A stretch of 64,000 bases of DNA. Source: Gracilariopsis chorda. Its lineage: Eukaryota > Rhodophyta > Florideophyceae > Gracilariales > Gracilariaceae. The DNA is taken from assembly GCA_003194525.1 (NCBI GenBank), contig NBIV01000051.1:298140-362139 (forward strand), written 5' to 3'. This document shows positions 1-64,000 of this stretch, one piece after another. The position numbers were made by a program, and so were the translations under genes. Numbering within the stretch: position 1 is the first letter of the stretch; the number at the start of each line of letters is the position of its first letter. The notes beneath the pieces are model-generated. The model did not search any database. It had not been told where the DNA came from and worked only from the letters and a program-made list of their open reading frames with translations.

Positions 1-435
1 GTGTTCGCGATGGAGCACCATGACACCTCGGACCATGGTCCTGGACCAAAAACGAAGAGAAACATAATCCATGGCAACCAAGTCAAAAGCGACTGGCGCA
101 TTCTTCGCAACCGCATTCGTTGCGCGGTTTGGGCGATTGAAAACTTCTATCGAACCCGAAGAACAACTTTTTCTTGTTAAACAAAGCACCGGAGTGGTCG
201 TCTCCAACAGTTTTACCCCCTTCTTTTGAAGCTCCCGTGATCGCGCTTGCTTGGTTCCAAAGAGATGGACGTAAGCACTATATATCGTTTTCAAGACGTT
301 TCATGACATCCATGCGTCGTCATCGTAGCATCCCTGCAGTTCCCCTCCCAATTACTTGCATTGCAAAAAAAAAATTGATAATTTTTTTGGTCTAGGACCA
401 TGGTCCGAGGTGTCGTGGTGCTCCATCGCGAACAC
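1..435. mobile_element. small terminal-inverted-repeat element (MITE-like)
   Basis: Positions 1-41 and 395-435 are inverted copies of each other over 41 bp with one mismatch (position 21). Each repeat ends on its inner side with the 12-bp palindrome GGACCATGGTCC. The 353-bp interior has no convincing gene. The left end coincides with the window edge, so the target duplication cannot be judged and the element may extend further. A stretch just inside the left repeat (about 48-71) recurs, nearly unchanged, just right of the element at 484-507, so the insertion seems to share sequence with the adjacent methyltransferase gene's leader. The size and ends fit a non-autonomous DNA transposon; the superfamily is unknown. 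Confidence 0.65.
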
Positions 436-477
436 GATGGAGCGCCAGGCGTGAATTTTAATTAACATTTCGCGTCC

Positions 478-3400
478 TTGACCCAAAACGAAGAGAAACA
501 TAGTCCGAAGGAAACAGGTTCACTCAAGATGCACGGAACCGGAGAAGAGCTTATTGATGCTTATCTTGCAGTTCGTGATCAATACGCAGCGAAGGGGCAA
601 AATATGGATGAGCCGAGAAGTTTGAAGCTCACCGACTTTGTGGAGTTCGCGTTACAAAGTCGCAACGTTCATGACTCTGCCAAGAAAACGTTTCTCACTC
701 TCATCGGACCAGATTACATCTCTTATTCGGACTCTGAGCTCCGTAACATGTCTCTCAGAGGCCCTCCATGTCAACTCTATCTTATGGCAAGAGTGGTGGA
801 CGTAAAGGAGCGTGAAGAAGGCAGGCGTGTAAAGGACTTTTGGAAGGTTTATTGTAAAAGGGAAGGGCTTAAAGGAATTCCCCGTAACGTGTTGCTATCT
901 GTCTTTTGCAAGTCCCGTGTTCTGAGAGCAACCAAGAAATCTTCGGCTTTTCACACGGATCCTTGCACCGACTTTGAAATGGTCATTGGGATGTCTATGG
1001 TGCAACAGAATGCCGTGGATAAGAAAGCAAGTGGTAGGAAGAGGAAAAGGAGCAGGGCAGCTAAGAAGTTCTCGAAAGTGAGTTTGTCGGACAAGACCCA
1101 GAATCAGAGAGTCGGGTATGGTGTGCAGCTGGTGGCCAGGGATTGGGATTGTTTCGCCCAATTCCTCGGTTTTTCCAACGTTAAGGTTATGATCTTGCTT
1201 TACATTCGACTCGACTCTATCAGTGTAGTCTCCACCGATATCGCACAGCGCTCCATGGGCTTCCAACAAACAGATTGTTCCAAACCGTTTGTGGAGGAGA
1301 AGAAAGTCACCACCGTAGAAGAAAACGTTACCAAATGGGCATGGAATCTGCGGGACCCAGTGGATACAGCGCTTCGCATTTGTGCCAAAGAATACCTTTG
1401 TGACCTTTCTAATGTGGTGGTACAAGAGAAACTGTTCGACATCTCTGCTCCCAGCAAATGGTATGCCCTCAAAAGGTTCTTCATCACGAGAACGAGACTT
1501 TTCCGTCTGCGGTTTGAGAACTTTAGTGAATCTCTTATCACTACGGTTCAAGAGGCCATAAAGCCTTTGAAAATCATTGCATTGCACGGAAGCAATGTCA
1601 AAATACATCAAACTGTGAAACTAGAGCCCGCAAAAGACGTTGACATCATTATGGAGCCGGTAGAAACTGGTACGGCTGGTGGTGGGAACCAACGTGCTAA
1701 GCATGTGGAAGGTGGTGATCAGAGTGAGTTGGAAGAAGTGGAAGAGATAGATATGGTAGAGGATGCGGAACGTGGTACTGCGGAACGTGGTACTGCACCA
1801 AAGGCCACTGAAGGACTGCAGAAAACAGCTTTGTCGCAGAACTTATCGTATGATGTCGAAGGCACGGGGATTCGTGCACCACCGTACCCTACGACTTTGG
1901 ATGATTTGATAGCCTACAAGTATTGTGAGAAGGAAATGTCCCCCAACTTCCGTCTCCACAACTGCAAGTTCGAAAACTCATCGAAGTTGACGACAACAAG
2001 TCTGGCGAAAGCGAGGTATCTATTGAAAGAAGGGTACAGTTCCTGCTTTCCGATCCGCCATATGGGACTCGTTCTGAGCGTCGTTTGGAGAACAGCGAAC
2101 ACGATATTCTGACCGAGAAGGGCATGAGCAGGTCAGCAAGGAGGTCGTCAAAGGTTCTACGTCCTGGTGGACATATTATACAGTTCTGCTCATGGGATCA
2201 GGTACCGTTGTGGCGGGATGTGCTACGGAAAGTTACCTACATGGATGACTCTGATGCGAAGCGTTACTCCTTTGTCGTCGACGAACAGCCCCTCCATTTC
2301 GTACGGTCTTTAGGTATTACGACGGGTAACGTTGGGAGAATAAGTTGCCGGTTGCACCAGACGACAGAATACGCTGCACATGCTGTTCGTTCTGGAGTTC
2401 CTTATGTACAACAGCATCGGATGGTCAACTATGAGAACTTCAATTACGTTGCTTCACAATACCCAGCGTATCATGCAATCATGGATCAGGTGCCGCCGAT
2501 TTCAAATAGTAAGATGCTCATGTGGTCTGTTAAAAACCCGGATGGGAAGTATACGAGGAAGAGGGTGTGACCGGAACAGAAGTGTGGGGCACTGTTGAAA
2601 GAGCTGGTTTGCCGATTCAGTCAGCCAGGAGACCTCATGGTCGACATGTTTGCCGGCAAGTTCTAGACAGCGATCGCGTGCATGGAACTGCCCAAGCATC
2701 GGAAGTTTGTGGGGTGTGAACCGGACAAAGCTTGCTTTGAACACGCCAGGCATGCCACTATTGTTCGCTTCGCTTCCATAATACGCGAAGGATACACGGA
2801 TATTGAGAAGAGCCAGGAGCTTCAAAAGAAGGCCCATTCTGTTTCCTCTGCATTCCCAATGGGAAGAAGCAGGCACAACGTGTTATGGAGAGCTGTTGAC
2901 GGATTTCCGCCGTACCAAATTCTTCCCCCACACCTTTTCGACTTTCTCTCCACTTTGTGGCAGAGTGAAATTCTAGGGAAGTTGGGAAGGAATAAAGCTA
3001 TAGATGGATGGCCGAGGGAGCTTCAGGGAAGAATGAATCTGGAGAACATGAAGTCTCCATTGGGAATGGCGGCTGTGCACTATGGATTGCGAGTGGGCAA
3101 GTCAACTATTCGTCACGAAAAGCCTGGTTTTGGAGTGTTTGCAACTCGCCGAATCGCTGCAGGCGAGGTATTGTGATATTTCTACGGGACGTTGGTTTAT
3201 CATGACCTTTCGAGTCGGAAAGAAGTGCAAAAGACCTACGGGGAGGGAGTCATGGGTGTGACGAAGGATTGCTTCCGGAAGTATGCGGTGGAGATAGACG
3301 TTTACGGTCAACAGTTCCAATCACTTCCGCATCGAAAACAGCTGACGAATTGGCATGGAAAAGAAGCAAACCCCATTTTATGGGTGGTTCCTTCCCCTTT

Positions 3401-3680
3401 TTGTATTGCGGGGTATATCAACCATCCAAAATACGTGGAAGGGGATAAACAGTTAGATTCCATCGTGGATGGCCTCCTTAAAAAAAGGGAGGCTAATGTG
3501 CGGATGAAACGGACACCGGGAGTGGGACGAACACCAGGGGGGAAACGGACTACAAACTTATTAAGATGGAGGCGACAGCCAACATAGAGCAAGGAGAGGA
3601 ACTCTTCGCCAGATACGGTGATGTTCATGACTGGCAACCCCATTTGAATGTGGAGGATAGAACGATAGTTATTGATTAGT
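478..3680 (+). pseudogene. DNA amino-methyltransferase + SET domain fusion, broken
   Basis: A long frame (478-2112) gives an N-terminal region of about 480 residues with basic and acidic tracts and no domain I recognise. A frameshift near 1925-1965 moves reading to a second frame that encodes SDPPYG (about 2052-2069), the catalytic motif IV of N4-cytosine/N6-adenine DNA methyltransferases. About 200 codons later come PGDLMVDMFAG and then VGCEPD (about 2625-2720), the SAM-binding motif I region. The order motif IV then motif I is that of beta-class enzymes. Downstream, GVFATRRIAAGE (from about 3130), YINHP (about 3414) and IEQGEELFARYGD (about 3583-3621) are the start, core and end of a SET domain. 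In-frame stops lie at 2568 (TGA), 2664 (TAG, inside motif I) and 3174 (TGA, inside SET), with a further frameshift between 3490 and 3566 near a run of six G. It is a dead copy, probably transposon cargo or a transposon gene. Confidence 0.75.
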
Positions 3681-3892
3681 TTGTTTTTATAAACCTTTCT
3701 CCACAGCTTGGCTAAAGGATGTCGTTTATTATGGGAACGAATGTCTAGTCCTAAATTAGAACAATATTTCCTTTCATTAGGGATAAAAGATACAAAGCGA
3801 TATAGATGTGACACAGAAACGTCCATTTCCGGTACCAACGAGGACTGTATTTTCAAGATTTCACAAAAAGCAAAGATTTTTGTGCGCATCGG

Positions 3893-6208
3893 GTGGCGAG
3901 ATTTTCCCGGAAAACCCACGGCGTGCGCCAACCCAGAGCGTCACAAGCCACTTGCGCAAGAGTTTTGACTCCAAGAATCGCGCCGAAGGGAAACAAGCGA
4001 GGCCCAGGAAGGGGTAGTGCGGCGAGTGCGGCTAAGACGCGGCGAAAGGCTATTGAGGAGCGAACCGCGAGTGGAACGAAAGCGAAATCATGTGTTCCCA
4101 GGAGCGGATTATCGGGGAGGAGGTCAGGAGAAGGTGCTTCGAAGAGAGGGGGAAGAGCTGGGGCAAAGAACCTCGGATCCGAGCGCACAACGAGTGAGCG
4201 CACGACGAGTGAGTGCACGACGAGTGAGAATTTGAAGGCTGATGCCCATGCGCATATAACAGGCTGGAGAGATTCGGTTCGCAGACAGCGATCTATGCCT
4301 GGGTCTGGTGGTGGGGTGAAGGGTAAAAAAGGGTCGGTTGTTCGGGGAACGCAAGAGGTAACAGATCAGGGAGGGTTGAAAGGAAATGCACCGGTCGAAG
4401 ACCGAAATAAGAATGAAGATATGCACGGAAGGAAACAAATAGAAGAGGCAGGTGCGTTGAAGAGAGGTGGGGCCCCAAGTGGAAACCGAGATGTAGGAGA
4501 GGTAAATGTCTCTTTGGAACACAGTGATGGGGACGAAGAGGATCATATTGTGAAGGAGAGATGGACGAGAGATATGATAAACGAAGGAGTGGGACGCCGC
4601 TCTAATTTAAAGGAAACGCGAGAAGTGGAAGAAGTGGTCGGAGCGACGGATGGAATACAGGAAGCATCAAAAAAGCGGAGACTGCACAAGCACACTCGTG
4701 CGGAAGCGCAAGGTGCAGATGGCTGAAAACTTGGAAAGTGATAGAGGAAGCAGAACGCCGCAGACTCTGACAGGCATGCGAGAGAGAAAATGAATTGTTC
4801 ATCGGTCGCGAAGTGAACCTGCTGAGGAGCGAAGTGTGCCTGTCAATGTTTTGGGAGATGCAGGAAGTGACAACATCGGTGTGATTTCTTGATCTTCGTT
4901 AGGTGAGAGGGTCAATATATTGAGGTCAGAACTCGGACGGATCAACGGGGACCACTGCAGCCTAAAGATGTCGCTGAAGCTGACGCAAGAGGAACTGAAG
5001 AGGATGAGAGAAGAGATGAGCGAGAAGAATATATTGATAGATATCTTACGGGAATGGATGAAGGTGGGAGGGGGGGAGAGAAAGGGAGCTGAAGGTGAAA
5101 ATGGCTTGAGAGGGCGTAGGAAGTATGAAGTTGATGTGCAAGAGATTTTTTATGGGTTTGCCAGGGTATTATATGATATATTGTTGTACTATGCGAAGGT
5201 GGAGGTATCGGAGTTTGGTTTCACTTCGGAGGGTGTGGAAAGAAACTGGAAGAATCGATGCAAAGTATTGGGGAAAGAAAGAGGGTGGAGTGTGCTTGTC
5301 GTCGGAGGAAAGGAAATTGTGCCTCGATGTCCGTTTGAGATCGCGTCTGAGATGAGGTCGTACACGCCTTTGTCGCGAGGAGGAAGTAATGACCAATTGA
5401 AGTACTTGGTTGGCGTTGAGATTGAGGGGGAGAGATGGCTGTCGATTAGTGATGCCGGTAAGAAGGATCAATGCATGCGGGAGGTTGTTGCCGACAGGTG
5501 TTAGAGGCAACGTATGAAGCAGAATTTGAGTGATGTGTTTGGGATTCGGAAGCGTGCCGCACCGGACAAAATGCTTTCGTTGCTTGGATATGACTTGATC
5601 GCTAGATGTGTGAGACCGCGAGAGGAGACGGTGCTAGACATTGAGGTGAAGAAGCAGTTAGAGGACGCAAAGACGACGTTCAAGGGGGATGGGGAGGCGA
5701 AGAGCGGTAGTTCATGTTCTTGGAGGATGAGAACAATCGAGGGTCTTACGTATTATGGATTTCAGGTTGCTGGTCGGCTGAGGGAGTTTAGTGAAGAGGA
5801 CATGTAATTCAAGAACGGGGCTGCGGTGGAAGTGTTGGAAGAATTCATGGGACATGAGTTGGAGAATGAAAGGGAGGGAAAGATGGAGTACGTTGATGGG
5901 ACAGTGATGCATTTGGCTCGTTTGGATACGTGGATCGGATTTGTTTTGACAGCAATGGACACAGATATGGGGCGTGGAGGAAAAACACAGTTGTTATTTT
6001 CTAGTTGTACGGGGAGTATTTTCGGCTTGCGGTGGAGAAAATACTTGGGGTGGAGTGGGAGAGCTTGAGAGAACTACATCATGAAGAATTGGAGAATGAA
6101 GGTTGCGATGACGGTGAACCGCGTTTTATAGCTAGGAATGGGAGTAGAGAAGCGAAGGTAGCGCTGTGGATACCTTCGAAACGGAAGATTGTGGAGATGG
6201 CGCGCTGA
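3893..6208 (+). pseudogene. broken coiled-coil gene, probably transposon-encoded
   Basis: The first part (3893-4726) encodes a basic, low-complexity, Lys/Arg/Ser/Gly-rich segment including repeats of SERTT. After a gap with stops (4727-4919), one frame runs from 4920 to about 6000: a predicted helical, charged segment (about 4980-5060) followed by a globular-looking region (about 5120-6000). That frame has in-frame stops TAG at 5502 and TAA at 5805, both single-base changes from a glutamine codon. Near 6000 a frameshift moves the likely reading to the frame ending at 6208, where a 67-residue tail follows. I recognise no domain. Its position directly behind the methyltransferase-SET pseudogene, same strand, suggests both belong to one dead element. 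The 3' end overlaps an opposite-strand reading frame. Confidence 0.5.
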
Positions 6209-7327
6209 ATGAGGGCCATTTTTGTTTCGCGTGGGATGTTGGAGGACGAATGTGGGATGGAGTATCCGTCGCCGGGGGAGGAAGAGGGGGAGAAGAAAGT
6301 TGGGAGGTATCCCAGTAGGGTGAGGTTTTGGGAGATAACACATTCGGTGGAATACGTCGGAGAGGTTGAGAAGGGTGATGTGAAGGGGGTAGGAGGTGAT
6401 GGAGCAGCCTTTGATTGAGGTTACAGACGTATCGTAGTATAACTGGACGAGACCGACGAATGATTCCATACCGGTTGTTTTCGGGGTGTGCCAGACGACA
6501 TCATTGATGTGGCACTGCGTGATGGCCTGTTCAAAAACAGGAACGACTTTGTTTCCGAAGGCTGCGGCCATAGGATGGGCGAAGGCGGGGGTTGAAGAAG
6601 AGTAAGGTGAAGATTGGGACACGCGTTGTAAGAAGATGTTGTTGAAGTGTGCGAGAGAGAGTTGTTGCTTCAGGACGTCTATGGCGCCTTTTTGGAAGAG
6701 AGTTGCGAAGAAGGAGTTGTGCTCGTCAGAGATTGTGAGAGGGAGAAAACTGGTGGAGTTGATACGTCTCTTGAAAAGGTGTTCTTGGAGTGCGAGGCAC
6801 TGCTTTGCAGAGGAGATGGATTTCTGGAAGGATGACGTGGAGAAGTCTGGGTGGTTGAGAAGGGAGAGGAGTTCGTCGCCTTTGCGTGTGCTGAAGGAGG
6901 AAGCGATGGAGGAGATGCAGAGGACGAGTTGCTCGAGATGGGGGTTGTTGGGGAGAGGGGATGGGGATTGGGACGACGTATGGGGAGGTGGGTTTGAGGA
7001 GGAGACTGAACAGAGGGCGTGACATGCCATGTGGTGTGCGTCTTGTGTTTGGAGGGAAAGGGAGGCCTGTTGGATGTGATAGGGTTCATCTTCGGCGAGG
7101 GGGACGTTGTCGGAGGGGCGGTGTGAGGGAGTAGGAGGAGGAATGGTGGAGAGGTTTGGAACGGTTTTTCGTCGCTTGGTCCTTGGAGGGAACTGGACGG
7201 GAGCGTTGGCGGAGGAGGAAGGGCGTTTGTCGGCGGTGAGTCGATGAGGGCACCTGCGTTGGCGACTCTGGAGAGAGAACGCGGTGCAGCCATAGAAGGT
7301 GCAACGGGGATGGCAACAGGGTATCAT
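6074..7327 (-). CDS. hypothetical protein, Pro/Ser-rich N-terminus, possible transposon ORF
   Basis: An uninterrupted minus-strand frame of 417 codons starting at an ATG (7327). The N-terminus has a Cys/His cluster (CCHPRCTFYGC and a later CPH) that might bind zinc, then a Lys/Arg patch and a Pro/Ser-rich stretch, then a more ordinary helical segment around residues 150-330. The last 70 residues are antisense to the end of the plus-strand coiled-coil gene and may not be real coding sequence. I recognise no family. Being convergent to a decayed transposon gene, it may be another protein of the same element; it is also possible that the frame is open by chance in a pyrimidine-rich strand. Confidence 0.4.
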   Translation of the reverse strand: MIPCCHPRCTFYGCTAFSLQSRQRRCPHRLTADKRPSSSANAPVQFPPRTKRRKTVPNLSTIPPPTPSHRPSDNVPLAEDEPYHIQQASLSLQTQDAHHMACHALCSVSSSNPPPHTSSQSPSPLPNNPHLEQLVLCISSIASSFSTRKGDELLSLLNHPDFSTSSFQKSISSAKQCLALQEHLFKRRINSTSFLPLTISDEHNSFFATLFQKGAIDVLKQQLSLAHFNNIFLQRVSQSSPYSSSTPAFAHPMAAAFGNKVVPVFEQAITQCHINDVVWHTPKTTGMESFVGLVQLYYDTSVTSIKGCSITSYPLHITLLNLSDVFHRMCYLPKPHPTGIPPNFLLPLFLPRRRILHPTFVLQHPTRNKNGPHSARHLHNLPFRRYPQRYLRFSTPIPSYKTRFTVIATFILQFFMM

Positions 7328-7802
7328 GGCGGGGAAGGAGAACGGAGAACGGGATGCTTGGAAACAGAGAAGGGAGGGTGGTGGCGGAGTGGGATATCGG
7401 GGAGCGTAATATTATGGCGCACGTAGATGAGGTGGTGCACGTGATGCAGAGCGTCTTTTCGTAGGGCGTGGGGTAGAGCATGCGATGCAGGGAGCAGGTC
7501 GGGCAACGGGTGATAGAAAGCCAAAGCTATTTGGTTATGTAAACGCTATGTGTCTATTCTATCTATTCTATCTATTCTATTTTGCTATTTGAAGGGGCAC
7601 TTGCTCAGGAACAGTAAGATTTGGATTCCACGTGCACCTGAGAGGGTAGGTATTAGTAGAGTCTGGCGCTAGTTTTACCTCCAAAGAAACTGGGAAATGT
7701 CTAGTATACTGCTAATCTTTTGTCCCAAGCAAACTAGGTCTGTGCTATGTATGGAATTATTTTGAGAAATTTGATTCATTCAGAATTGGGTTTGAAAAGT
7801 CA
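7328..7802. other. non-coding, AT-rich; 9-bp tandem repeat at 7554-7580
   Basis: No gene is visible. Three perfect copies of CTATTCTAT lie at 7554-7580. The stretch separates the first transposon cluster from the next block of decayed coding sequence. Confidence 0.6.
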
Positions 7803-8456
7803 TTATTCGTTCATTTCAATTCTTTGCCTTTTGAATGCCAAACTAGCATAACGAGAACACCGACGTACTTCTGCGCTCAACCCCGCGTTCGCGGTTCCAC
7901 TTGGCATGGCCGGTACCGCCGTCACAGGGACAGGAGCCACCTCCATAGGAGCAGCAGTAACGTTAGGTCCAGGGGCCACCCCCGAATTTGGAGCAGGAAT
8001 AGTCGTAATTGGCACAGCCGCAGTGTCGTTTGCACCCGTCCAGGGGCCACACACTGCATCAGCAGGCGCGGGCTCTTCTCCGCAGGCAGCGTAGTGTCCG
8101 TACCATTCCACCTCCGGAAGGTCGTCTGCCGTATAGTTATTATCTCCAACTGGGTGAAAGAACTTGCTGGTCATTTTAAAGCCGGTCGGGTGCCCCGGAG
8201 GGATGATACGCTAGGCGTTCCGAAGGATATCCGCTTCAGCGGTGATGATAATCGTCCTGGTCCAAGGGTCATAAAAGATGAAATCACTCGCAAGGGAAGA
8301 GCTTCGGCCTGGAGAGCCGTCTATCGGAAGGTCCCCATCGTCACGGCGACTCTGTGTCTTGGGTACCTGGTTCCAGTCCATTGAGTAGATCACTCGCAAG
8401 AGGCTAATCAGTTTGGAAAGATTTCCATTCCCACCGAGTGGGACCGGGAGATCCAA
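7803..8456 (-). pseudogene. decayed minus-strand coding remnant
   Basis: Two open stretches in the same minus frame (8456-8211 and 8174-7803) are separated by a single in-frame TAG near 8210. The second has an Ala/Pro/Val-rich region of low complexity. The Pro/Ala-rich composition recalls retroelement gag proteins, but no motif is diagnostic. It may belong with the remnant at 9124-9987. Confidence 0.35.
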
Positions 8457-9180
8457 GTCTCGGATTGATTACCGCAACGGCGGGGGAAGATACCACAGTA
8501 TATACTGGTCGTACACCTCATGAAGGAAGACCACCGCTGTTCACGCAGCCCACTACGTCATCACCACGGCCCACGACCCCGTGAACGGGTTCACTGTCAG
8601 GCGACGGCCAATGTATGTCACGCAAATGTGATGTAAGGAGTAACCCGGTCATCCGAGGTGCGGAAATCACCAAGTCGATACGCGACGGTTCATACGTCAC
8701 ACGTGTTTTCGGTAACCCGAGGGTTGTCACAAGAGGACACTGAGCGATGCACGAGCGGGTGCGGTTCATACGTGGATTTCCACTTTATTTGGGATGTGCA
8801 CAGTAGGTGCTGGCCACGGGCCATCTACTTAGAATTATCTAGATATTTCTAATATTATTTACTGTAGCTAGTGCGGCACTCCGCAGTACTTAGTGACGAG
8901 AAGGGTCGCACCTCAGTAAACTGGAAGATCATCGGGCACGGAACCCAAGTTCCTAGTTCCTGGAGCCTTAACCGGACCTCCGGACTAGTTATAACTTGCG
9001 GTCTCCCGCTAAGCTTCCACCCCACACGGATTCCCGTGCTACACCCGTGCTCACGCGACCGAACCCCGGTTACCCGGACAGAAGCACCCCTAGGCCTTGC
9101 CGCCGCAAGCGGCACCCCTATTATCAGGGTAATTCGTGGACATCCACATCGCTACCGAGTGGCCTCGCGCCCCTAGTGGT
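8450..9180. repeat. left arm of diverged inverted repeat (pairs with 11590-12440)
   Basis: Read against the reverse complement of 11590-12440, matching blocks occur in the right order: about 8755-8830 with 11960-12035 (sharing the core TGCACAGTAGGTGCT), 8845-8895 with 11890-11945, and 8955-9045 with 11735-11850. Matching is patchy, so this is an old duplication. No gene is recognised in the arm. Confidence 0.5.
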
Positions 9181-9987
9181 TGTACCACAGCAAAACGGAA
9201 GCTCAACGTAGCAACCACGGCACACCTCGAACGAGGGCCAAACGAAGGGCAGCGGGACGTTCCTTCCACTCATGGGGCCCAGCCAAATCGGGTTTGCTTT
9301 CGTGTTCTGACATGGCACCAAGTATCCCCATCGGGAGCGAGCACGCATTTGGGAACGGATCATATTCTGAGGGACGTCCAACCGTGGTTGGCGAGGAAGG
9401 TAGCAGAGTTCGGTACGCAGCAGCGGACGGGCCCAACACAGGAGATCTTGGTGAGATGTCATGTTTTGGTAACGTTCAACCACTCCGGCAAGCCGGGCAA
9501 GATTCTCTCCATATTGGATCTCGCCAAGAGCTCGGTAGAAGGCCACATGAAACCGGAACTACGTGGGGATTGGTCGCTCCGACTATGTTCAGTACATTTG
9601 CAGGTGCTCGATGCAAACCATCTCCGCTCTGGCGTCGTTGTGAGAATCACCACGTCGGTGGACTAGCGCATGGCTCAGCACGGTAGTCCAGTAACGCCAG
9701 TCGAAAGTCGCCGTCATCCAAACGTGTACGCCTCCCGGCAAGTGACCACTGCTGTCAGCATACGCCTCAATGAGGGTTTGCCTCGTTACACCTTGAGGGT
9801 GGAACCACGGAGCCTGTAAGAACGGTGTTGGACAGGAACGAGGATCCACCGCCTCCAGCTCGTCGTACGGGGCCCATGTACCCGCATTCGGGATCATCAT
9901 CGCCACAGCCGCAGGCGGTGGCGCTATCCACTGGTGCTGCGCATTTGGTTGACCTGCAGACGAAAGGTTCGAAGAAGACTGCCCCAC
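9124..9987 (-). pseudogene. decayed gag-like coding remnant
   Basis: One minus-strand frame runs from 9987 to 9124, interrupted between 9591 and 9550 by three close stops (TGA, TAG, TAG). The first part (133 codons, Pro/Ala-rich) and second part (140 codons, helical, e.g. ENLARLAGVVERYQNMTSHQ) are in the same frame, so this was one protein of at least 285 residues. The make-up resembles the N-terminal half of retrotransposon gag proteins, but there is no zinc knuckle or other diagnostic motif. It lies between the two arms of the 8.45/12.44 kb inverted repeat. Confidence 0.4.
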
Positions 9988-11589
9988 GGGTTGACCGAAG
10001 CCGCCAAAGACCGGTTGCTGACTCCCACTAGGCGGTGGAGTGATTGGGGTTATTCATCGCTCTTGAAGAGCATGGGGAGGGAGTACTCGCCGGAGGTTGC
10101 TATTGCACTCTACGGATCTGAGGTAGTACTGCCGCTTAATGAGTGGAGGTCTCACTCGTCACGAGCAGTGGAGAACAAGGAGGAGATTGAGGATCTGCAA
10201 TTGCAGGTGGGTCTTTAGCCACTTTGGAGAGGAAGGGAGTCACGCGCTTGCAGGTCGTTGTTGCGCCTCACGGGGGAAGAAGGTGTAGTGCAACGCGTTC
10301 ACGGACACTTTGTAGTTATTACGGATCATATACTGGAGTTAACCGCCGGGAGGTGGTAGCTCACTCTATTAATGAAGAGGACATTTTCGACCCATTTACT
10401 GGTGAATTGTATGGTTGACTAATTGGTTATGAAATTAACAGCATTGACGGCTGCCTGCACACGTGGATGGGTGTTGCACCCAATTTTGGGGTAATTGTAA
10501 TGTTTAATTAATATGTTAGATAGTATTATTATAAACCACTGCATAGTGGCTGACCCCCACTATTTGAGCGGGAGGGCTCGGCCCAACCTTGGGGGAAGCA
10601 GAAGAAATAACCGAGTGTTCGGCTCTAACGACGCACCTCTGGTGAGTGATATCCTCCTCGCGAAAAGTCGCTGGATTGTGGAGGTTTAGTTATCTGCCTC
10701 GCAGCATGTACAGCACTACATCCGCATTCTGCGTGGTATTCCTAGTGTTTTCCCTTTTCATTTGGCTTACTGTTCTACAGGTATTGCCACCCGGTATATC
10801 AGTGTCAGCCCCACCTGTGGCTGCCTACTTCCGTTGCTAGTCTCCGCCCTCGTGGCTCCCGCCACTATCGTTTGCTTACCTACCGCCGTGGCAACGTCCT
10901 ATACCCACCATGTCGTGTTCTCTACCGCCTCGCGCGACTTCTGTTACCTAGCCCTCTCTATACCCGCTGTGACGGTGATCCCCGGAATTACACCCGGCTC
11001 GTGCGATCAACCTGAGAGGGGCTCTCCCGTCTGTTCTAACGCAATAGGCAGAGAGGCCCCGAACACCTCTGTGTGTCCTCGCCGGTTCTCAGGGGCTGCA
11101 CGACAGAAAGGGGCTGCGCGTGATCGCAAGCTCCCCAGTGGAGGGCTTTCAAGGCATAAGGGCGATTCTTTAATACACGGAAATGACGGTACGTCGGGAA
11201 AACGAACAAAAGAAACAAAACCTGGAAAGGAGGAACAAAACGCAAAACCGATTATGCCTCAGGAGACCACTTTGTGGTGCAATGTCCATGAGCGGACGAG
11301 TACCGAAAGATGTTCCAGATATCTCCTTGTTAGAGCTGAACCAAGTTGGGTAGAGCCCTCCCAGAGGTGGCACACTATGTTGAGTTGTAAGGCCTTGGCT
11401 GCTCGTCGCAACTTGCGCCATCGCAACTTGGAGGTTGAGGCAGGAATCGGGTATCTGCAAGAGCGTTGTATGTGAGTGAGTCTTTTCGAGAGAGGTAAGG
11501 GTTCCATCCAAGTGGCACGCACAAACACGGACCACGGGCATCGGGAAAGCCACCCTGTATACGGAAGAACGAAATGCGGAAATGGGTCA
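9988..11589. other. no gene seen; degenerate repeat sequence
   Basis: Only short overlapping frames occur here, none with recognisable content. The GC-rich, stop-rich sequence resembles decayed mobile-element DNA like its flanks. Confidence 0.5.
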
Positions 11590-12440
11590 CGAGAGTATTG
11601 TGGTATCACCAATACTTCCCTGGAGGGACTCAGTAGCTGGCGGTGATCCGCACAAAAACCCTATATGAAGGGGTACTGCTTTCGGAGGCGAGTGCCCTAT
11701 AGATACCCCGAACAGAGAGGCGCGATGGAACGTGTAATCACGGGTAAGCGGTTGGCGAGTGATGCGCTAAGAAGGGCGGGGGAAGTCGCAAGTCATGCAC
11801 TAGTTTCGGAAATCCAAGTAAGGATCCAAGAGTAGGGACTTGGTCTCATGCCCTCATTATCCCAGTTTTCTGAGAAGGTCCAAGCGTCGGCGACTAAGTA
11901 CCGCACGGACAGCCGCTCCTAGGTACTGCTAATCATAAAATATCAAGGTATTATAGGCGTGTGCGCCGTGGAAAGCACCTACTGTGCAACAACCAAATTT
12001 GTTGTATAATCCATATACGAACGGCATCACCCAGTGCACCCACCAATAGCCCATATGGATACCCCCCGGTTGCTCGAAATTAAGGTCGTGGTATGAATCG
12101 TCGTCAGCGACTTAGGCAAAAAGTGTGCCTCGGAACCCCTAATGCTCCGGATGCCACAAGTAGTGACGGTATTAAACGGCAGTGCTGGTAAGTAACCCTT
12201 ATACAAAGGCGAACACCAAAGCAGTTAAAATAACAGTCTTAATACTAGGGTTATTTAGACGGGCCGGGGGATAGACTTTCCGTACGCTCGAAGGAGAGGT
12301 GGAGAGCACTCGAAGGCGGCAAGGTCTAGAGCCAACTATGCAGGTTGGGGTCCTGTCCTCGGTAAGTTGTACTGGTGCAACGGCACCTCGACGGTGCAAT
12401 ATGTACGAACCATCCCAGAAGTAGGTGTAAAATAACAAAT
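11590..12440. repeat. right arm of diverged inverted repeat (pairs with 8450-9180)
   Basis: This is the inverted partner of 8450-9180; see that entry for the aligned blocks. No gene is recognised. Confidence 0.5.
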
Positions 12441-14289
12441 GAATTTAACTAAAATGACTCAACACTGCTGGTTCATGCCCACTATTGTGGCCAACCGCCA
12501 ACTTACTCTTCCGTCCCCCAAGTGCCCAATACACTATTAGTGGTCTTAGTTCATGCAGAGGCTACATTACCGAAGCATTCGGGAAATCAACCAAGTGCCA
12601 AAAATACCTGCATGACGGCGTTGCACTTCAGGTCCATAAAAACCATTGCTGCTTTCAGAACGGTGGTTGGGCGGCGTGAGGAAGGCATGAATGAAAGAAG
12701 CAGCTCGGAGCCCACCCCGTTGATGCACTCCACTAAGAAACCACCAAGCGACCGCCAGCGAGCACAGAAATATCATATAGGAAAAAGCTCGAGAAATTAA
12801 CATCATGGGCGATTTCTAATGGATTCTGTAAGCAAATGTACAATGTTGCTGCACTAACAGGCAAAAACGCTCTAAGTGGGTTAGAAATGTACATGAGAAC
12901 GGGTTCGAACGCTTTGAATGCAGGTTTATCTCCCCTCATTCATGAGTCACAAATTCTTATTGCCGCGATAAATCGCTTTCAATCAACCGAATCCTTGAAA
13001 TCATTCGATCCTCGAACAATTAAAAACCCCAGTGGACGTCGAAAGACGTCCCAAAAACGACGTTGCGGGTTCCATGAAAGTATTAAACGCAAGAAAACTT
13101 CAGATAAAAGACCAGAGGCTGCTGGGTTCTCTTGTGGAGCCACAAATGGCGCAGTCCGAAAAGCTTTGAGCAGCGTTGGACCGTTGAAGAGAGCAAACCT
13201 TAAAATAGACTGAAATCAAATCCCATGTTCTTTCAGATGCCAGCAAAAACATGCTCAGATCGTAGTCACGATAATTCAAGTGCCCTAAAAGATTGAAATC
13301 CAAGATCTGGTGCAAATAAGACAACTAGTCTTAACTTCATTCTTCAAACCGAAAGAGAAACACAAAAATTGTGCGTAGAGTGAGTCGGAAGATGTGAGCG
13401 TACAGCTCAGCAGTGACTATGGAAGGTATTTGGAATAAATAAGATCCAAAAACACATCAAAAAAGGTGAACCAGAAGGAAGCATTTACTGCGGAGAAAAG
13501 AAACTGAAGCAGATCGGTGACAAAGCAAAGATCGGAGTGGGTTTGTCCTTCTTGGTCGACGGTTTTGACAAAATAGGAAGTGATTTGGGAAAAAAATGGA
13601 AATGGGCATGAAAACGGGACGAAAAAGGATGCAGTGAGAACGCACAGTGATGTGAAGCGTTATAATGTACAAGGTTGAAGACAAAATGGTTTTGTTCGAA
13701 AGAAATCAGTGAGAGCGCGCAGTGTTGTAAAGCATCATGAATGAGAACATTAAAGTAGTGCGACGGTCACAGTGCAGCGCAAGTAAATGTGGTGAACGTA
13801 TCTGAACCGTCTTAGTTAAGTTATTTACCGGCAAGGCAGAAAAAATGCCGGTGCTGAACTACAGAAGAAGATGCCGATTGATGACGACGCGATAGCGCGG
13901 TGGCTGTTCCTGCGCGACGGCGGGGTGGCAAAGGTGTGCGGTGGCACGGCAGTGCGTGAGATGCGGGGCATGTGCTGCGTTACGATGTAGACCCAGAGAG
14001 ATATAAGAGCATGGCGACGCGTGAGGTGCGGTGTTTGGCTCGAAGGCGATGAAACTAAGTGGCGCAATGGGAAACGCAAGATAGGAAGGATGGGGTGACG
14101 AGTTGAGAATTGGTAACAATAAGCGTAATTGAGCGTCGAAACGTTGTCTTGTAGTTTTTTGTTTCAAGATCAAGCAGATGTTTGCATATTCATCGCAAAA
14201 ACAGCACTGAAGTTTGAAAAGGTGCAGTACTGCTAGGTTTATAAAACTGATATGCACTTTTGGAGGATATTCATGTGTTGAAATGAGGT
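12441..14289. other. mostly non-coding; one weak 125-codon frame at 12836-13213 (+)
   Basis: An ATG-started frame at 12836-13213 encodes 125 residues with a Lys/Arg-rich second half and no recognised domain; it may be chance or a gene fragment. The rest has no convincing coding sequence on either strand. Confidence 0.35.
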
Positions 14290-15321
14290 TATATGTGTGA
14301 GCGTCAAGTTGCACTATTTCACGAAACCGGACGATAACAGCCCTTTCTTTTATCATTCTTTGCGGAGATTAGACCGGAAAGAGATTGGTACCTCGAGAGT
14401 ACCAGCAACGCCTCGCAATTCTAATAGATAGTAGACCGAAAAAGATTAATAGCAACGTGAGAACTGCAGTGACAGGCGCAAGAAATCCACGGCTCCGAAT
14501 AAGGCAAGAAAGAAATAGATGATGATAGAAGCATACACAGGATAGCGGCACATTAGTAGCGGTGGAGAACGACCGCGGTGACAACAGATGCGCGACCAAA
14601 AAGTTAGGCCTAATGAAATATGGATACGAACGTCTTCACCGAATACGCACGACCAAGACCTTAGGTTTTGTGCTTGGCTTGGGACAAACGTGGTAGCATG
14701 CACGACCAACACTTGATGTCCGGCAGACGCTATGTAGTTGTGATGAATACGAGGGCTGGTCTCATAACAAATCGGGCCAGCCTAGTCTCTCACAATGTGC
14801 AAGAGACCGAGCTCCACAGTTATGGAGAGAAAGTAGGGTAGCATGGTGCTGGGGGCAAGGAGGAGCAGACAGCTCTGAGAGAAGGTGGGGGTCGCCAAAG
14901 GGAAGAGAAGCGGTATGGCCCGAGTTGGTTTGGAGGCCGCCGACTGCGGGCTTTCTTAGACAATTAGGCTAGGCGCATAATCTCTAGTTCTGCATACTAG
15001 GTCTAAGCAACAACCCACAACAGCCAGTCATGGGAGATTTCTCTGCCATGACAAACCAGCTTGGCGAAGGTACAGTCCTTCTGAGGGTACTTTTGTGTCT
15101 ATAAAATATCTCCTGAGGGCACCAGGTGATTCCAGCAACATCGTTCTAACCACCCCAGTATGTCCAAAATTGACGGAACTGTCACTATTCGAGAGGTCTC
15201 AGACGATTCCTGCTTGTCGCGTTATTCGGTTCAGCACTGTGATTTAGTAGAGATAGAAGCCGAAGAAGAACTTTGTACTCCAGCGTCAGTTCATACCGCT
15301 CAAGATCATCAAGAGGGTTAC

Positions 15322-16381
15322 TGTTGGTTGCAAAACGTGTAGAGTGTTCTGGTACTACTGTAACACACGTGTAGAGTGTTCCAACAGCTCCTAGAGCATT
15401 CTTATCCTCTCTGGCCCACCAGTGCTACTGTATTTCATTGACTCTGGAGTCAGGAGACGGAGTTTTATTGGTTTGTGTGCAGCACCAGAGGCGGCGAGAA
15501 GCCAATGGAGTAACCTAGACGCACACTTGAGTAAGTAGAAAGTAGTAGTGCATTTTTGCGTTGATTTAAGTGCTTTTAGACGCTATAAAAGGGCAATTTG
15601 ACGCCTGGCCTTCGGTCTGGACTCAAAACATCATCACATACAAACACAAACCTCACCACCCAACCGTTTGTATTCATTCTATCATCCATTCAACCATCAT
15701 TTTCATCTAGTGAGGCGTTTGCCGCTAGGTGCATAATTAGGGTGGGGAACTGCTGTGGCTAAGACCCGTTGAAGCGCTCCAAGCGTGGACAGGAGACGAG
15801 CAGTTTGTACCAAACGTGCTTTTGCAGTCTGTGAGCCTCACCGGAGCTTTGCTCGGATAACGTTGTCGGTCAAAAGACATGGTGATTTCCGGACGGAAGG
15901 CTGGCCGGGAAGCTGTCCACAGGTGACGTGCCGTGCAACCTTTCCTGCAAAGGCCAGATTGGGTACAGAGTGAAAGAATATCACGCTGTGAGTAGCTCTC
16001 CATTGGAAGCCCTGTAAGGATTGTACGCGTCTGCTTCTGGTTAGCGCAGAAGTAGGTAGGCTGCAGAGATCGCTTCACATCTGTAGTGTCTGACCGGAAG
16101 CCGGAAGTCTGACTCCTAGTTGCCATTGACATAAGTCTTTGTTCGCGCGCTGTTTCAAGAAGTTTTGAAGAAGTTTTCTGGGATTGAGACTCTTGTTCTG
16201 CTTTTGTTTTCATATTTGCTTAGAAGGTTGAGTCTTTTTGGTCCATGCATTTCCATTTGCTCGTACTTATTGGTTATCATTTTCATCTCTAAGGGCCTTT
16301 CAGCTACGAGGACACCCTTTCCAGCCTACTTTTTTGCTTAGTTTGGTTCCCCTGCGTCACTGTTTTGTGAGGGCGCCCACA
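15322..16381 (+). mobile_element. solo LTR, 1,060 bp, target duplication GTTAC
   Basis: This block is absent from the matching place in the other arm of the inverted duplication (about 19900), which serves as the empty site. It begins TGTTGG, ends CCCACA (the TG...CA ends of LTRs) and is flanked by GTTAC on both sides (15317-15321 and 16382-16386). There is no gag or pol. The ends, the 5-bp duplication and the lack of coding sequence define a solo LTR left by recombination between the two LTRs of a retrotransposon. A TATA box near 15584 indicates plus-strand transcription. Confidence 0.85.
15583..15592 (+). promoter_or_regulatory. TATA box inside solo LTR
   Basis: CTATAAAAGG lies about 260 bp from the left end of the LTR, a usual place for the U3 promoter. 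The following C/A-rich stretch (about 15620-15660) would be the transcript start region. This sets the LTR's orientation as plus. Confidence 0.6.
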
Positions 16382-17505
16382 GTTACCCATTATGTATTTA
16401 GGATTGAAGATGGTCCAAAGACTTACTAGTAGCATTCGAGGACATATTACTTCTCATTACGGAGAAAGAAGCGAAAATAAAGACCAGAGCTAGGGAGATC
16501 AATGATATCATTGCCCAGGTACCCAGTTTATTTGTGCACGGGCTACTCCATTGGTTAGTATTTTCTTCAAACTGTCACTGCCGCGGAAATGCTGCTCTTA
16601 TTCCCCTCCCTCTTTTCATCACGAACTCTCGTTTAGACAAGTAAATACTTGATTTTGCGTGAAATCCGGTTCGTTTAGTTGAATTATTTATGCATAATGG
16701 CGATGACTGTCGCAGCAGTCCTAATCAGCAGCAGTAGTATTGGCCCCAAAAGTAATGCCGACCAAGATGGAGAAGATAAGGCTGCCGCTGGTGGTAGTGG
16801 ACGGGTAGAGGTAATATATGGGTGGCTCAGCGAGGGTTTCTGGAGGCAACGGGGAGGCTAAGGTGGCGGTGCGGGGCTAGTGGGCATTCCGGCGCGGGTT
16901 GCCGCAGCGCCAACGCGGTCAGAGTGGTGGAGCAGGCGCGCAACAGCGTGCAGGCACCGTGCTGACGTGTGAACAGGGTGCCCTCTGGGGGGTGGTGTTC
17001 GGCGTGGTGCACAATAAGAATGAGGCGCGAGAAAAAGGCGTTGAAGCGCGCCATGGTGGCTGGCACGGGCTCGACGGGCTCACCCCTAAGCTCGTCGATG
17101 TGGTTCTGAAACTCGTACCACCACGGAAGCGGAGCAACGCGAGGCGATGGAATCCGGGAAGCGCAGGAGCGGAAGCACGGCGCGCGTGGGAACGTTGTGT
17201 GTGGCGGCTCGTAGCGGGAGGTTGTGCGATGAGAAGAAGAGCGGGCGCAGATGCAGCGGGGTGGCGGTGTGAAAGACGCGCGAACCCGCGCGAACGGGAG
17301 TGCCGTCCAACACGACGAGGTCCATAGCGTGGCGGTGTGTGGTCAACCTGGGCGTGCTGCAAGCGGTGTTTCTAGTGGAGCCAAATGGAGGTGAAGGTGG
17401 TCCTGAAATGAGAATGCATCTCAAACGGACTCACTTCCCCTCCCCAATTAGGGCAACACAAAAGAAAAAAAGGGTGGGGGTACCTGAGAATATGTGTGTG
17501 TAGCG

Positions 17506-18244
17506 AAAATCGGTGGGACTGTGGTGCAATACCTAGAAAAGAGGAAAAACGCACGAGGGGGTTCGAGATCCTCCTCGGTAGGGTGGCAAAAGTAAACAGA
17601 ACTACCTGATGTGGGCGCGCTAGTCGGGCCTAACTCCGAGAATCACCGTCACGACGGGCATTCAGGTGTATGGTAAATGCCGTCGCGAGACAGTGAATGA
17701 AAACAAAAAGGAACACCGGTAAATACGATAGTGTTACCTGTATAAGGGAGATATAAGTAAGGGTTAAGTACACGCAATGCGGATAGCAATGACGACGCGG
17801 TGTGCGGTTCGAGATGTGGCGAGGTGGAAAAAATATTCCCGAACCAAGAGTTGGCCCTCCAATGAAGTTTGCCAAGTACCAGGTGTTCCTGAGTCAGAGC
17901 CAAACACTCGGTTGTTGTGTTTACCTTCCCTCGAAGTAATGCGGCTGCACACCAAAGTATTAGTGGTGCATGCCCACTGTCAAGCGGTCATTCTTAGAAC
18001 AGCTAATTAAAATTAGAACTATTCCTAAATATTAGGCGCAAGCACCAATAAACGTGTGCTAAGAGTGCCAAAGTGGAAAGTGAACTAATAAACATTAAAC
18101 AATGTGCAACTAGCCTCGATAGCGAGTAATTGACCTCGTATTCATGTATCGAGCTAATACACCGCGGTGCGGAACTCATGTATATTAGTCGCATCATGCG
18201 AAAGCCTCCCACGAACTCTTTGCCCTACAGGGACTACATGGAAA
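17506..18244. other. central spacer of the inverted duplication
   Basis: Between the inner ends of the two arms. No gene is seen, and the two halves of the spacer do not match each other. Confidence 0.55.
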
Positions 18245-20930
18245 TATGTGTGAGGTAGTTCCACCCCTTTTCTTTCTTTTGTGTTGGCCTAAGTTAGGAG
18301 GCAGAGGGAGTCCGTATAAGATGCAATACCTTTTCAGGACCACGCCCCCCTCCATTTCATTCCACTCTAATCACAGCCAGCAACCCGCCCACGTTGGCCG
18401 CGCACCGCCACGCCATCAACCTCGTCGCGTCGGATGGCCCGCCCGTTCGCGGGCTGTGGCGCGTCTTTCACACAGACGCAAAGCTCTCCGACTTGCTGCA
18501 GTTCACACAGTGCGTCTCCGCCGCTCCGCTACATTCATCATCTCGGCGTAGTCGCGTCGTCGCACCGCCACCTTAATCTCGCCGACACCGGACACCCTTG
18601 CCGTGCCGCCCATATAATACCTCGACCCGTCCATTACCACCAACGGCAGCCCCATCTTCTCGAGCTTGGTCAGCAATACTTTTGTTGCCGATACTACTGC
18701 TGCTGATTAGGACTGCTGTGACATTCATCGCCATTAGGCATAAATAATTCAACTAAGCGAACCGGATTTCACCCAAAATCAAGTATTTACATGTCTAAAC
18801 GAGCTTTCATGATGAAAAGTGGGAGGGGAATAGGAGCAGCATTTCCGCGGCAGTGACAATTTGAAGAAAATACTAACCCATGGAGTAGCCCGTGCACAAA
18901 TAAACTGTAGTGCAATGGCCCCGCAAGGGGATTCAAACGAAGTGGTTTTTCATATCCAACGCATTGGTAAGCCGTATTGTCACGGAGGTATATGAGTCGG
19001 CATGGGCCGATAGCCCATTAGAGGGATTTCCCTAGGAAGGGTAAGCAATCCCGCACACGTGTGCAGCGAGCCGCCGGACACAGTGGGTGCCATCTGAAGT
19101 GCCACAGGGCCCACATGGAGTGCTGGTAACCGGTGTGCCGGATAGTAGATATTTTAGATAATTTCCGACTGTAGCATTGTCGGCGAACCTGTATAAGTAA
19201 CGGCTGGCGCCGCTACCCCCACACAGTAAAACCCAACAAGGGACTTGGCTCTGAATACTTTTCCGCTGGTGAGAGACTACGACTCCACTATAGGAGAGTG
19301 TCTCCATTGATCCCGGAGTATTCATCCCCCTTGCACACTGAGGAGTGACTGCCCGTAGCATACGGTATATTTATTATTTGTTGGTGATTCGTTCTACAGT
19401 TTCAGACCGCCCATACGGATCTTTCTTCTCCGCCCTGTACGCCAGGTTTCGCCCGTGGTCTCGGGATTCTTCGCCACTGTCACCGGCCGGCACTCGCACA
19501 CATACCTTGCGCCGACCTCCCTCCTTTTTGTCCCTGGAGATTTGCCGTATACACGGATTATTCCCAACTTCTGGGTTTACACACCCGCCCTCCGTCGGTA
19601 TTGCCGGACCGGATCACCCGGATTTACACCCGGTTCACGCTGACCTCATCGGAGAGCTCAGTATCTGAGTTACCCTTCTTAAGGGAGCAAGGCTAAACAC
19701 CTTGACTTGTCTTTCCGCCGTCGCAGCTGGTTCTCCCCGCTTTCGCGGATTGCACTACATAAACTGGTTACCTGGGCGATGATATCATTGATATTCCTAG
19801 CTCTGGCCGTTACTGTTGTTTCATTCTCGGTAATGAGCACTAATATGTCCTCGAAGTCTATTAGTAAGTCTTTGGATCATCCGAAACCCTTAATTTTTAG
19901 TGGGTAACCCTCGTGATCATCTTCAGCGGTATGAACAGGCGCTGGAGTACAAAGTTATTCTTCGCCTTCCATCTCTACTAAATGACAGTTTTGATCCAAA
20001 TGGCTCGACAAGCTGGAGTCGTCTAACTAATAATAGCAATTGCGTGTGGTTTGGACATACTACGGTGGCTGGAACGATTTTGTTGGAATCAACTTGTGCC
20101 ACCGTCAGATATTATATAGCAACAAAAATACCGTGACAGGTGCAACAACTTTTGCCCAGCTTGTCTGTTATCGCAAGTATGCGTCCCAAAACTGGTAATT
20201 ATGAGTTGTTGCTTAGACCTTGTATGAAAAACTAGAGGGTATGTATATAGAACAATTGTCTATATAATTCCAGGTTTTGCGGCCTCCAAGCCGACTCAGG
20301 CCAGGCCATCTCTTCCCCATTTGGCTACCCTTACGATCTCTTAGAGCTGTTTGCTCCTCTTTTCGTTGAACACTACTCTGCCCCACTTTTCCTCCATAAC
20401 TGTGTAATATTGTGTTTTGCTCATTTTGAGCGCTCAACTGCCTCTATTTGTTACGAGATCAGTCCAAATACTAAAGAAAACAACATATCATCATCTGGAT
20501 CTCAATTATTAGTCGGAAACGTTACTAAGCTTGCTGCAGGCCATGAAATAGGATTTAGGTCTCTTTCATTCGTGTTAAGTGAAAAGTTTGGTATTTATGT
20601 TGCGTTAAGCCTAAGATTTAGGTTGCAGATCTGTTGTTACCTATTTTCTTCTCTACCGCTACACTTGAGCCGCTGTGCTGTGTATGCTTTTATCATCATC
20701 TGCTTCTACTTTGCCTTAATTGAAGCCGTGAATTGATTGGGCCTGTCACTAAAGCGCTCACGTTGCTATTATACTTCTTTGATCTACTATATATTGGCAT
20801 TGCACGCCAGTGCTGGTACTCCGTAGCTACGAATCTATTTCCGATCTAGTCTCCCGCAAATAAGGGTACAAAACGGACTGTTGTTGTCTGGTATCGTGAA
20901 AGCGTGCAACATGACGCTCACATTATGCAT
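18245..20930 (+). pseudogene. right arm of large inverted duplication: decayed membrane-protein gene (+)
   Basis: This is the inverted partner of 14290-17505. Readable pieces in the outward direction include HRHAINLVASDGPPVRG (about 18400-18450; the left arm has HRHAMDLVVLDGTPVRAG), a hydrophobic segment beginning WAMISLIFLALAV (about 19770) and a late hydrophobic region (about 20620-20740) that also exists in the left arm. Parallel substitutions in the two copies show they were coding before they decayed. A different solo LTR interrupts this arm at 18906-19759. I do not recognise the protein family; several hydrophobic stretches suggest a membrane protein. Confidence 0.65.
18906..19759. mobile_element. 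solo LTR, 854 bp, target duplication TAAAC
   Basis: The block starts TGTAGTGCAAT and ends ATTGCACTACA, a perfect 11-bp inverted terminal repeat beginning TG and ending CA. TAAAC flanks it at 18901-18905 and 19760-19764. The other arm of the inverted duplication (about 16530) has one uninterrupted TAAAC at this place, so the pre-insertion site can be seen. There is no coding sequence. Its ends and length differ from the 1,060-bp solo LTR in the other arm, so two families of LTR element have been active. Confidence 0.85.
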
Positions 20931-21295
20931 GGAATTGGTGGATGGGGAAACCTCAACAATGTTTGAGGTTTCTGGGCGTCTGGAAGATCTGGTGATTTGA
21001 GGTTATCAGCTTCTGATTGGCTGTTTCTTGTACCTATGCGGCATAAAGTAGATTCACCAAACCCCAGCAGGACCAGTTTAAGAATTTCCGAAACTGGCCA
21101 ATGAGAAGGCAAGATTGGCCTATCATGCCATCGATCAGGCTTGTTCGCAACGGCCCTGATGGCATGTCATGGAAGTAGACTACCAAGGTCTTCTATGCCC
21201 CCACTAATTCCTCTTCACTCTTGTCCGCATACACGACCGACCGCACTCTTCACGTTGATACAAGTTCGCCAGCAAGCACTCTTGCCGAAAACAAA
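20931..21295. other. non-coding, upstream of the 772-aa gene
   Basis: No gene is seen. A short inverted repeat (CCTCAACAATGTTTGAGG) lies near 20949. The stretch holds the presumed promoter of the gene at 21296; I see no clear TATA box. Confidence 0.5.
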
Positions 21296-23614
21296 ATGGT
21301 TGCAACGGAGTTGATCGGCCTCGTGACCGACGTTATCAACCGCAGAATCTCAGATGGGAGAAAGCTTTTCCCGAATCCGCGAGAGGTGGGAAGGAAACTT
21401 GTAAGAACTACGAGAGTCGTGGGAGACGTGAAGTTGGGTGTCAGGGACGAGCTCAGGTACACTCAACTGCTACGTACCATGTACCCCAATGACGGAGAGA
21501 AGTCCAGCATCGCAGTCCCCAGGCTTGACTGCTTATCTGACCTCGAGGTACAATCAATAATGAACGAAGCCGTCGTGACTGAATTTGGGGCCTCCATGGC
21601 CAAAATGTACTTCAAAGAGTGGTTTCTGGTCGGCGGCGAGTTGGACCGTTTTGCCAAGGCTTATTTCGGGCCAGAGGCTCAACTAGCGGATGCAATTGCT
21701 GAATGCGATGAGATCACCGGTTCCGAACAAAAGTTTCACATGCTTTTGCGCGCTTGCGTTGACGATAATGAAGAGGAGCTTGCCGAGTCTGTCCGTCGAG
21801 CGAGTAGCTCAATTTCAGGACATCGAAGCACGCATGCGCTTTCTTACATATCCCGGCTGGGATCTAGACACCCTGGTCTCTTTACGGCTCAGCGAACTTA
21901 CTCGGCTATTCCCGACATGCACAATAACACAACATTTGACTCTACCGACGCCTTGCAGTCAAAGCGCAAAATCCTCGCCCTGCAGTTTGGAGACCGTGAG
22001 ATCTTAGCATATTATGAAGACAAAGTTGGAGTTGCGCAGGTCGTGAGAGCGAATTCGACAGGAGTACAGGCTACTTGCCAACCCGAAGACATGCCGGCGC
22101 CTGAGAATATGCTCATTTCTATTTTCGCCTCTATGGCCGCCGACTGTCTCAAATCTCTTGGAGTTGTAGATGTTGAATCCATTACTCTGTCGTTATTGCA
22201 GGCTTGCTCAAGACGAGAGGACATGGCCCAGATAGATCGTCGCAAAGGATTCAATGTTGCAACAGACGCCGGACTGCTAAACGACAAATATAAGTTTTCA
22301 ACTCTCATTCAGTTGAGAAGGTGGCTGACTAGTATTTCGAGGGCACTGAGCATAGCGGCTGAGATTTATTCTCAACCGGCACCCCAAGACACAATTCGGA
22401 CTGGACTAACTCTCAGGGAAGCTAGGAAAGAGCTTGATACTCCAGACTACCTGTACTCACGCAGGGATGCTGCACTCAAACTGTTGGAATCGCTCATGGA
22501 AGGCAGCGTGGACTCGACATTTGATGGGCACCAGCACAGAACCGGCGCCGTAGAGTTGGCAAACCTTTTTCCGACAGGTTCCATGCATGATATAGAAGAG
22601 AAATTGATGAATGCAATGAGCCGTCGGGTAACTGAGGTACAGGAGAATTACACAAAAGGATCAAAGAAGCGCGAGGTTAGGAACATGTCAGGCTCTATGT
22701 GGCTAGACCGGATCGCGAAAGGAAAGTTGCTAACGAGCGAAAGAGCGAAGCAGCTTACATATGCACGTTTACGTAAGGACGTGCCGCAGGAGTTTGACAG
22801 TGCACGCGAGAAGGGATTCTATCTACCGTTGTACAAGGTAGTGATTGTAGTGCCAAAGGTTGAGGAGTTGCTCAACATCAGATACACTCGACTGCAAGTG
22901 GGGGCTGAAGCCGATCTGACTTCTGCGGTAAGTGTTCTAGTTGCGTGTGTGTTGTGGGCAAATGCTCAGAATCACGACGTAGTTGAAGAAATCATTCGAG
23001 CAGATAAAGAAGGTACGGGGGATTTGCTAAAGTTTAGCTCTGGAAGACTTAGCGTACAGCTGAAGAAGTCATTGATCAAGCAAGCCGGCGATGGCAACGG
23101 AAATCTTTCCGTAGGCGGTTTGATCGATACAGTGTATCGCTCTTGCGCGGGTCCCATGGACAAAGCGTGGGTTATTCGAGAGGTGCTTGCGCTGGCTTGC
23201 GTTCTTGGTGTCACCCACACTGAGACTTCGCTAGGAAGAGCTTGCTACTTGACGACAATCGAAAGAATTAGGTCTTGTGACAAGAATGTGAAAGAGGTAC
23301 TTGACGCAGATACCGCTGTGCCGCTCGATGGTGTTCTCGTGCGGCAGATAACAAAAGCGAGTGGAGAGCTAGCTTTTGTTGTTGTGGACAGTTCTCTCCC
23401 TCCCCATCTAGAAGTGATGTTGATGCCGACGGATGGCTGTTCTGAGGACGAAATTTCAACCAGAATTGTGAGTAAGAAAAGCGATGGGAGAAGGCTCATA
23501 GCTCACATGGTTCCGCAGAGCCGCAGAGAAAGGAGTGTGTACGGTTCCGCGTACGCCACGTTAAAGGACGTGCATGTTCAAATGAACCTTTTGAGATTCG
23601 ATATGCACGGGTGA
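21296..23614 (+). CDS. hypothetical protein, 772 aa
   Basis: A long uninterrupted frame; the first ATG is at 21296, and a TAA upstream in another frame and non-ATG codons before it argue against a longer start. The protein is mixed alpha/beta in composition with evenly spread charge, no signal peptide, no clear membrane segment and no repeats. Residues near 450-510 are rich in Lys/Arg (TKGSKKREVRN). I recognise no family or catalytic motif. It contrasts with the decayed sequence to its left: no stops in 2.3 kb and normal composition, so it is probably a living gene. It could be a host orphan or a viral or transposon-derived protein. Confidence 0.7.
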   Translation: MVATELIGLVTDVINRRISDGRKLFPNPREVGRKLVRTTRVVGDVKLGVRDELRYTQLLRTMYPNDGEKSSIAVPRLDCLSDLEVQSIMNEAVVTEFGASMAKMYFKEWFLVGGELDRFAKAYFGPEAQLADAIAECDEITGSEQKFHMLLRACVDDNEEELAESVRRASSSISGHRSTHALSYISRLGSRHPGLFTAQRTYSAIPDMHNNTTFDSTDALQSKRKILALQFGDREILAYYEDKVGVAQVVRANSTGVQATCQPEDMPAPENMLISIFASMAADCLKSLGVVDVESITLSLLQACSRREDMAQIDRRKGFNVATDAGLLNDKYKFSTLIQLRRWLTSISRALSIAAEIYSQPAPQDTIRTGLTLREARKELDTPDYLYSRRDAALKLLESLMEGSVDSTFDGHQHRTGAVELANLFPTGSMHDIEEKLMNAMSRRVTEVQENYTKGSKKREVRNMSGSMWLDRIAKGKLLTSERAKQLTYARLRKDVPQEFDSAREKGFYLPLYKVVIVVPKVEELLNIRYTRLQVGAEADLTSAVSVLVACVLWANAQNHDVVEEIIRADKEGTGDLLKFSSGRLSVQLKKSLIKQAGDGNGNLSVGGLIDTVYRSCAGPMDKAWVIREVLALACVLGVTHTETSLGRACYLTTIERIRSCDKNVKEVLDADTAVPLDGVLVRQITKASGELAFVVVDSSLPPHLEVMLMPTDGCSEDEISTRIVSKKSDGRRLIAHMVPQSRRERSVYGSAYATLKDVHVQMNLLRFDMHG

Positions 23615-23688
23615 CGTTTTTTCCGTGAATTAACCCTTTCGCTCCCAAAGAATTAACAGATACAGAACCCAAAAAATAGTAGTTCAGT

Positions 23689-24150
23689 ATGGTGATTGGC
23701 TCGCCAAACTTTTATTTTTTTTCAGGCTCGGATTCGGACAATTCGGAACTCTCTGATTCGAAAGAGGCCTGGCAATGCGTTCCTGGCAAGGACTATCGCG
23801 TGATTGCTGTCAGTCGCTCTGGGAGAGGCTGCAGGGCACTTATGACCTTCGGAGGGTGTATTGACACTACAGGGACGAAGAATGCTTTTTTTTGGTTCAA
23901 AGGAGCATGCCATTATTATTGTCATCTCTCTGATGTCAGGGACACAGTTTTCAAAAATGATATCTGTACGTGTAGCTGTGCCGAATTTTTGAGTTTGAAC
24001 GGCCGAAGTTGGCCGCCGAACTGGTTCGTGGAGCCTGTGCTGACACCAACAGGCCAATTAACGGTCCCGACGAACCCGTCTCAGCCAGATGAGCAATTAC
24101 GTGGCCTTTTTCGATGCAGGAACTGCAGCGTTATTTGCGTCATATTGTGA
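23689..24150 (+). CDS. hypothetical Cys-rich protein or 3' exon
   Basis: An ATG-started frame of 153 codons lies 74 bp after the 772-aa gene on the same strand. It is rich in Cys and aromatic residues (for example CHYYCHLSD, CTCSCAEF, CRNCSVIC) and may bind zinc. A run of T followed by CAG (23711-23725) looks like a splice acceptor, so the part from about 23726 could be a downstream exon, although I could not find a donor that keeps the upstream frame. No family is recognised. Confidence 0.4.
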   Translation: MVIGSPNFYFFSGSDSDNSELSDSKEAWQCVPGKDYRVIAVSRSGRGCRALMTFGGCIDTTGTKNAFFWFKGACHYYCHLSDVRDTVFKNDICTCSCAEFLSLNGRSWPPNWFVEPVLTPTGQLTVPTNPSQPDEQLRGLFRCRNCSVICVIL

Positions 24151-24300
24151 ACGGGAAATTCCGTCGATGTCCAACTTGCCGTAGAGGAACCCGTTTGGTA
24201 GCTATCTTCGTACCCTTGGATCATCCTGAGACTTGCCCAGCTTCGTCTGCAACCCAAGCGTTCGAGCAAAGTCAAAGCACAATCACTACAACCTTCCATC

Positions 24301-24610
24301 ATGATGGACATCCAGGGCGAAGTTAAACAACTTGTCGAAGAAATCAAGAGACTAGGAGACGTCGGACCCGACGGCAAAGTATCGTAAGTTCCGCAATTTC
24401 GCCTCTCTGTTCTGTACGGTCGAATCTAACCTCCTTATCTTCTTACGTAGTGTCAAGTTTGTGAAGTTAATCGATGACGAGCGATGCGGGAATATCTTTG
24501 AGGCTATCATTGGCACTCTCAAGGCAGCCCGTAAGAACAAAGTTATCGATTTTGAAGGCGAATTCTTGCTGAAAGGTGTTCACGATGATGTGGAGATTAA
24601 GGTTCTCTAA
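24301..24610 (+). CDS. Costars family protein (ABRACL-like), two exons
   Basis: Exon 1 is 24301-24383 and exon 2 is 24451-24610, with a 67-bp phase-2 intron that begins GTAAGT and ends TACGTAG. The joined product is 80 residues, the usual length for Costars proteins. Hallmarks are present: VEEIKRLG, a DGK turn, VSVKFVKLIDD across the splice, LKAARKNKV and a C-terminal GVHDDVEIKVL. The domain is a small winged-helix-like fold first known from the actin-binding STARS protein, and ABRACL-type proteins influence actin dynamics and cell motility. Transcript direction is plus, with about 150 bp between the preceding frame and this start. A second ATG directly follows the first, so the true start is uncertain by one codon. 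Confidence 0.92.
24384..24450 (+). other. intron in the Costars gene
   Basis: 67 bp with donor GTAAGT and a T/C-rich end before TACGTAG. The splice restores the conserved V-S-V-K-F stretch, which strongly supports it. Confidence 0.9.
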
Positions 24611-26039
24611 AATGAAGCTCTACTCACCCGGCATTTGACACACTTCACCCGCGTTGACCGTAGGGCTTAGTAACCACATAGAATGTAAAGATGGAAAGAG
24701 AATAACCCGTTCGGATGTCCTGCAGGATCTCTGAGCCGCCTAATTGCACGAAACGACAAATGTTTAGCATTCAGCTTATACAGACGTAGACATGAACAAC
24801 ATTGAACACCTCATTGTCTGAAATCCACTTGAAATGAATGCCCACCAATCTTGATTCCATAACAGCAAAGCATAACCTTCACATATGCCTGCGATGCGAA
24901 TGTCGCCGACCAATGTCTGGAAGACTTGCTGATTCCTACCAACAAACGCTCACACCATGAGGCTTATCTCCAAGCTTGTTCGCTCACATTCTTGTCCACG
25001 AGAGCAGCGATTTCTCGGAACAGCAAGTGTGCAGTTGATCAACGCGATGGATATACTATTCCTTCTCGTGGTAACGAAAGGAGACCCCCAAGAGAAGATA
25101 GCGATTCCAGAAAGAGCGCTTTCATAGAGTGCGCTCTTGTTGTACAGTGGGTGCACGAAGCCGTGTTCCGCTCTAGACATTGTCTGGAGCTATGGCTGAT
25201 TCTAATACAAATCCGTATGAGGTTCGCTTTGCTTAAGATAGATCATGACGCATTTTCTACAGTTCCTTTGTATTGATCTTTGGGCCAGGTGTTTCTTGTT
25301 TTCATCAATTGATAACATCTCTGTGATGGCAGTATTTTATCGTCTGAGCAAAGCACGCGTGAATGCACGCAAGCACGCGCGACTAGCTTCAAGTGGTTTA
25401 TCTCACTCGTTGGAGAAATCCTATTCAAAGCTAAGTGACTTGGCCGATTGGACTTACTAGGGAGAATAGCACGGAGAAAGGCGACCATCTCTCTCTCTCT
25501 CTCTCCCTGGAACAGAAAACACAAGGCTTTGGGGTGAATTTGCGCCTGTACTCTTGCACAAGACGTTGGTCTCCAACATCAATCCACCAGGACGTAACTT
25601 GCACGGCATATCTGCTGGAGGTCTCTTCCTCTGACTGAATGACTCCCGAGTAAGATGCCAACTCGGGCTCAGGGACACGTGCTGTGCAAGGGAAACAGCT
25701 AAGGGTTAGTGCTAAGGGTTAGTGCTAAGGGTTAGAAACCGCTGGCAGTTCGCTAACCTCTAGCTAGCTAGCGGTAGCAATCTAACCCTTAATCTGATCT
25801 GATCTGCCCTAGCTACAGTAACCCTTTACCTTTGGTAGCCTAATACTGTAACACTTGAAAAAAGTTTACACTTGCCCTTGATCATCACGATGTCATACAA
25901 GTGGCATTCACCACCGTGCTGCCACCCTTAGTTGCTCTCTCTTAAGTCTCTAAGTCTCACCGTACCGACGGTCGAGGGGCAATGCGGTGTCTTTGGCCCC
26001 ACAGCGAACGCAGGCCTCCAAGCCCGTCCTCTCCCCATT
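24611..26039. other. intergenic; CT tract and 13-bp tandem repeat
   Basis: No convincing gene. A short CT microsatellite lies at about 25489-25505. Three tandem 13-bp units with core AAGGGTTAG lie at 25698-25736, followed by more GCTAG-rich and TAACCCTT-containing sequence up to about 25830. The last part is the leader of the Pol III subunit gene; the frame there is open from 25932, but the conserved start is at 26040. Confidence 0.6.
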
Positions 26040-26789
26040 ATGCCTCCGCGCCGCGGCCGTGGCCGCGGCAAGATGCGCGCGCGCCCTCCGCAGGTGATCC
26101 GCAACAGTATAGCTGAATTAGCGAACTATGACGCCAACGTTAAAGCCTCTCTCGCCCAAAATGCCGATGCAGCTCGCGCCTATTTCCCGGTATTTCAGCC
26201 TTCTACAAAGCCCATTCCGTTCCAGCTCACCCCTTCGGAAAGCCGTCAAGTGGAACTCAACAACGCCGTCGTAGCTACTATCGCCGACTCCCCATTCGCC
26301 ATTCAACTCCCCACAACAACCTCACAATCCGAATTACACGCCGAACTGCGCGCGGTTCAAAGCTTTTATGGCACGGCTTCCGCAGATCGTCACGATCGTC
26401 TGGCGCGCCCGTCTATCTGGGATCCAAAGTCATGCTTCGTAATACCGGATGTTTTACCAGTCGAATTGTTACCCGCTTCACTGCGCTCTAATTCTCATCC
26501 GCGGAAAAGGCGCAAGGTCTTGCCGGAGGTGGCTCCAACACAGGAGTCATCTGAACGAATGTTTGATAAGCTTCGCAGTGAAGAAGGCGCTCAGAATCCA
26601 GATGTACTCAACACCAACCCCCCTGAAGACGAAGATGAAGAACAAGAACCCAATCCAGCTGATCAAGGTGATGATGATGAAGACATCGATCAGATCGCAG
26701 ATTACCAAACTGGAATGCATTTTGATGATGATGATGGGTATGAGGAAGTTGAAAGTGGCGATGACGCTGAACCGGTCGTTGCCTTCTAA
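26040..26789 (+). CDS. RNA polymerase III subunit Rpc31/RPC7-like
   Basis: 249 residues if started at the ATG of MPPRRGRGRGK, which is chosen because Rpc31/RPC7 (POLR3G) proteins begin with a Gly/Arg-rich segment of this kind. The middle has a Pro-rich stretch (about residues 55-70, YFPVFQPSTKPIPFQLT) and a helical region, and the C-terminal 55 residues are strongly acidic (EDEDEEQEP, GDDDEDIDQ), as is usual in the family. In yeast and animals this subunit is part of the Pol III-specific Rpc82-Rpc34-Rpc31 subcomplex needed for initiation on tRNA and 5S genes. The family diverges fast, so the call rests on architecture more than on motifs. Confidence 0.75.
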   Translation: MPPRRGRGRGKMRARPPQVIRNSIAELANYDANVKASLAQNADAARAYFPVFQPSTKPIPFQLTPSESRQVELNNAVVATIADSPFAIQLPTTTSQSELHAELRAVQSFYGTASADRHDRLARPSIWDPKSCFVIPDVLPVELLPASLRSNSHPRKRRKVLPEVAPTQESSERMFDKLRSEEGAQNPDVLNTNPPEDEDEEQEPNPADQGDDDEDIDQIADYQTGMHFDDDDGYEEVESGDDAEPVVAF

Positions 26790-27399
26790 CGAACGATGCT
26801 CCTGCGTGATTCCGACTCCCAGAAGGCGTTGCGCTAATCACATGTGCTAAGATTAATAGGCACAATGGGTACAATGACGTGACATGAAACAAGCGATTTG
26901 CTGTGAAACTGTTTTGGAGCAGTTTTCCAGGCTCTTTTGTCAGCAAGTCACACTTTCGTCAACTGCGAACATTTCAGATTGGGGAGACATGGGTCAGCTC
27001 GCGGCATCTGATCGATAATTGCAATCAATCTTCACTGGAGTAGGATTTGGAGTGACGAGCAAATTGGTCAAATCTTTGGAGGCAGTTCCGATAACAATGG
27101 ATCTGAGTTTGATGTTATCTTCGTGGTTTACTGTGTCCCTTAAGTGACAAGGCGGTGTTGCCGAAGACCTGATTCGAGTACGTTTTACCTGTTTGACCGG
27201 TGCATCTAGGAATAAGATGTTTTACTGGGGTGTACTGGCCTTCAAAGAGAGATTTCTTTCGTAAGGAAGTCAGTGTACGTGCAGGATGGTTTCTTAATTC
27301 CGTGCGATGCTTACGGTACATGTCGTATCACTCCTGACAGATTGCGTTTAGCACAGCGAAGGTTGACAGTACTTACCGTCGCTTTGTGAGACCAAACTA
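26790..27399. other. intergenic, no gene seen
   Basis: Only short frames on both strands and no recognised repeat. Confidence 0.5.
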
Positions 27400-28075
27400 G
27401 TGAGTTTGTTCAACACATGCTGTTTTGTTTCCCTACAATTAATGCAGACCGCCTGTGACTACTATCATTTGGCTCGGGTACAAGCCGATCCGCCTTCACG
27501 AGGTGTACCCGTCTTCCTTCCGCCAAAGAAGGAAGCGAAATGGACAGGCGATTGGGTCTCTCACGGAGACCAACAGCTTTTCAGCCATACCGGGACACTG
27601 CGGGTTACCACAAAACGAAGCTGCCGACGAACTTGCAAGGAAGAGCCTTGGTCTCCCCTTAGCGCAGCAGCTCCGGAAAGAGATCGACTTCCTGGAAGTG
27701 AAACAGAGAACCCGCGTCCGTCTTACTAGCACAGAGCCAGTAAGCGAAGTCCCAGGGACACTATCAAAGGTATTGACTCTAAGGAGGGCGCATACAGCTC
27801 TGTCGCAGATATTTACAGGTCACGTTCCGACGCTACATCCAGTCTCCACTTTTCTCAACAATAGGAAATGCTTCTGCCCGCTCGGATATGGGCTCAACAT
27901 GCTCAATAGTGTAGACCATTTCGTTCTTAGATGCCGCCGAAGAGCCGCATCCCGGCGTCGAGAGCTCCCGCCTCTCCGAGAGAGGCAGGGCTCTGACGCC
28001 GAATCAATAGTAAGGACATGGCCAGAAAAGCTGTTGGTGTATCTAGAGAGAGAGGAGTTCTTCTCAATGTAACCC
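27400..28075 (+). pseudogene. LINE (non-LTR retrotransposon) 3' fragment: RNase H and C-terminal zinc motif
   Basis: The frame 27455-28072 contains IPGHCGLPQNEAADELARK, the last conserved block of LINE-encoded RNase H (the usual form has H-x-G-x-x-G-N-E-x-A-D). Further on, CPLGYG...DHFVLRC resembles the C-terminal C-x-x-C...H...C motif that follows RNase H in many LINEs. The reverse transcriptase and endonuclease are missing, and a frame change near 27500 breaks the start. This is a 5'-truncated copy, the usual fate of LINE insertions. A short CA repeat follows at about 28116-28128. Confidence 0.75.
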
Positions 28076-28315
28076 CTACCGTAGTCTTGGAATTAGAGAC
28101 GCGAGCTCATATAAACACACACACACACATCGATGTACAAAGAACCGTGAACTCGATACATAAAAACTTTACCGTTGGCAATCTACATCTCTTCATAGAT
28201 GCTTACCGAAAACCCAACAGCTCAAGAGCTGTTCTAACCTTTCATAACAATACAAAAGCTCATCAAGTTCATCTTTGACGTTAGGCAAGTCTTTTGTTCA
28301 CGTTTTCTGGGGTCT

Positions 28316-28498
28316 GTGGCTGAGGTGGAACGTCTGTGGTCAATGGCTGGTAGTGTTCTGTCGGACAATCGGATGAGAACAAGCCCTCAGTTGTTTGAAT
28401 CTATTTTGTTTTTGCGTGATAATGCGCGGTTCTGGGATGTGGAAGTTGTGCAACAGGCCTTCGAGGCTGTTAGAAAGGAGGGAACGGCGGTGCAGTAA
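28316..28498 (+). pseudogene. hAT transposase C-terminal dimerisation fragment
   Basis: About 60 codons with VERLWSMAGSVLSDNRMRTS and a following FESILFLRDNARFW, which match the conserved end of the hAT-family dimerisation domain (typically FS-x-AG-x-x-x-S-x-x-R-x-x-L-x-P and later LF-L-x-x-N). No DDE catalytic region is seen upstream. The fragment lies 240 bp after the LINE remnant on the same strand and may be a relic of a DNA transposon or of a domesticated gene; the first is simpler. Confidence 0.75.
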
Positions 28499-31400
28499 GT
28501 CTCGGTAGCTTTGATAACATCCTGCATAATGGTGATGTGTATTGGGATTGCGGTTCAGCAAAGTGATGATGGGGATTGCTGTTTTCCTGCCCGGATTGCA
28601 AATCGATGGAAACCCCATCAAAGAGATCCCATCAATTGTAAACTTGCTGCTACACCCACCCACAACCTTCCCATCAGCTTGTTTACACCCCTGCAAACAA
28701 CGTTCCGCTTTTAGCTTGTGTTTCTGGTCGAACAAGAAAGCACTGTAGGAATGTGGGTTGGTCTCTGAAGGGCAACCATCATATGATAGATTTAGGGCCC
28801 ATGAAAAACATAAAGGTCATGTGACTACAATGAATTAGCACTCCGTATCTGTCCAGGCTGAGTCCCATGCAATGAACGGTAAATGCAAAAGATCCAAGGA
28901 AATACTTACAAAAGAAAACGAGAAAGACAGCCTTGCGTCACGTACGTGTTGCGGATTGCAAGGACATGCAACTTCCACTACACCATTCCAGTGCAACAGA
29001 ACTAAACTTCTTGTTCAAGACCAATCTCCTGCATATGATAGAAGATATTTGCGACCAAGTTGAAGGTTTGACAAGTGGAGCTGGATACTGCTGTGTCGTA
29101 ACCTTCGTAGTCATCATTCGATGGTGGGTATTTTTGACAATAGCATCGAATAGGGACGATGATCTGTTCCTGTTGAAGAGGGCAAAAAGGAAGCAATGAG
29201 ACTTTTTGATGGACTACAGGTGTTTGGACTGCTAGATGCTTGTCGATCATCTTTTCAAGAGGGTACCTTTGGTGAGGTTTAGCTTTAGTACATCTAGAGT
29301 TCAAAGCCGTGATAGTCTACATTTCAGTCAGGCTTAGGATGCGGGCATGAATACATAATGTAAACTCGTTCTAAACAGGGAGAAGAAACTCGACTTCGTA
29401 GACGATTGGGGAGGTGACTCGAAAACATACATGTCGTTGTGGAGAGAGTGAGGAGGGGGATACAAGCAACGTTCGGATCTTCTCCCAAATCGCATGGGCA
29501 TACTATACGTCCAAAAAGACTCCATGGACGTGTGAGAAGAAAGTATCTCGCCAGTGTCGCTTTCTCGTATTCTTTGTAGTAAAATGGCACGCTATCTTTT
29601 GGATGCTTATGTGGGAACATAGGTTGAACCACTGTCAGGTTGGTACCGCACGTATTAAAGGCAGAGAAGAGCTGGAACAGGGAACAGGTGTTATCTTCAT
29701 CCACGGATCAACAGCACTGCATGAGGTTGTCAGGATAGAGGGTCAAGAAGAAGAAGAAGAAAGAAGACCCTAATGCTACGAAGTGAATCTCGTAGCCTTC
29801 ATGGATACGACAAATAAACGTAGACACAACCTTCTGTGCCTCTGTAGCGCAGTGACCTAAATTATCTCTCAGACGACATCACCACCGCTTTCGACTGACC
29901 TCAAGAACCTTGTCTTGTCCCTCGATTGAACTGTACATAAACGATATTGGTATTCCATTATTCCATTCTAGGGTTAAGGGGGATAAGGGTTAGCGGTCTA
30001 ACCCTTTAGCCGATACCGTGGCTGTCCAACCATGGAAGGGGATTGAAAGTGATTTATGATTACGTGACGTGCATGTTAAAACATTCACAGAACGAAGAAT
30101 TAAAATGCGCAGGTCAGATGCGTGCCTTCTTGCTCTCGAGAGTTTTCCTGCAGTTGACAGGATAGATGTGTCCATGAGAACGTGCAAATCCATGCAGTAA
30201 AAATACCTGGGTAGCACAGCCAGTAATCATCCTCATGCATGAAATTCGATGTGTGAAGCATGAGTGTGTCAGTCACGAAATAATCGTTCAACCCTTAGGG
30301 TTCTTGCACCCCGAGAGTGTGGACTCGTTGGAATGTGTAAACTATCTAAGAATCACACAAGTGTACCTTCTCCATGCACCAATTGGATGACAGAAAGGTG
30401 CACAGACGGGGTTCTGTGATCCTTGGAAGGACAACACGCATGTTGGAACCACGCTTTGGTCAATTTGCAACAAACTCGAGGGCTTTAAAAGCTCAGTTGA
30501 CATTGTAATCGACTAACACGAAGGTTCCCCTGTAGGTATCCTCACAGTCATTAAGGATCCTGTCCATGGACAAGAGGCACTAGGACAATGTGTTTTGGGC
30601 TACCAGTTACCATCTTTACCCTGCGGTTATAGAGAAACTTTGAAGAACAGTCACTTGGATGTTGGTCGAGGTTTAACCCTCTAAGTACACAGCTGAATAA
30701 CGGGGGGCGGTCTTTTTTCTGCCTTCCATTTCAACGACAAGAGCTACGAATCTAGTGCTTAGGTGGCCGTTTTTAGGACTCTTGCGAACGTATTCATATA
30801 AACCTCAAGCGGTATGCTTGACTTCGTCTTAAGAGGGAGTTGGAAAATATGATACTTTACGGATACTAATTACTGCGGCTGAGTTGGAAAATATGATACT
30901 TTACGGATACTAATTACTGCGGCTCAGATGCGGGCGACTCAAATAAGCATTGCGCTCTCGCACGCAATATGAATCGAAAAATGGTCGGTTTGCGGAACGA
31001 ACAGGTAAGGGTTAGCGGTTGGGTATGCGCAACGTCTCGAATCTCGGTAGTCCAAGCTTTTGTCCGAGATACTTATTCCTGGAGATGATGGATCTTCTGG
31101 GATTATAAACGCACTGTTCCCCAATCGCTGTAGCAAACTCGATCATGGTCCAATATCCAACTAGGCATGCGTATCAGTGGAGCCATGAACGTCTTTGCTT
31201 CATCGTAGTTTGGAAAGGGTTGAATAAAAGAGCAGGCGCGAGACTGTGCAGGACGGTATAACATATGAGACCAAATGTGGCGGTGGAACTAGATAAGTGA
31301 GAAGGTGTGAGGAGGGACGCCACGGTCGCATGCAGAACGGGGCTTGATCATCAAACATGATGCTCGGGAGCGAGAGATCCGTGGCTGTGAGAAATAAGCA

Positions 31401-32839
31401 TGGCGTGGTCAGTCGCGTATGGTGGAGAGATAAAAACGAGATTAGGCGGACAACGCGTATTTGAACATTTTTGTTTCTCCGCGTACTATGTCTACCCAGA
31501 GCAGGCAAAGCAGGTGCCCTTGGGCGCCGAATGATTGGCTTCACGTGCTCGTGCTCATGTCCGTTGGGCCGCACGACTGCGTCACTCCGCCCATTCTACG
31601 GATACGCCTCAAAAATGCGATTACACACTTTGATATTCTGCTGGCGTAACGATAGCTACGAAGTTCGTACTTATGGCAAGTTATCAAGAATCCAGAGAGC
31701 GGGAATCAGTAATTATGTGTTGGCTAGTGCAACGAGTGATAGTTTGCCACAAACATACGCACATTTTCCTCAGTTCACCAAACGTTTGGGTCATCAGACA
31801 GAGTCGGCCGCATCGCAATTTGGCATCCGCCGCAACCTGTCGAGACCAGTAAGAGGTCAATGATAGGCAAACGGTGGAAAGGGGAAACTGGAGACCCCGG
31901 GCAACATTTGGCGACATCCCTAATAATAACTGAGAATAGTTACTGCAAACTCACAACCGCACGCTCAGTAGTTTGTCTCTGCCGTGACCGGGCACGAGCT
32001 TCCAACAGTACAGGTACCGATGGTACGGGAGAGAACTAGAGCTCAGGGAGAGTGGTTGGTGCAGCTGTGACAAGCTGGGTTTTTCTCGGCAGCTAGGTGC
32101 AGAAAAGACCAGACAGGTCTGCCCTTAACTGTCTTATCACAGACGAGAAATCTTACGGTGAAGTAACATGAAGTCAATATCGCTGCACTATACGAGCCAG
32201 AGATAAAGGTGCCGGTTGTGGTTGCGTTGGGCGATCCCATTAGCATACGACAGCACTTGGGGCCAGTAGAACGAGGCGGGCTGGGAGCTTGTCTGCATTC
32301 ACTGGCTGATTCGTTGGCGGTTCTATACCAACACAGAGGGAATGAATCCAACAGCGCATCGAGATGGTTGCAGTGGACGCCAAGTCGGGCGAAATCGGGC
32401 GGTCGGCACGCGTGGGAGGAGGATTGGCGGACGCTGAGGTCACACACGCGCATGGATTGACGGCGGCGGCTCTTGGATTATAACGCGTCGCGGCGGCGTG
32501 ACGACCCACGCGTGCATTGGAAGTTCAGTCTGGAACGTCCACTGCGCGGTCCACTGACGGTATCCGGCCACGCTATCGCTGGCAGATACCAATCACCTCT
32601 CCCCGTCACGAGCCACCACGTCGCGTCACGATTCATGTATCTCCTTTTGGCACTCCTCTCGCTATACTACTGATAAAGCCCCACGCCGTCGTCAGCATTT
32701 AAACCAAACCCTATCCGCTTCATCCCTCTTCCCCGTCGCCACTCACCGCGGTCGCACCTTTTCAACCCCTCTCTCGCTTCCCATTTCTCCGCCAGCCCCC
32801 ATTCTAAACAACTCTATTCTCTAAGCTCCGTCGCGCCAA
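28499..32839. other. long gene-poor stretch with small repeats
   Basis: I see no convincing gene on either strand. Small features: a perfect 9-bp-arm hairpin of AAGGGTTAG/CTAACCCTT with loop CGGT at 29985-30006; the 13-mer AAGGGTTAGCGGT again at 31007-31019; and a two-copy 44-bp tandem repeat at 30839-30926. The 3' part (about 32600-32839) is pyrimidine-rich and is the likely promoter and leader of the next gene. Confidence 0.55.
30839..30926. repeat. two tandem copies of a 44-bp unit
   Basis: 30839-30882 and 30883-30926 are identical except at the next-to-last base. The near-identity shows a recent tandem duplication in otherwise unremarkable DNA. Confidence 0.9.
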
Positions 32840-33349
32840 ATGACTAGCGAGAGGGTGCGATTCACGGAAGCGCATACCGCCAGCACAGTTCCTGCAAAGC
32901 TCAGAAATCACTCCACTCCGGTGCACTCTTCCAACCTCCACGTTCTCCGAACACATCCGCAACCACTTCCATTTGGCGATATGACCCCAATTACCGAATG
33001 TGCCAATTGCTTAAGGCCACTTCACGTCAACGGCGTGCTTTCCTCAATCTGTGAGGGATCGGCGCTCTACTGCAGCCAGAACTGCCGCTGGACCGCACTG
33101 TTGGACACGAGTGGCAGCCGTCATCGTCGAGCGAAGCGAGCTGCCGCGAAGAAGGGAAAGCAAAAGAAACGTCGTCGTGAACCATTGGTATTGAATGAAT
33201 CCGAATTAATTACGGTATCACACTCTGGTGCTGAAACTGACGATGACTGCAATGAAGAAGACAACGCCATATTTGGATACTATTTTAACACAGCACGCCG
33301 TTCAGCTTTCAAAGAAGGCGCCTGGGATGCTCTGCTCATGCCTCTCTGA
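32840..33349 (+). CDS. small C2C2 zinc-finger protein, FCS-like (FLZ-type) finger
   Basis: 169 residues from the ATG at 32840. Residues 54-83 hold C-x2-C-x20-C-S-x2-C-R (C54, C57, C78, C82), preceded by an aromatic residue before C78. This is very close to the plant FLZ (FCS-like zinc finger, formerly DUF581) pattern, where the spacer is usually 17-19 and FCS precedes the last pair. A dense basic stretch (residues 94-115, with KKGKQKKRRRE) looks like a nuclear localisation signal. The C-terminal third is acidic, then ends with a short helical segment. Plant FLZ proteins are adaptors for SnRK1 kinase; whether that applies here is unknown. It stands alone, over 2 kb from other genes. Confidence 0.6.
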   Translation: MTSERVRFTEAHTASTVPAKLRNHSTPVHSSNLHVLRTHPQPLPFGDMTPITECANCLRPLHVNGVLSSICEGSALYCSQNCRWTALLDTSGSRHRRAKRAAAKKGKQKKRRREPLVLNESELITVSHSGAETDDDCNEEDNAIFGYYFNTARRSAFKEGAWDALLMPL

Positions 33350-35616
33350 CTATTGAACAACAGGGATCAGTAACCTTTTAGAACGTCCTTAATTCATCTT
33401 GTGTTTAGCGTCCAAGGCAGAGGTTGCATCTGGTAACGAATCTGTTGTGGCTGTCATTTTCAGAATATGGACCATGGATATAGATTAACTTCAGCTTAAA
33501 GCCCTCCACCTCATTACTCATCCGTGATTGTTTTGTTCTTGCTCTTCAGTTGTAGCACGCGCGCTTGTGCATGCGTGTGAGTGTGTGACTTACTTGGACT
33601 CGATGACATTTGACCTCAACCATTCATCACACCCAACTGCGTCGGACCAAGTAATCGTGTCGTCTGGGCCCACGTTCTTTGTCTTTGCGGCAGTGAAACG
33701 ATTATCATAATCTATTAACATTCACTAAAGACCCTAACATCCTTTTGCAGCAACACATGTTCTGTTATTGCTCCACCGCAAACCGGGGAGATTCTGTACA
33801 GAAGAACTCCTAACGGTTATCCCGCCATAATCGGAGTGAGGTGCGCCCCTCCGCATACCTTTCAAACAGCCTGTTTACCCTACGTGCATCAGGCAAACAT
33901 ATCATGCCTTCTGAATTATTGGTATTCCCTTTGTATCTTCTTCAGCAGTTCATTTGCAACTACCAAGCTGCGAACGGAACGAGCTGCTTGCGTTGGGAAA
34001 CTTGGAGAATGATTCGTTCCATGAATCAAACAAGGATAACTTGTCAGGTTTTGATGGAGATTCCTGTCCTGTGAAGACTCCCGCATGAAGAAAGAAATCA
34101 GTTCCATCTCATGTATATAGACCACCTGTATAGGTGTTTTCCTGGTCCATTCAGTTTCAGGAATACGCTTGTTTTTGATGCAAGATTCCAGATACTTCTG
34201 AACGCTGCACCTGTTTGTCTTAAAATAAGAATAGGATCAGGAACGAAGTCTATATCGACAAATACTTTCGCAGATCCGATTCATTGTCCAGTTACCGATA
34301 ATGAACTGCGAACAAAGCGGCTGTCAACGGATTTCGAGGCAGAATGGAATCTGGCGCATCTCAAACTGCAACTGTAGTTAACTACTCTTCGTGTGTGGCT
34401 GTCGATTGCGCAATGTTCTGCACCGGTTCCTATGGATCTAGCCTTTGCGCGGTTCACGTGAAACTCGCAAGACGGAACTGAGAGGAATGAGGGGTCAACA
34501 CCGACAATCTTGAGAGGATTAGTTCCACCTGAAGGGTTAGGGTTGCGGTGAGTGATGGATCACATTGGAAACCCCAGCGCCTTCACGAACGGCATGTGAG
34601 GCTTCTCATTTTCGAAGTGTGACGAGAACTCTGTGGATGAGAATCAGAGGAACACGTGAAATGCATCAGGAGAAAGGGTATTCTTTGAGAAGTACCAAGG
34701 GATAACCTCCGTTGTCTGGTAAAGACCAAGTGTTGCGAATTGGGTAAGTCACAACGACACTTCCTCTACAGAATGTGCAGGTGCATGGACACGTATATTT
34801 TCTCAACTTTGTTGGGCAGACCGCAGACTCTTAGAATCTTAACGGTCAGGAATCCTGACTCAGGATGCAGTGCAGGAGCTCGCGTGAAATTGGTTTCCTT
34901 TTCCGTCAACGACTCCCCACAGTAATTAGGTTCTCCGTTGGAAGGCTACCCCTGCAATCTTGTTTGTGATTATGAATGCTCTATGGTATTCTGATGGGAG
35001 CGCAGTCGTCTTCCACTTCACATAAAGCTTTTTCTTCGTGACTGATAGTAGTCGCGGAATAATTTCAGTAGGCGGCACGCCGAGCTCCGATTCATTCTGT
35101 GGTATTATGTCTGCAGTCGTGACGGGTATGGTCTTGTTCCTAAAACATGGTTGGTTCTCAACAGGTGAAGCGATTTTGCGCAAGTTATGGACAACGCATA
35201 CGCGGGGGGGGAGGGGGCGGGGGGGGGGGGAATGATACTCGTTGGACAATCTGATAATATGACCTATTCCATGTGCGCCTCGGGGTTTACAGATCCGGTT
35301 CTTCTATTCACTTTATTGGTCAAGAAGACCTGAAGTATCGGGGATTCCTTGATATGGAGTCGGATACTTGTGACACCACAAAAATGCGTCACGCAAATAT
35401 TCTCTACTGGAACCCATGACAGCGGCGTATGGTCGAAGAAGAAACCATTGTCGAATGTCGCAATACCTGAGACCTTCAGAAGACTATCGAGATGGACTCA
35501 ACCCGAACAGCTGGGAATCAACTAATATGTGTTGGATTCAGGTTCCTTGGTAGTAAGTTACGGTTAGCACGGATGTCAAGTCAAGCATAACATACTGAAT
35601 GCGGTCAGTCATGTTC
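33350..35616. other. intergenic; G-rich tract at 35204-35230
   Basis: No convincing gene on either strand. A 27-bp almost pure G tract broken by single A and C bases lies at 35204-35230; it could form a quadruplex. The right end is the 3' flank of the patatin gene. Confidence 0.55.
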
Positions 35617-38135
35617 TTAGTTAGGTAGATAGAGATCGTCATCGCTGCCACTTTGTAACTCTTGCAATTCCTTGCTAAGGGCATCGCGAAAACGCCTCCA
35701 CAGTGAGCGAGGAGTCTTTGGCCTCAATATGCGAGCAACTTTGTCAAAATCATCACGGTTCTTTGCAATGTACTCGCGTGCCTCCTTCACGAACGTAGCC
35801 AGCGTTTCTGGGTGTGTCTCGTCGATTTGCGTATTCTCTGTCGTAGGATTAAACCTGAAATACTTATCTTCAGGGAACAGATCCTGCATCGCGTGATGGA
35901 CGACTTCAGTTGCAGTAGCTGATGCAACAATGGAACCAACAACATCACCCCAGCCAACATTCTTCTTTCCCTTTTCTTTCTCCTCTTGAACAGCAGCCGG
36001 AGAAAGCCCATTGCCAAGCGAAACCACAAGCTCTATAGGAACACCGGGATAGATGCATTTTGTTTCGTGTAGTGCAACAGCCGTCGGATTGTTTGCGACT
36101 ATTGCTCCATCCGCATGGAGCTCGCCATCAACCCGGATTTCTGAAAAGAACGTGGGAGCTGCTGATGAAGCTCTAAGACCCTCCCATAGTTGTGCTTCAG
36201 TAGTGCCATCGTAGCGGCTTTCGTGACCCAAGGGGTAAGTATAGTTGCGAAAAATATGCAGCTCTTTCGGATTCCTTGACATGACTGAGCTCACAACAAA
36301 TACTCGATTCATGTTCTCTTCCGCCATGGAGTCTATGAAAATCCCTTTTCCGCATTCCTGCTTTAGTGTTGATTCCAACACGCTGGTGTCGTAGTATGCT
36401 CTTGTCAACAACATCTTAGGACCATTCACTGGGTGCTTTGCAAAAATCTTTCCAATCATGTCCCTATACAACACTTCAACTTCTTCAACCGTTTTATGCA
36501 CGATACCGATGGAAGCGGCTACGATTGCGCCGGTGCTTGTGCCGCCTATGATGTCAAACAACTCATGTATTTCACATCCTGTTGTTTTCTTAAGCTGTTT
36601 GAGCTACGGTATGCGATTGAGATGGGGATGAGGAGAAAGTTAGCAAATCTATGAAGAAAAAGAAGTGAACAGAACAACCTTGATGTGATTCTTAAGGTCA
36701 AGGAATAGAAACTTACCGTTTCGAAGGCCATTATTGCGCGCGTCCCACCACCATCTATGCACAGAATTCGCAAACCTCGCTGGCCAGGCATTCGGGGCCA
36801 CCATTTGTTCACGCCCAGTGCCCCGAGAGCTCGCCTCGCGGCTCTGGCGGCTCCCTCAGGTTCACCATTCTTCAACCCACCTGCGAGTCTTGTCAAACCT
36901 CTAATTAGCTCTTTGTCTCGCGCCATGACCTTTCGGGCATCCTGTCCCGCACCTCGCGCTAAAGCTAGAGAACCGAGGAGGTGGGTTCCACTCACAACAG
37001 CCTCAGTGTGCCATAGACCACCGACAGCATGAACGCCAAAGCGGCCTGGCTTTTGAATAACATTTGTCAAGTTGCGAACAAGTTGTTCATCAGCTTTCAA
37101 CATCACACAACGCGATTTGGGAACGAGAATAGCGAGATTAGCCAAGGCCGTAAGTGCGGAGGCCTTGTCTCCACCATTCAGGACGCGGGCTGCTGTCAAA
37201 AGTGGTACCACGCCAACGGTATCGAGGTACACAGTCGCTTCGTCTTCACTATTAATGGCGCGGGCAGCCGCAACAGCTGCTTTGAGTCCAGCGACTTCTG
37301 CATCGCTTGGACTTACGGCGGATGCTGATGTGGCAATGGCAGCAGCTGCCGCATATGCTGAAGCAGCAGAATTCCCAACATCAGCATCGGCGGCCATACG
37401 ATTGTTGTGTTCAACAGCTGCCGCGTAAGCCGCAACTGACGTAGAATCGTCGCTTGCTTCCTTGCCCTTCCTAAAATCACGAAAAGTAGCAAACCTGACC
37501 GCACTGCCCGCAAAACCCCACACAGCGCTCATCCATCCAGCGTCGGGTCGTTCTTCAGGCACAACACCGTTGTCCTTATGTACAGAAACTTTCCTTACCT
37601 TGTTGGAAATGATTTCATCGAACACCTTGCGCTGTAGATCGTACGGTAGAAGAGCGACGACATCTCTGTTAGCGACTTCCTCTCGTCGCCGAGTTGCCTC
37701 GCTAACGAGCTCGTATAGGCGCGATTCGGGGATTCCGTACTGTGGAGTTCTCGCTGAGACTAATCTGGGAGCCTCAGAAGGCGGACGACGGCGACGCTTT
37801 GGTGCAGGCAAGGGTTTTGCCACGCGGTCACGTCGAGCGGCCAGGCGCGCCTTGACGCCATCATCTTCTGCTCGCGCTCGCAGACGTGCATGTAAGCCGT
37901 CAGAATCATCAGGACCGGACGTTTCTGGGGCTGCTCTAAAGGGGTTTAGGATCGAAAACAGAGTGCGAAGTGGATTCTGAGGTGTTGGATGAGAGACGCA
38001 ATGGGGAGCTGTAGAACTCTTGCCCTCATATTCAGTGTTCGTTTGGTTTGGCCGGAGCGGCGAATTCAGTAGAGGAGGTGGTAGGAAGCAGGGAATAGTC
38101 GAGTTAACTTCGTCTGCCATCAGAGGGATAGTCAC
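35617..38135 (-). CDS. patatin-like phospholipase with N-terminal Ala-rich repeat region, two exons
   Basis: Exon 1 is 38135-36717 and exon 2 is 36603-35617 on the minus strand, with a 113-bp phase-0 intron (GTAAGT...GTAG), giving about 801 residues (796 if the second ATG is used). Residues 1-150 are disordered and basic. Residues about 230-450 are Ala/Leu-rich helices consistent with armadillo-type repeats. The catalytic domain follows: DGGGTR (oxyanion hole, about 460-465), GTSTG with Ser496 as nucleophile, and D638-G-A for the Asp of the Ser-Asp dyad. This resembles calcium-independent phospholipase A2 gamma/PNPLA8-like enzymes that act on membrane phospholipids. No signal peptide or membrane segment is evident. 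The intron sits exactly between the oxyanion loop and the nucleophile elbow. Confidence 0.9.
36604..36716 (-). other. intron in the patatin-like gene
   Basis: 113 bp, donor GTAAGT after codon 473, acceptor CCGTAG. Removing it joins AFET to LKQLKKTTG, a boundary that fits patatin family alignments. Confidence 0.88.
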
Positions 38136-38850
38136 GTATGAAGAGAAGAGGGAGAGGGGACGGCGGATTGCAATGTGCTGAAGACGTCACTCCGTTATGC
38201 CGCCCCTGCCGCGAGGACCATTGCTCCATGCGAGACACAGCTTGCTGCTCAAAATTATGGCAAATTAGTTTTGAATCTCACTACGAGATTTTGTCTCTGA
38301 GATGCTCGTCCAGTATGCTCCACTTCACATGAAGGACAGCGCGACGTTTTCTCTTCCAAGCGAGAAAGGGAACGTGAACAAGTCTACTACAAGTATGCCA
38401 CTTGCATGTGAAACAGCGGGGCCCAAGGCAAGAACGTGAGTCCACAACCCGTTTGCTATGGCCTTTTAGGCCACATCGTTCCAGGCCACATCGCTCTGCA
38501 AGCTTTGAACTGCAAATGCGGCTCGCGTGTGGAGCCAACGGAAAATGGCAACATTGGACAAAGCACCTTTGAAGGGCAAGCTGTTTCCGAGGCGTTCTAT
38601 GTTCCGCAAGGCGCAAGGACTTGTGAGTTAGCGCCAGTGGGGAACGCTGTAAGGGTGCGATGTTATTCATTTTAGTACTTGTGCGCTGGTTCGCGTTCGT
38701 TCGTGTTCGCGCTTTAGAGAAACGGGCGACCCTTGAAATGTTCACAGTGGACTGATACCGACATCTTCTTAAGACTACATTTCATTTGGACGAAGAGCTA
38801 CATTGTATGCGCCGGTACTCTTGATACATGTAAGGCTGCTGCATAGTATA
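38136..38850. other. intergenic between the patatin and galactosidase genes
   Basis: No gene is seen. It contains the presumed promoter of the patatin gene and the 3' flank of the galactosidase gene, both on the minus strand. Confidence 0.5.
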
Positions 38851-41117
38851 CTACCCCTCCTGTGCGTCTGGGCCACTACAAACTGCCTTGGCTTCTAAGA
38901 GCTCTAGAGTGGGTATGCTCGGCGGGGCAGCCTCAATGAACATGGTCACTTGCAGCACTAGCTGTTCAGAGACGTCCTCTGGTACGACCCAGTTCGGGAT
39001 GTGGTAGTATCGTTGGGTATACGTTCCCATTTGGTCTTGTACAATGGGAGAACCCTTTAAGAAGCCATGAATGCCACGCGTGCCCTTGATGTCCCAAAAG
39101 CGCCCAATGAGATGACCATTCACCCACAAGACTCCTTTTCCAAACGGCGTAAGGTCCAGCACCCAGCTGTCAGAAGGGTTGCTAACCTGGAGTTGACAAG
39201 AGCACCACATTGGCAAATCGTTGAACAGTTGAAGCTGGAGCTGTTCAGCACGAAACGTGTGTGTTTGCCGCATGTAATGCGATTGTTCTCCCACCAAGCT
39301 GCCAACACTGCACCACTCGGAAGTTCGGCGCCAGCCATTGATGGTGACATCTGAGAGTAATCCCTTTTGTTCCTCTACCATGTTACGGTTGCCAAGCTGC
39401 CAGTCGCCTTTGACAAGCCCAAGTGCGTTGGTCATGATACATAACTCAATAGTTTGAGAATAGGTGTCATCTACAGTGAGATGGTGTGTATTGGCGCGTT
39501 CGCCGTCAGGGTAATCGGCCCACTTGTTTCGCCAGCGATCCTCCCACAGCGGAAGGAGCGAAGTGGCAACTTGGCAGCCGTCAATATACACGCGTGCAAA
39601 ATCTGCAGCCTCAAAAAGGAGAGTGATTGAGTGCATGGGTGTGGAGTTGCGCTGAAAGCGCGCTACGTAGAAGGCGTAGTCGGATTGATCGGCAGTCAAA
39701 GTTAGCTGCTCGCGCGGCAACTCACTCGAGACCACATTTCGTGTATCCGTGTTGTGAAGCGAGTGCCATGTGGGAACAGGCTCCGGCAGGAGGGTCCACT
39801 TGGACGATGCAGTGTTGACGTGCAGGTATTCGCGGGTGACGACGAGGTGTGGAAGAATGGCGGAAGTGTCAAACAGCAAGTGCTGTGTGTCTGCATCCAA
39901 GATGTGTACAGTGTTGGCTTTAACATGACGCGTATAGCGGTTGCCGGACGGGAGGGCGAATGATGTTTTGGGGTGCTTTGAGTCATTACAGACGAAAATG
40001 GCACGCCCCCACTGGACGACGCCGTTGTGCATAACGGGATCTGCATGGCGGTGTGCATGGAAATGGGCCTCAAAAAGGTGGGTAAGCACGGAGTGAAGCA
40101 AGGCGAGGTGGCGCGATTTGGTAGTTTGAAACGCAAACTCGTCGATGGGGGCGTCGTAATCGTAGGACGTGGCTTGCAGATACATTGGAGTGGATGCAAA
40201 GTTTGTACCGCCCATCCACATGTAGTAGTTGATAGCGGCGCCGCCAGCGGCGAAAAAGCGAGCCACGGCGTACAAGAGGTCGGCAAGCGGGCGACGATGG
40301 TGCGGAGCGCCCCACACGTCATACCAACCGGTCCAACACTCAGTCCACACGGGCGGCTGATGCGGATGTTGCGCGCGGTGTTTGTCTATATGGTGGTGCG
40401 CATAGAATGCGTTGATGGTTTCAACGACGCCGTTGGCTGCTCCGTAGCACATGATGGCTGGAACGCGCAAGTCGAGCTCGGACTGCAAATCGGCCATCCA
40501 CTGGAGATAGCGAGCTCCGGGGGCGTTGTAGGTGTCCGAAATCATTTGGTACTCGTTCTCCAACTGGACGAGGATGACGGGGCCGCCGGCGGAGGCGAGC
40601 AGTTTGCGGTGGTGCAGTTGGTCTGCGAGGAAGCGGACCCATTTTTGTACGTGCAGCATGAAGGGCTTGTTGTAGGTGCGAAAACGGATGTGCGGCACGT
40701 GTCGAAGGTGGAAGGGAAATCCGCCGTAGGAGACCTCTGCGCACACGTACGGGCCGAGACGGAGGATGACGTGCAGTCCAGCACGGGCGGCAGCGTGTAT
40801 GTATGCGAAGAGGTCGCGCGAGGCGTCGAAGTCATAGTGGGGGTGGAGGGAGTGCTGATGGTGGCCCCAGAAGACGTCTTTGTTGGGGGGGTGTGTGTTA
40901 GGGGTGGTGGTGGGAGGTGTATGTAGGAAGGAGGGAAGGGGGTGTTGAACGTACAGGTTTCAAGAGTATTGAGGTGGGCTTGGTGGAAGGAGCGGAAGAC
41001 GGTTGGCCAGTTGCGGGGGTGCAGGCGAATGTAGTGGACGGAGCCTGAGAGGATGAGGAAAGGGACGCCGCGTAGGCGGAAGGAGCGACGATCATAAGAA
41101 AGTGGGGAGTGGGACAT
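38851..41117 (-). CDS. beta-galactosidase, glycoside hydrolase family 35, two exons
   Basis: Exon 1 is 41117-40955 and exon 2 is 40877-38851 on the minus strand, with a 77-bp phase-1 intron; the product is 729 residues. The start MSHSPLSYDRRSF is taken because family members begin with this kind of strand just before the barrel (here followed by LSGSVHYIRLHPRNWP). GPYVCAE, QLENEY (Glu163, acid/base) and WTECWTGW (Glu234, nucleophile) place it in GH35. The C-terminal half has the beta-sandwich features seen in plant and animal members. The N-terminus lacks a signal peptide, which is unusual because most eukaryotic GH35 enzymes enter the secretory pathway; a missed upstream exon is possible. 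It is divergent to the BED-hydrolase gene across a 1-kb GC-rich gap. Confidence 0.92.
40878..40954 (-). other. intron in the GH35 galactosidase gene
   Basis: 77 bp with donor GTACGT and acceptor ACAAAG. The splice completes a Tyr codon and restores the family stretch ETYVFWGHHQ. Confidence 0.88.
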
Positions 41118-41320
41118 GAAGGGGGAGGGAGGAAGAGGCGCGGCAGTGGGCAAAGCTGCGGGGGGGGTGGAGGGGAAAGGATGTTGGATGTTCCGGCAGT
41201 GTCGGGGTGGGTGTGTGGCGCGTTGTGCGGGGCGGGCGGGCGGAGCAAATGGGACACGGACGCATCGCAACAAGCAAAACGAAAAGTGATCGAGAGGCGG
41301 CGCGCACGACGGCGGCGCAA

Positions 41321-41414
41321 CGTGGCGCGGCGTGGCGCGGCGTGGCGCAACGCGAAGCGCAACGCGAAGCGCAAGGCGAAGCGCAAGGCGAAGCGCAAGG
41401 CGAAGCGCAACGCG
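41321..41414. repeat. tandem arrays: CGTGGCGCGG units then 12-bp units
   Basis: Ten-base units of CGTGGCGCGG at 41321-41348 pass directly into five 12-bp units of the form AA[C/G]GCGAAGCGC from 41349, with one base alternating between C and G. Confidence 0.85.
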
Positions 41415-41832
41415 CCGCCTTACAGTGGCCGTTTGTTGTGCTGCGCCAGTGAAAGTGCGCACACGCCGCGCTATTTTTGCGCCATGGCTCGGCACGCACG
41501 CGACACGCGTCTGCGCCAGTGTCATCGTGGCCAATGGGCGCGCGCCAAGTGCTGCTGCTGCCGCGCAGCGCGCCAAAAGCGTCCAAATCCAAAAAAAAAA
41601 CAAGTGCTTTTTTTGAGCTCTACGTTCCTCCCGCCCAAACACTCCCACCACCCAACGCTCAAACCGCCGCCCAAAACACCCCCTTTATCACCCCTTTATC
41701 ACCCCTTTATCACACACCCCCCTACCTCAGCGCTCACCAAATTTTAAACCCCCCACCACCCCCCCATAATCCAAAACCTCCCCCCCCCTCCCCCCTACAC
41801 ACATCCACCACCACCACCACCACCCCTCCCCC

Positions 41833-41833
<1 letters not shown>

Positions 41834-41880
<47 letters not shown>
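41834..41880. repeat. 47-base C homopolymer
   Basis: An unbroken run of 47 C on the plus strand, with a second 20-C run at 41929-41948. The exact length in the assembly may be unreliable. Confidence 0.8.
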
Positions 41881-41882
<2 letters not shown>

Positions 41883-42105
41883 TTCCTCTTCCCCTCCCTC
41901 AAATTCCCTCATCCCCCCCTCTACACCACCCCCCCCCCCCCCCCCCCCTCCCCTAACCCCAAATCCCCATCTCTAACCCCACCACCATCATCACAAAACT
42001 TCCATCCCCTCTTCTCTCCCTACAACTCCTAAATCTCTTCAACCATCCTAACCTCATCTCCCACCCACCCACCCCCCACCGCATGCCGCGGCGCACTCCC
42101 CCTCC

Positions 42106-43787
42106 ATGGACCCCTCCGACGCGGCCGTCACAGAATCCGCCGCCTCCACCGACCCCCCCTCCCACCACGACCCCCTTCCCCATCACACCCCCTCCGCTTC
42201 CCGCTCCCAACAGCTTCCTCCGCATCAACAACCCCCCCCCCCCACGTCCAGGCCGCCCACTCCTTTTCCACCCCTTCCCTCCGTCATCCCCCTCCTCAAC
42301 CCCAACAACCCCCCCCCCAACCCCGTTCCGATGCACGACCATACCCCCCCCTCATGCTGCAGGGCCTTTCGCACCCCCCCCAACCGCACCATCTCGATTC
42401 GCATCGCCCCCACCACCCCCCCCTCGTTCCCCCCCTTTCCTCCGCTACTTCCTCCACTTCCAAGCTTTGGCAGCACTTCATCAAGGGCGACAAGATGCAG
42501 AAGACAAACAAGTTCTTCGCCCACTGCGTCTACTGCCGCAAGGTCAACCGCGATAGCAACACCCGCGGTGAGCGTCGCATGATGAGCGCCCATCTCGCCA
42601 ACTGCAACGAGGCACCCCCCGCCGCCCGTGCTGAGGCGCTCGCCATATCAAAGGACCTCAAGATGCGCCGCTCCATTCTCTCAATCGGCAAGAAGACGCG
42701 CGGCGCCTCCTCCGCCGCTGCCTCCCTTTCCGATGCTGTCGCCAAGCGCCGCCGCTCCGTCCCTTCGCTGCACCCGCCTATGCAGCCTGCCCCCCCGCCC
42801 CCGCCACCGCAAGACCCCATGGTTGCCGCCCCGCCCCCGCCGCACCCGCAGGATGCCGTCGCCGCCGCCGCCGCCGCCGCCAGCTACTTTGATACCATGG
42901 GCACTCCGCCCCCGCTCATGACGCACGATCTGCGCCACGACGTCACCCGCAGTGGCCACATCAGCACCAACGACAACGTGCGACTGTACTACGAGGAATT
43001 GGGCAGTGGCCACCCGCTCATTCTCATTCACGGGCTGGCCGCGTCGTGCAAGTACTTTGACTCCAACTTTCGCGAGCTGGCCCTGCGCTTCCGCGTCATC
43101 CGCTTCGATCTCCGTGGGCACGGCGACTCGGAGAAGCCGGACCGCGGCTTCCACGTGCACCGCCTGGCGGCGGACCTGCGTGACATGATGCTACACTTTC
43201 AGTTTGAAAAAGTGGCGCTACTCGGCTGCGCCTCGGGCTGCGCCGTCATCTGGGCGTTTGTGGAACTGTACGGGCCGTCGCAGATCTCAGCCGCCATGTT
43301 TGTGGATCAGTCGCCGTACCCACTGTACTCTGCGGACGGCTCGTGGCGACTGGGATCTAAGTTGACGTTTTGCGATGCGGCGTTGACGCATTGCGTGGAG
43401 CAACTTGTGAACCACCCTCGTGCGTTTCACGAAAAGTTTGTGCGCGCGTGCTTCACGCGCGACCCGTCCACGCTGGAGTTGAACATGTTTGTAAACGAGA
43501 GTCTCAAGTGTCACGAATGGTTTACGGCCAAACTGCTGACCAACGTGACTTGCATGGATTGGCGCTCGGTGCTGCCCACTGTGAGCTGCCCGGCGTTGGT
43601 GATTGCTGGCAAGAAGAGCAAGGTGTTTCCGTGGGAAGGGGTGGCGTACGCGGCGCAATCGATGCCGCACGCGAAGCTCATCCCGTTCGAGGAAGGTAGC
43701 CACGGACTGTACATAGAGGAGGCGATGCGATTCAACAACACTGTTTCGGCTTTTTTGCAGAGCATCGTGTCTGGTGGCACGGGATGA
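42106..43787 (+). CDS. BED-type zinc finger fused to alpha/beta hydrolase lacking its nucleophile
   Basis: The main frame is open from upstream of 42354 (first ATG in that frame; 477 residues) to 43787. From 42354 numbering, residues 39-84 are a BED finger: LWQHFIKG, C58-x2-C61, H80 and C84. A Pro/Ala-rich linker follows, then an alpha/beta hydrolase fold from about residue 205 with HGLAAS oxyanion turn and FDLRGHGDSEKP. The elbow reads G291-C-A-S-G295, so Ala293 stands at the nucleophile position, and Ser422 stands where the acid Asp usually is; His450 is kept. The likely true start is the ATG at 42106 (MDPSDAAVTESAAS): that frame joins the main one if the 12-C run at 42232-42243 is one base short. 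BED fingers bind DNA, so this may be a DNA-binding protein with a ligand-sensing, non-hydrolytic domain. Confidence 0.82.
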
Positions 43788-44706
43788 AGGCGTGTGTGTG
43801 CACTGAGGCGCTGCAGTGACTTGCAGGTGTCACCAGTGTGTGTGTGTGTATTTGTTTGATGTTGTATGTGTGTGCTCTTTTTTTTTTTTTTTTTTGGTGG
43901 CGGGGGAGTGGCGTGCGATTTGGGGGCTGGCGTGGAGGGCGGACGATGGGGGCGGAAGCGAGCGTGCGAGGCGAGCGTGCGAGGCGAGCGAGCGAGCGTG
44001 CGTGCGTGCGTGCGTGCGTGCAATTGGCGAGAAAAGAAAATGAAGCACATCATTTAAGGTGCCGAGACGACAATGAGAAACAATGCGCAAGTAGTTTTGT
44101 GTTCTTTCTTTCATTTCTTTTGTTTTGCTTGCTTCATTTGTTGTAGAAGAGGGAGAGGGAGGAAGATGGACAAGCGCGCGCTACACCTACATTTTGTTTT
44201 TAAGAATAGCTGGACGGCGATGCACAGGGCTGTCTGTGTTGTGGTGGGGGGGCGGGGTGGACGGGGTGGAAGAAGTGGAAGGTGGGGGTGTGGTAGGGGG
44301 GTAGGGTGTGGGGAGGATGAAATGTACAGACAAGGGATATGGGTGGGGGGGGGCGGTAGAGGGTTGCCGGTAGAGTAGAGTCGGGGGGAATGTGTAGGTG
44401 GGAAGGTGAAGCGAGAGGGGTGGGAGTAGCAGCTGGCGATTGGTAAGCGGTAGCTTAAACACGCGCGCGCGGAGGTGCGGAGGCGGCGACGAGTTGTTGG
44501 TCGGGCGGCGGCGATGCGCTGCTCTTGCACTGGCGCACTCGCGCGCTGTTTGGCGCTGCCGCCGCTGTCCGCCGTGTCGTGTGTGGCGCCCCCACGCCGC
44601 CGCTGCCCGAGTGCTGCGTTCCACGTGCCGCGCCCCTTGTCGCCTCCACCCCGCCACCCCGCTCCCCGTTGCCGCTGCTGCCGTTGCCGCTGCCGCCTCC
44701 CCCGCC
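43788..44706. other. intergenic, simple-sequence rich
   Basis: Contains TG repeats near 43840, an 18-T run at about 43878-43895, GCGAGGCGAGCGT/GCGT repeats at about 43955-44020 and GGGT-rich sequence at 44240-44360. A long glycine-rich minus-strand frame across 44187-45575 is antisense to the GRAM gene and is not taken as coding. Confidence 0.6.
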
Positions 44707-45623
44707 ATGGCTGACCGCGCTCCCCCCCCCGACCCCCCCCGTCCCGACTCCCCTTCTCCTCCCAACCCCACCCCGACCCCCCCCAGCACCAACAACAACA
44801 ACAACAGAGCGATCATTCTCAGCAATCCGCCTTCTCCACCTGGGGTCTCGATCGTCTTCACATCGCTTCCCTTCTCTCTTCTCCCGACGCTGCCGTCGAT
44901 CCCCCGCCCTCCGCGCACACTCCCCCTCCCGATCTCTCCGCCGCCGCCGCAAACATCGCCCAGGCAGCCACCACCGAGTGGCAACACGCCTCCCAAGCCG
45001 CCCAGCACACCTTCGACAAGGCCGCCCACCAGATTGGAAAAGGATGGGGTACGCTCAACACCTTCTTGGACGACATGCTCGCTCCAGATTCCTCCTCCTC
45101 CAACCCCACATCCCTCCCCGACGACACCTCTCAGCACCTCTCGCAAGCCTTCCACCGCTACTTTCCGCACCTGGATCCGCACGATCAGGTCGTTGATCAC
45201 TTTGAGTGCGCCCTCATTCAAAAGTATCGCTGCTACTTGAACAATGCAACCCCGGAAAAGGTTTTCATTCTTCGCGGAACTCTTTACGTTACTACCACCC
45301 ATATAGCTATGTACGTCACTGACAACCACGCCCACTTCTCTCCCGATCCGTTCGGCATCACTATTGCCCTCAAGGACGTGGCCAAGTTTCAAAAGGGCGC
45401 AAAATCCATGCTTCGCCTCCTCACTCTTCATCATTCCAGTTACATCTTTGCCCAGTTCCAATCCGACACCAAGTTCACTGCTGCCATTACTTTGCTTGAG
45501 CACATGGCTGCCGCCTCTCAACCGCTCGCTCAACCCAACCCCGCTCCACCCTCCGCTCCCGACAACGAGCCTCACCCCGCCGAAAACGATACCCCCGCGT
45601 CCTCCCCACCCGAAACCACTTAG
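44707..45623 (+). CDS. GRAM domain protein
   Basis: The main frame is open from about 44715 to 45623. It encodes a Gln/Pro/His-rich start, an Ala-rich amphipathic helix (about 44960-45060, ending KAAHQIGKGWGTLNTFLDD), and then a GRAM domain (about 45190-45510) with FECALIQKYRCYLN, RGTLYVTTTHIAMY and LKDVAKF. GRAM domains are PH-like folds that bind membrane phosphoinositides. The helix before the domain recalls plant GEM-like/ABA-responsive GRAM proteins. The ATG at 44707 (MADRAPP) is in another frame; one extra C in the C runs at 44722-44730 or 44733-44740 would join it, giving about 305 residues. The C-terminal tail is Pro-rich and probably disordered. It lies about 900 bp after the BED-hydrolase on the same strand. 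Confidence 0.82.
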
Positions 45624-46112
45624 CCACTAAAAAAAACCGCTCCTGCTCTTGTGTGCGTTTGAGCGCTATATGTAATACGCATTTCTTCGTGTGACCAATG
45701 TACGTGCATCACCGTGGGTGTGATGCTATATTCTTCATTCGGTGTGCAACATACAACCACGCTCGTTGCCACATCGGTACGCTGTTCTCCATTACATTCG
45801 CCGCTTGTACCCGCGTTTCATTGTAAACTCGTTATTGGTAACCCGAGAAAAAGCGCCCTTGCAATACACCCGAAACACACGTCTTCCGGAGACATAACAC
45901 TCGAGACCTCGTCAGGCCCGCCATTCACGCTCCAACGCGCCTTTACTTACCCCTGCTATCACTTCTTACACGCCTTGTCATGCGGCATCAATCTGTTTCT
46001 GTCACCCCCGAATCCTGTCCCACTGTCACAGCCGTCGCCTTCCACGTCTTGTCTCTCAGGATACTCCCCCTCAGTTTGCATTCAATTCACGTTGATCCCC
46101 CCTCCCCTCCCG

Positions 46113-46156
<44 letters not shown>

Positions 46157-47204
46157 GCACAACAGCCGCAGGACCACAGAAAAAGTAAAACAAAGAGCGC
46201 GCGATCATGCTCAGCGGCAGAGTAGAAGTTATGAGAAATGCCTTTGCAATACTCTTACTGATATCATTCAGTTGTGTATCACCTCAAAAGCACAAAAGCT
46301 GCAGCTGAATCTCTTTATTATATATAAAAACTCTTGTGATGAATGTACAGGTAACCCTTTAGATAGGAAGCTAGCTTCCTATCTAAAGAGTTACATTTCA
46401 TCACGGAACGACTTGCTATCGTCATACATATCATCGCCCAGTCAAATATCCTACATGCGTAGCATCTGGCGGCTTTCAGTGGCTATCCTTTCACGGAAAA
46501 CCCCACATACGAGCTCCCGATATAAGCCTTGTTCTACAACATGCGTTGCTGTCAAAGAAAAAGAAAAAACACTTCATATACGAAACAAAACGTTAGCTGA
46601 GCGAGGTAAAGAGCCACTTTTTGGTAGAGAAAGAAAGCACCCTGAGCTTGAGGACCTGAAGCCTTCTACAACTCAACTTTGAATCGTTTTTGATTCCCGT
46701 CAGCATCGATAGTAAACTGAGGAAGCGAATGAGAGGTTTCACCATACAATCCGACACTTATGAGTTGCCGTCATACAATCACCTGCAAGCGGCATCATTT
46801 CAAGCTCATATGCAGCCAAATAAGCGCTCGACTGCTGACAGCTCTACACGTATGGCTCGTTTAAGCAAACACTTGTGACCGAAAGTAGTCTCAGTCAAGA
46901 CGCCTTCTTGAATGCCAGCGCATCATGTGATGATCACACAACTTGTCCACAGCACGTAGCGAGCGTAAGTTTGCAAATCGAAAGCTATAAATCGACACGA
47001 TACCAAGGGTAGCGGTTACTAGGATAACCTTGCTGCTTTTATTGGAGTTAGCAAATCGACGCAGCTTGGTATAATTAGCTTCTCACACCGACCGTCTACG
47101 GTCAGAAACTACACGTACAGCCTACAACTATCACAAAACAAAAGGGGCGGGGGAAGACATGGTGATACAAGTATACAATCCGCGACAATGATGCTCACTG
47201 ATGC
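45624..47204. other. convergent intergenic region; CT microsatellite and palindrome
   Basis: The 3' flanks of the GRAM (+) and kinase (-) genes meet here. A TC dinucleotide run occupies about 46115-46153. A 44-bp palindrome lies at 46351-46394. The longer open frames across 45714-46878 lack coding character or recognisable domains. Confidence 0.6.
46351..46394. repeat. 44-bp palindrome with no loop
   Basis: Two 22-bp arms, inverted and directly abutting at AGCTAGCT, with one mismatch (CCC against AGA context near the outer end). As RNA it would form a long hairpin; as DNA, a cruciform. It sits between two convergent genes, so it could affect 3' ends, or be a tiny fold-back element. Confidence 0.8.
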
Positions 47205-48791
47205 TCACTGATGCTTACTTGAGCTTGTATCCGTGCTGCTTCCGCTAAAGTCCGAACGAATGGTACTCAAATCCGATGCAGAGGCATACGAATACCCAAA
47301 ACCGACAATCGATGTAGAATTTTGCACCTTGTGCATTTCAGATCGTTGTCGCACTCTTAAACCGAGCATCGAAGTCTTTCTCGACTTGAAGCCAGTACCG
47401 CCTGCAACACGCTTCTTTCGCTGCCTCGGCACCAACTCGTCATCCTCGAGTCGAATGCCATGCGAGATGAGCCTGTCCGGGTCAAAATTGTGCAGAGCAT
47501 TGTCATTCTGCAATGAAGCCGGGTTTGGAAGGGCATCTTGCTCATATCCCTCTTCCAAAACTTTATCCCAATGCACACCTTCAAAAAATAAGGCCTCCTT
47601 CAAATCCTGCATATTCAGTCGCTCTTCCTCATTCTTTCGCAGCAAACCCTCAAGCATTTCCACAGCGGCGCTTGACAGAAAAGACGGGAACGCGATGTCA
47701 TCAAGTTGAATACGTTTCTGAACGTCAGCCTGGTCGTTTCTAGCGCCAAGCTTGTGGGGATTATCGTCAAACGGTGCGCGACCTACAAGCATGCGATAGA
47801 AAAGTGCACCTAGAGACCACATATCGGTGTCAATGCCGTACCACTTTCCCGTGACAACCTGGGGAGACATGTACGAAGTGCTACCGCAAAAACTCTTGGT
47901 GCGGCCAAAACGGCCTGTACTCAACACCTTGCTGAGACCGAAATCGCAAAGGCGGACGTTGCCATCGGAGTCGAAGAGCACGTTCTCCGGCTTGAGATCG
48001 CGGTAAATAACGTTGAGCGAGTGAATGTGCTCGATTGCTAGAACGATTTGAGACATGATTGGACGCGCCATTTGCTCCGAAAGACGGTTTCCTTTCGATC
48101 GGTTCAAAAGGGTCCTAAGGTTACCGCCTTGACAAAACTCGGAGACCATGTAGAGCGCGGTTTGGGTCTGGAATGCATGGGTGAGACGAATGACGAACGG
48201 AAAGCCTCGCACCAGTTCAGTAACGAGACGTTCATCCAACGCATGTCGTAAGGAGCCGTCCGAGTGGAATGCGTCATGTTTCTGTACAACCTTGAGAGCA
48301 AGCGGAAGATGCGAGTGCTCCGCATCAGCATGACGCTTCTTCTCGACAAGGTAGACCTCGCCACCACCACCCTTCCCAACGGGGGCAACGATACGAAAGT
48401 CTGACAGTTTTGGACCGATGCCATCCGCAATGGTACGCAACGCATTAAGCCATTCTCTCTCCAATGTTTCAAAGCGCAGTTGCACGGAAAGTCCCGTGCA
48501 CGATCGCACAATGACTTGGGTCGGGGACTTTGTTTGCAAGTGTTCGACAACGTGCACGTCGACGGCACTGATGACGTTGTTGGTGTCGCGCGCAAGAACG
48601 ATTAGCGCGGTTCCTTTCAGACTGGCTGTAGCAGGCGTCCATTCGCGGAATAGACGACGGCGACGACGGATTCGAACGGGCCCGGATAGGGTGTCCGGGA
48701 GACGGCGCAGAAGGGATACGCCTGGCTGAGCGGCTGTGGCATCCGGTTTGATGGAGGTTAAGGAGGAGCCTTTTCGCTCCACGCTAAACAT
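47205..48791 (-). CDS. PH domain + AGC-type protein kinase (AKT-like architecture)
   Basis: 528 residues from the ATG at 48791. Residues about 36-122 form a PH-like domain ending in an amphipathic helix with a conserved Trp (EREWLNALRTIAD). The kinase domain spans about 131-405: G139-K-G loop, Lys167, YRDLKPEN with Asp265, DFG Asp283, activation loop TKSFCGSTSYMSPQ, and DMWSLG. The order PH then AGC kinase is that of AKT/PKB, whose PH domain recruits the enzyme to phosphoinositide membranes and which PDK1 activates in the loop; Ser300 is the matching site. Two departures stand out: the usual GTPEY is GSTSY and APE is SPQ (309-311). The C-terminal tail has a Ser/Tyr-rich GFGYSYAS segment resembling a hydrophobic motif. 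Divergent to the mannosyltransferase gene. Confidence 0.88.
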   Translation of the reverse strand: MFSVERKGSSLTSIKPDATAAQPGVSLLRRLPDTLSGPVRIRRRRRLFREWTPATASLKGTALIVLARDTNNVISAVDVHVVEHLQTKSPTQVIVRSCTGLSVQLRFETLEREWLNALRTIADGIGPKLSDFRIVAPVGKGGGGEVYLVEKKRHADAEHSHLPLALKVVQKHDAFHSDGSLRHALDERLVTELVRGFPFVIRLTHAFQTQTALYMVSEFCQGGNLRTLLNRSKGNRLSEQMARPIMSQIVLAIEHIHSLNVIYRDLKPENVLFDSDGNVRLCDFGLSKVLSTGRFGRTKSFCGSTSYMSPQVVTGKWYGIDTDMWSLGALFYRMLVGRAPFDDNPHKLGARNDQADVQKRIQLDDIAFPSFLSSAAVEMLEGLLRKNEEERLNMQDLKEALFFEGVHWDKVLEEGYEQDALPNPASLQNDNALHNFDPDRLISHGIRLEDDELVPRQRKKRVAGGTGFKSRKTSMLGLRVRQRSEMHKVQNSTSIVGFGYSYASASDLSTIRSDFSGSSTDTSSSKHQ

Positions 48792-49971
48792 GTTCCGAAG
48801 GTTTTTCGCGAGGTTGAATGCAGCAGTGCTGAAAAGGGGGGCTCGGTTCTAGGAAGCAGATGTGTGAAGCGAGAAGGCAAAGAAGAGTGAACGGTGGTGT
48901 GAAATCGGATACACAAACGTTGAACGAGCGGACGCGATGGGGGGTATGTTATATAGAGAGGGAGTGGGAAGGAGGAGAGGGAGATAGAAGGAAAGCAACG
49001 AATTGGAATGCAGGGGTTTGTGTTGGCGCCGAGCATGGCAGCGAGGAGCATGCGCTGGCGAAGCGAAACATGGCAAGTCCGACATGCACAGAGAACACAG
49101 CGCGCACGGCGATTTGGCCGCTGCCATGGCGCGGGCTGCCAACGGCCACAGGCGGTAGGATACGCGCAAACGCAGCGCAGGACACAAGCGCCGAATTGAT
49201 GCTGTCGTGTGCTCCCACCGCTGCAGAATGTATGGCCAATGACCCGTAGCTGTCCCGTCCAATGACACGTCAAGCGCTGTACTCGCTGCTCCATCGCGCG
49301 GACAATTGGATGCGTCATGGAGGGCGCCTGCCGCTGTTTCATAGTTGCGCTCGTTTGGCGCGCTCGGTTTGCCGCTTTTGGCTTTCGCTTGGCCAATTGA
49401 ACAAGACGGAATGCAGGCGGTGATGGCACGCGCTGAGTCGCCCAGATTAAAATTACGCAGGTCACCCCTTTACCTTTTTTGCTGTATGTAGCCTTACCCT
49501 TGTACCAAGCGTAATATCAACATATCTCATCCATTCGTCACCGTTCGTACCGCACTCGTGCAACTGCATTGCACCCGATGCACGTGTACACCGTCACACA
49601 ACGTGGCTCCGCCCCCTGCCCCCCCCCCCCGATCCGATTTGGCTCGCAAATCCGATGTTGATCGCCAATCATTTTGCGCCTGCTCTCTGTACCTTTGTAC
49701 CCTTCGTATATATACCGTTGGTATACTACCGTTGTACATCGGAAACGATAGAGTTTGAACGCGACGTGCTGCCGGCCTGTGCGCAAGACGCGCCGCAAAA
49801 GTAGCAAAGTAGCAATCGGCGTACATACGTGTGTGCGTAACCCCCCCGTCCTCGTCTATCAGCATTCGCCGCCACTGTCCCCGCCCAAAACTCTCCAACG
49901 CCAACTACCCTTCGTATCAATATCCTCTTCACACGTCACAACTCCCTTCCAATCATCCCTTGACCACCAGC
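48792..49971. other. divergent intergenic region between kinase and mannosyltransferase genes
   Basis: About 1.2 kb holding the promoters of both genes. A TATA-like TTATATAGAG lies at about 48950 and TATATATACCG at about 49707. No coding sequence is convincing. Confidence 0.5.
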
Positions 49972-51630
49972 ATGACGTCTTCGAAGCACTCCGATTCGCT
50001 TCGTCGTCGTCGAGGCAAGCCCCTCACAGATCCCCAGCAACAATCCTCCCAGCCCAACGACAAGGTTGAGAAAGTGCTTCATTTCTCAAACGCCCAACCC
50101 AAATCCAATGAACATCCAACCGCGAACGGCGGCAAGCCCCACCAAACCCAACTTTCCCAAACCCCCCAACTTGCGTTCACCGTCTATCAAAACTCCGTGG
50201 ACTGGCTCATCATGGTCGTCCTACTCATCGTCGCCGCAGCCGTTCGATTTCACAGAATTGCCTATCCCGACCAAATCATCTTTGATGAAGTTCACTATCT
50301 CGGCTTCACCAACAACATTCTCAACCGCAAGTACTTGTTCGACGTCAACCCTGTCTGGGGAAAACTCGTCATCGCATTCATCGCAAAGATAATAGGATAC
50401 GATCCCACCCCAGTGCCCCTCAAGTTAGGCCAGCAACTTGCATCCCCGTACCAGGCGCTCGCCGCTCGAGCCCCCTGTGCCATCTTTGGCACGCTTACCG
50501 TCCCCGTCTTCTACAAGGTTTGCAGATGGTTACATCTCAGTACCTACGCCTCTGTAGTGGGCTCTGCCTTTATTGCTTTTGATTGCATGCACGTCATTCA
50601 AAGTCGCGTCGCAATGGTTGACGCTATTCTCGTCTTCTGGACCTGTTTCTCCATGATGTGCGCCCTCACCCTGTGGGATCAGAAGAACCGCATTGTGTTC
50701 CTGAGAAACAACCTGCGTTTCTCGAGTGTGGTGCGCATGATGTTATTGCTCATTGTCACGGGAATCAATTGCGGCTTATCCGTGTCGGTGCGGTGGACGG
50801 CGTTCGCCACACCAGTGTTGATTTTCGTCATCAGCTTCTTCGGCGTGGCGCCCTTCCTCGTGGAACCGTTCAATTTCATCGAGTTGATCGTGTTGTACGG
50901 CAGCGCGTTTATTGCATATTGCGGCTCATTCGTGCTGTTCTTGCTGCAAGTTAACAACAGTGGACCGGGGGATAACTTTATGAGCGCCGAATTTCAGGCG
51001 TGTCTCAACGGGAATCGCTTCGCTACGTCGCCGGCAGCGTGTACCAAGTCGTGGTTGGTGCGAGTGTGGGAGGTGAACAAGGTGATTTTCAACTACTCCA
51101 AATCGATTCGCGGCAAGGACAAGTGGGGATCGTCATGGTTCCAGTGGATCATAAACTGGAGAGGGGCGTTATATCATCGTACCCTGGAAGAGGAGAAGAA
51201 GCAGGTGGCGCTGATATACGTATTGATGAACCCTTTTATGACGCTGATGATCGATTTGTTGATGTGCGTGTTCATTGCGGCGTTGTTCTACATTGTTCGG
51301 TACCGCAAACGCGTGGCGATGAACGCGGCCCTCAAGGCGCATCTGCGACGCGGTAGCGTGCTGTTTTTTGGATGGGTTTGTAGTATGCTGCCGACCATGG
51401 TGGTGTACCGCTCTGGCCCTGTGTATCAGTATCTGCCCGGACTGTTCTTCGCGCAGGCGATGGCGGCGGTCGGGTTCGACATGATTCCGAGAAAGATGCG
51501 ACCCGGGGCGGCGGCGATTATTGTGGCGGGCTTGGTGGCGAGCTTTGTGTACTGGAGCCCGTGGGTGTATGGAAATATGCTGACGGAGGAGAAGCATCAA
51601 AGCATGAGATGGTTGCCCAGATGGGACTAG
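49972..51630 (+). CDS. protein O-mannosyltransferase (PMT family), no MIR domain
   Basis: 552 residues from the ATG of MTSSKHSDSLRRRRG; the frame is open further upstream, but this start follows a C/A-rich leader. A basic cytosolic tail of about 75 residues precedes the first membrane segment. The first loop has IIFDEVHY with the catalytic Asp105-Glu106, then FDVNPVWGKL, the signature of dolichyl-phosphate-mannose:protein mannosyltransferases in the ER membrane. Several further hydrophobic segments and a C-terminal membrane block (about 420-540, with YRSGPVYQYLPGL) complete the fold. Eukaryotic PMTs usually have about 730-900 residues with a lumenal MIR domain; here the corresponding loop (about residues 330-390) is short. 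The enzyme should transfer mannose to Ser/Thr of secretory proteins. Confidence 0.9.
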   Translation: MTSSKHSDSLRRRRGKPLTDPQQQSSQPNDKVEKVLHFSNAQPKSNEHPTANGGKPHQTQLSQTPQLAFTVYQNSVDWLIMVVLLIVAAAVRFHRIAYPDQIIFDEVHYLGFTNNILNRKYLFDVNPVWGKLVIAFIAKIIGYDPTPVPLKLGQQLASPYQALAARAPCAIFGTLTVPVFYKVCRWLHLSTYASVVGSAFIAFDCMHVIQSRVAMVDAILVFWTCFSMMCALTLWDQKNRIVFLRNNLRFSSVVRMMLLLIVTGINCGLSVSVRWTAFATPVLIFVISFFGVAPFLVEPFNFIELIVLYGSAFIAYCGSFVLFLLQVNNSGPGDNFMSAEFQACLNGNRFATSPAACTKSWLVRVWEVNKVIFNYSKSIRGKDKWGSSWFQWIINWRGALYHRTLEEEKKQVALIYVLMNPFMTLMIDLLMCVFIAALFYIVRYRKRVAMNAALKAHLRRGSVLFFGWVCSMLPTMVVYRSGPVYQYLPGLFFAQAMAAVGFDMIPRKMRPGAAAIIVAGLVASFVYWSPWVYGNMLTEEKHQSMRWLPRWD

Positions 51631-51816
51631 AAGGGTATCTCTATATGTTGTTTAACCGAAATTGTAGGTAACGAATGTGCGTGTACAAAAAATATAAAAA
51701 AAAAAGTATGTATAAATATATGTCGAGGGTCTCTTTACCGAAATGGTAGGGTTTGTACAGACTGTTGGAGCGCGACTGGAAGTGCGGTCAGACAAATGAC
51801 GCTCGAGGAAGAAAGG

Positions 51817-52125
51817 TCAGAGGCTTTGGGTGTTGGCGTGGTTGACGGCTTGAGCGTCGACCTGAGGCGCGGAAGGAGTGAAGGCAAGCTTTGCGGAACT
51901 GACGGTAGCAGGCTTTTCCTCCTCCTCCTCCTCGTCACCGGAGCACAACTTCATGGCGAGCGGAATGGCAACTGCGGCGGCCAAGACGGCGACGGAGATG
52001 CCGATAATAAGCTTGCGACGGTCTATGGTGCACTCGTCTTTGCTGTCGGTCTTGGTGGTCTTCGAAGTGGTCTTCGAAGTGGCCTTCGAGGTGGTCTTGG
52101 CGGCGTCGTCCTTGGTGGTTGACAT
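51817..52125 (-). CDS. small single-pass membrane protein, 102 aa
   Basis: Starts at the ATG of MSTTKDDAAK. Residues 1-35 are Lys/Thr/Ser-rich, including repeats of the type TTSKT; residues 39-60 (LIIGISVAVLAAAVAIPLAMKL) form one membrane segment; a run of six Glu follows. No family is recognised. It could be a signal-anchor protein of the secretory pathway or of an organelle. It is divergent to the four-TM gene at 52796, with about 670 bp between starts. Confidence 0.65.
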   Translation of the reverse strand: MSTTKDDAAKTTSKATSKTTSKTTKTDSKDECTIDRRKLIIGISVAVLAAAVAIPLAMKLCSGDEEEEEEKPATVSSAKLAFTPSAPQVDAQAVNHANTQSL

Positions 52126-52795
52126 GGTTGCGAGGAGCGGTTGCGGAAAGCGGGGTGCGAAGTGGAATAAGGGTGCTGCGGTCTGTTTGGGGGGTTGGCG
52201 GAAGGGGCGGGTGCAGAGTTGGTGACAGAGGGGCGGCGGGCGCTGAAAAAGGGGTGCGATCTCGATGCAACTGGGCTAGAGGCGGGGGGGAAACTTGCCA
52301 CTGGTAAGGGTTTGTTCGGATGACATGACACGCTTTTCGGGTGCCGTTGAGCAAACTTACTCGCTCGTTTCACACAAGGAGTTTGTGATTGCCTTTTTTG
52401 ATTCGCTTTTGATTTTCGGGGTCTGCTGATTGGCTGACGATTTCCAAACGATATCTCCCCGCCTCGTGTGTCCGTTGCGGTACAGAGGGTACAGCAAGAC
52501 ACGTGGTCCACGCGGATGACGGTGGCCCGTCACGTCGACGTGACGTCGGCACACGTAGTGCGTGTCACGTAGTTTGCGTTGCACGAACCGAACGAAACGA
52601 AACGAAACGAAACGAAACACGGAAACGGGCGCAGATGGTGGTGTCAGTGTGAGCGACTCTGCCGCAGAGTCTGCCCGTTTCAAGTTGAAACTTTCACCGC
52701 AGCACACACAGTTGCGCTTCGCGCCGCCGCGCGCTCCCACTTTTGCATCGCTTGCCTCGCCCCGCATCGCTCACTCGCTTCAACTTGCACTCGTC
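52126..52795. other. divergent intergenic region; short GAAAC tandem repeat
   Basis: Promoter region for the two flanking genes. The pentamer GAAAC is repeated about five times at 52591-52619. The frame of the right-hand gene stays open through part of it, but the first plausible ATG is at 52796. Confidence 0.6.
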
Positions 52796-53317
52796 ATGCA
52801 GCCTCACAACGCCGCGAACATCCTCAAACCCGTCCCGAAAACCATTCTCAGCCCGCCTTCGCGCACGGGAACGCTCTCCGTGTACGCCACCAAACTGGTC
52901 GCGCTCGCCTTCGTGTGGCTGTGTTCCACCGTTGTGTGGGGGCATCAGGCCAATGTGGCCGGCGTCATCGACAAATGTGACGCGCAATGCATCGTCAATC
53001 TTATCTTTTCTATCATATCCTGGTTGTGCACTTCGGCCATTCTGTTCATGAATTACCGTGCCGAGTCGGCGAGAACCGATGGCTACAACGGCGGCTGTGA
53101 GCCGCAGGTCACCGCCTTGTTGGTTTTCTTCTGGATCTTCGTAGTAGCAAGTGCTAGTACGCATGGAGATGTCGATTTTATCATCGTCGTCTTTGCCTGG
53201 CTCGGTTTCTTTGGCAGTATTTTTGCTACCTTCAAGTCGTACCATTCGTTCAAGGAACGCGACTTGCCCACCGTCATGCCAGAAAACTACGATGAAGAAG
53301 ACTATGTGTACGGGTGA
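52796..53317 (+). CDS. four-TM membrane protein, paralogue of 53562-54143
   Basis: 173 residues with four hydrophobic segments (about 28-50, 65-85, 105-125 and 130-148). Landmarks are FVWLCSTVVWG in the first segment, a short loop with two Cys (DKCDAQC), and FAWLGFFGSIFATFKSYHSF in the last. The acidic C-terminal tail ends with EDYVYG. The layout, short cytosolic tails and a Cys pair in the first loop, resembles MARVEL-type tetraspan proteins of vesicle membranes, but the match is structural only. The paralogue lies tail to tail 245 bp away. Confidence 0.75.
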   Translation: MQPHNAANILKPVPKTILSPPSRTGTLSVYATKLVALAFVWLCSTVVWGHQANVAGVIDKCDAQCIVNLIFSIISWLCTSAILFMNYRAESARTDGYNGGCEPQVTALLVFFWIFVVASASTHGDVDFIIVVFAWLGFFGSIFATFKSYHSFKERDLPTVMPENYDEEDYVYG

Positions 53318-53561
53318 GCGTGTTGCCATAAAACTGTTTTTCTTGTGTACACATACAATACCCTTGTGCTGGCGCCCGCGTGCGAATCGCATTTGCCATT
53401 GCTTCGTCGTTTTCGTAAACGTACTCCCTGTGCTCCCTCTCTCGCGCGCATAAACAAACAAGCAAACATACATACATACATACAACACTTCCAAGAGAAG
53501 CACATCACTCATTTACACACACACGCACGCACACACACACACGCCAGCGCGCGCAGACAAA
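53318..53561. other. shared 3' region of convergent paralogues; CA repeats
   Basis: Between the two stop codons. Contains CATA repeats near 53470 and CACACG repeats near 53516-53542. Both genes' 3' untranslated regions must lie here and may overlap. Confidence 0.6.
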
Positions 53562-54143
53562 CTACGAAAAGTTAGCGTACTCTTCATCTTCCGCCGCCTG
53601 CGCAGCATAACTTTCCTGATACCGTAACGTCAGTTTTTCCTCCTCCCTGGCATGATGCGCTTTGTATGAGCCATAAATGCTGCCGAAAAACGCCAGCCAT
53701 CCGAACACAATCGCTATCCAACTGGTGTGAAACATGGAACCTCCTGCGTCTAACTTCTCCACCGACGACAGTATCGACACCCCAAACGTCCACCACAACG
53801 CCAGTGCAATCATTGAATCGCGCTCGCTCTTGGATGTATACCAGGTCAAAGCCTCGCTTTTGCCCTTGTACTGCACCACATGCGCAAGCAACATCATGCT
53901 TATAAACACAAAAGAAATCACTCCCCACACTATTGACGCCGTACACAGCGAGGAACAAACGTCGCTGGAAGTCGCGAAATCGGCCGTGCTGCCGAATACC
54001 ACAATGGAACACAGCCATACAAACGCCTCGCAAGCCACTTTCTGCGCGTACGGTGAAAGCTCGCCAGAGCGCGGTGTACCGGGTAATGGGCTGCGATCGT
54101 CCAAAGGGTCGGTGTTCTTCTCCGGGAGCAAGGGTGTCGCCAT
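53562..54143 (-). CDS. four-TM membrane protein, paralogue of 52796-53317
   Basis: 193 residues from the ATG of MATPLLPEKNTD. Shares with its neighbour the first segment FVWLCSIVVFG, two Cys in the first loop (DVCSSLC), and the last segment FGWLAFFGSIYGSYKAHH. Both have an SGxL/GTL...Y..K stretch just before the first membrane segment and an acidic tail with Tyr. Overall similarity is low outside these landmarks, so the duplication is old. Function is unknown; MARVEL-like tetraspan is the closest structural comparison. Confidence 0.75.
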   Translation of the reverse strand: MATPLLPEKNTDPLDDRSPLPGTPRSGELSPYAQKVACEAFVWLCSIVVFGSTADFATSSDVCSSLCTASIVWGVISFVFISMMLLAHVVQYKGKSEALTWYTSKSERDSMIALALWWTFGVSILSSVEKLDAGGSMFHTSWIAIVFGWLAFFGSIYGSYKAHHAREEEKLTLRYQESYAAQAAEDEEYANFS

Positions 54144-56306
54144 GGAGGTGGCGACGTAGGTGGCCTGTTTGCGTCACGCCCGTGGGTTTTCGTTTGCAGG
54201 GGGGGGAAGGGAGTGCTGGTATGTACTGCTTGGAGAAGGGTTTAACGGGAAGGAGAGAGCGTATGTGACAAGGGGATGAGTAATGTTCTCAACAAGTGTC
54301 TCAACGTTGGAGATGAGCGTGTGCCACAGATGTTTTCATCACGCATTGTCAGCTATCTGTAAGTCATGTCAGCGCGACGGCGTAACGGCTGTGATACATG
54401 GCCCGTTAATTGGCAATTGAAACACACGTATGATACGTACTTTGCTTCCGTTGCCTCAATCCTCGTGCCGTGCTGCCAGTTCTAACGTTCGCCACACTTG
54501 GAGAAACAGAGGCAGCGCCCTCTTCAGGTCGTTCCACCTCTCCCAACAACCTCATCCGCCTCCGGACTGTGACATTGTCATGGAGCTACAGAGCTCTCGG
54601 CAACGGTCCCAGTATACTTTACCCTATATGACCCATAAACTTTGTAAAATACCATCTCTCAAGCCGTGTAGTCGTAGCGCGCAATAAGCACAACGTCCGT
54701 TATATCGCTACCGCAGATTTTAACCAGCACGACAAGCCATGTCGCCGCATTACCAACTACCATTTCCACGTCAAACAACCACCACTTACTTCTTCCAACT
54801 CATCCAGCAGAGCCCCAAGCCCCACCCTAGTCACGCCCCCAAACACAAATATTCTAACCCCATCACTTAAATTCAACCGTCGATCAGCACAACTCCATGA
54901 GCCGCGCCAAAACAACATCGATAGCCTATGGCAATATCTGTATCATATCTGGACAAACCGCAAGTACTCGAGAAGTCATGCTGGATCGACGCTTGAATCT
55001 AAAAGGTGGGTGCACTGGGTGATCAACTGCGGGGCGTCATCACGTTAGATAGAAAGCTTCTTTGCCTGTGCTGCCGACCCATTGGTACGACAGCCTTGCA
55101 TAGTGAGAGATGTAGATGCGGCCTCGTGTGCAGGCGTGAAGGGGTACTTGCTAACACGGCGACATGTCTTGCAAGCGACATGCCTCGTGGTGATGGTTCA
55201 AATCTCTATTAGCGATATACACTGCTTGTGACCATTTCACCGCAGCCCGACAAACAGCTTGTGTATCCACGACCGACGGGCGCCGCCTCGCAAGAATGCG
55301 AAACTGCGGGAAGGCAAACATACCCAATTCCAGTACTTTGCACAACACAATTCGGGCATGCTGTACCATCTGGTGGCGGCTAGACGCCGCCAACTACAGA
55401 AAGGGGGCTTTCGAAAAGGTTTGGCAGCGTGTACGTGACCGACAAATGCGTAGCCCAAATGTTTCCACTTGCTCACAATGGGGAAACGTTCAGCACTGTC
55501 AATCCAGATTGTGTTGCTCCGCATGACAACCATCACGATTGCATGGCCCCGGTTACAATGCAATGAGCGCTCTCCCGTTGTCCCCACTCTCCACGGTACC
55601 CACTTCTGTCAGTGGCGATCTGGACGGGCGAGGCGGCTCTCCGAAAAGATGAAGTGCAAAGAAGGGCACTTTGCCGACAAGGTTGTAGCGCCCGAACTAC
55701 ACGAGGACTGCATCCGCGGTTTGGGCGAGAGACGCGTATCGGTTGACACTGTGAGAGGAAGACTCTGATCTTATTTACTTTGTGAGCTCGCGCAGCTCAG
55801 TGATATATATGTCCAGTTTGTAGCGATCGTACACAGCGTAGAGGCCTTCTACTCCGTCTTCCTCGGCCCCCGGGCGCGAGTGGAGCGAGCTTATTTATTT
55901 GGTAGATCACGTTGCAACGTGTGGCCCTTACCGCACGTTCCAAAGGATGGCTATACAGCCTCCATTCAGTTCCATCTGCACCGTCCCTCGGAAACGAGCT
56001 AGCAGAACGTTTCTGAAACGCATGAGGCAAATCTAAGTGGTTCAGAACTTACCACTAAAAACCTATACTACAGCAAAAAAAAACCGTGGACGAATTTGCA
56101 GTCTAGGAAAAGGTATAGGACTCCTGCCTTATTTCAAATTCTGTAACATAACAAAAACATTCAAAACAAAGAAAATAAGAAACCATTAATGAAGAAACAA
56201 GGGTGAGAAGGGCCTTGGGCCCTACCACTCTTTCTTGCATTTGTGACGTCTGCATCTTGCCTGCAGGAAAGAGTGGTAAAGCCGCCCTACCATTCTTTCC
56301 TGCAGT
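54144..56306. other. gene-free stretch at the edge of the gene island
   Basis: No convincing gene on either strand. Two related 39-bp units lie in direct orientation at about 56219-56257 and 56284-56322, next to the retrotransposon end, and the inverted pair CCACTCTTTC/GAAAGAGTGG flanks the first. Confidence 0.55.
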
Positions 56307-56509
56307 TGTAACGTTTGCATCTCTTTTTCGGCTTCTTGCCTTCGCTTCCCCGGGCCGGTTGGTCCGGCCCAATTTATTGAGTAGTCCAAGCCAAAAATGC
56401 TCCGAGTATCCTCCTCAGCAGCGCGAGCAGCGCCCGAGCTCACTGAACTACATCTGGGTAGTGATATTGATCTTAGTGATAGGACTGTCTAGTAGGACAG
56501 GCTGTTACA
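56307..56509 (-). repeat. 3' LTR of the copia element
   Basis: Begins TGTAACAG at 56509 after the polypurine tract. Identity with the 5' LTR runs to 56330. A GTTACA at 56307-56312 on the minus strand mirrors the TGTAAC start and would be a classical LTR end, but the 5' copy does not share the last 23 bp. The left end therefore lies between 56307 and 56330. Confidence 0.7.
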
Positions 56510-56521
56510 CCCCCCTCCTTT
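56509..56521 (-). promoter_or_regulatory. polypurine tract and LTR junction
   Basis: Minus-strand AAAGGAGGGGGG immediately before TG. This is the primer site for plus-strand synthesis in LTR elements and fixes the 5' edge of the 3' LTR. Confidence 0.75.
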
Positions 56522-56686
56522 GTGCGGAACGGGGCAGAACTTTGCGGACAATAACGGACGGAACGATATGCAGTTCGCACACAAAAAAAACTTCTTAGTA
56601 GAACAAAGCGATTTGAAACAGTAGAACCGACAGGAAAATTTGAACAGCGGTCGGCTTTGACCGACACGGCGCGGTAGTGTGGACAA

Positions 56687-56694
56687 TATATAAG
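56687..56694 (+). promoter_or_regulatory. TATA-like box for the antisense gene
   Basis: TATATAAG on the plus strand, about 190 bp before the first ATG (56883) of the antisense gene and outside the LTR. The same box is present in the second copy near 63452. Confidence 0.5.
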
Positions 56695-56882
56695 AAGCCA
56701 CCGCCGCCGCCGTCGAGGCGTGCGCTTGTCTCGGTAGCAACGCCAGTGAATAGCCCACTAGTTGAGTAACTAGGAGGGGCTTGGAGGCATTGCCGTGCAT
56801 CTCTTTGTGGATACCAAAGCGAAACAAGGGCGGCGTAGCGAAGCAGTGCGATAACCGAACAACAGAAGTAGGCAGAGCCAGA

Positions 56883-58181
56883 ATGAAACGCATGATAAAG
56901 AAACGGGGAGCATGGCACGATGCGCGACTCGGCGCGCTTGGAGAATCACGAAGTGTTCGAACGTTCATGGCCAAAGCTGCAGGAGACCACAGCGGGGTGG
57001 TGCTATATGAGCATGGTGACAATAGCCAGTCGAGGCTTACGTGTACACGATCGTCGGATGTGAAATGGGTCATGGAAGAAGTAATTAGGATTGCTAGACG
57101 GGACTGCAATGGACGTGAGCGGTACATGATGGAGCATTTGTGTGGCGACCATCGTCTGGTCAGAAGAGAAGAAATGAAGAAAATTGCAGGGAGTGCCATA
57201 ACCCAGTGGTGCTTCGAGCGGCCAGGAAAATACTTGCACCATGATCTTGCATTCCGCATGGGGTTGTATGAACAGGAGAAGAGTGCAGAAGAGTGGGGTG
57301 TGGACACGGTTATGTTCATCCCGCACAGTACGGTGCTGCGAACTTCAGTAGGTGTACAGCGAGTAGTTGGTCCCCGGTACTATGGTAGAAATCATGATGA
57401 ACCGCGTTATGGTTGGCATGAAGTGAACTTGTATACCCTTAGTGGAGTTGGACTGGTGAATGTATTGGCACATCAGGGTATTTGGAATGGGGGCATACCC
57501 TTCAGTACTGAGCACGATTACTTGACGGACTCCACCACAATACATCCCACCAATTGTGTGGATGCAGTTGAATGCCTTGACTACTACTGCGTCCGTAATC
57601 CGTTTGTGCCGATTCGGGTCTCTAGTTGCGGAGCGCGACCTGTGACTGAAGAATCAAAAAGGTTCGCACTTAAGGAGGAGCGTATGGAGATTTGCCGAAC
57701 AAGGGAACTATGCTTGCAGGCATCATTGGTTAGTGGAATTGCGAGGGCAATCGGTCACGAATACGCTCGGGAAGTGATGCTCAACGGAACGATCCCGGTC
57801 ATGATCTCATTTACCAGTGCAAGTAAATGGATCAACAACAACGCGAAAAGGGTGGCGCTGAACAGGGTATGCATCAGCAAGGAGCGGTCGGTAGACAGAA
57901 TTGGTTGGTTGTTAGGACAAACCGACGGGGTCTTCCTTGTTCGACTGCGAGGAAGGAATGTGGATCACGTTGTCTGTGTTGACGCGAAGTTGAGACAGAT
58001 CTTGGATGCTGTCGAACAATATCCGCTTCAGCTGAGCGAAGAATCGTTGAGGTGTTGTTTGGGAGATACCAATAATTTCGAGAAAGTACTCGAGATACGC
58101 ATGATAGTGGAGCGAATGGTCTCGCACCGGAAGAGTAGAAATGGTTCGTCGAAGCGAATGCGAAAGAGAGCTAGGAGCTAG
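56883..58181 (+). CDS. antisense gene carried by the retrotransposon, 432 aa
   Basis: An uninterrupted frame opposite in direction to gag-pol, between the pol stop (58207) and the 3' LTR. The first ATG is at 56883 (MKRMIKKRGAW); 56967 (MAKAAGDH) is a second choice. The product has a basic start, a Cys/His-rich middle (HPTNCVDAVECLDYYC) and, near the end, GQTDGVFLVRLRGRNVDHVVCVDA, where His-x-V-x-V-Asp resembles the His/Asp strand pair of papain-fold peptidases; I see no confirmed Cys nucleophile, so this is only a suggestion. A Lys/Arg-rich tail ends it. Its survival without stops next to a damaged pol suggests selection or very recent insertion. Antisense genes downstream of pol are known in some plant LTR elements, without homology to this one. 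Confidence 0.7.
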   Translation: MKRMIKKRGAWHDARLGALGESRSVRTFMAKAAGDHSGVVLYEHGDNSQSRLTCTRSSDVKWVMEEVIRIARRDCNGRERYMMEHLCGDHRLVRREEMKKIAGSAITQWCFERPGKYLHHDLAFRMGLYEQEKSAEEWGVDTVMFIPHSTVLRTSVGVQRVVGPRYYGRNHDEPRYGWHEVNLYTLSGVGLVNVLAHQGIWNGGIPFSTEHDYLTDSTTIHPTNCVDAVECLDYYCVRNPFVPIRVSSCGARPVTEESKRFALKEERMEICRTRELCLQASLVSGIARAIGHEYAREVMLNGTIPVMISFTSASKWINNNAKRVALNRVCISKERSVDRIGWLLGQTDGVFLVRLRGRNVDHVVCVDAKLRQILDAVEQYPLQLSEESLRCCLGDTNNFEKVLEIRMIVERMVSHRKSRNGSSKRMRKRARS

Positions 58182-58206
58182 CGATAGAACGTAGAAGAAA
58201 GACAAC

Positions 58207-61200
58207 CTAGGAAGCGTTGAGAAACTTTTGCAATGATTCCGGAATGAGTCCCTCCGTCATCGATTGGTTCAAGTACTTGAAGGCGTGAGGGTTGATCTTT
58301 GTCAATGCGTCAGCTAGGTTCAAGGGTCCCGGTATCCAAATCAACTTGTTGATCTCGTTCGATTCAAAAGAATCACGTAGTCGAGCGACCGTGGGTCTCA
58401 ATCGAAAGTCCTTTTGCTCGTGGAGAGTCGAAATGGTGGTGAAAAGACCATTTGAGTCGACCAGGAGTGTCAGACGAGGGCGTGGTCGATTCCCATTCAT
58501 TGACATAATGTAGGCAAGGGTTTCAGACATGTTTATTGCTCGATCAGCTGTGTACGCAGCTGCCAGGATTTCTGCGCCAGCCGATGAGAATGAAACACGG
58601 TTTTGCTTTGAGCTATGCCAATCGATGTGGTGGTGCACAATGCCATTCTTCGAGTCGAATATTACGCCAGTTAGCGAGCCGGTTTGTCCATACGATGACG
58701 TTCCAGAGGCTGCATCACTCAGGCTGAGTACTTGGAGAAGCTCAGGTTTGCTTTGAAGTGGTTCTTGCGGAGATTTGAAGTAAAGGTGAGGTTTCAGGGA
58801 ACGAATGTGTGTCAGGGCAGCGTTAAGTTGACGAATGTTTGACACTTTGAGTTTCGACACATATTGCTGCATCTTGCTAGCGACAAGAGAAGCTTGCGGG
58901 AGTATGCCATGTCCCAGGAAATTCAGTTTGCCAGTTAGTCTCTGATATTCCCCGATTTCCTGTAGCGTGCAAGGTTCATCGTTTTGTTTCTTGCGCGAAG
59001 GGGTGAGATCAATACGGGTAATTGAGCTCAGGAATTCATCCATGTTGATGGATACGGAGAAGTCTGGGTGTTGTCGAATGAAAAGACGATTGAACACGAT
59101 GTCTGACTCAGAGCTGAATCTTCCAACATCAAACTTCGCAGATATGGACTTCTGGAATTGTTGGATAGCTTCAGGCTCTCCAGCGAAGATCATGTCGTCG
59201 ACAACTTTGGCAAGGATAAGCGTGAGCTTACTTCTCTTCCACAGAAGAAAGAACTGAGGAACACCAGGAAGATCGACGAATCCCTGCTCAAAGAGCCAGT
59301 TCTCAACACAGAGTTGCCAAAGCCGGCCTGACTCTACGAGGCCGTAGGCTGTAGGCTGGGGCTAGGAGTTTCCATACCTCATCGACAAATTTCGTCCATC
59401 CTCGTGGAGGTTTCATGTAAATGTCCCTATTCAGTTTTCCAGCTTGAAGATATGCGGATTTTACATCAAGGGAGGCGAGAGTGAAATGAAACACTGTCGC
59501 AAGAGATAGAAGCAATCTAAGAGTAGGAAACTGGGCCGTTGAGGAATCAGAGCGCAAATCGTGCTTCTGCTTGTCTTTGTTACCATGAGGAACAAGACGA
59601 CACTTCAGTTTCAACTGGTTGCTTTCCCCATCGTGCTTGATTACGAAGAAGTGATGTGACGAAATCAAGTTGGCATTACGAGGAAGAGAGCGTATGGAAA
59701 CAGGTACATAGGCCTTCCGTTCGGCATATGACTTCTTTTCCTTTTCAATAGCCTCATCTAGCAACCAACGTGGGGCACATTGAAGTTTATGCTCCGACAA
59801 AGGTTCGTTGCCGAGACATTGATAGAGGTTTCGGAGTATTGTCTGTTTTGCGGAGGTCAAGGTCGTGGATTTAGGCACGGTGCTCTTGACTGAGGCGTAC
59901 TGACCAATATCCTTTGACGGGTGGTTGACTGGTGTGACCAGTGCGCTTTGAGCAAGGTAAGCAACGCTAGAGGGATGATCATTCCAATCGGCATAGTCGG
60001 ATTGGTTGAAGTCAGTGTCGAATGGAAAAAGAGTTGGTAGGTCATCTGACACTGTCACTAACTCGTTGTTTTGTGTGTTGTCAACGGGTGGTGAAATTGG
60101 ACTTTCCGAGGTTGGATTTGTGGCCCGGTCAAGGACAAGTTCATTCCATCCAAGTTCTATTTCTTCCACTTCGCGAAGTAGGTTAGACTTGGGTTGGAGG
60201 CGTAAGTCTTCATACGCTACCGTATGGCTGTATCCTTTGAGATTCTTTGTCGAGGATACGATTACATAGTGTTCACTCGCTTCCTTGACGAATCCGGAAT
60301 ACCATTTTCCTCGTTTGGTTCCCTTTTTGAAGAAGTACACAGGGGTGCTAGGTTTAAGGAGAGTTTGGTGGAGGCAGTTCACATTCCTCGAACGAATGAA
60401 GCGATGGAGAGCATGGCGAGCAGTTTTCTCGTAATATGCGGAGAGAAGCTGCTTGCTGACGGGGGTCTGATCGAGTCCTGACAATGCGGGACGGTATCCA
60501 CGCGCAAGTTCAAAACTTGACATGAATCTTGAGCCTGTGAGACTGTTCTTAAGAAAGACCGCTCGAGCGACAATCTCTTGATCAGAGTGAACTGGAAGTC
60601 CGTTAGCGGCAGCGAAGCCTCTTTCCTTAATGAGCTTTTGGGCAAAATATCGAATAGCTTCATGAGATGATTCTGCAATGCCTAACTTGTTGTGGCGTCG
60701 TGCAGGCCGAGGTTTGTATTGGATGTTGTGTGAGGCGCACATGGTTAAGAAGTCGCCCTTGAAGAACTCAGGGTCCGCTGATAGTTCAACGGGTGGTCCG
60801 TTGATGCTAATCCAGTGGGTATTGAGACACTTCGACGCTTCTTTCATTTTGCGTGAGAAACACAGGGCCGCTGCAGAAAAACCCGTTGCAGCGTCCTTCA
60901 TGTGTAAAATTGGAAGGTTTCCAAGTTCCGCGATGAACATGAAATCCAACTGCACATGTTCGTTGAACTCTTTCAACAACCGAGAAAACGAAACCTTGCG
61001 AGATGCAAGTGGCCTTCCTGTTGAGGCACAGGTCTTGCAAGATGAGTACGCCTCACTTAGCAGTGACTCCAAGGTTCTGGTTAGTACTCCTGCACGGCTA
61101 CAAATCCTTTTCATGTCCCTTGGATTGAAGTGTGTGTAGAGGTGGAAACGCTTCGCGAATCGTTCCTCATTTTCGATTAGTTTCTTGGCAGAGCGTCCTT

Positions 61201-61756
61201 TCCTGGGTTGAGCCAACATCGATCTTACGGAAGTTGTGCATGAAGGAACGAGCAGGATATGAATTCTTTTATTCAAGTCACTTCCTGTGTGGTAAGTTGG
61301 TATAACAACCGGGACAGAGTTCGAGACAGTTCCTGTTGGGGCTTTGATCTGGCTTTGTTCGCCGAGAATGTCGCATTGTGAAAGAACGTCAAGTCCAATG
61401 AGCAAAGGGCAGGTTCCTTCAACGACGTAGAAATGGATGGAAAACGAATTTTCTCTCTCATCACTGCTGTGGAGAGTCCATTTGGCGAACGTTGGTTTGG
61501 CATCTACACAGTCTTTGCCAAAACCATGGAGGAAAGGCGAGCAGTCAAGATCTTCCAGAACTATTTCTATCCCCATTGACGTGCAAAGTTGGGCAATAGA
61601 GTCGAGTCCACCAACACTTTTTGGACAACCAGGGTCGATAATGGGGTTCGGATCAGTTGAAAAGCTTATGATGTCCGAATTGGCTCCTTCCCCCGCAGTT
61701 AAAGATGACTGCGTTGAGAGGGGTTGGAGCCCTGACGAAAAGACTTGTCGTTGGTG
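58207..61756 (-). pseudogene. pol: copia-type pol (protease-integrase-reverse transcriptase-RNase H), one frameshift
   Basis: The frame opens at 61756, overlaps the end of gag by about 58 bases in the -1 frame, and runs to 59303; after a one-base shift it continues to the stop at 58207. Protease: IIDPGCPKSVGG (about 61640-61605), with D-P-G where D-S/T-G is usual. Integrase: H-x3-H...C-x2-C finger (about 61145-61030), then the DDE core with VQLDF, SADPEFF and NKLGIAESSHE. Reverse transcriptase: LDVKSAYLQAG and, after the shift, VVDD. RNase H: DAASG, then SSAGAEILAA and IPGPLNLADALTK. The shift is caused by a perfect 7-bp tandem duplication (GTAGGCT at 59344-59350 and 59351-59357 on the plus strand) inside the polymerase. 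The rest is intact, so this is a recent single lesion or an assembly error. Confidence 0.88.
59344..59357. repeat. 7-bp tandem duplication breaking pol
   Basis: Two adjacent copies of GTAGGCT. The extra seven bases shift the frame by one and end the first pol frame at 59303, while the other frame carries the expected reverse transcriptase sequence onward. Confidence 0.85.
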
Positions 61757-62952
61757 TCAGGTGGCTTTTGATGAGCGTATTTTTCCTTTCGAAGACGTTT
61801 GGTCTGGAAACTCGGTTCTTTGCATTGCGAGTCGCCTCTGATGTGGTCCCTCTTCCCACAATCGTAGCAGTACGTATCCTTGATGTCCGTTCTGCGCTTC
61901 TTGTTCGAACCTTGTTTACCTTTCGACAAGCGATTACGAGAACTGAGATCGGATGGTCTGCGAGACGAGGCTGAACCAGGGTTATCGGAATGCTTTTGGA
62001 AGGCAGCGAGAGCTCTTTGGATACGGTTCTCAACCAGGATGTCGACGCGCTGAGTAGCAATGTTCTCGATGTCGTTCTTGGTGTACTGCTTTTCCATCTT
62101 CTTCGAAGTGAAAGCAAGGTTTCGTATCACCGTGACTGCGTCATCGAGATTCAAGCGACGTCGAGGAGTTGTCGAGAACATATCGTCGCTAGTATGCGTT
62201 TCGTTGCTTCCAGTTTTAAGATGATCGATCTGCTCCCTGTTCGAGTCCAGGAGTTGACTAACACCTTGTACCATGTCAGTAGCTTTGCGACGAACGGTAT
62301 TAGCGTTGTCGGTAGGCTGTGGTCCTGTTTCGTCATTTTCCACAAGATCGGATAACCTATCGAACATTTGGAGCAGAGCCTGATGCGTTGAGGAGTTGAT
62401 CGACATTTTAAGATCAGCGTCCACCTTTTTGCGAGATTCAGCTAAAGCAACCAACTGAAGAATCGCATTCGTCAATGTTTCTTCACTCAGCATGGCATTA
62501 TTGAGGAGTGTAATGGCCAATACTTCGCTAACCTGTGACGAAGTCGAGACACCCACATGCATCAAATGATCGGCAGTAAGACTTCGGAAACGAGCGACGA
62601 AAGCCTTCAAATCTTCACTACGGCGACGCTTGCACTGCATGACCTGTGTAAAAGAGGTGATGAGGCGAGTGACTACTGCAATAGGAGGGTCGACAGCAAT
62701 CAGCTGAACGATTTCCTTGACAGCCTGAAGTTGATCATCTTGTTTGTAATCGATGAGCTTACTTCTTTTTGCTTCGTCAACAACACGTTTCTGCTCTCTG
62801 GACAAACCGCGGTCGTATAGTTGGCGACCAATTGTAGCGTACACGGTTTTGTACATTTTGTCCTCTCCAAGGTTTGCAGCTGCCTGAATAGTTTCGACCC
62901 ATCGCGTAACATCCTTCCTGTACTCTTGGAAGTCGCCTTGCGGGTCAAACAT
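61699..62952 (-). CDS. gag: copia-type gag with zinc knuckle
   Basis: 417 residues from the ATG at 62952. The N-terminal two thirds are helical (for example YATIGRQLYDRGLSREQKR and QVMQCKRRRSEDLKAFVARF), as in capsid domains of copia gag. Near the C-terminus, CYDCGKRDHIRGDSQC is a CCHC knuckle with C-x2-C-x4-H-x6-C spacing instead of the usual last gap of four. Another open frame from 63134 to about 62960 precedes it in a different phase and may be a leader or part of an upstream start. Gag would package the element's RNA in virus-like particles. The last 58 bases overlap pol. Confidence 0.85.
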   Translation of the reverse strand: MFDPQGDFQEYRKDVTRWVETIQAAANLGEDKMYKTVYATIGRQLYDRGLSREQKRVVDEAKRSKLIDYKQDDQLQAVKEIVQLIAVDPPIAVVTRLITSFTQVMQCKRRRSEDLKAFVARFRSLTADHLMHVGVSTSSQVSEVLAITLLNNAMLSEETLTNAILQLVALAESRKKVDADLKMSINSSTHQALLQMFDRLSDLVENDETGPQPTDNANTVRRKATDMVQGVSQLLDSNREQIDHLKTGSNETHTSDDMFSTTPRRRLNLDDAVTVIRNLAFTSKKMEKQYTKNDIENIATQRVDILVENRIQRALAAFQKHSDNPGSASSRRPSDLSSRNRLSKGKQGSNKKRRTDIKDTYCYDCGKRDHIRGDSQCKEPSFQTKRLRKEKYAHQKPPDTNDKSFRQGSNPSQRSHL

Positions 62953-63091
62953 TGGCGGGTCGCTGGGAGCGAGCGACTTTGGAGTGTTGGAGCTGGGCCC
63001 ATAACTGGGGTAGAGTTGGACATGGTCGCGCTCGAGGACTTCTTCGTCAGCGCACAGAAAGGGGAACGAGGAGCGATTGAATCTCTTCTTG

Positions 63092-63271
63092 GGCTTCTTG
63101 CCTTCGCTTCCCCGGGCCGGTTGGTCCGGCCCAATTTATTGAGTAGTCCAAGCCAAAAATGCTCCGAGTATCCTCCTCAGCAGCGCGAGCAGCGCCCGAG
63201 CTCACTGAACTACATCTGGGTAGTGATAGTGATCTTAGTGATAGGACTGTCTAGTAGGACAGGCTGTTACA
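63092..63271 (-). repeat. 5' LTR of the copia element (shared with a second unit)
   Basis: Matches 56330-56509 with one substitution seen. It starts TGTAACAG at 63271 after the same polypurine tract. Because sequence on its far side equals the element's own 3' interior, this LTR would also serve as the 3' LTR of the next unit. Confidence 0.75.
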
Positions 63272-64000
63272 CCCCCCTCCTTTGTGCGGAACGGGGCAGA
63301 ACTTTGCGGACAATAACGGACGGAACGATATGCAGTTCGCACACAAAAAAAACTTCTTAGTAGAACAAAGCGATTTGAAAACAGTTAGAACCGACAGGAA
63401 AATTTGAACAGCGGTCGGCTTTGACCGACACGGCGCGGTAGTGTGGACAATATATAAGAAGCCACCGCCGCCGCCGTCGAGGCGTGCGCTTGTCTCGGTA
63501 GCAACGCCAGTGAATAGCCCACTAGTTGAGTAACTAGGAGGGGCTTGGAGGCATTGCCGTGCATCTCTTTGTGGATACCAAAGCGAAACAAGGGCGGCGT
63601 AGCGAAGCAGTGCGATAACCGAACAACAGAAGTAGGCAGAGCCAGAATGAAACGCATGATAAAGAAACGGGGAGCATGGCACGATGCGCGGACTCGGCGC
63701 GCTTGGAGAATCCACGAAGTGTTCGAACGTTCATGGCCAAAGCTGCAGGAGACCACAGCGGGGTGGTGCTATATGAGCATGGTGACAATAGCCAGTCGAG
63801 GCTTACGTGTACACGATCGTCGGATGTGAAATGGGTCATGGAAGAAGTAATTAGGATTGCGAGACGGGACTGCAATGGACGTGAGCGGTACATGCTGGAG
63901 CATTTGTGTGGCGACCATCGTCTGGTCAGAAGAGAAGAAATGAAGAAAATTGCAGGGAGTGCCATAACCCAGTGGTGCTTCGAGCGGCCAGGAAAATACT
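63272..64000. mobile_element. 3' internal part of a second copia unit, cut by the window edge
   Basis: Matches 56510-57234, the element's region between the 3' LTR and the antisense gene plus that gene's first third. Single-base insertions (near 63380, 63389, 63690 and 63713 by comparison) distinguish it, and two of them break the antisense frame near its start, ending it at about 63829. A start at the internal ATG near 63732 would avoid both. Confidence 0.75.

Follow-up and report, generated by a model that had tools for sequence, protein, structure and literature searches.

The left end of the window, by which is meant the whole 64,000-nucleotide stretch of Gracilariopsis chorda DNA that was analysed, holds a short element with terminal inverted repeats and, next to it on the plus strand, what is best read as a single decayed coding sequence (529-3679) that runs from an N-terminal region through a DNA amino-methyltransferase to a SET domain (Table 1). 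The preliminary description had placed this gene at 478-3680 and had counted three stop codons and one frame change within it. The gene itself and the three stops (TGA at 2568, TAG at 2664 and TGA at 3174) stand, while the number of frame changes rises to two and the start moves to the probable initiation codon, an ATG at 529, with 478 lying upstream of it. Frame 1 is open over 466-2109, frame 3 over 1929-3584 apart from the three stops, and frame 2 from 3497 to the stop at 3677. The intervals given for the two frame changes come from a codon scan that was trained on mostly the same sequence and is usable only for placing them.

Table 1. Features at the left end of the window (coordinates within the window)
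Feature	Position	Strand	Remarks
Element of 435 bp with 52-bp terminal inverted repeats	1-435		arms 1-52 and 384-435, 96% complementary
5' leader of the gene	474-519	+	80% identity over 46 bp to element positions 38-83
N-terminal region, from ATG 529	529-2055	+	no known domain; frame 1 to frame 3 at about 1929-2055 (codon scan)
Beta-order DNA amino-methyltransferase domain	2034-2747	+	Pfam N6_N4_Mtase; stops at 2568 and 2664
Uninterrupted open stretch of 169 codons (methyltransferase end, linker, SET start)	2667-3173	+	frame 3
SET domain	3126-3619	+	Pfam; TGA at 3174; shift from frame 3 into frame 2 at about 3494-3551 (codon scan)
Terminal stop codon of the reading frame	3677-3679	+	frame 2

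The degree to which these frames have stayed open exceeds chance expectation. Frame 3 contains 3 stops in 552 codons as against 16.3 expected (P = 6e-5), and none of 3,000 simulated stretches as long as the frame-1 opening (548 codons) remained open. When all six frames of 1-3686 were scanned against Pfam at E <= 0.5, every match fell in frame 3, namely the methyltransferase at 6.3e-13 together with SET (0.023) and TRM5, the latter two below cutoff; the other five frames returned zero matches at E up to 0.5. An altered genetic code was also considered and was rejected, because two different stop codons and two frame changes would all need explaining.

Read through in frame 3 with X at the stops, the central part of the gene matches the Pfam profile N6_N4_Mtase (PF01555) over positions 1-219 of 221 at 1.5e-13. 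The score of 51.7 bits exceeds the cutoff of 26.7, and the profile search supports the methyltransferase that had been proposed from the letters alone. Without read-through, two pieces of the methyltransferase already matched this profile, one part of it after the other, at 0.028 and 0.004. The region is also matched by PHROG 67 (DNA methyltransferase) at 3.3e-15, and phmmer against solved structures found DpnA (2.1e-06) and CcrM (4.2e-05), both over the part around motif I. DPPY at 2052-2063 precedes FAG at 2649-2657, and SET follows at about 3126-3619, all on the plus strand; the collinear order that had been claimed is borne out. DPPY is motif IV and FAG is the AdoMet motif I, and the order IV before I is that of the beta class. 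The same DPPY motif favours adenine-N6 over cytosine-N4, and on the strength of it the target of the methyltransferase was probably adenine-N6. Among prokaryotic and viral beta-order enzymes, CcrM, DpnA and the adenine methyltransferase of Natrialba phage PhiCh1 (tblastn 2e-7, 23.3% identity, query residues 36-321) have motif order and catalytic domain in common with the gene; unlike the gene, they show no SET domain where they match it.

The SET domain had been described as complete. The whole profile (PF00856, positions 1-105 of 105) is indeed matched at 4.3e-07, with 30.8 bits against a cutoff of 22.4, and the assignment is thus supported; the domain is complete, that said, only when it is read across the second frame change and one stop. 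Searched separately, its first part scored 0.0019 and the last 20 profile positions 0.15, both under cutoff. SET domains typically carry the motifs NHxC and GEEL..YG. Near the end of the domain, in frame 2, stands GEELFARYGD, and the NHxC site reads INHPKY, without the cysteine. Matches to solved structures are weak, the best being EZH2 at 0.052, and matches of this kind do not allow the subfamily to be named. Since methyltransferase motif I reads FAGKF followed by a stop and the NHxC position reads NHPK, catalytic activity of the ancestral protein is not assured.

Upstream of the methyltransferase, Pfam and NCBIfam found no domain in the N-terminal region, and PHROGs gave one weak match, to a family without an assigned function (0.011). 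These roughly 500 residues likely belong to the same protein, because coding signal flanks the frame change on both sides in the scan trained on the same sequence. Single-sequence AlphaFold2 models had a mean pLDDT of 35.4 for the N-terminal region and 32.7 for the methyltransferase with SET, and neither is usable.

The question of whether the two enzymes were ever one protein turns on the DNA between them. The open stretch at 2667-3173 contains no stop or frame change, and its codons comprise 27 residues of the methyltransferase match, 16 of the SET match and 126 between the matches. Because no break lies between the domains and this one stretch holds both domain edges, fusion is the best reading, and the proposal that an N6_N4-type methyltransferase is joined to SET in one coding sequence is upheld. 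As judged from the reading frame, it is highly probable that the two were fused in one protein. The competing account, that a methyltransferase gene and a neighbouring SET gene were brought into a single open frame by chance, through decay or a deletion, gains something from the single known copy and from the simulations of the linker length, 105 codons of which stay open in 4.6% of cases. It is nonetheless the least probable of the explanations considered here, in view of the 0.55% of 20,000 simulations (with the region's own composition) in which 169 codons stayed open, of the one frame that carries both domains and of the coding score of the linker. That score, computed for 2757-3071 with a codon model trained outside the linker on 529-1959 and 2040-2663, was 9.3 in the claimed frame, the highest of the six, with 500 shuffles at -6.8 (SD 7.1). 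The linker also reaches 6.6 and 5.5 in two frames of the minus strand, and of the four pieces tested, 3177-3536 and 3551-3676 each have a minus frame that outscores the claimed one; another tested piece, 2571-2756, overlaps the training set.

Transposon ends had been suggested as a thing to look for around the gene. The one complete pair of terminal repeats seen there belongs to the 435-bp element, which abuts the gene leader and whose own left flank lies beyond the window edge. Because the leader at 474-519 resembles element positions 38-83 and shares an exact 18-mer with them, the sequence suggests that the gene once lay inside an element of the same family as 1-435. The 18-mer, which was picked after the match was known, has two occurrences in the window, of which one is its source, where 0.06 would be expected. 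Sequence to the right of the element resembles the element's own end from about its ninth base (433-447), a match that by itself lacks significance (the window has 4 such matches, a number reached by 14 of 100 shuffles). As a separate observation, positions 219-235 in the element interior form an exact 17-nt inverted match with 2816-2832 in the gene; its local score is 34, and none of 20 shuffles exceeded 26.

To the right of the gene, no partner for a second terminal repeat was found within the window, and no target duplication was seen around the gene within the window, the left flank being outside it. With the same left boundary, six-frame Pfam searches of 1-3686 and of 3682-8671 returned no transposase, and there was no match to reverse transcriptase, RNase H or tyrosine recombinase in six frames of 1-8671; in the lack of a reverse transcriptase or tyrosine recombinase match in those frames, the comparison with DIRS elements that had been drawn earlier is a loose one. 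All of this leaves the chances that the gene was borne by a transposon about evenly balanced. A decayed host chromatin gene, the remnant of a lost lineage-specific DNA and histone methyltransferase beside which the inverted-repeat element happened to insert, would account for the lack of a transposase and of a second element end around the gene; SET proteins are ordinary host genes, and likely host genes (Rpc31, GH35, kinase and PMT) lie elsewhere in the window. The 46-bp leader piece common to the gene and the adjoining element speaks against such an origin, which is unlikely but deserves the most weight among the alternatives. Third-position GC does not decide between host gene and element, since the value for the gene (about 0.51-0.53) falls within the values measured for likely host genes (0.45-0.77) and near those of the copia frames (0.475 and 0.516).

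The gene is known from one dead copy. No second copy was found inside the 64-kb window by tblastn of gene pieces. Six peptide patterns had no match among IMG/VR contigs, and in GTDB contigs they gave 23 pattern matches, none of them a relative by tblastn; one degenerate DNA pattern around HRxFVGC[ED]xD was found 0 times in IMG/VR contigs and at 23 loci in GTDB, where about 15 were expected by a rough estimate, with no relative among them (best E 0.18). Distant methyltransferases were reached by tblastn in phages (225 of the 50,697 records) and in plasmids (299 of 72,556); every one of these matches is under 60% identity, and none covers 80% of the query. The best 15 of the 225 phage matches and the best 15 of the 299 plasmid matches cover 41-52% of the query, within residues 3-321. 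Large DNA viruses can carry both bacterial-type DNA methyltransferases and SET proteins, and the bacterial and phage type of the methyltransferase relatives would suit a gene left by an endogenised large DNA virus. Such a source appears improbable given the lack of an IMG/VR match to the six peptide patterns or the one DNA pattern, and of any Pfam viral gene family in six frames of 3682-8671.

The reading preferred here, to which we assign a rough probability of 0.5, is that 529-3679 is a pseudogene whose intact form encoded a single protein of about 1,050 residues; most likely it served a DNA transposon as an accessory gene, and its product would have marked both the DNA of the element and the histones around it. 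Under this proposal the intact protein would be brought to DNA by its N-terminal region, which perhaps served in targeting, or by the methyltransferase's own target recognition. The methyltransferase part would then mark adenines (or cytosine N4), and the SET part would go on to mark nearby lysines, most likely those of histones. An element-borne protein of this kind might resist or tune host silencing, or might keep the chromatin of the element in a tolerated state. That both domains were once active on chromatin, with histones as the presumed substrate, is put forward tentatively, at somewhat less than even odds. Doubtful, and to be treated as speculation, is the further step to a lineage of DNA transposons in which one protein served as a double writer, placing methyl groups on adenine (or cytosine N4) of the element's own DNA and on the lysines of the surrounding histones, and in which a single gene would thereby govern both chromatin layers of the element.

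Several known systems resemble parts of this arrangement, as described in the accessible portions of the papers cited. SET genes occur in HarbingerS and Phytophthora MuDR DNA transposons (Kojima and Jurka 2014, cited in PMC12730594). These are eukaryotic DNA transposons with a SET histone-methyltransferase gene, as the gene at 529-3679 may once have been part of one; they differ in that no DNA methyltransferase joined to SET is mentioned for them in the text available, and in that no transposase is seen by the gene. Among retrotransposons, DIRS elements can carry a Dam-like adenine methyltransferase, and LINE, DIRS and Gypsy elements cytosine methyltransferases (PMC5890265), and the lineages with methyltransferase-bearing retrotransposons include Rhodophyta (PMC6338049, in the part available). 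The likeness lies in a DNA methyltransferase possibly residing on a mobile element (PMC5890265), whereas the gene described here combines an N6_N4-type enzyme with SET and lacks a reverse transcriptase or recombinase match; the term "SET domain" is absent from the main text of PMC5890265.

In bdelloid rotifers, N4CMT is a bacterial PF01555 enzyme that acts as a eukaryotic 4mC writer, and the accessible text discusses it alongside histone methylation (PMC8885841). It is likewise a bacterial-type PF01555 amino-methyltransferase in a eukaryote; unlike the gene at 529-3679, it is an intact host gene, and SET proteins such as SETDB1 are encoded separately (PMC8885841). SETMAR joins SET to a second enzyme domain and has a tie to mobile elements, with the difference that the partner of SET is a DNA transposase rather than a DNA methyltransferase (PMC8704517, as far as its available text goes). 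Here the partner of SET matches N6_N4_Mtase, and six frames of 1-3686 contain no transposase match. A diatom SET-JmjC protein offers another joining of two chromatin enzymes (PMC3145265, in the portion available).

A fusion of an N6_N4 methyltransferase with SET was not met among the entries listed in searches of mainly open-access literature outside Repbase Reports, judged by titles and the beginnings of abstracts. Within their accessible portions, there is no such fusion in PMC8885841, PMC12695648, PMC6211444, PMC3145265, PMC6338049 and PMC12730594, nor in PMC5890265, PMC7824862, PMC6474313, PMC13076208 and PMC8175986. This silence is weak evidence of absence. Eukaryotic adenine methylases are reportedly covered in reviews by Iyer, Aravind and colleagues. 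SET genes of DNA transposons have been published, as have the DNA methyltransferases that some retrotransposons carry; the joining of both was not met in these searches. Mobile elements are known to capture DNA-modifying or histone-modifying enzymes, and a single protein with both would link the two marks covalently. If the proposal is true, such a protein would allow one to test directly whether adenine methylation of DNA and a histone mark get written together at one place, and it would extend what is known of how eukaryotes use amino-methyltransferases of bacterial type.

The rest of the window contains intron-poor eukaryotic genes (GH35, Rpc31, a protein kinase, PMT, an alpha/beta hydrolase and patatin) and a copia element. 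The closest solved structure to the GH35 protein is 3w5f, a plant enzyme. Direct repeats of 927 bp, 98.8% identical, at 56312-57234 and 63074-64000 flank copia-type reverse transcriptase matches in the minus frames 58210-59361 and 59306-61756, and 56312-64000 probably represents a young LTR element that the end of the window truncates.

Immediately beyond the gene, a very strong excess of G on the plus strand (GC skew up to 0.53) extends over 4000-7500. The same region holds two convergent series of open reading frames, at 3812-6068 (plus strand, broken) and 6077-7411 (minus strand, 445 codons), for which Pfam gave only WDR93 at 0.18, below cutoff. A likeness of the minus-strand frame to KDZ or Plavaka transposases found no support in Pfam and was set aside. 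Inverted repeats of about 250 bp with 69% identity lie at 8760-9000 and 11787-12026. Farther along, four inverted repeat blocks of 72-89% identity pair 14296-17474 with 18265-20922, an arrangement that suggests a large inverted duplication or the ends of an element; the six frames of 12000-16999 gave no Pfam match at 0.1. An open frame of 811 codons at 21179-23611 has no Pfam match at 0.01. In a GC-rich part of the window, 40901-41744 is a tandemly repeated, coding-like stretch, with repeats such as RFAL when read in one frame and such as KRKA when the opposite strand is read. Two short palindromes were also seen, one of 44 bp at 46351-46394 (95% self-complementary) and one of 45 bp at 56261-56305 (84%).
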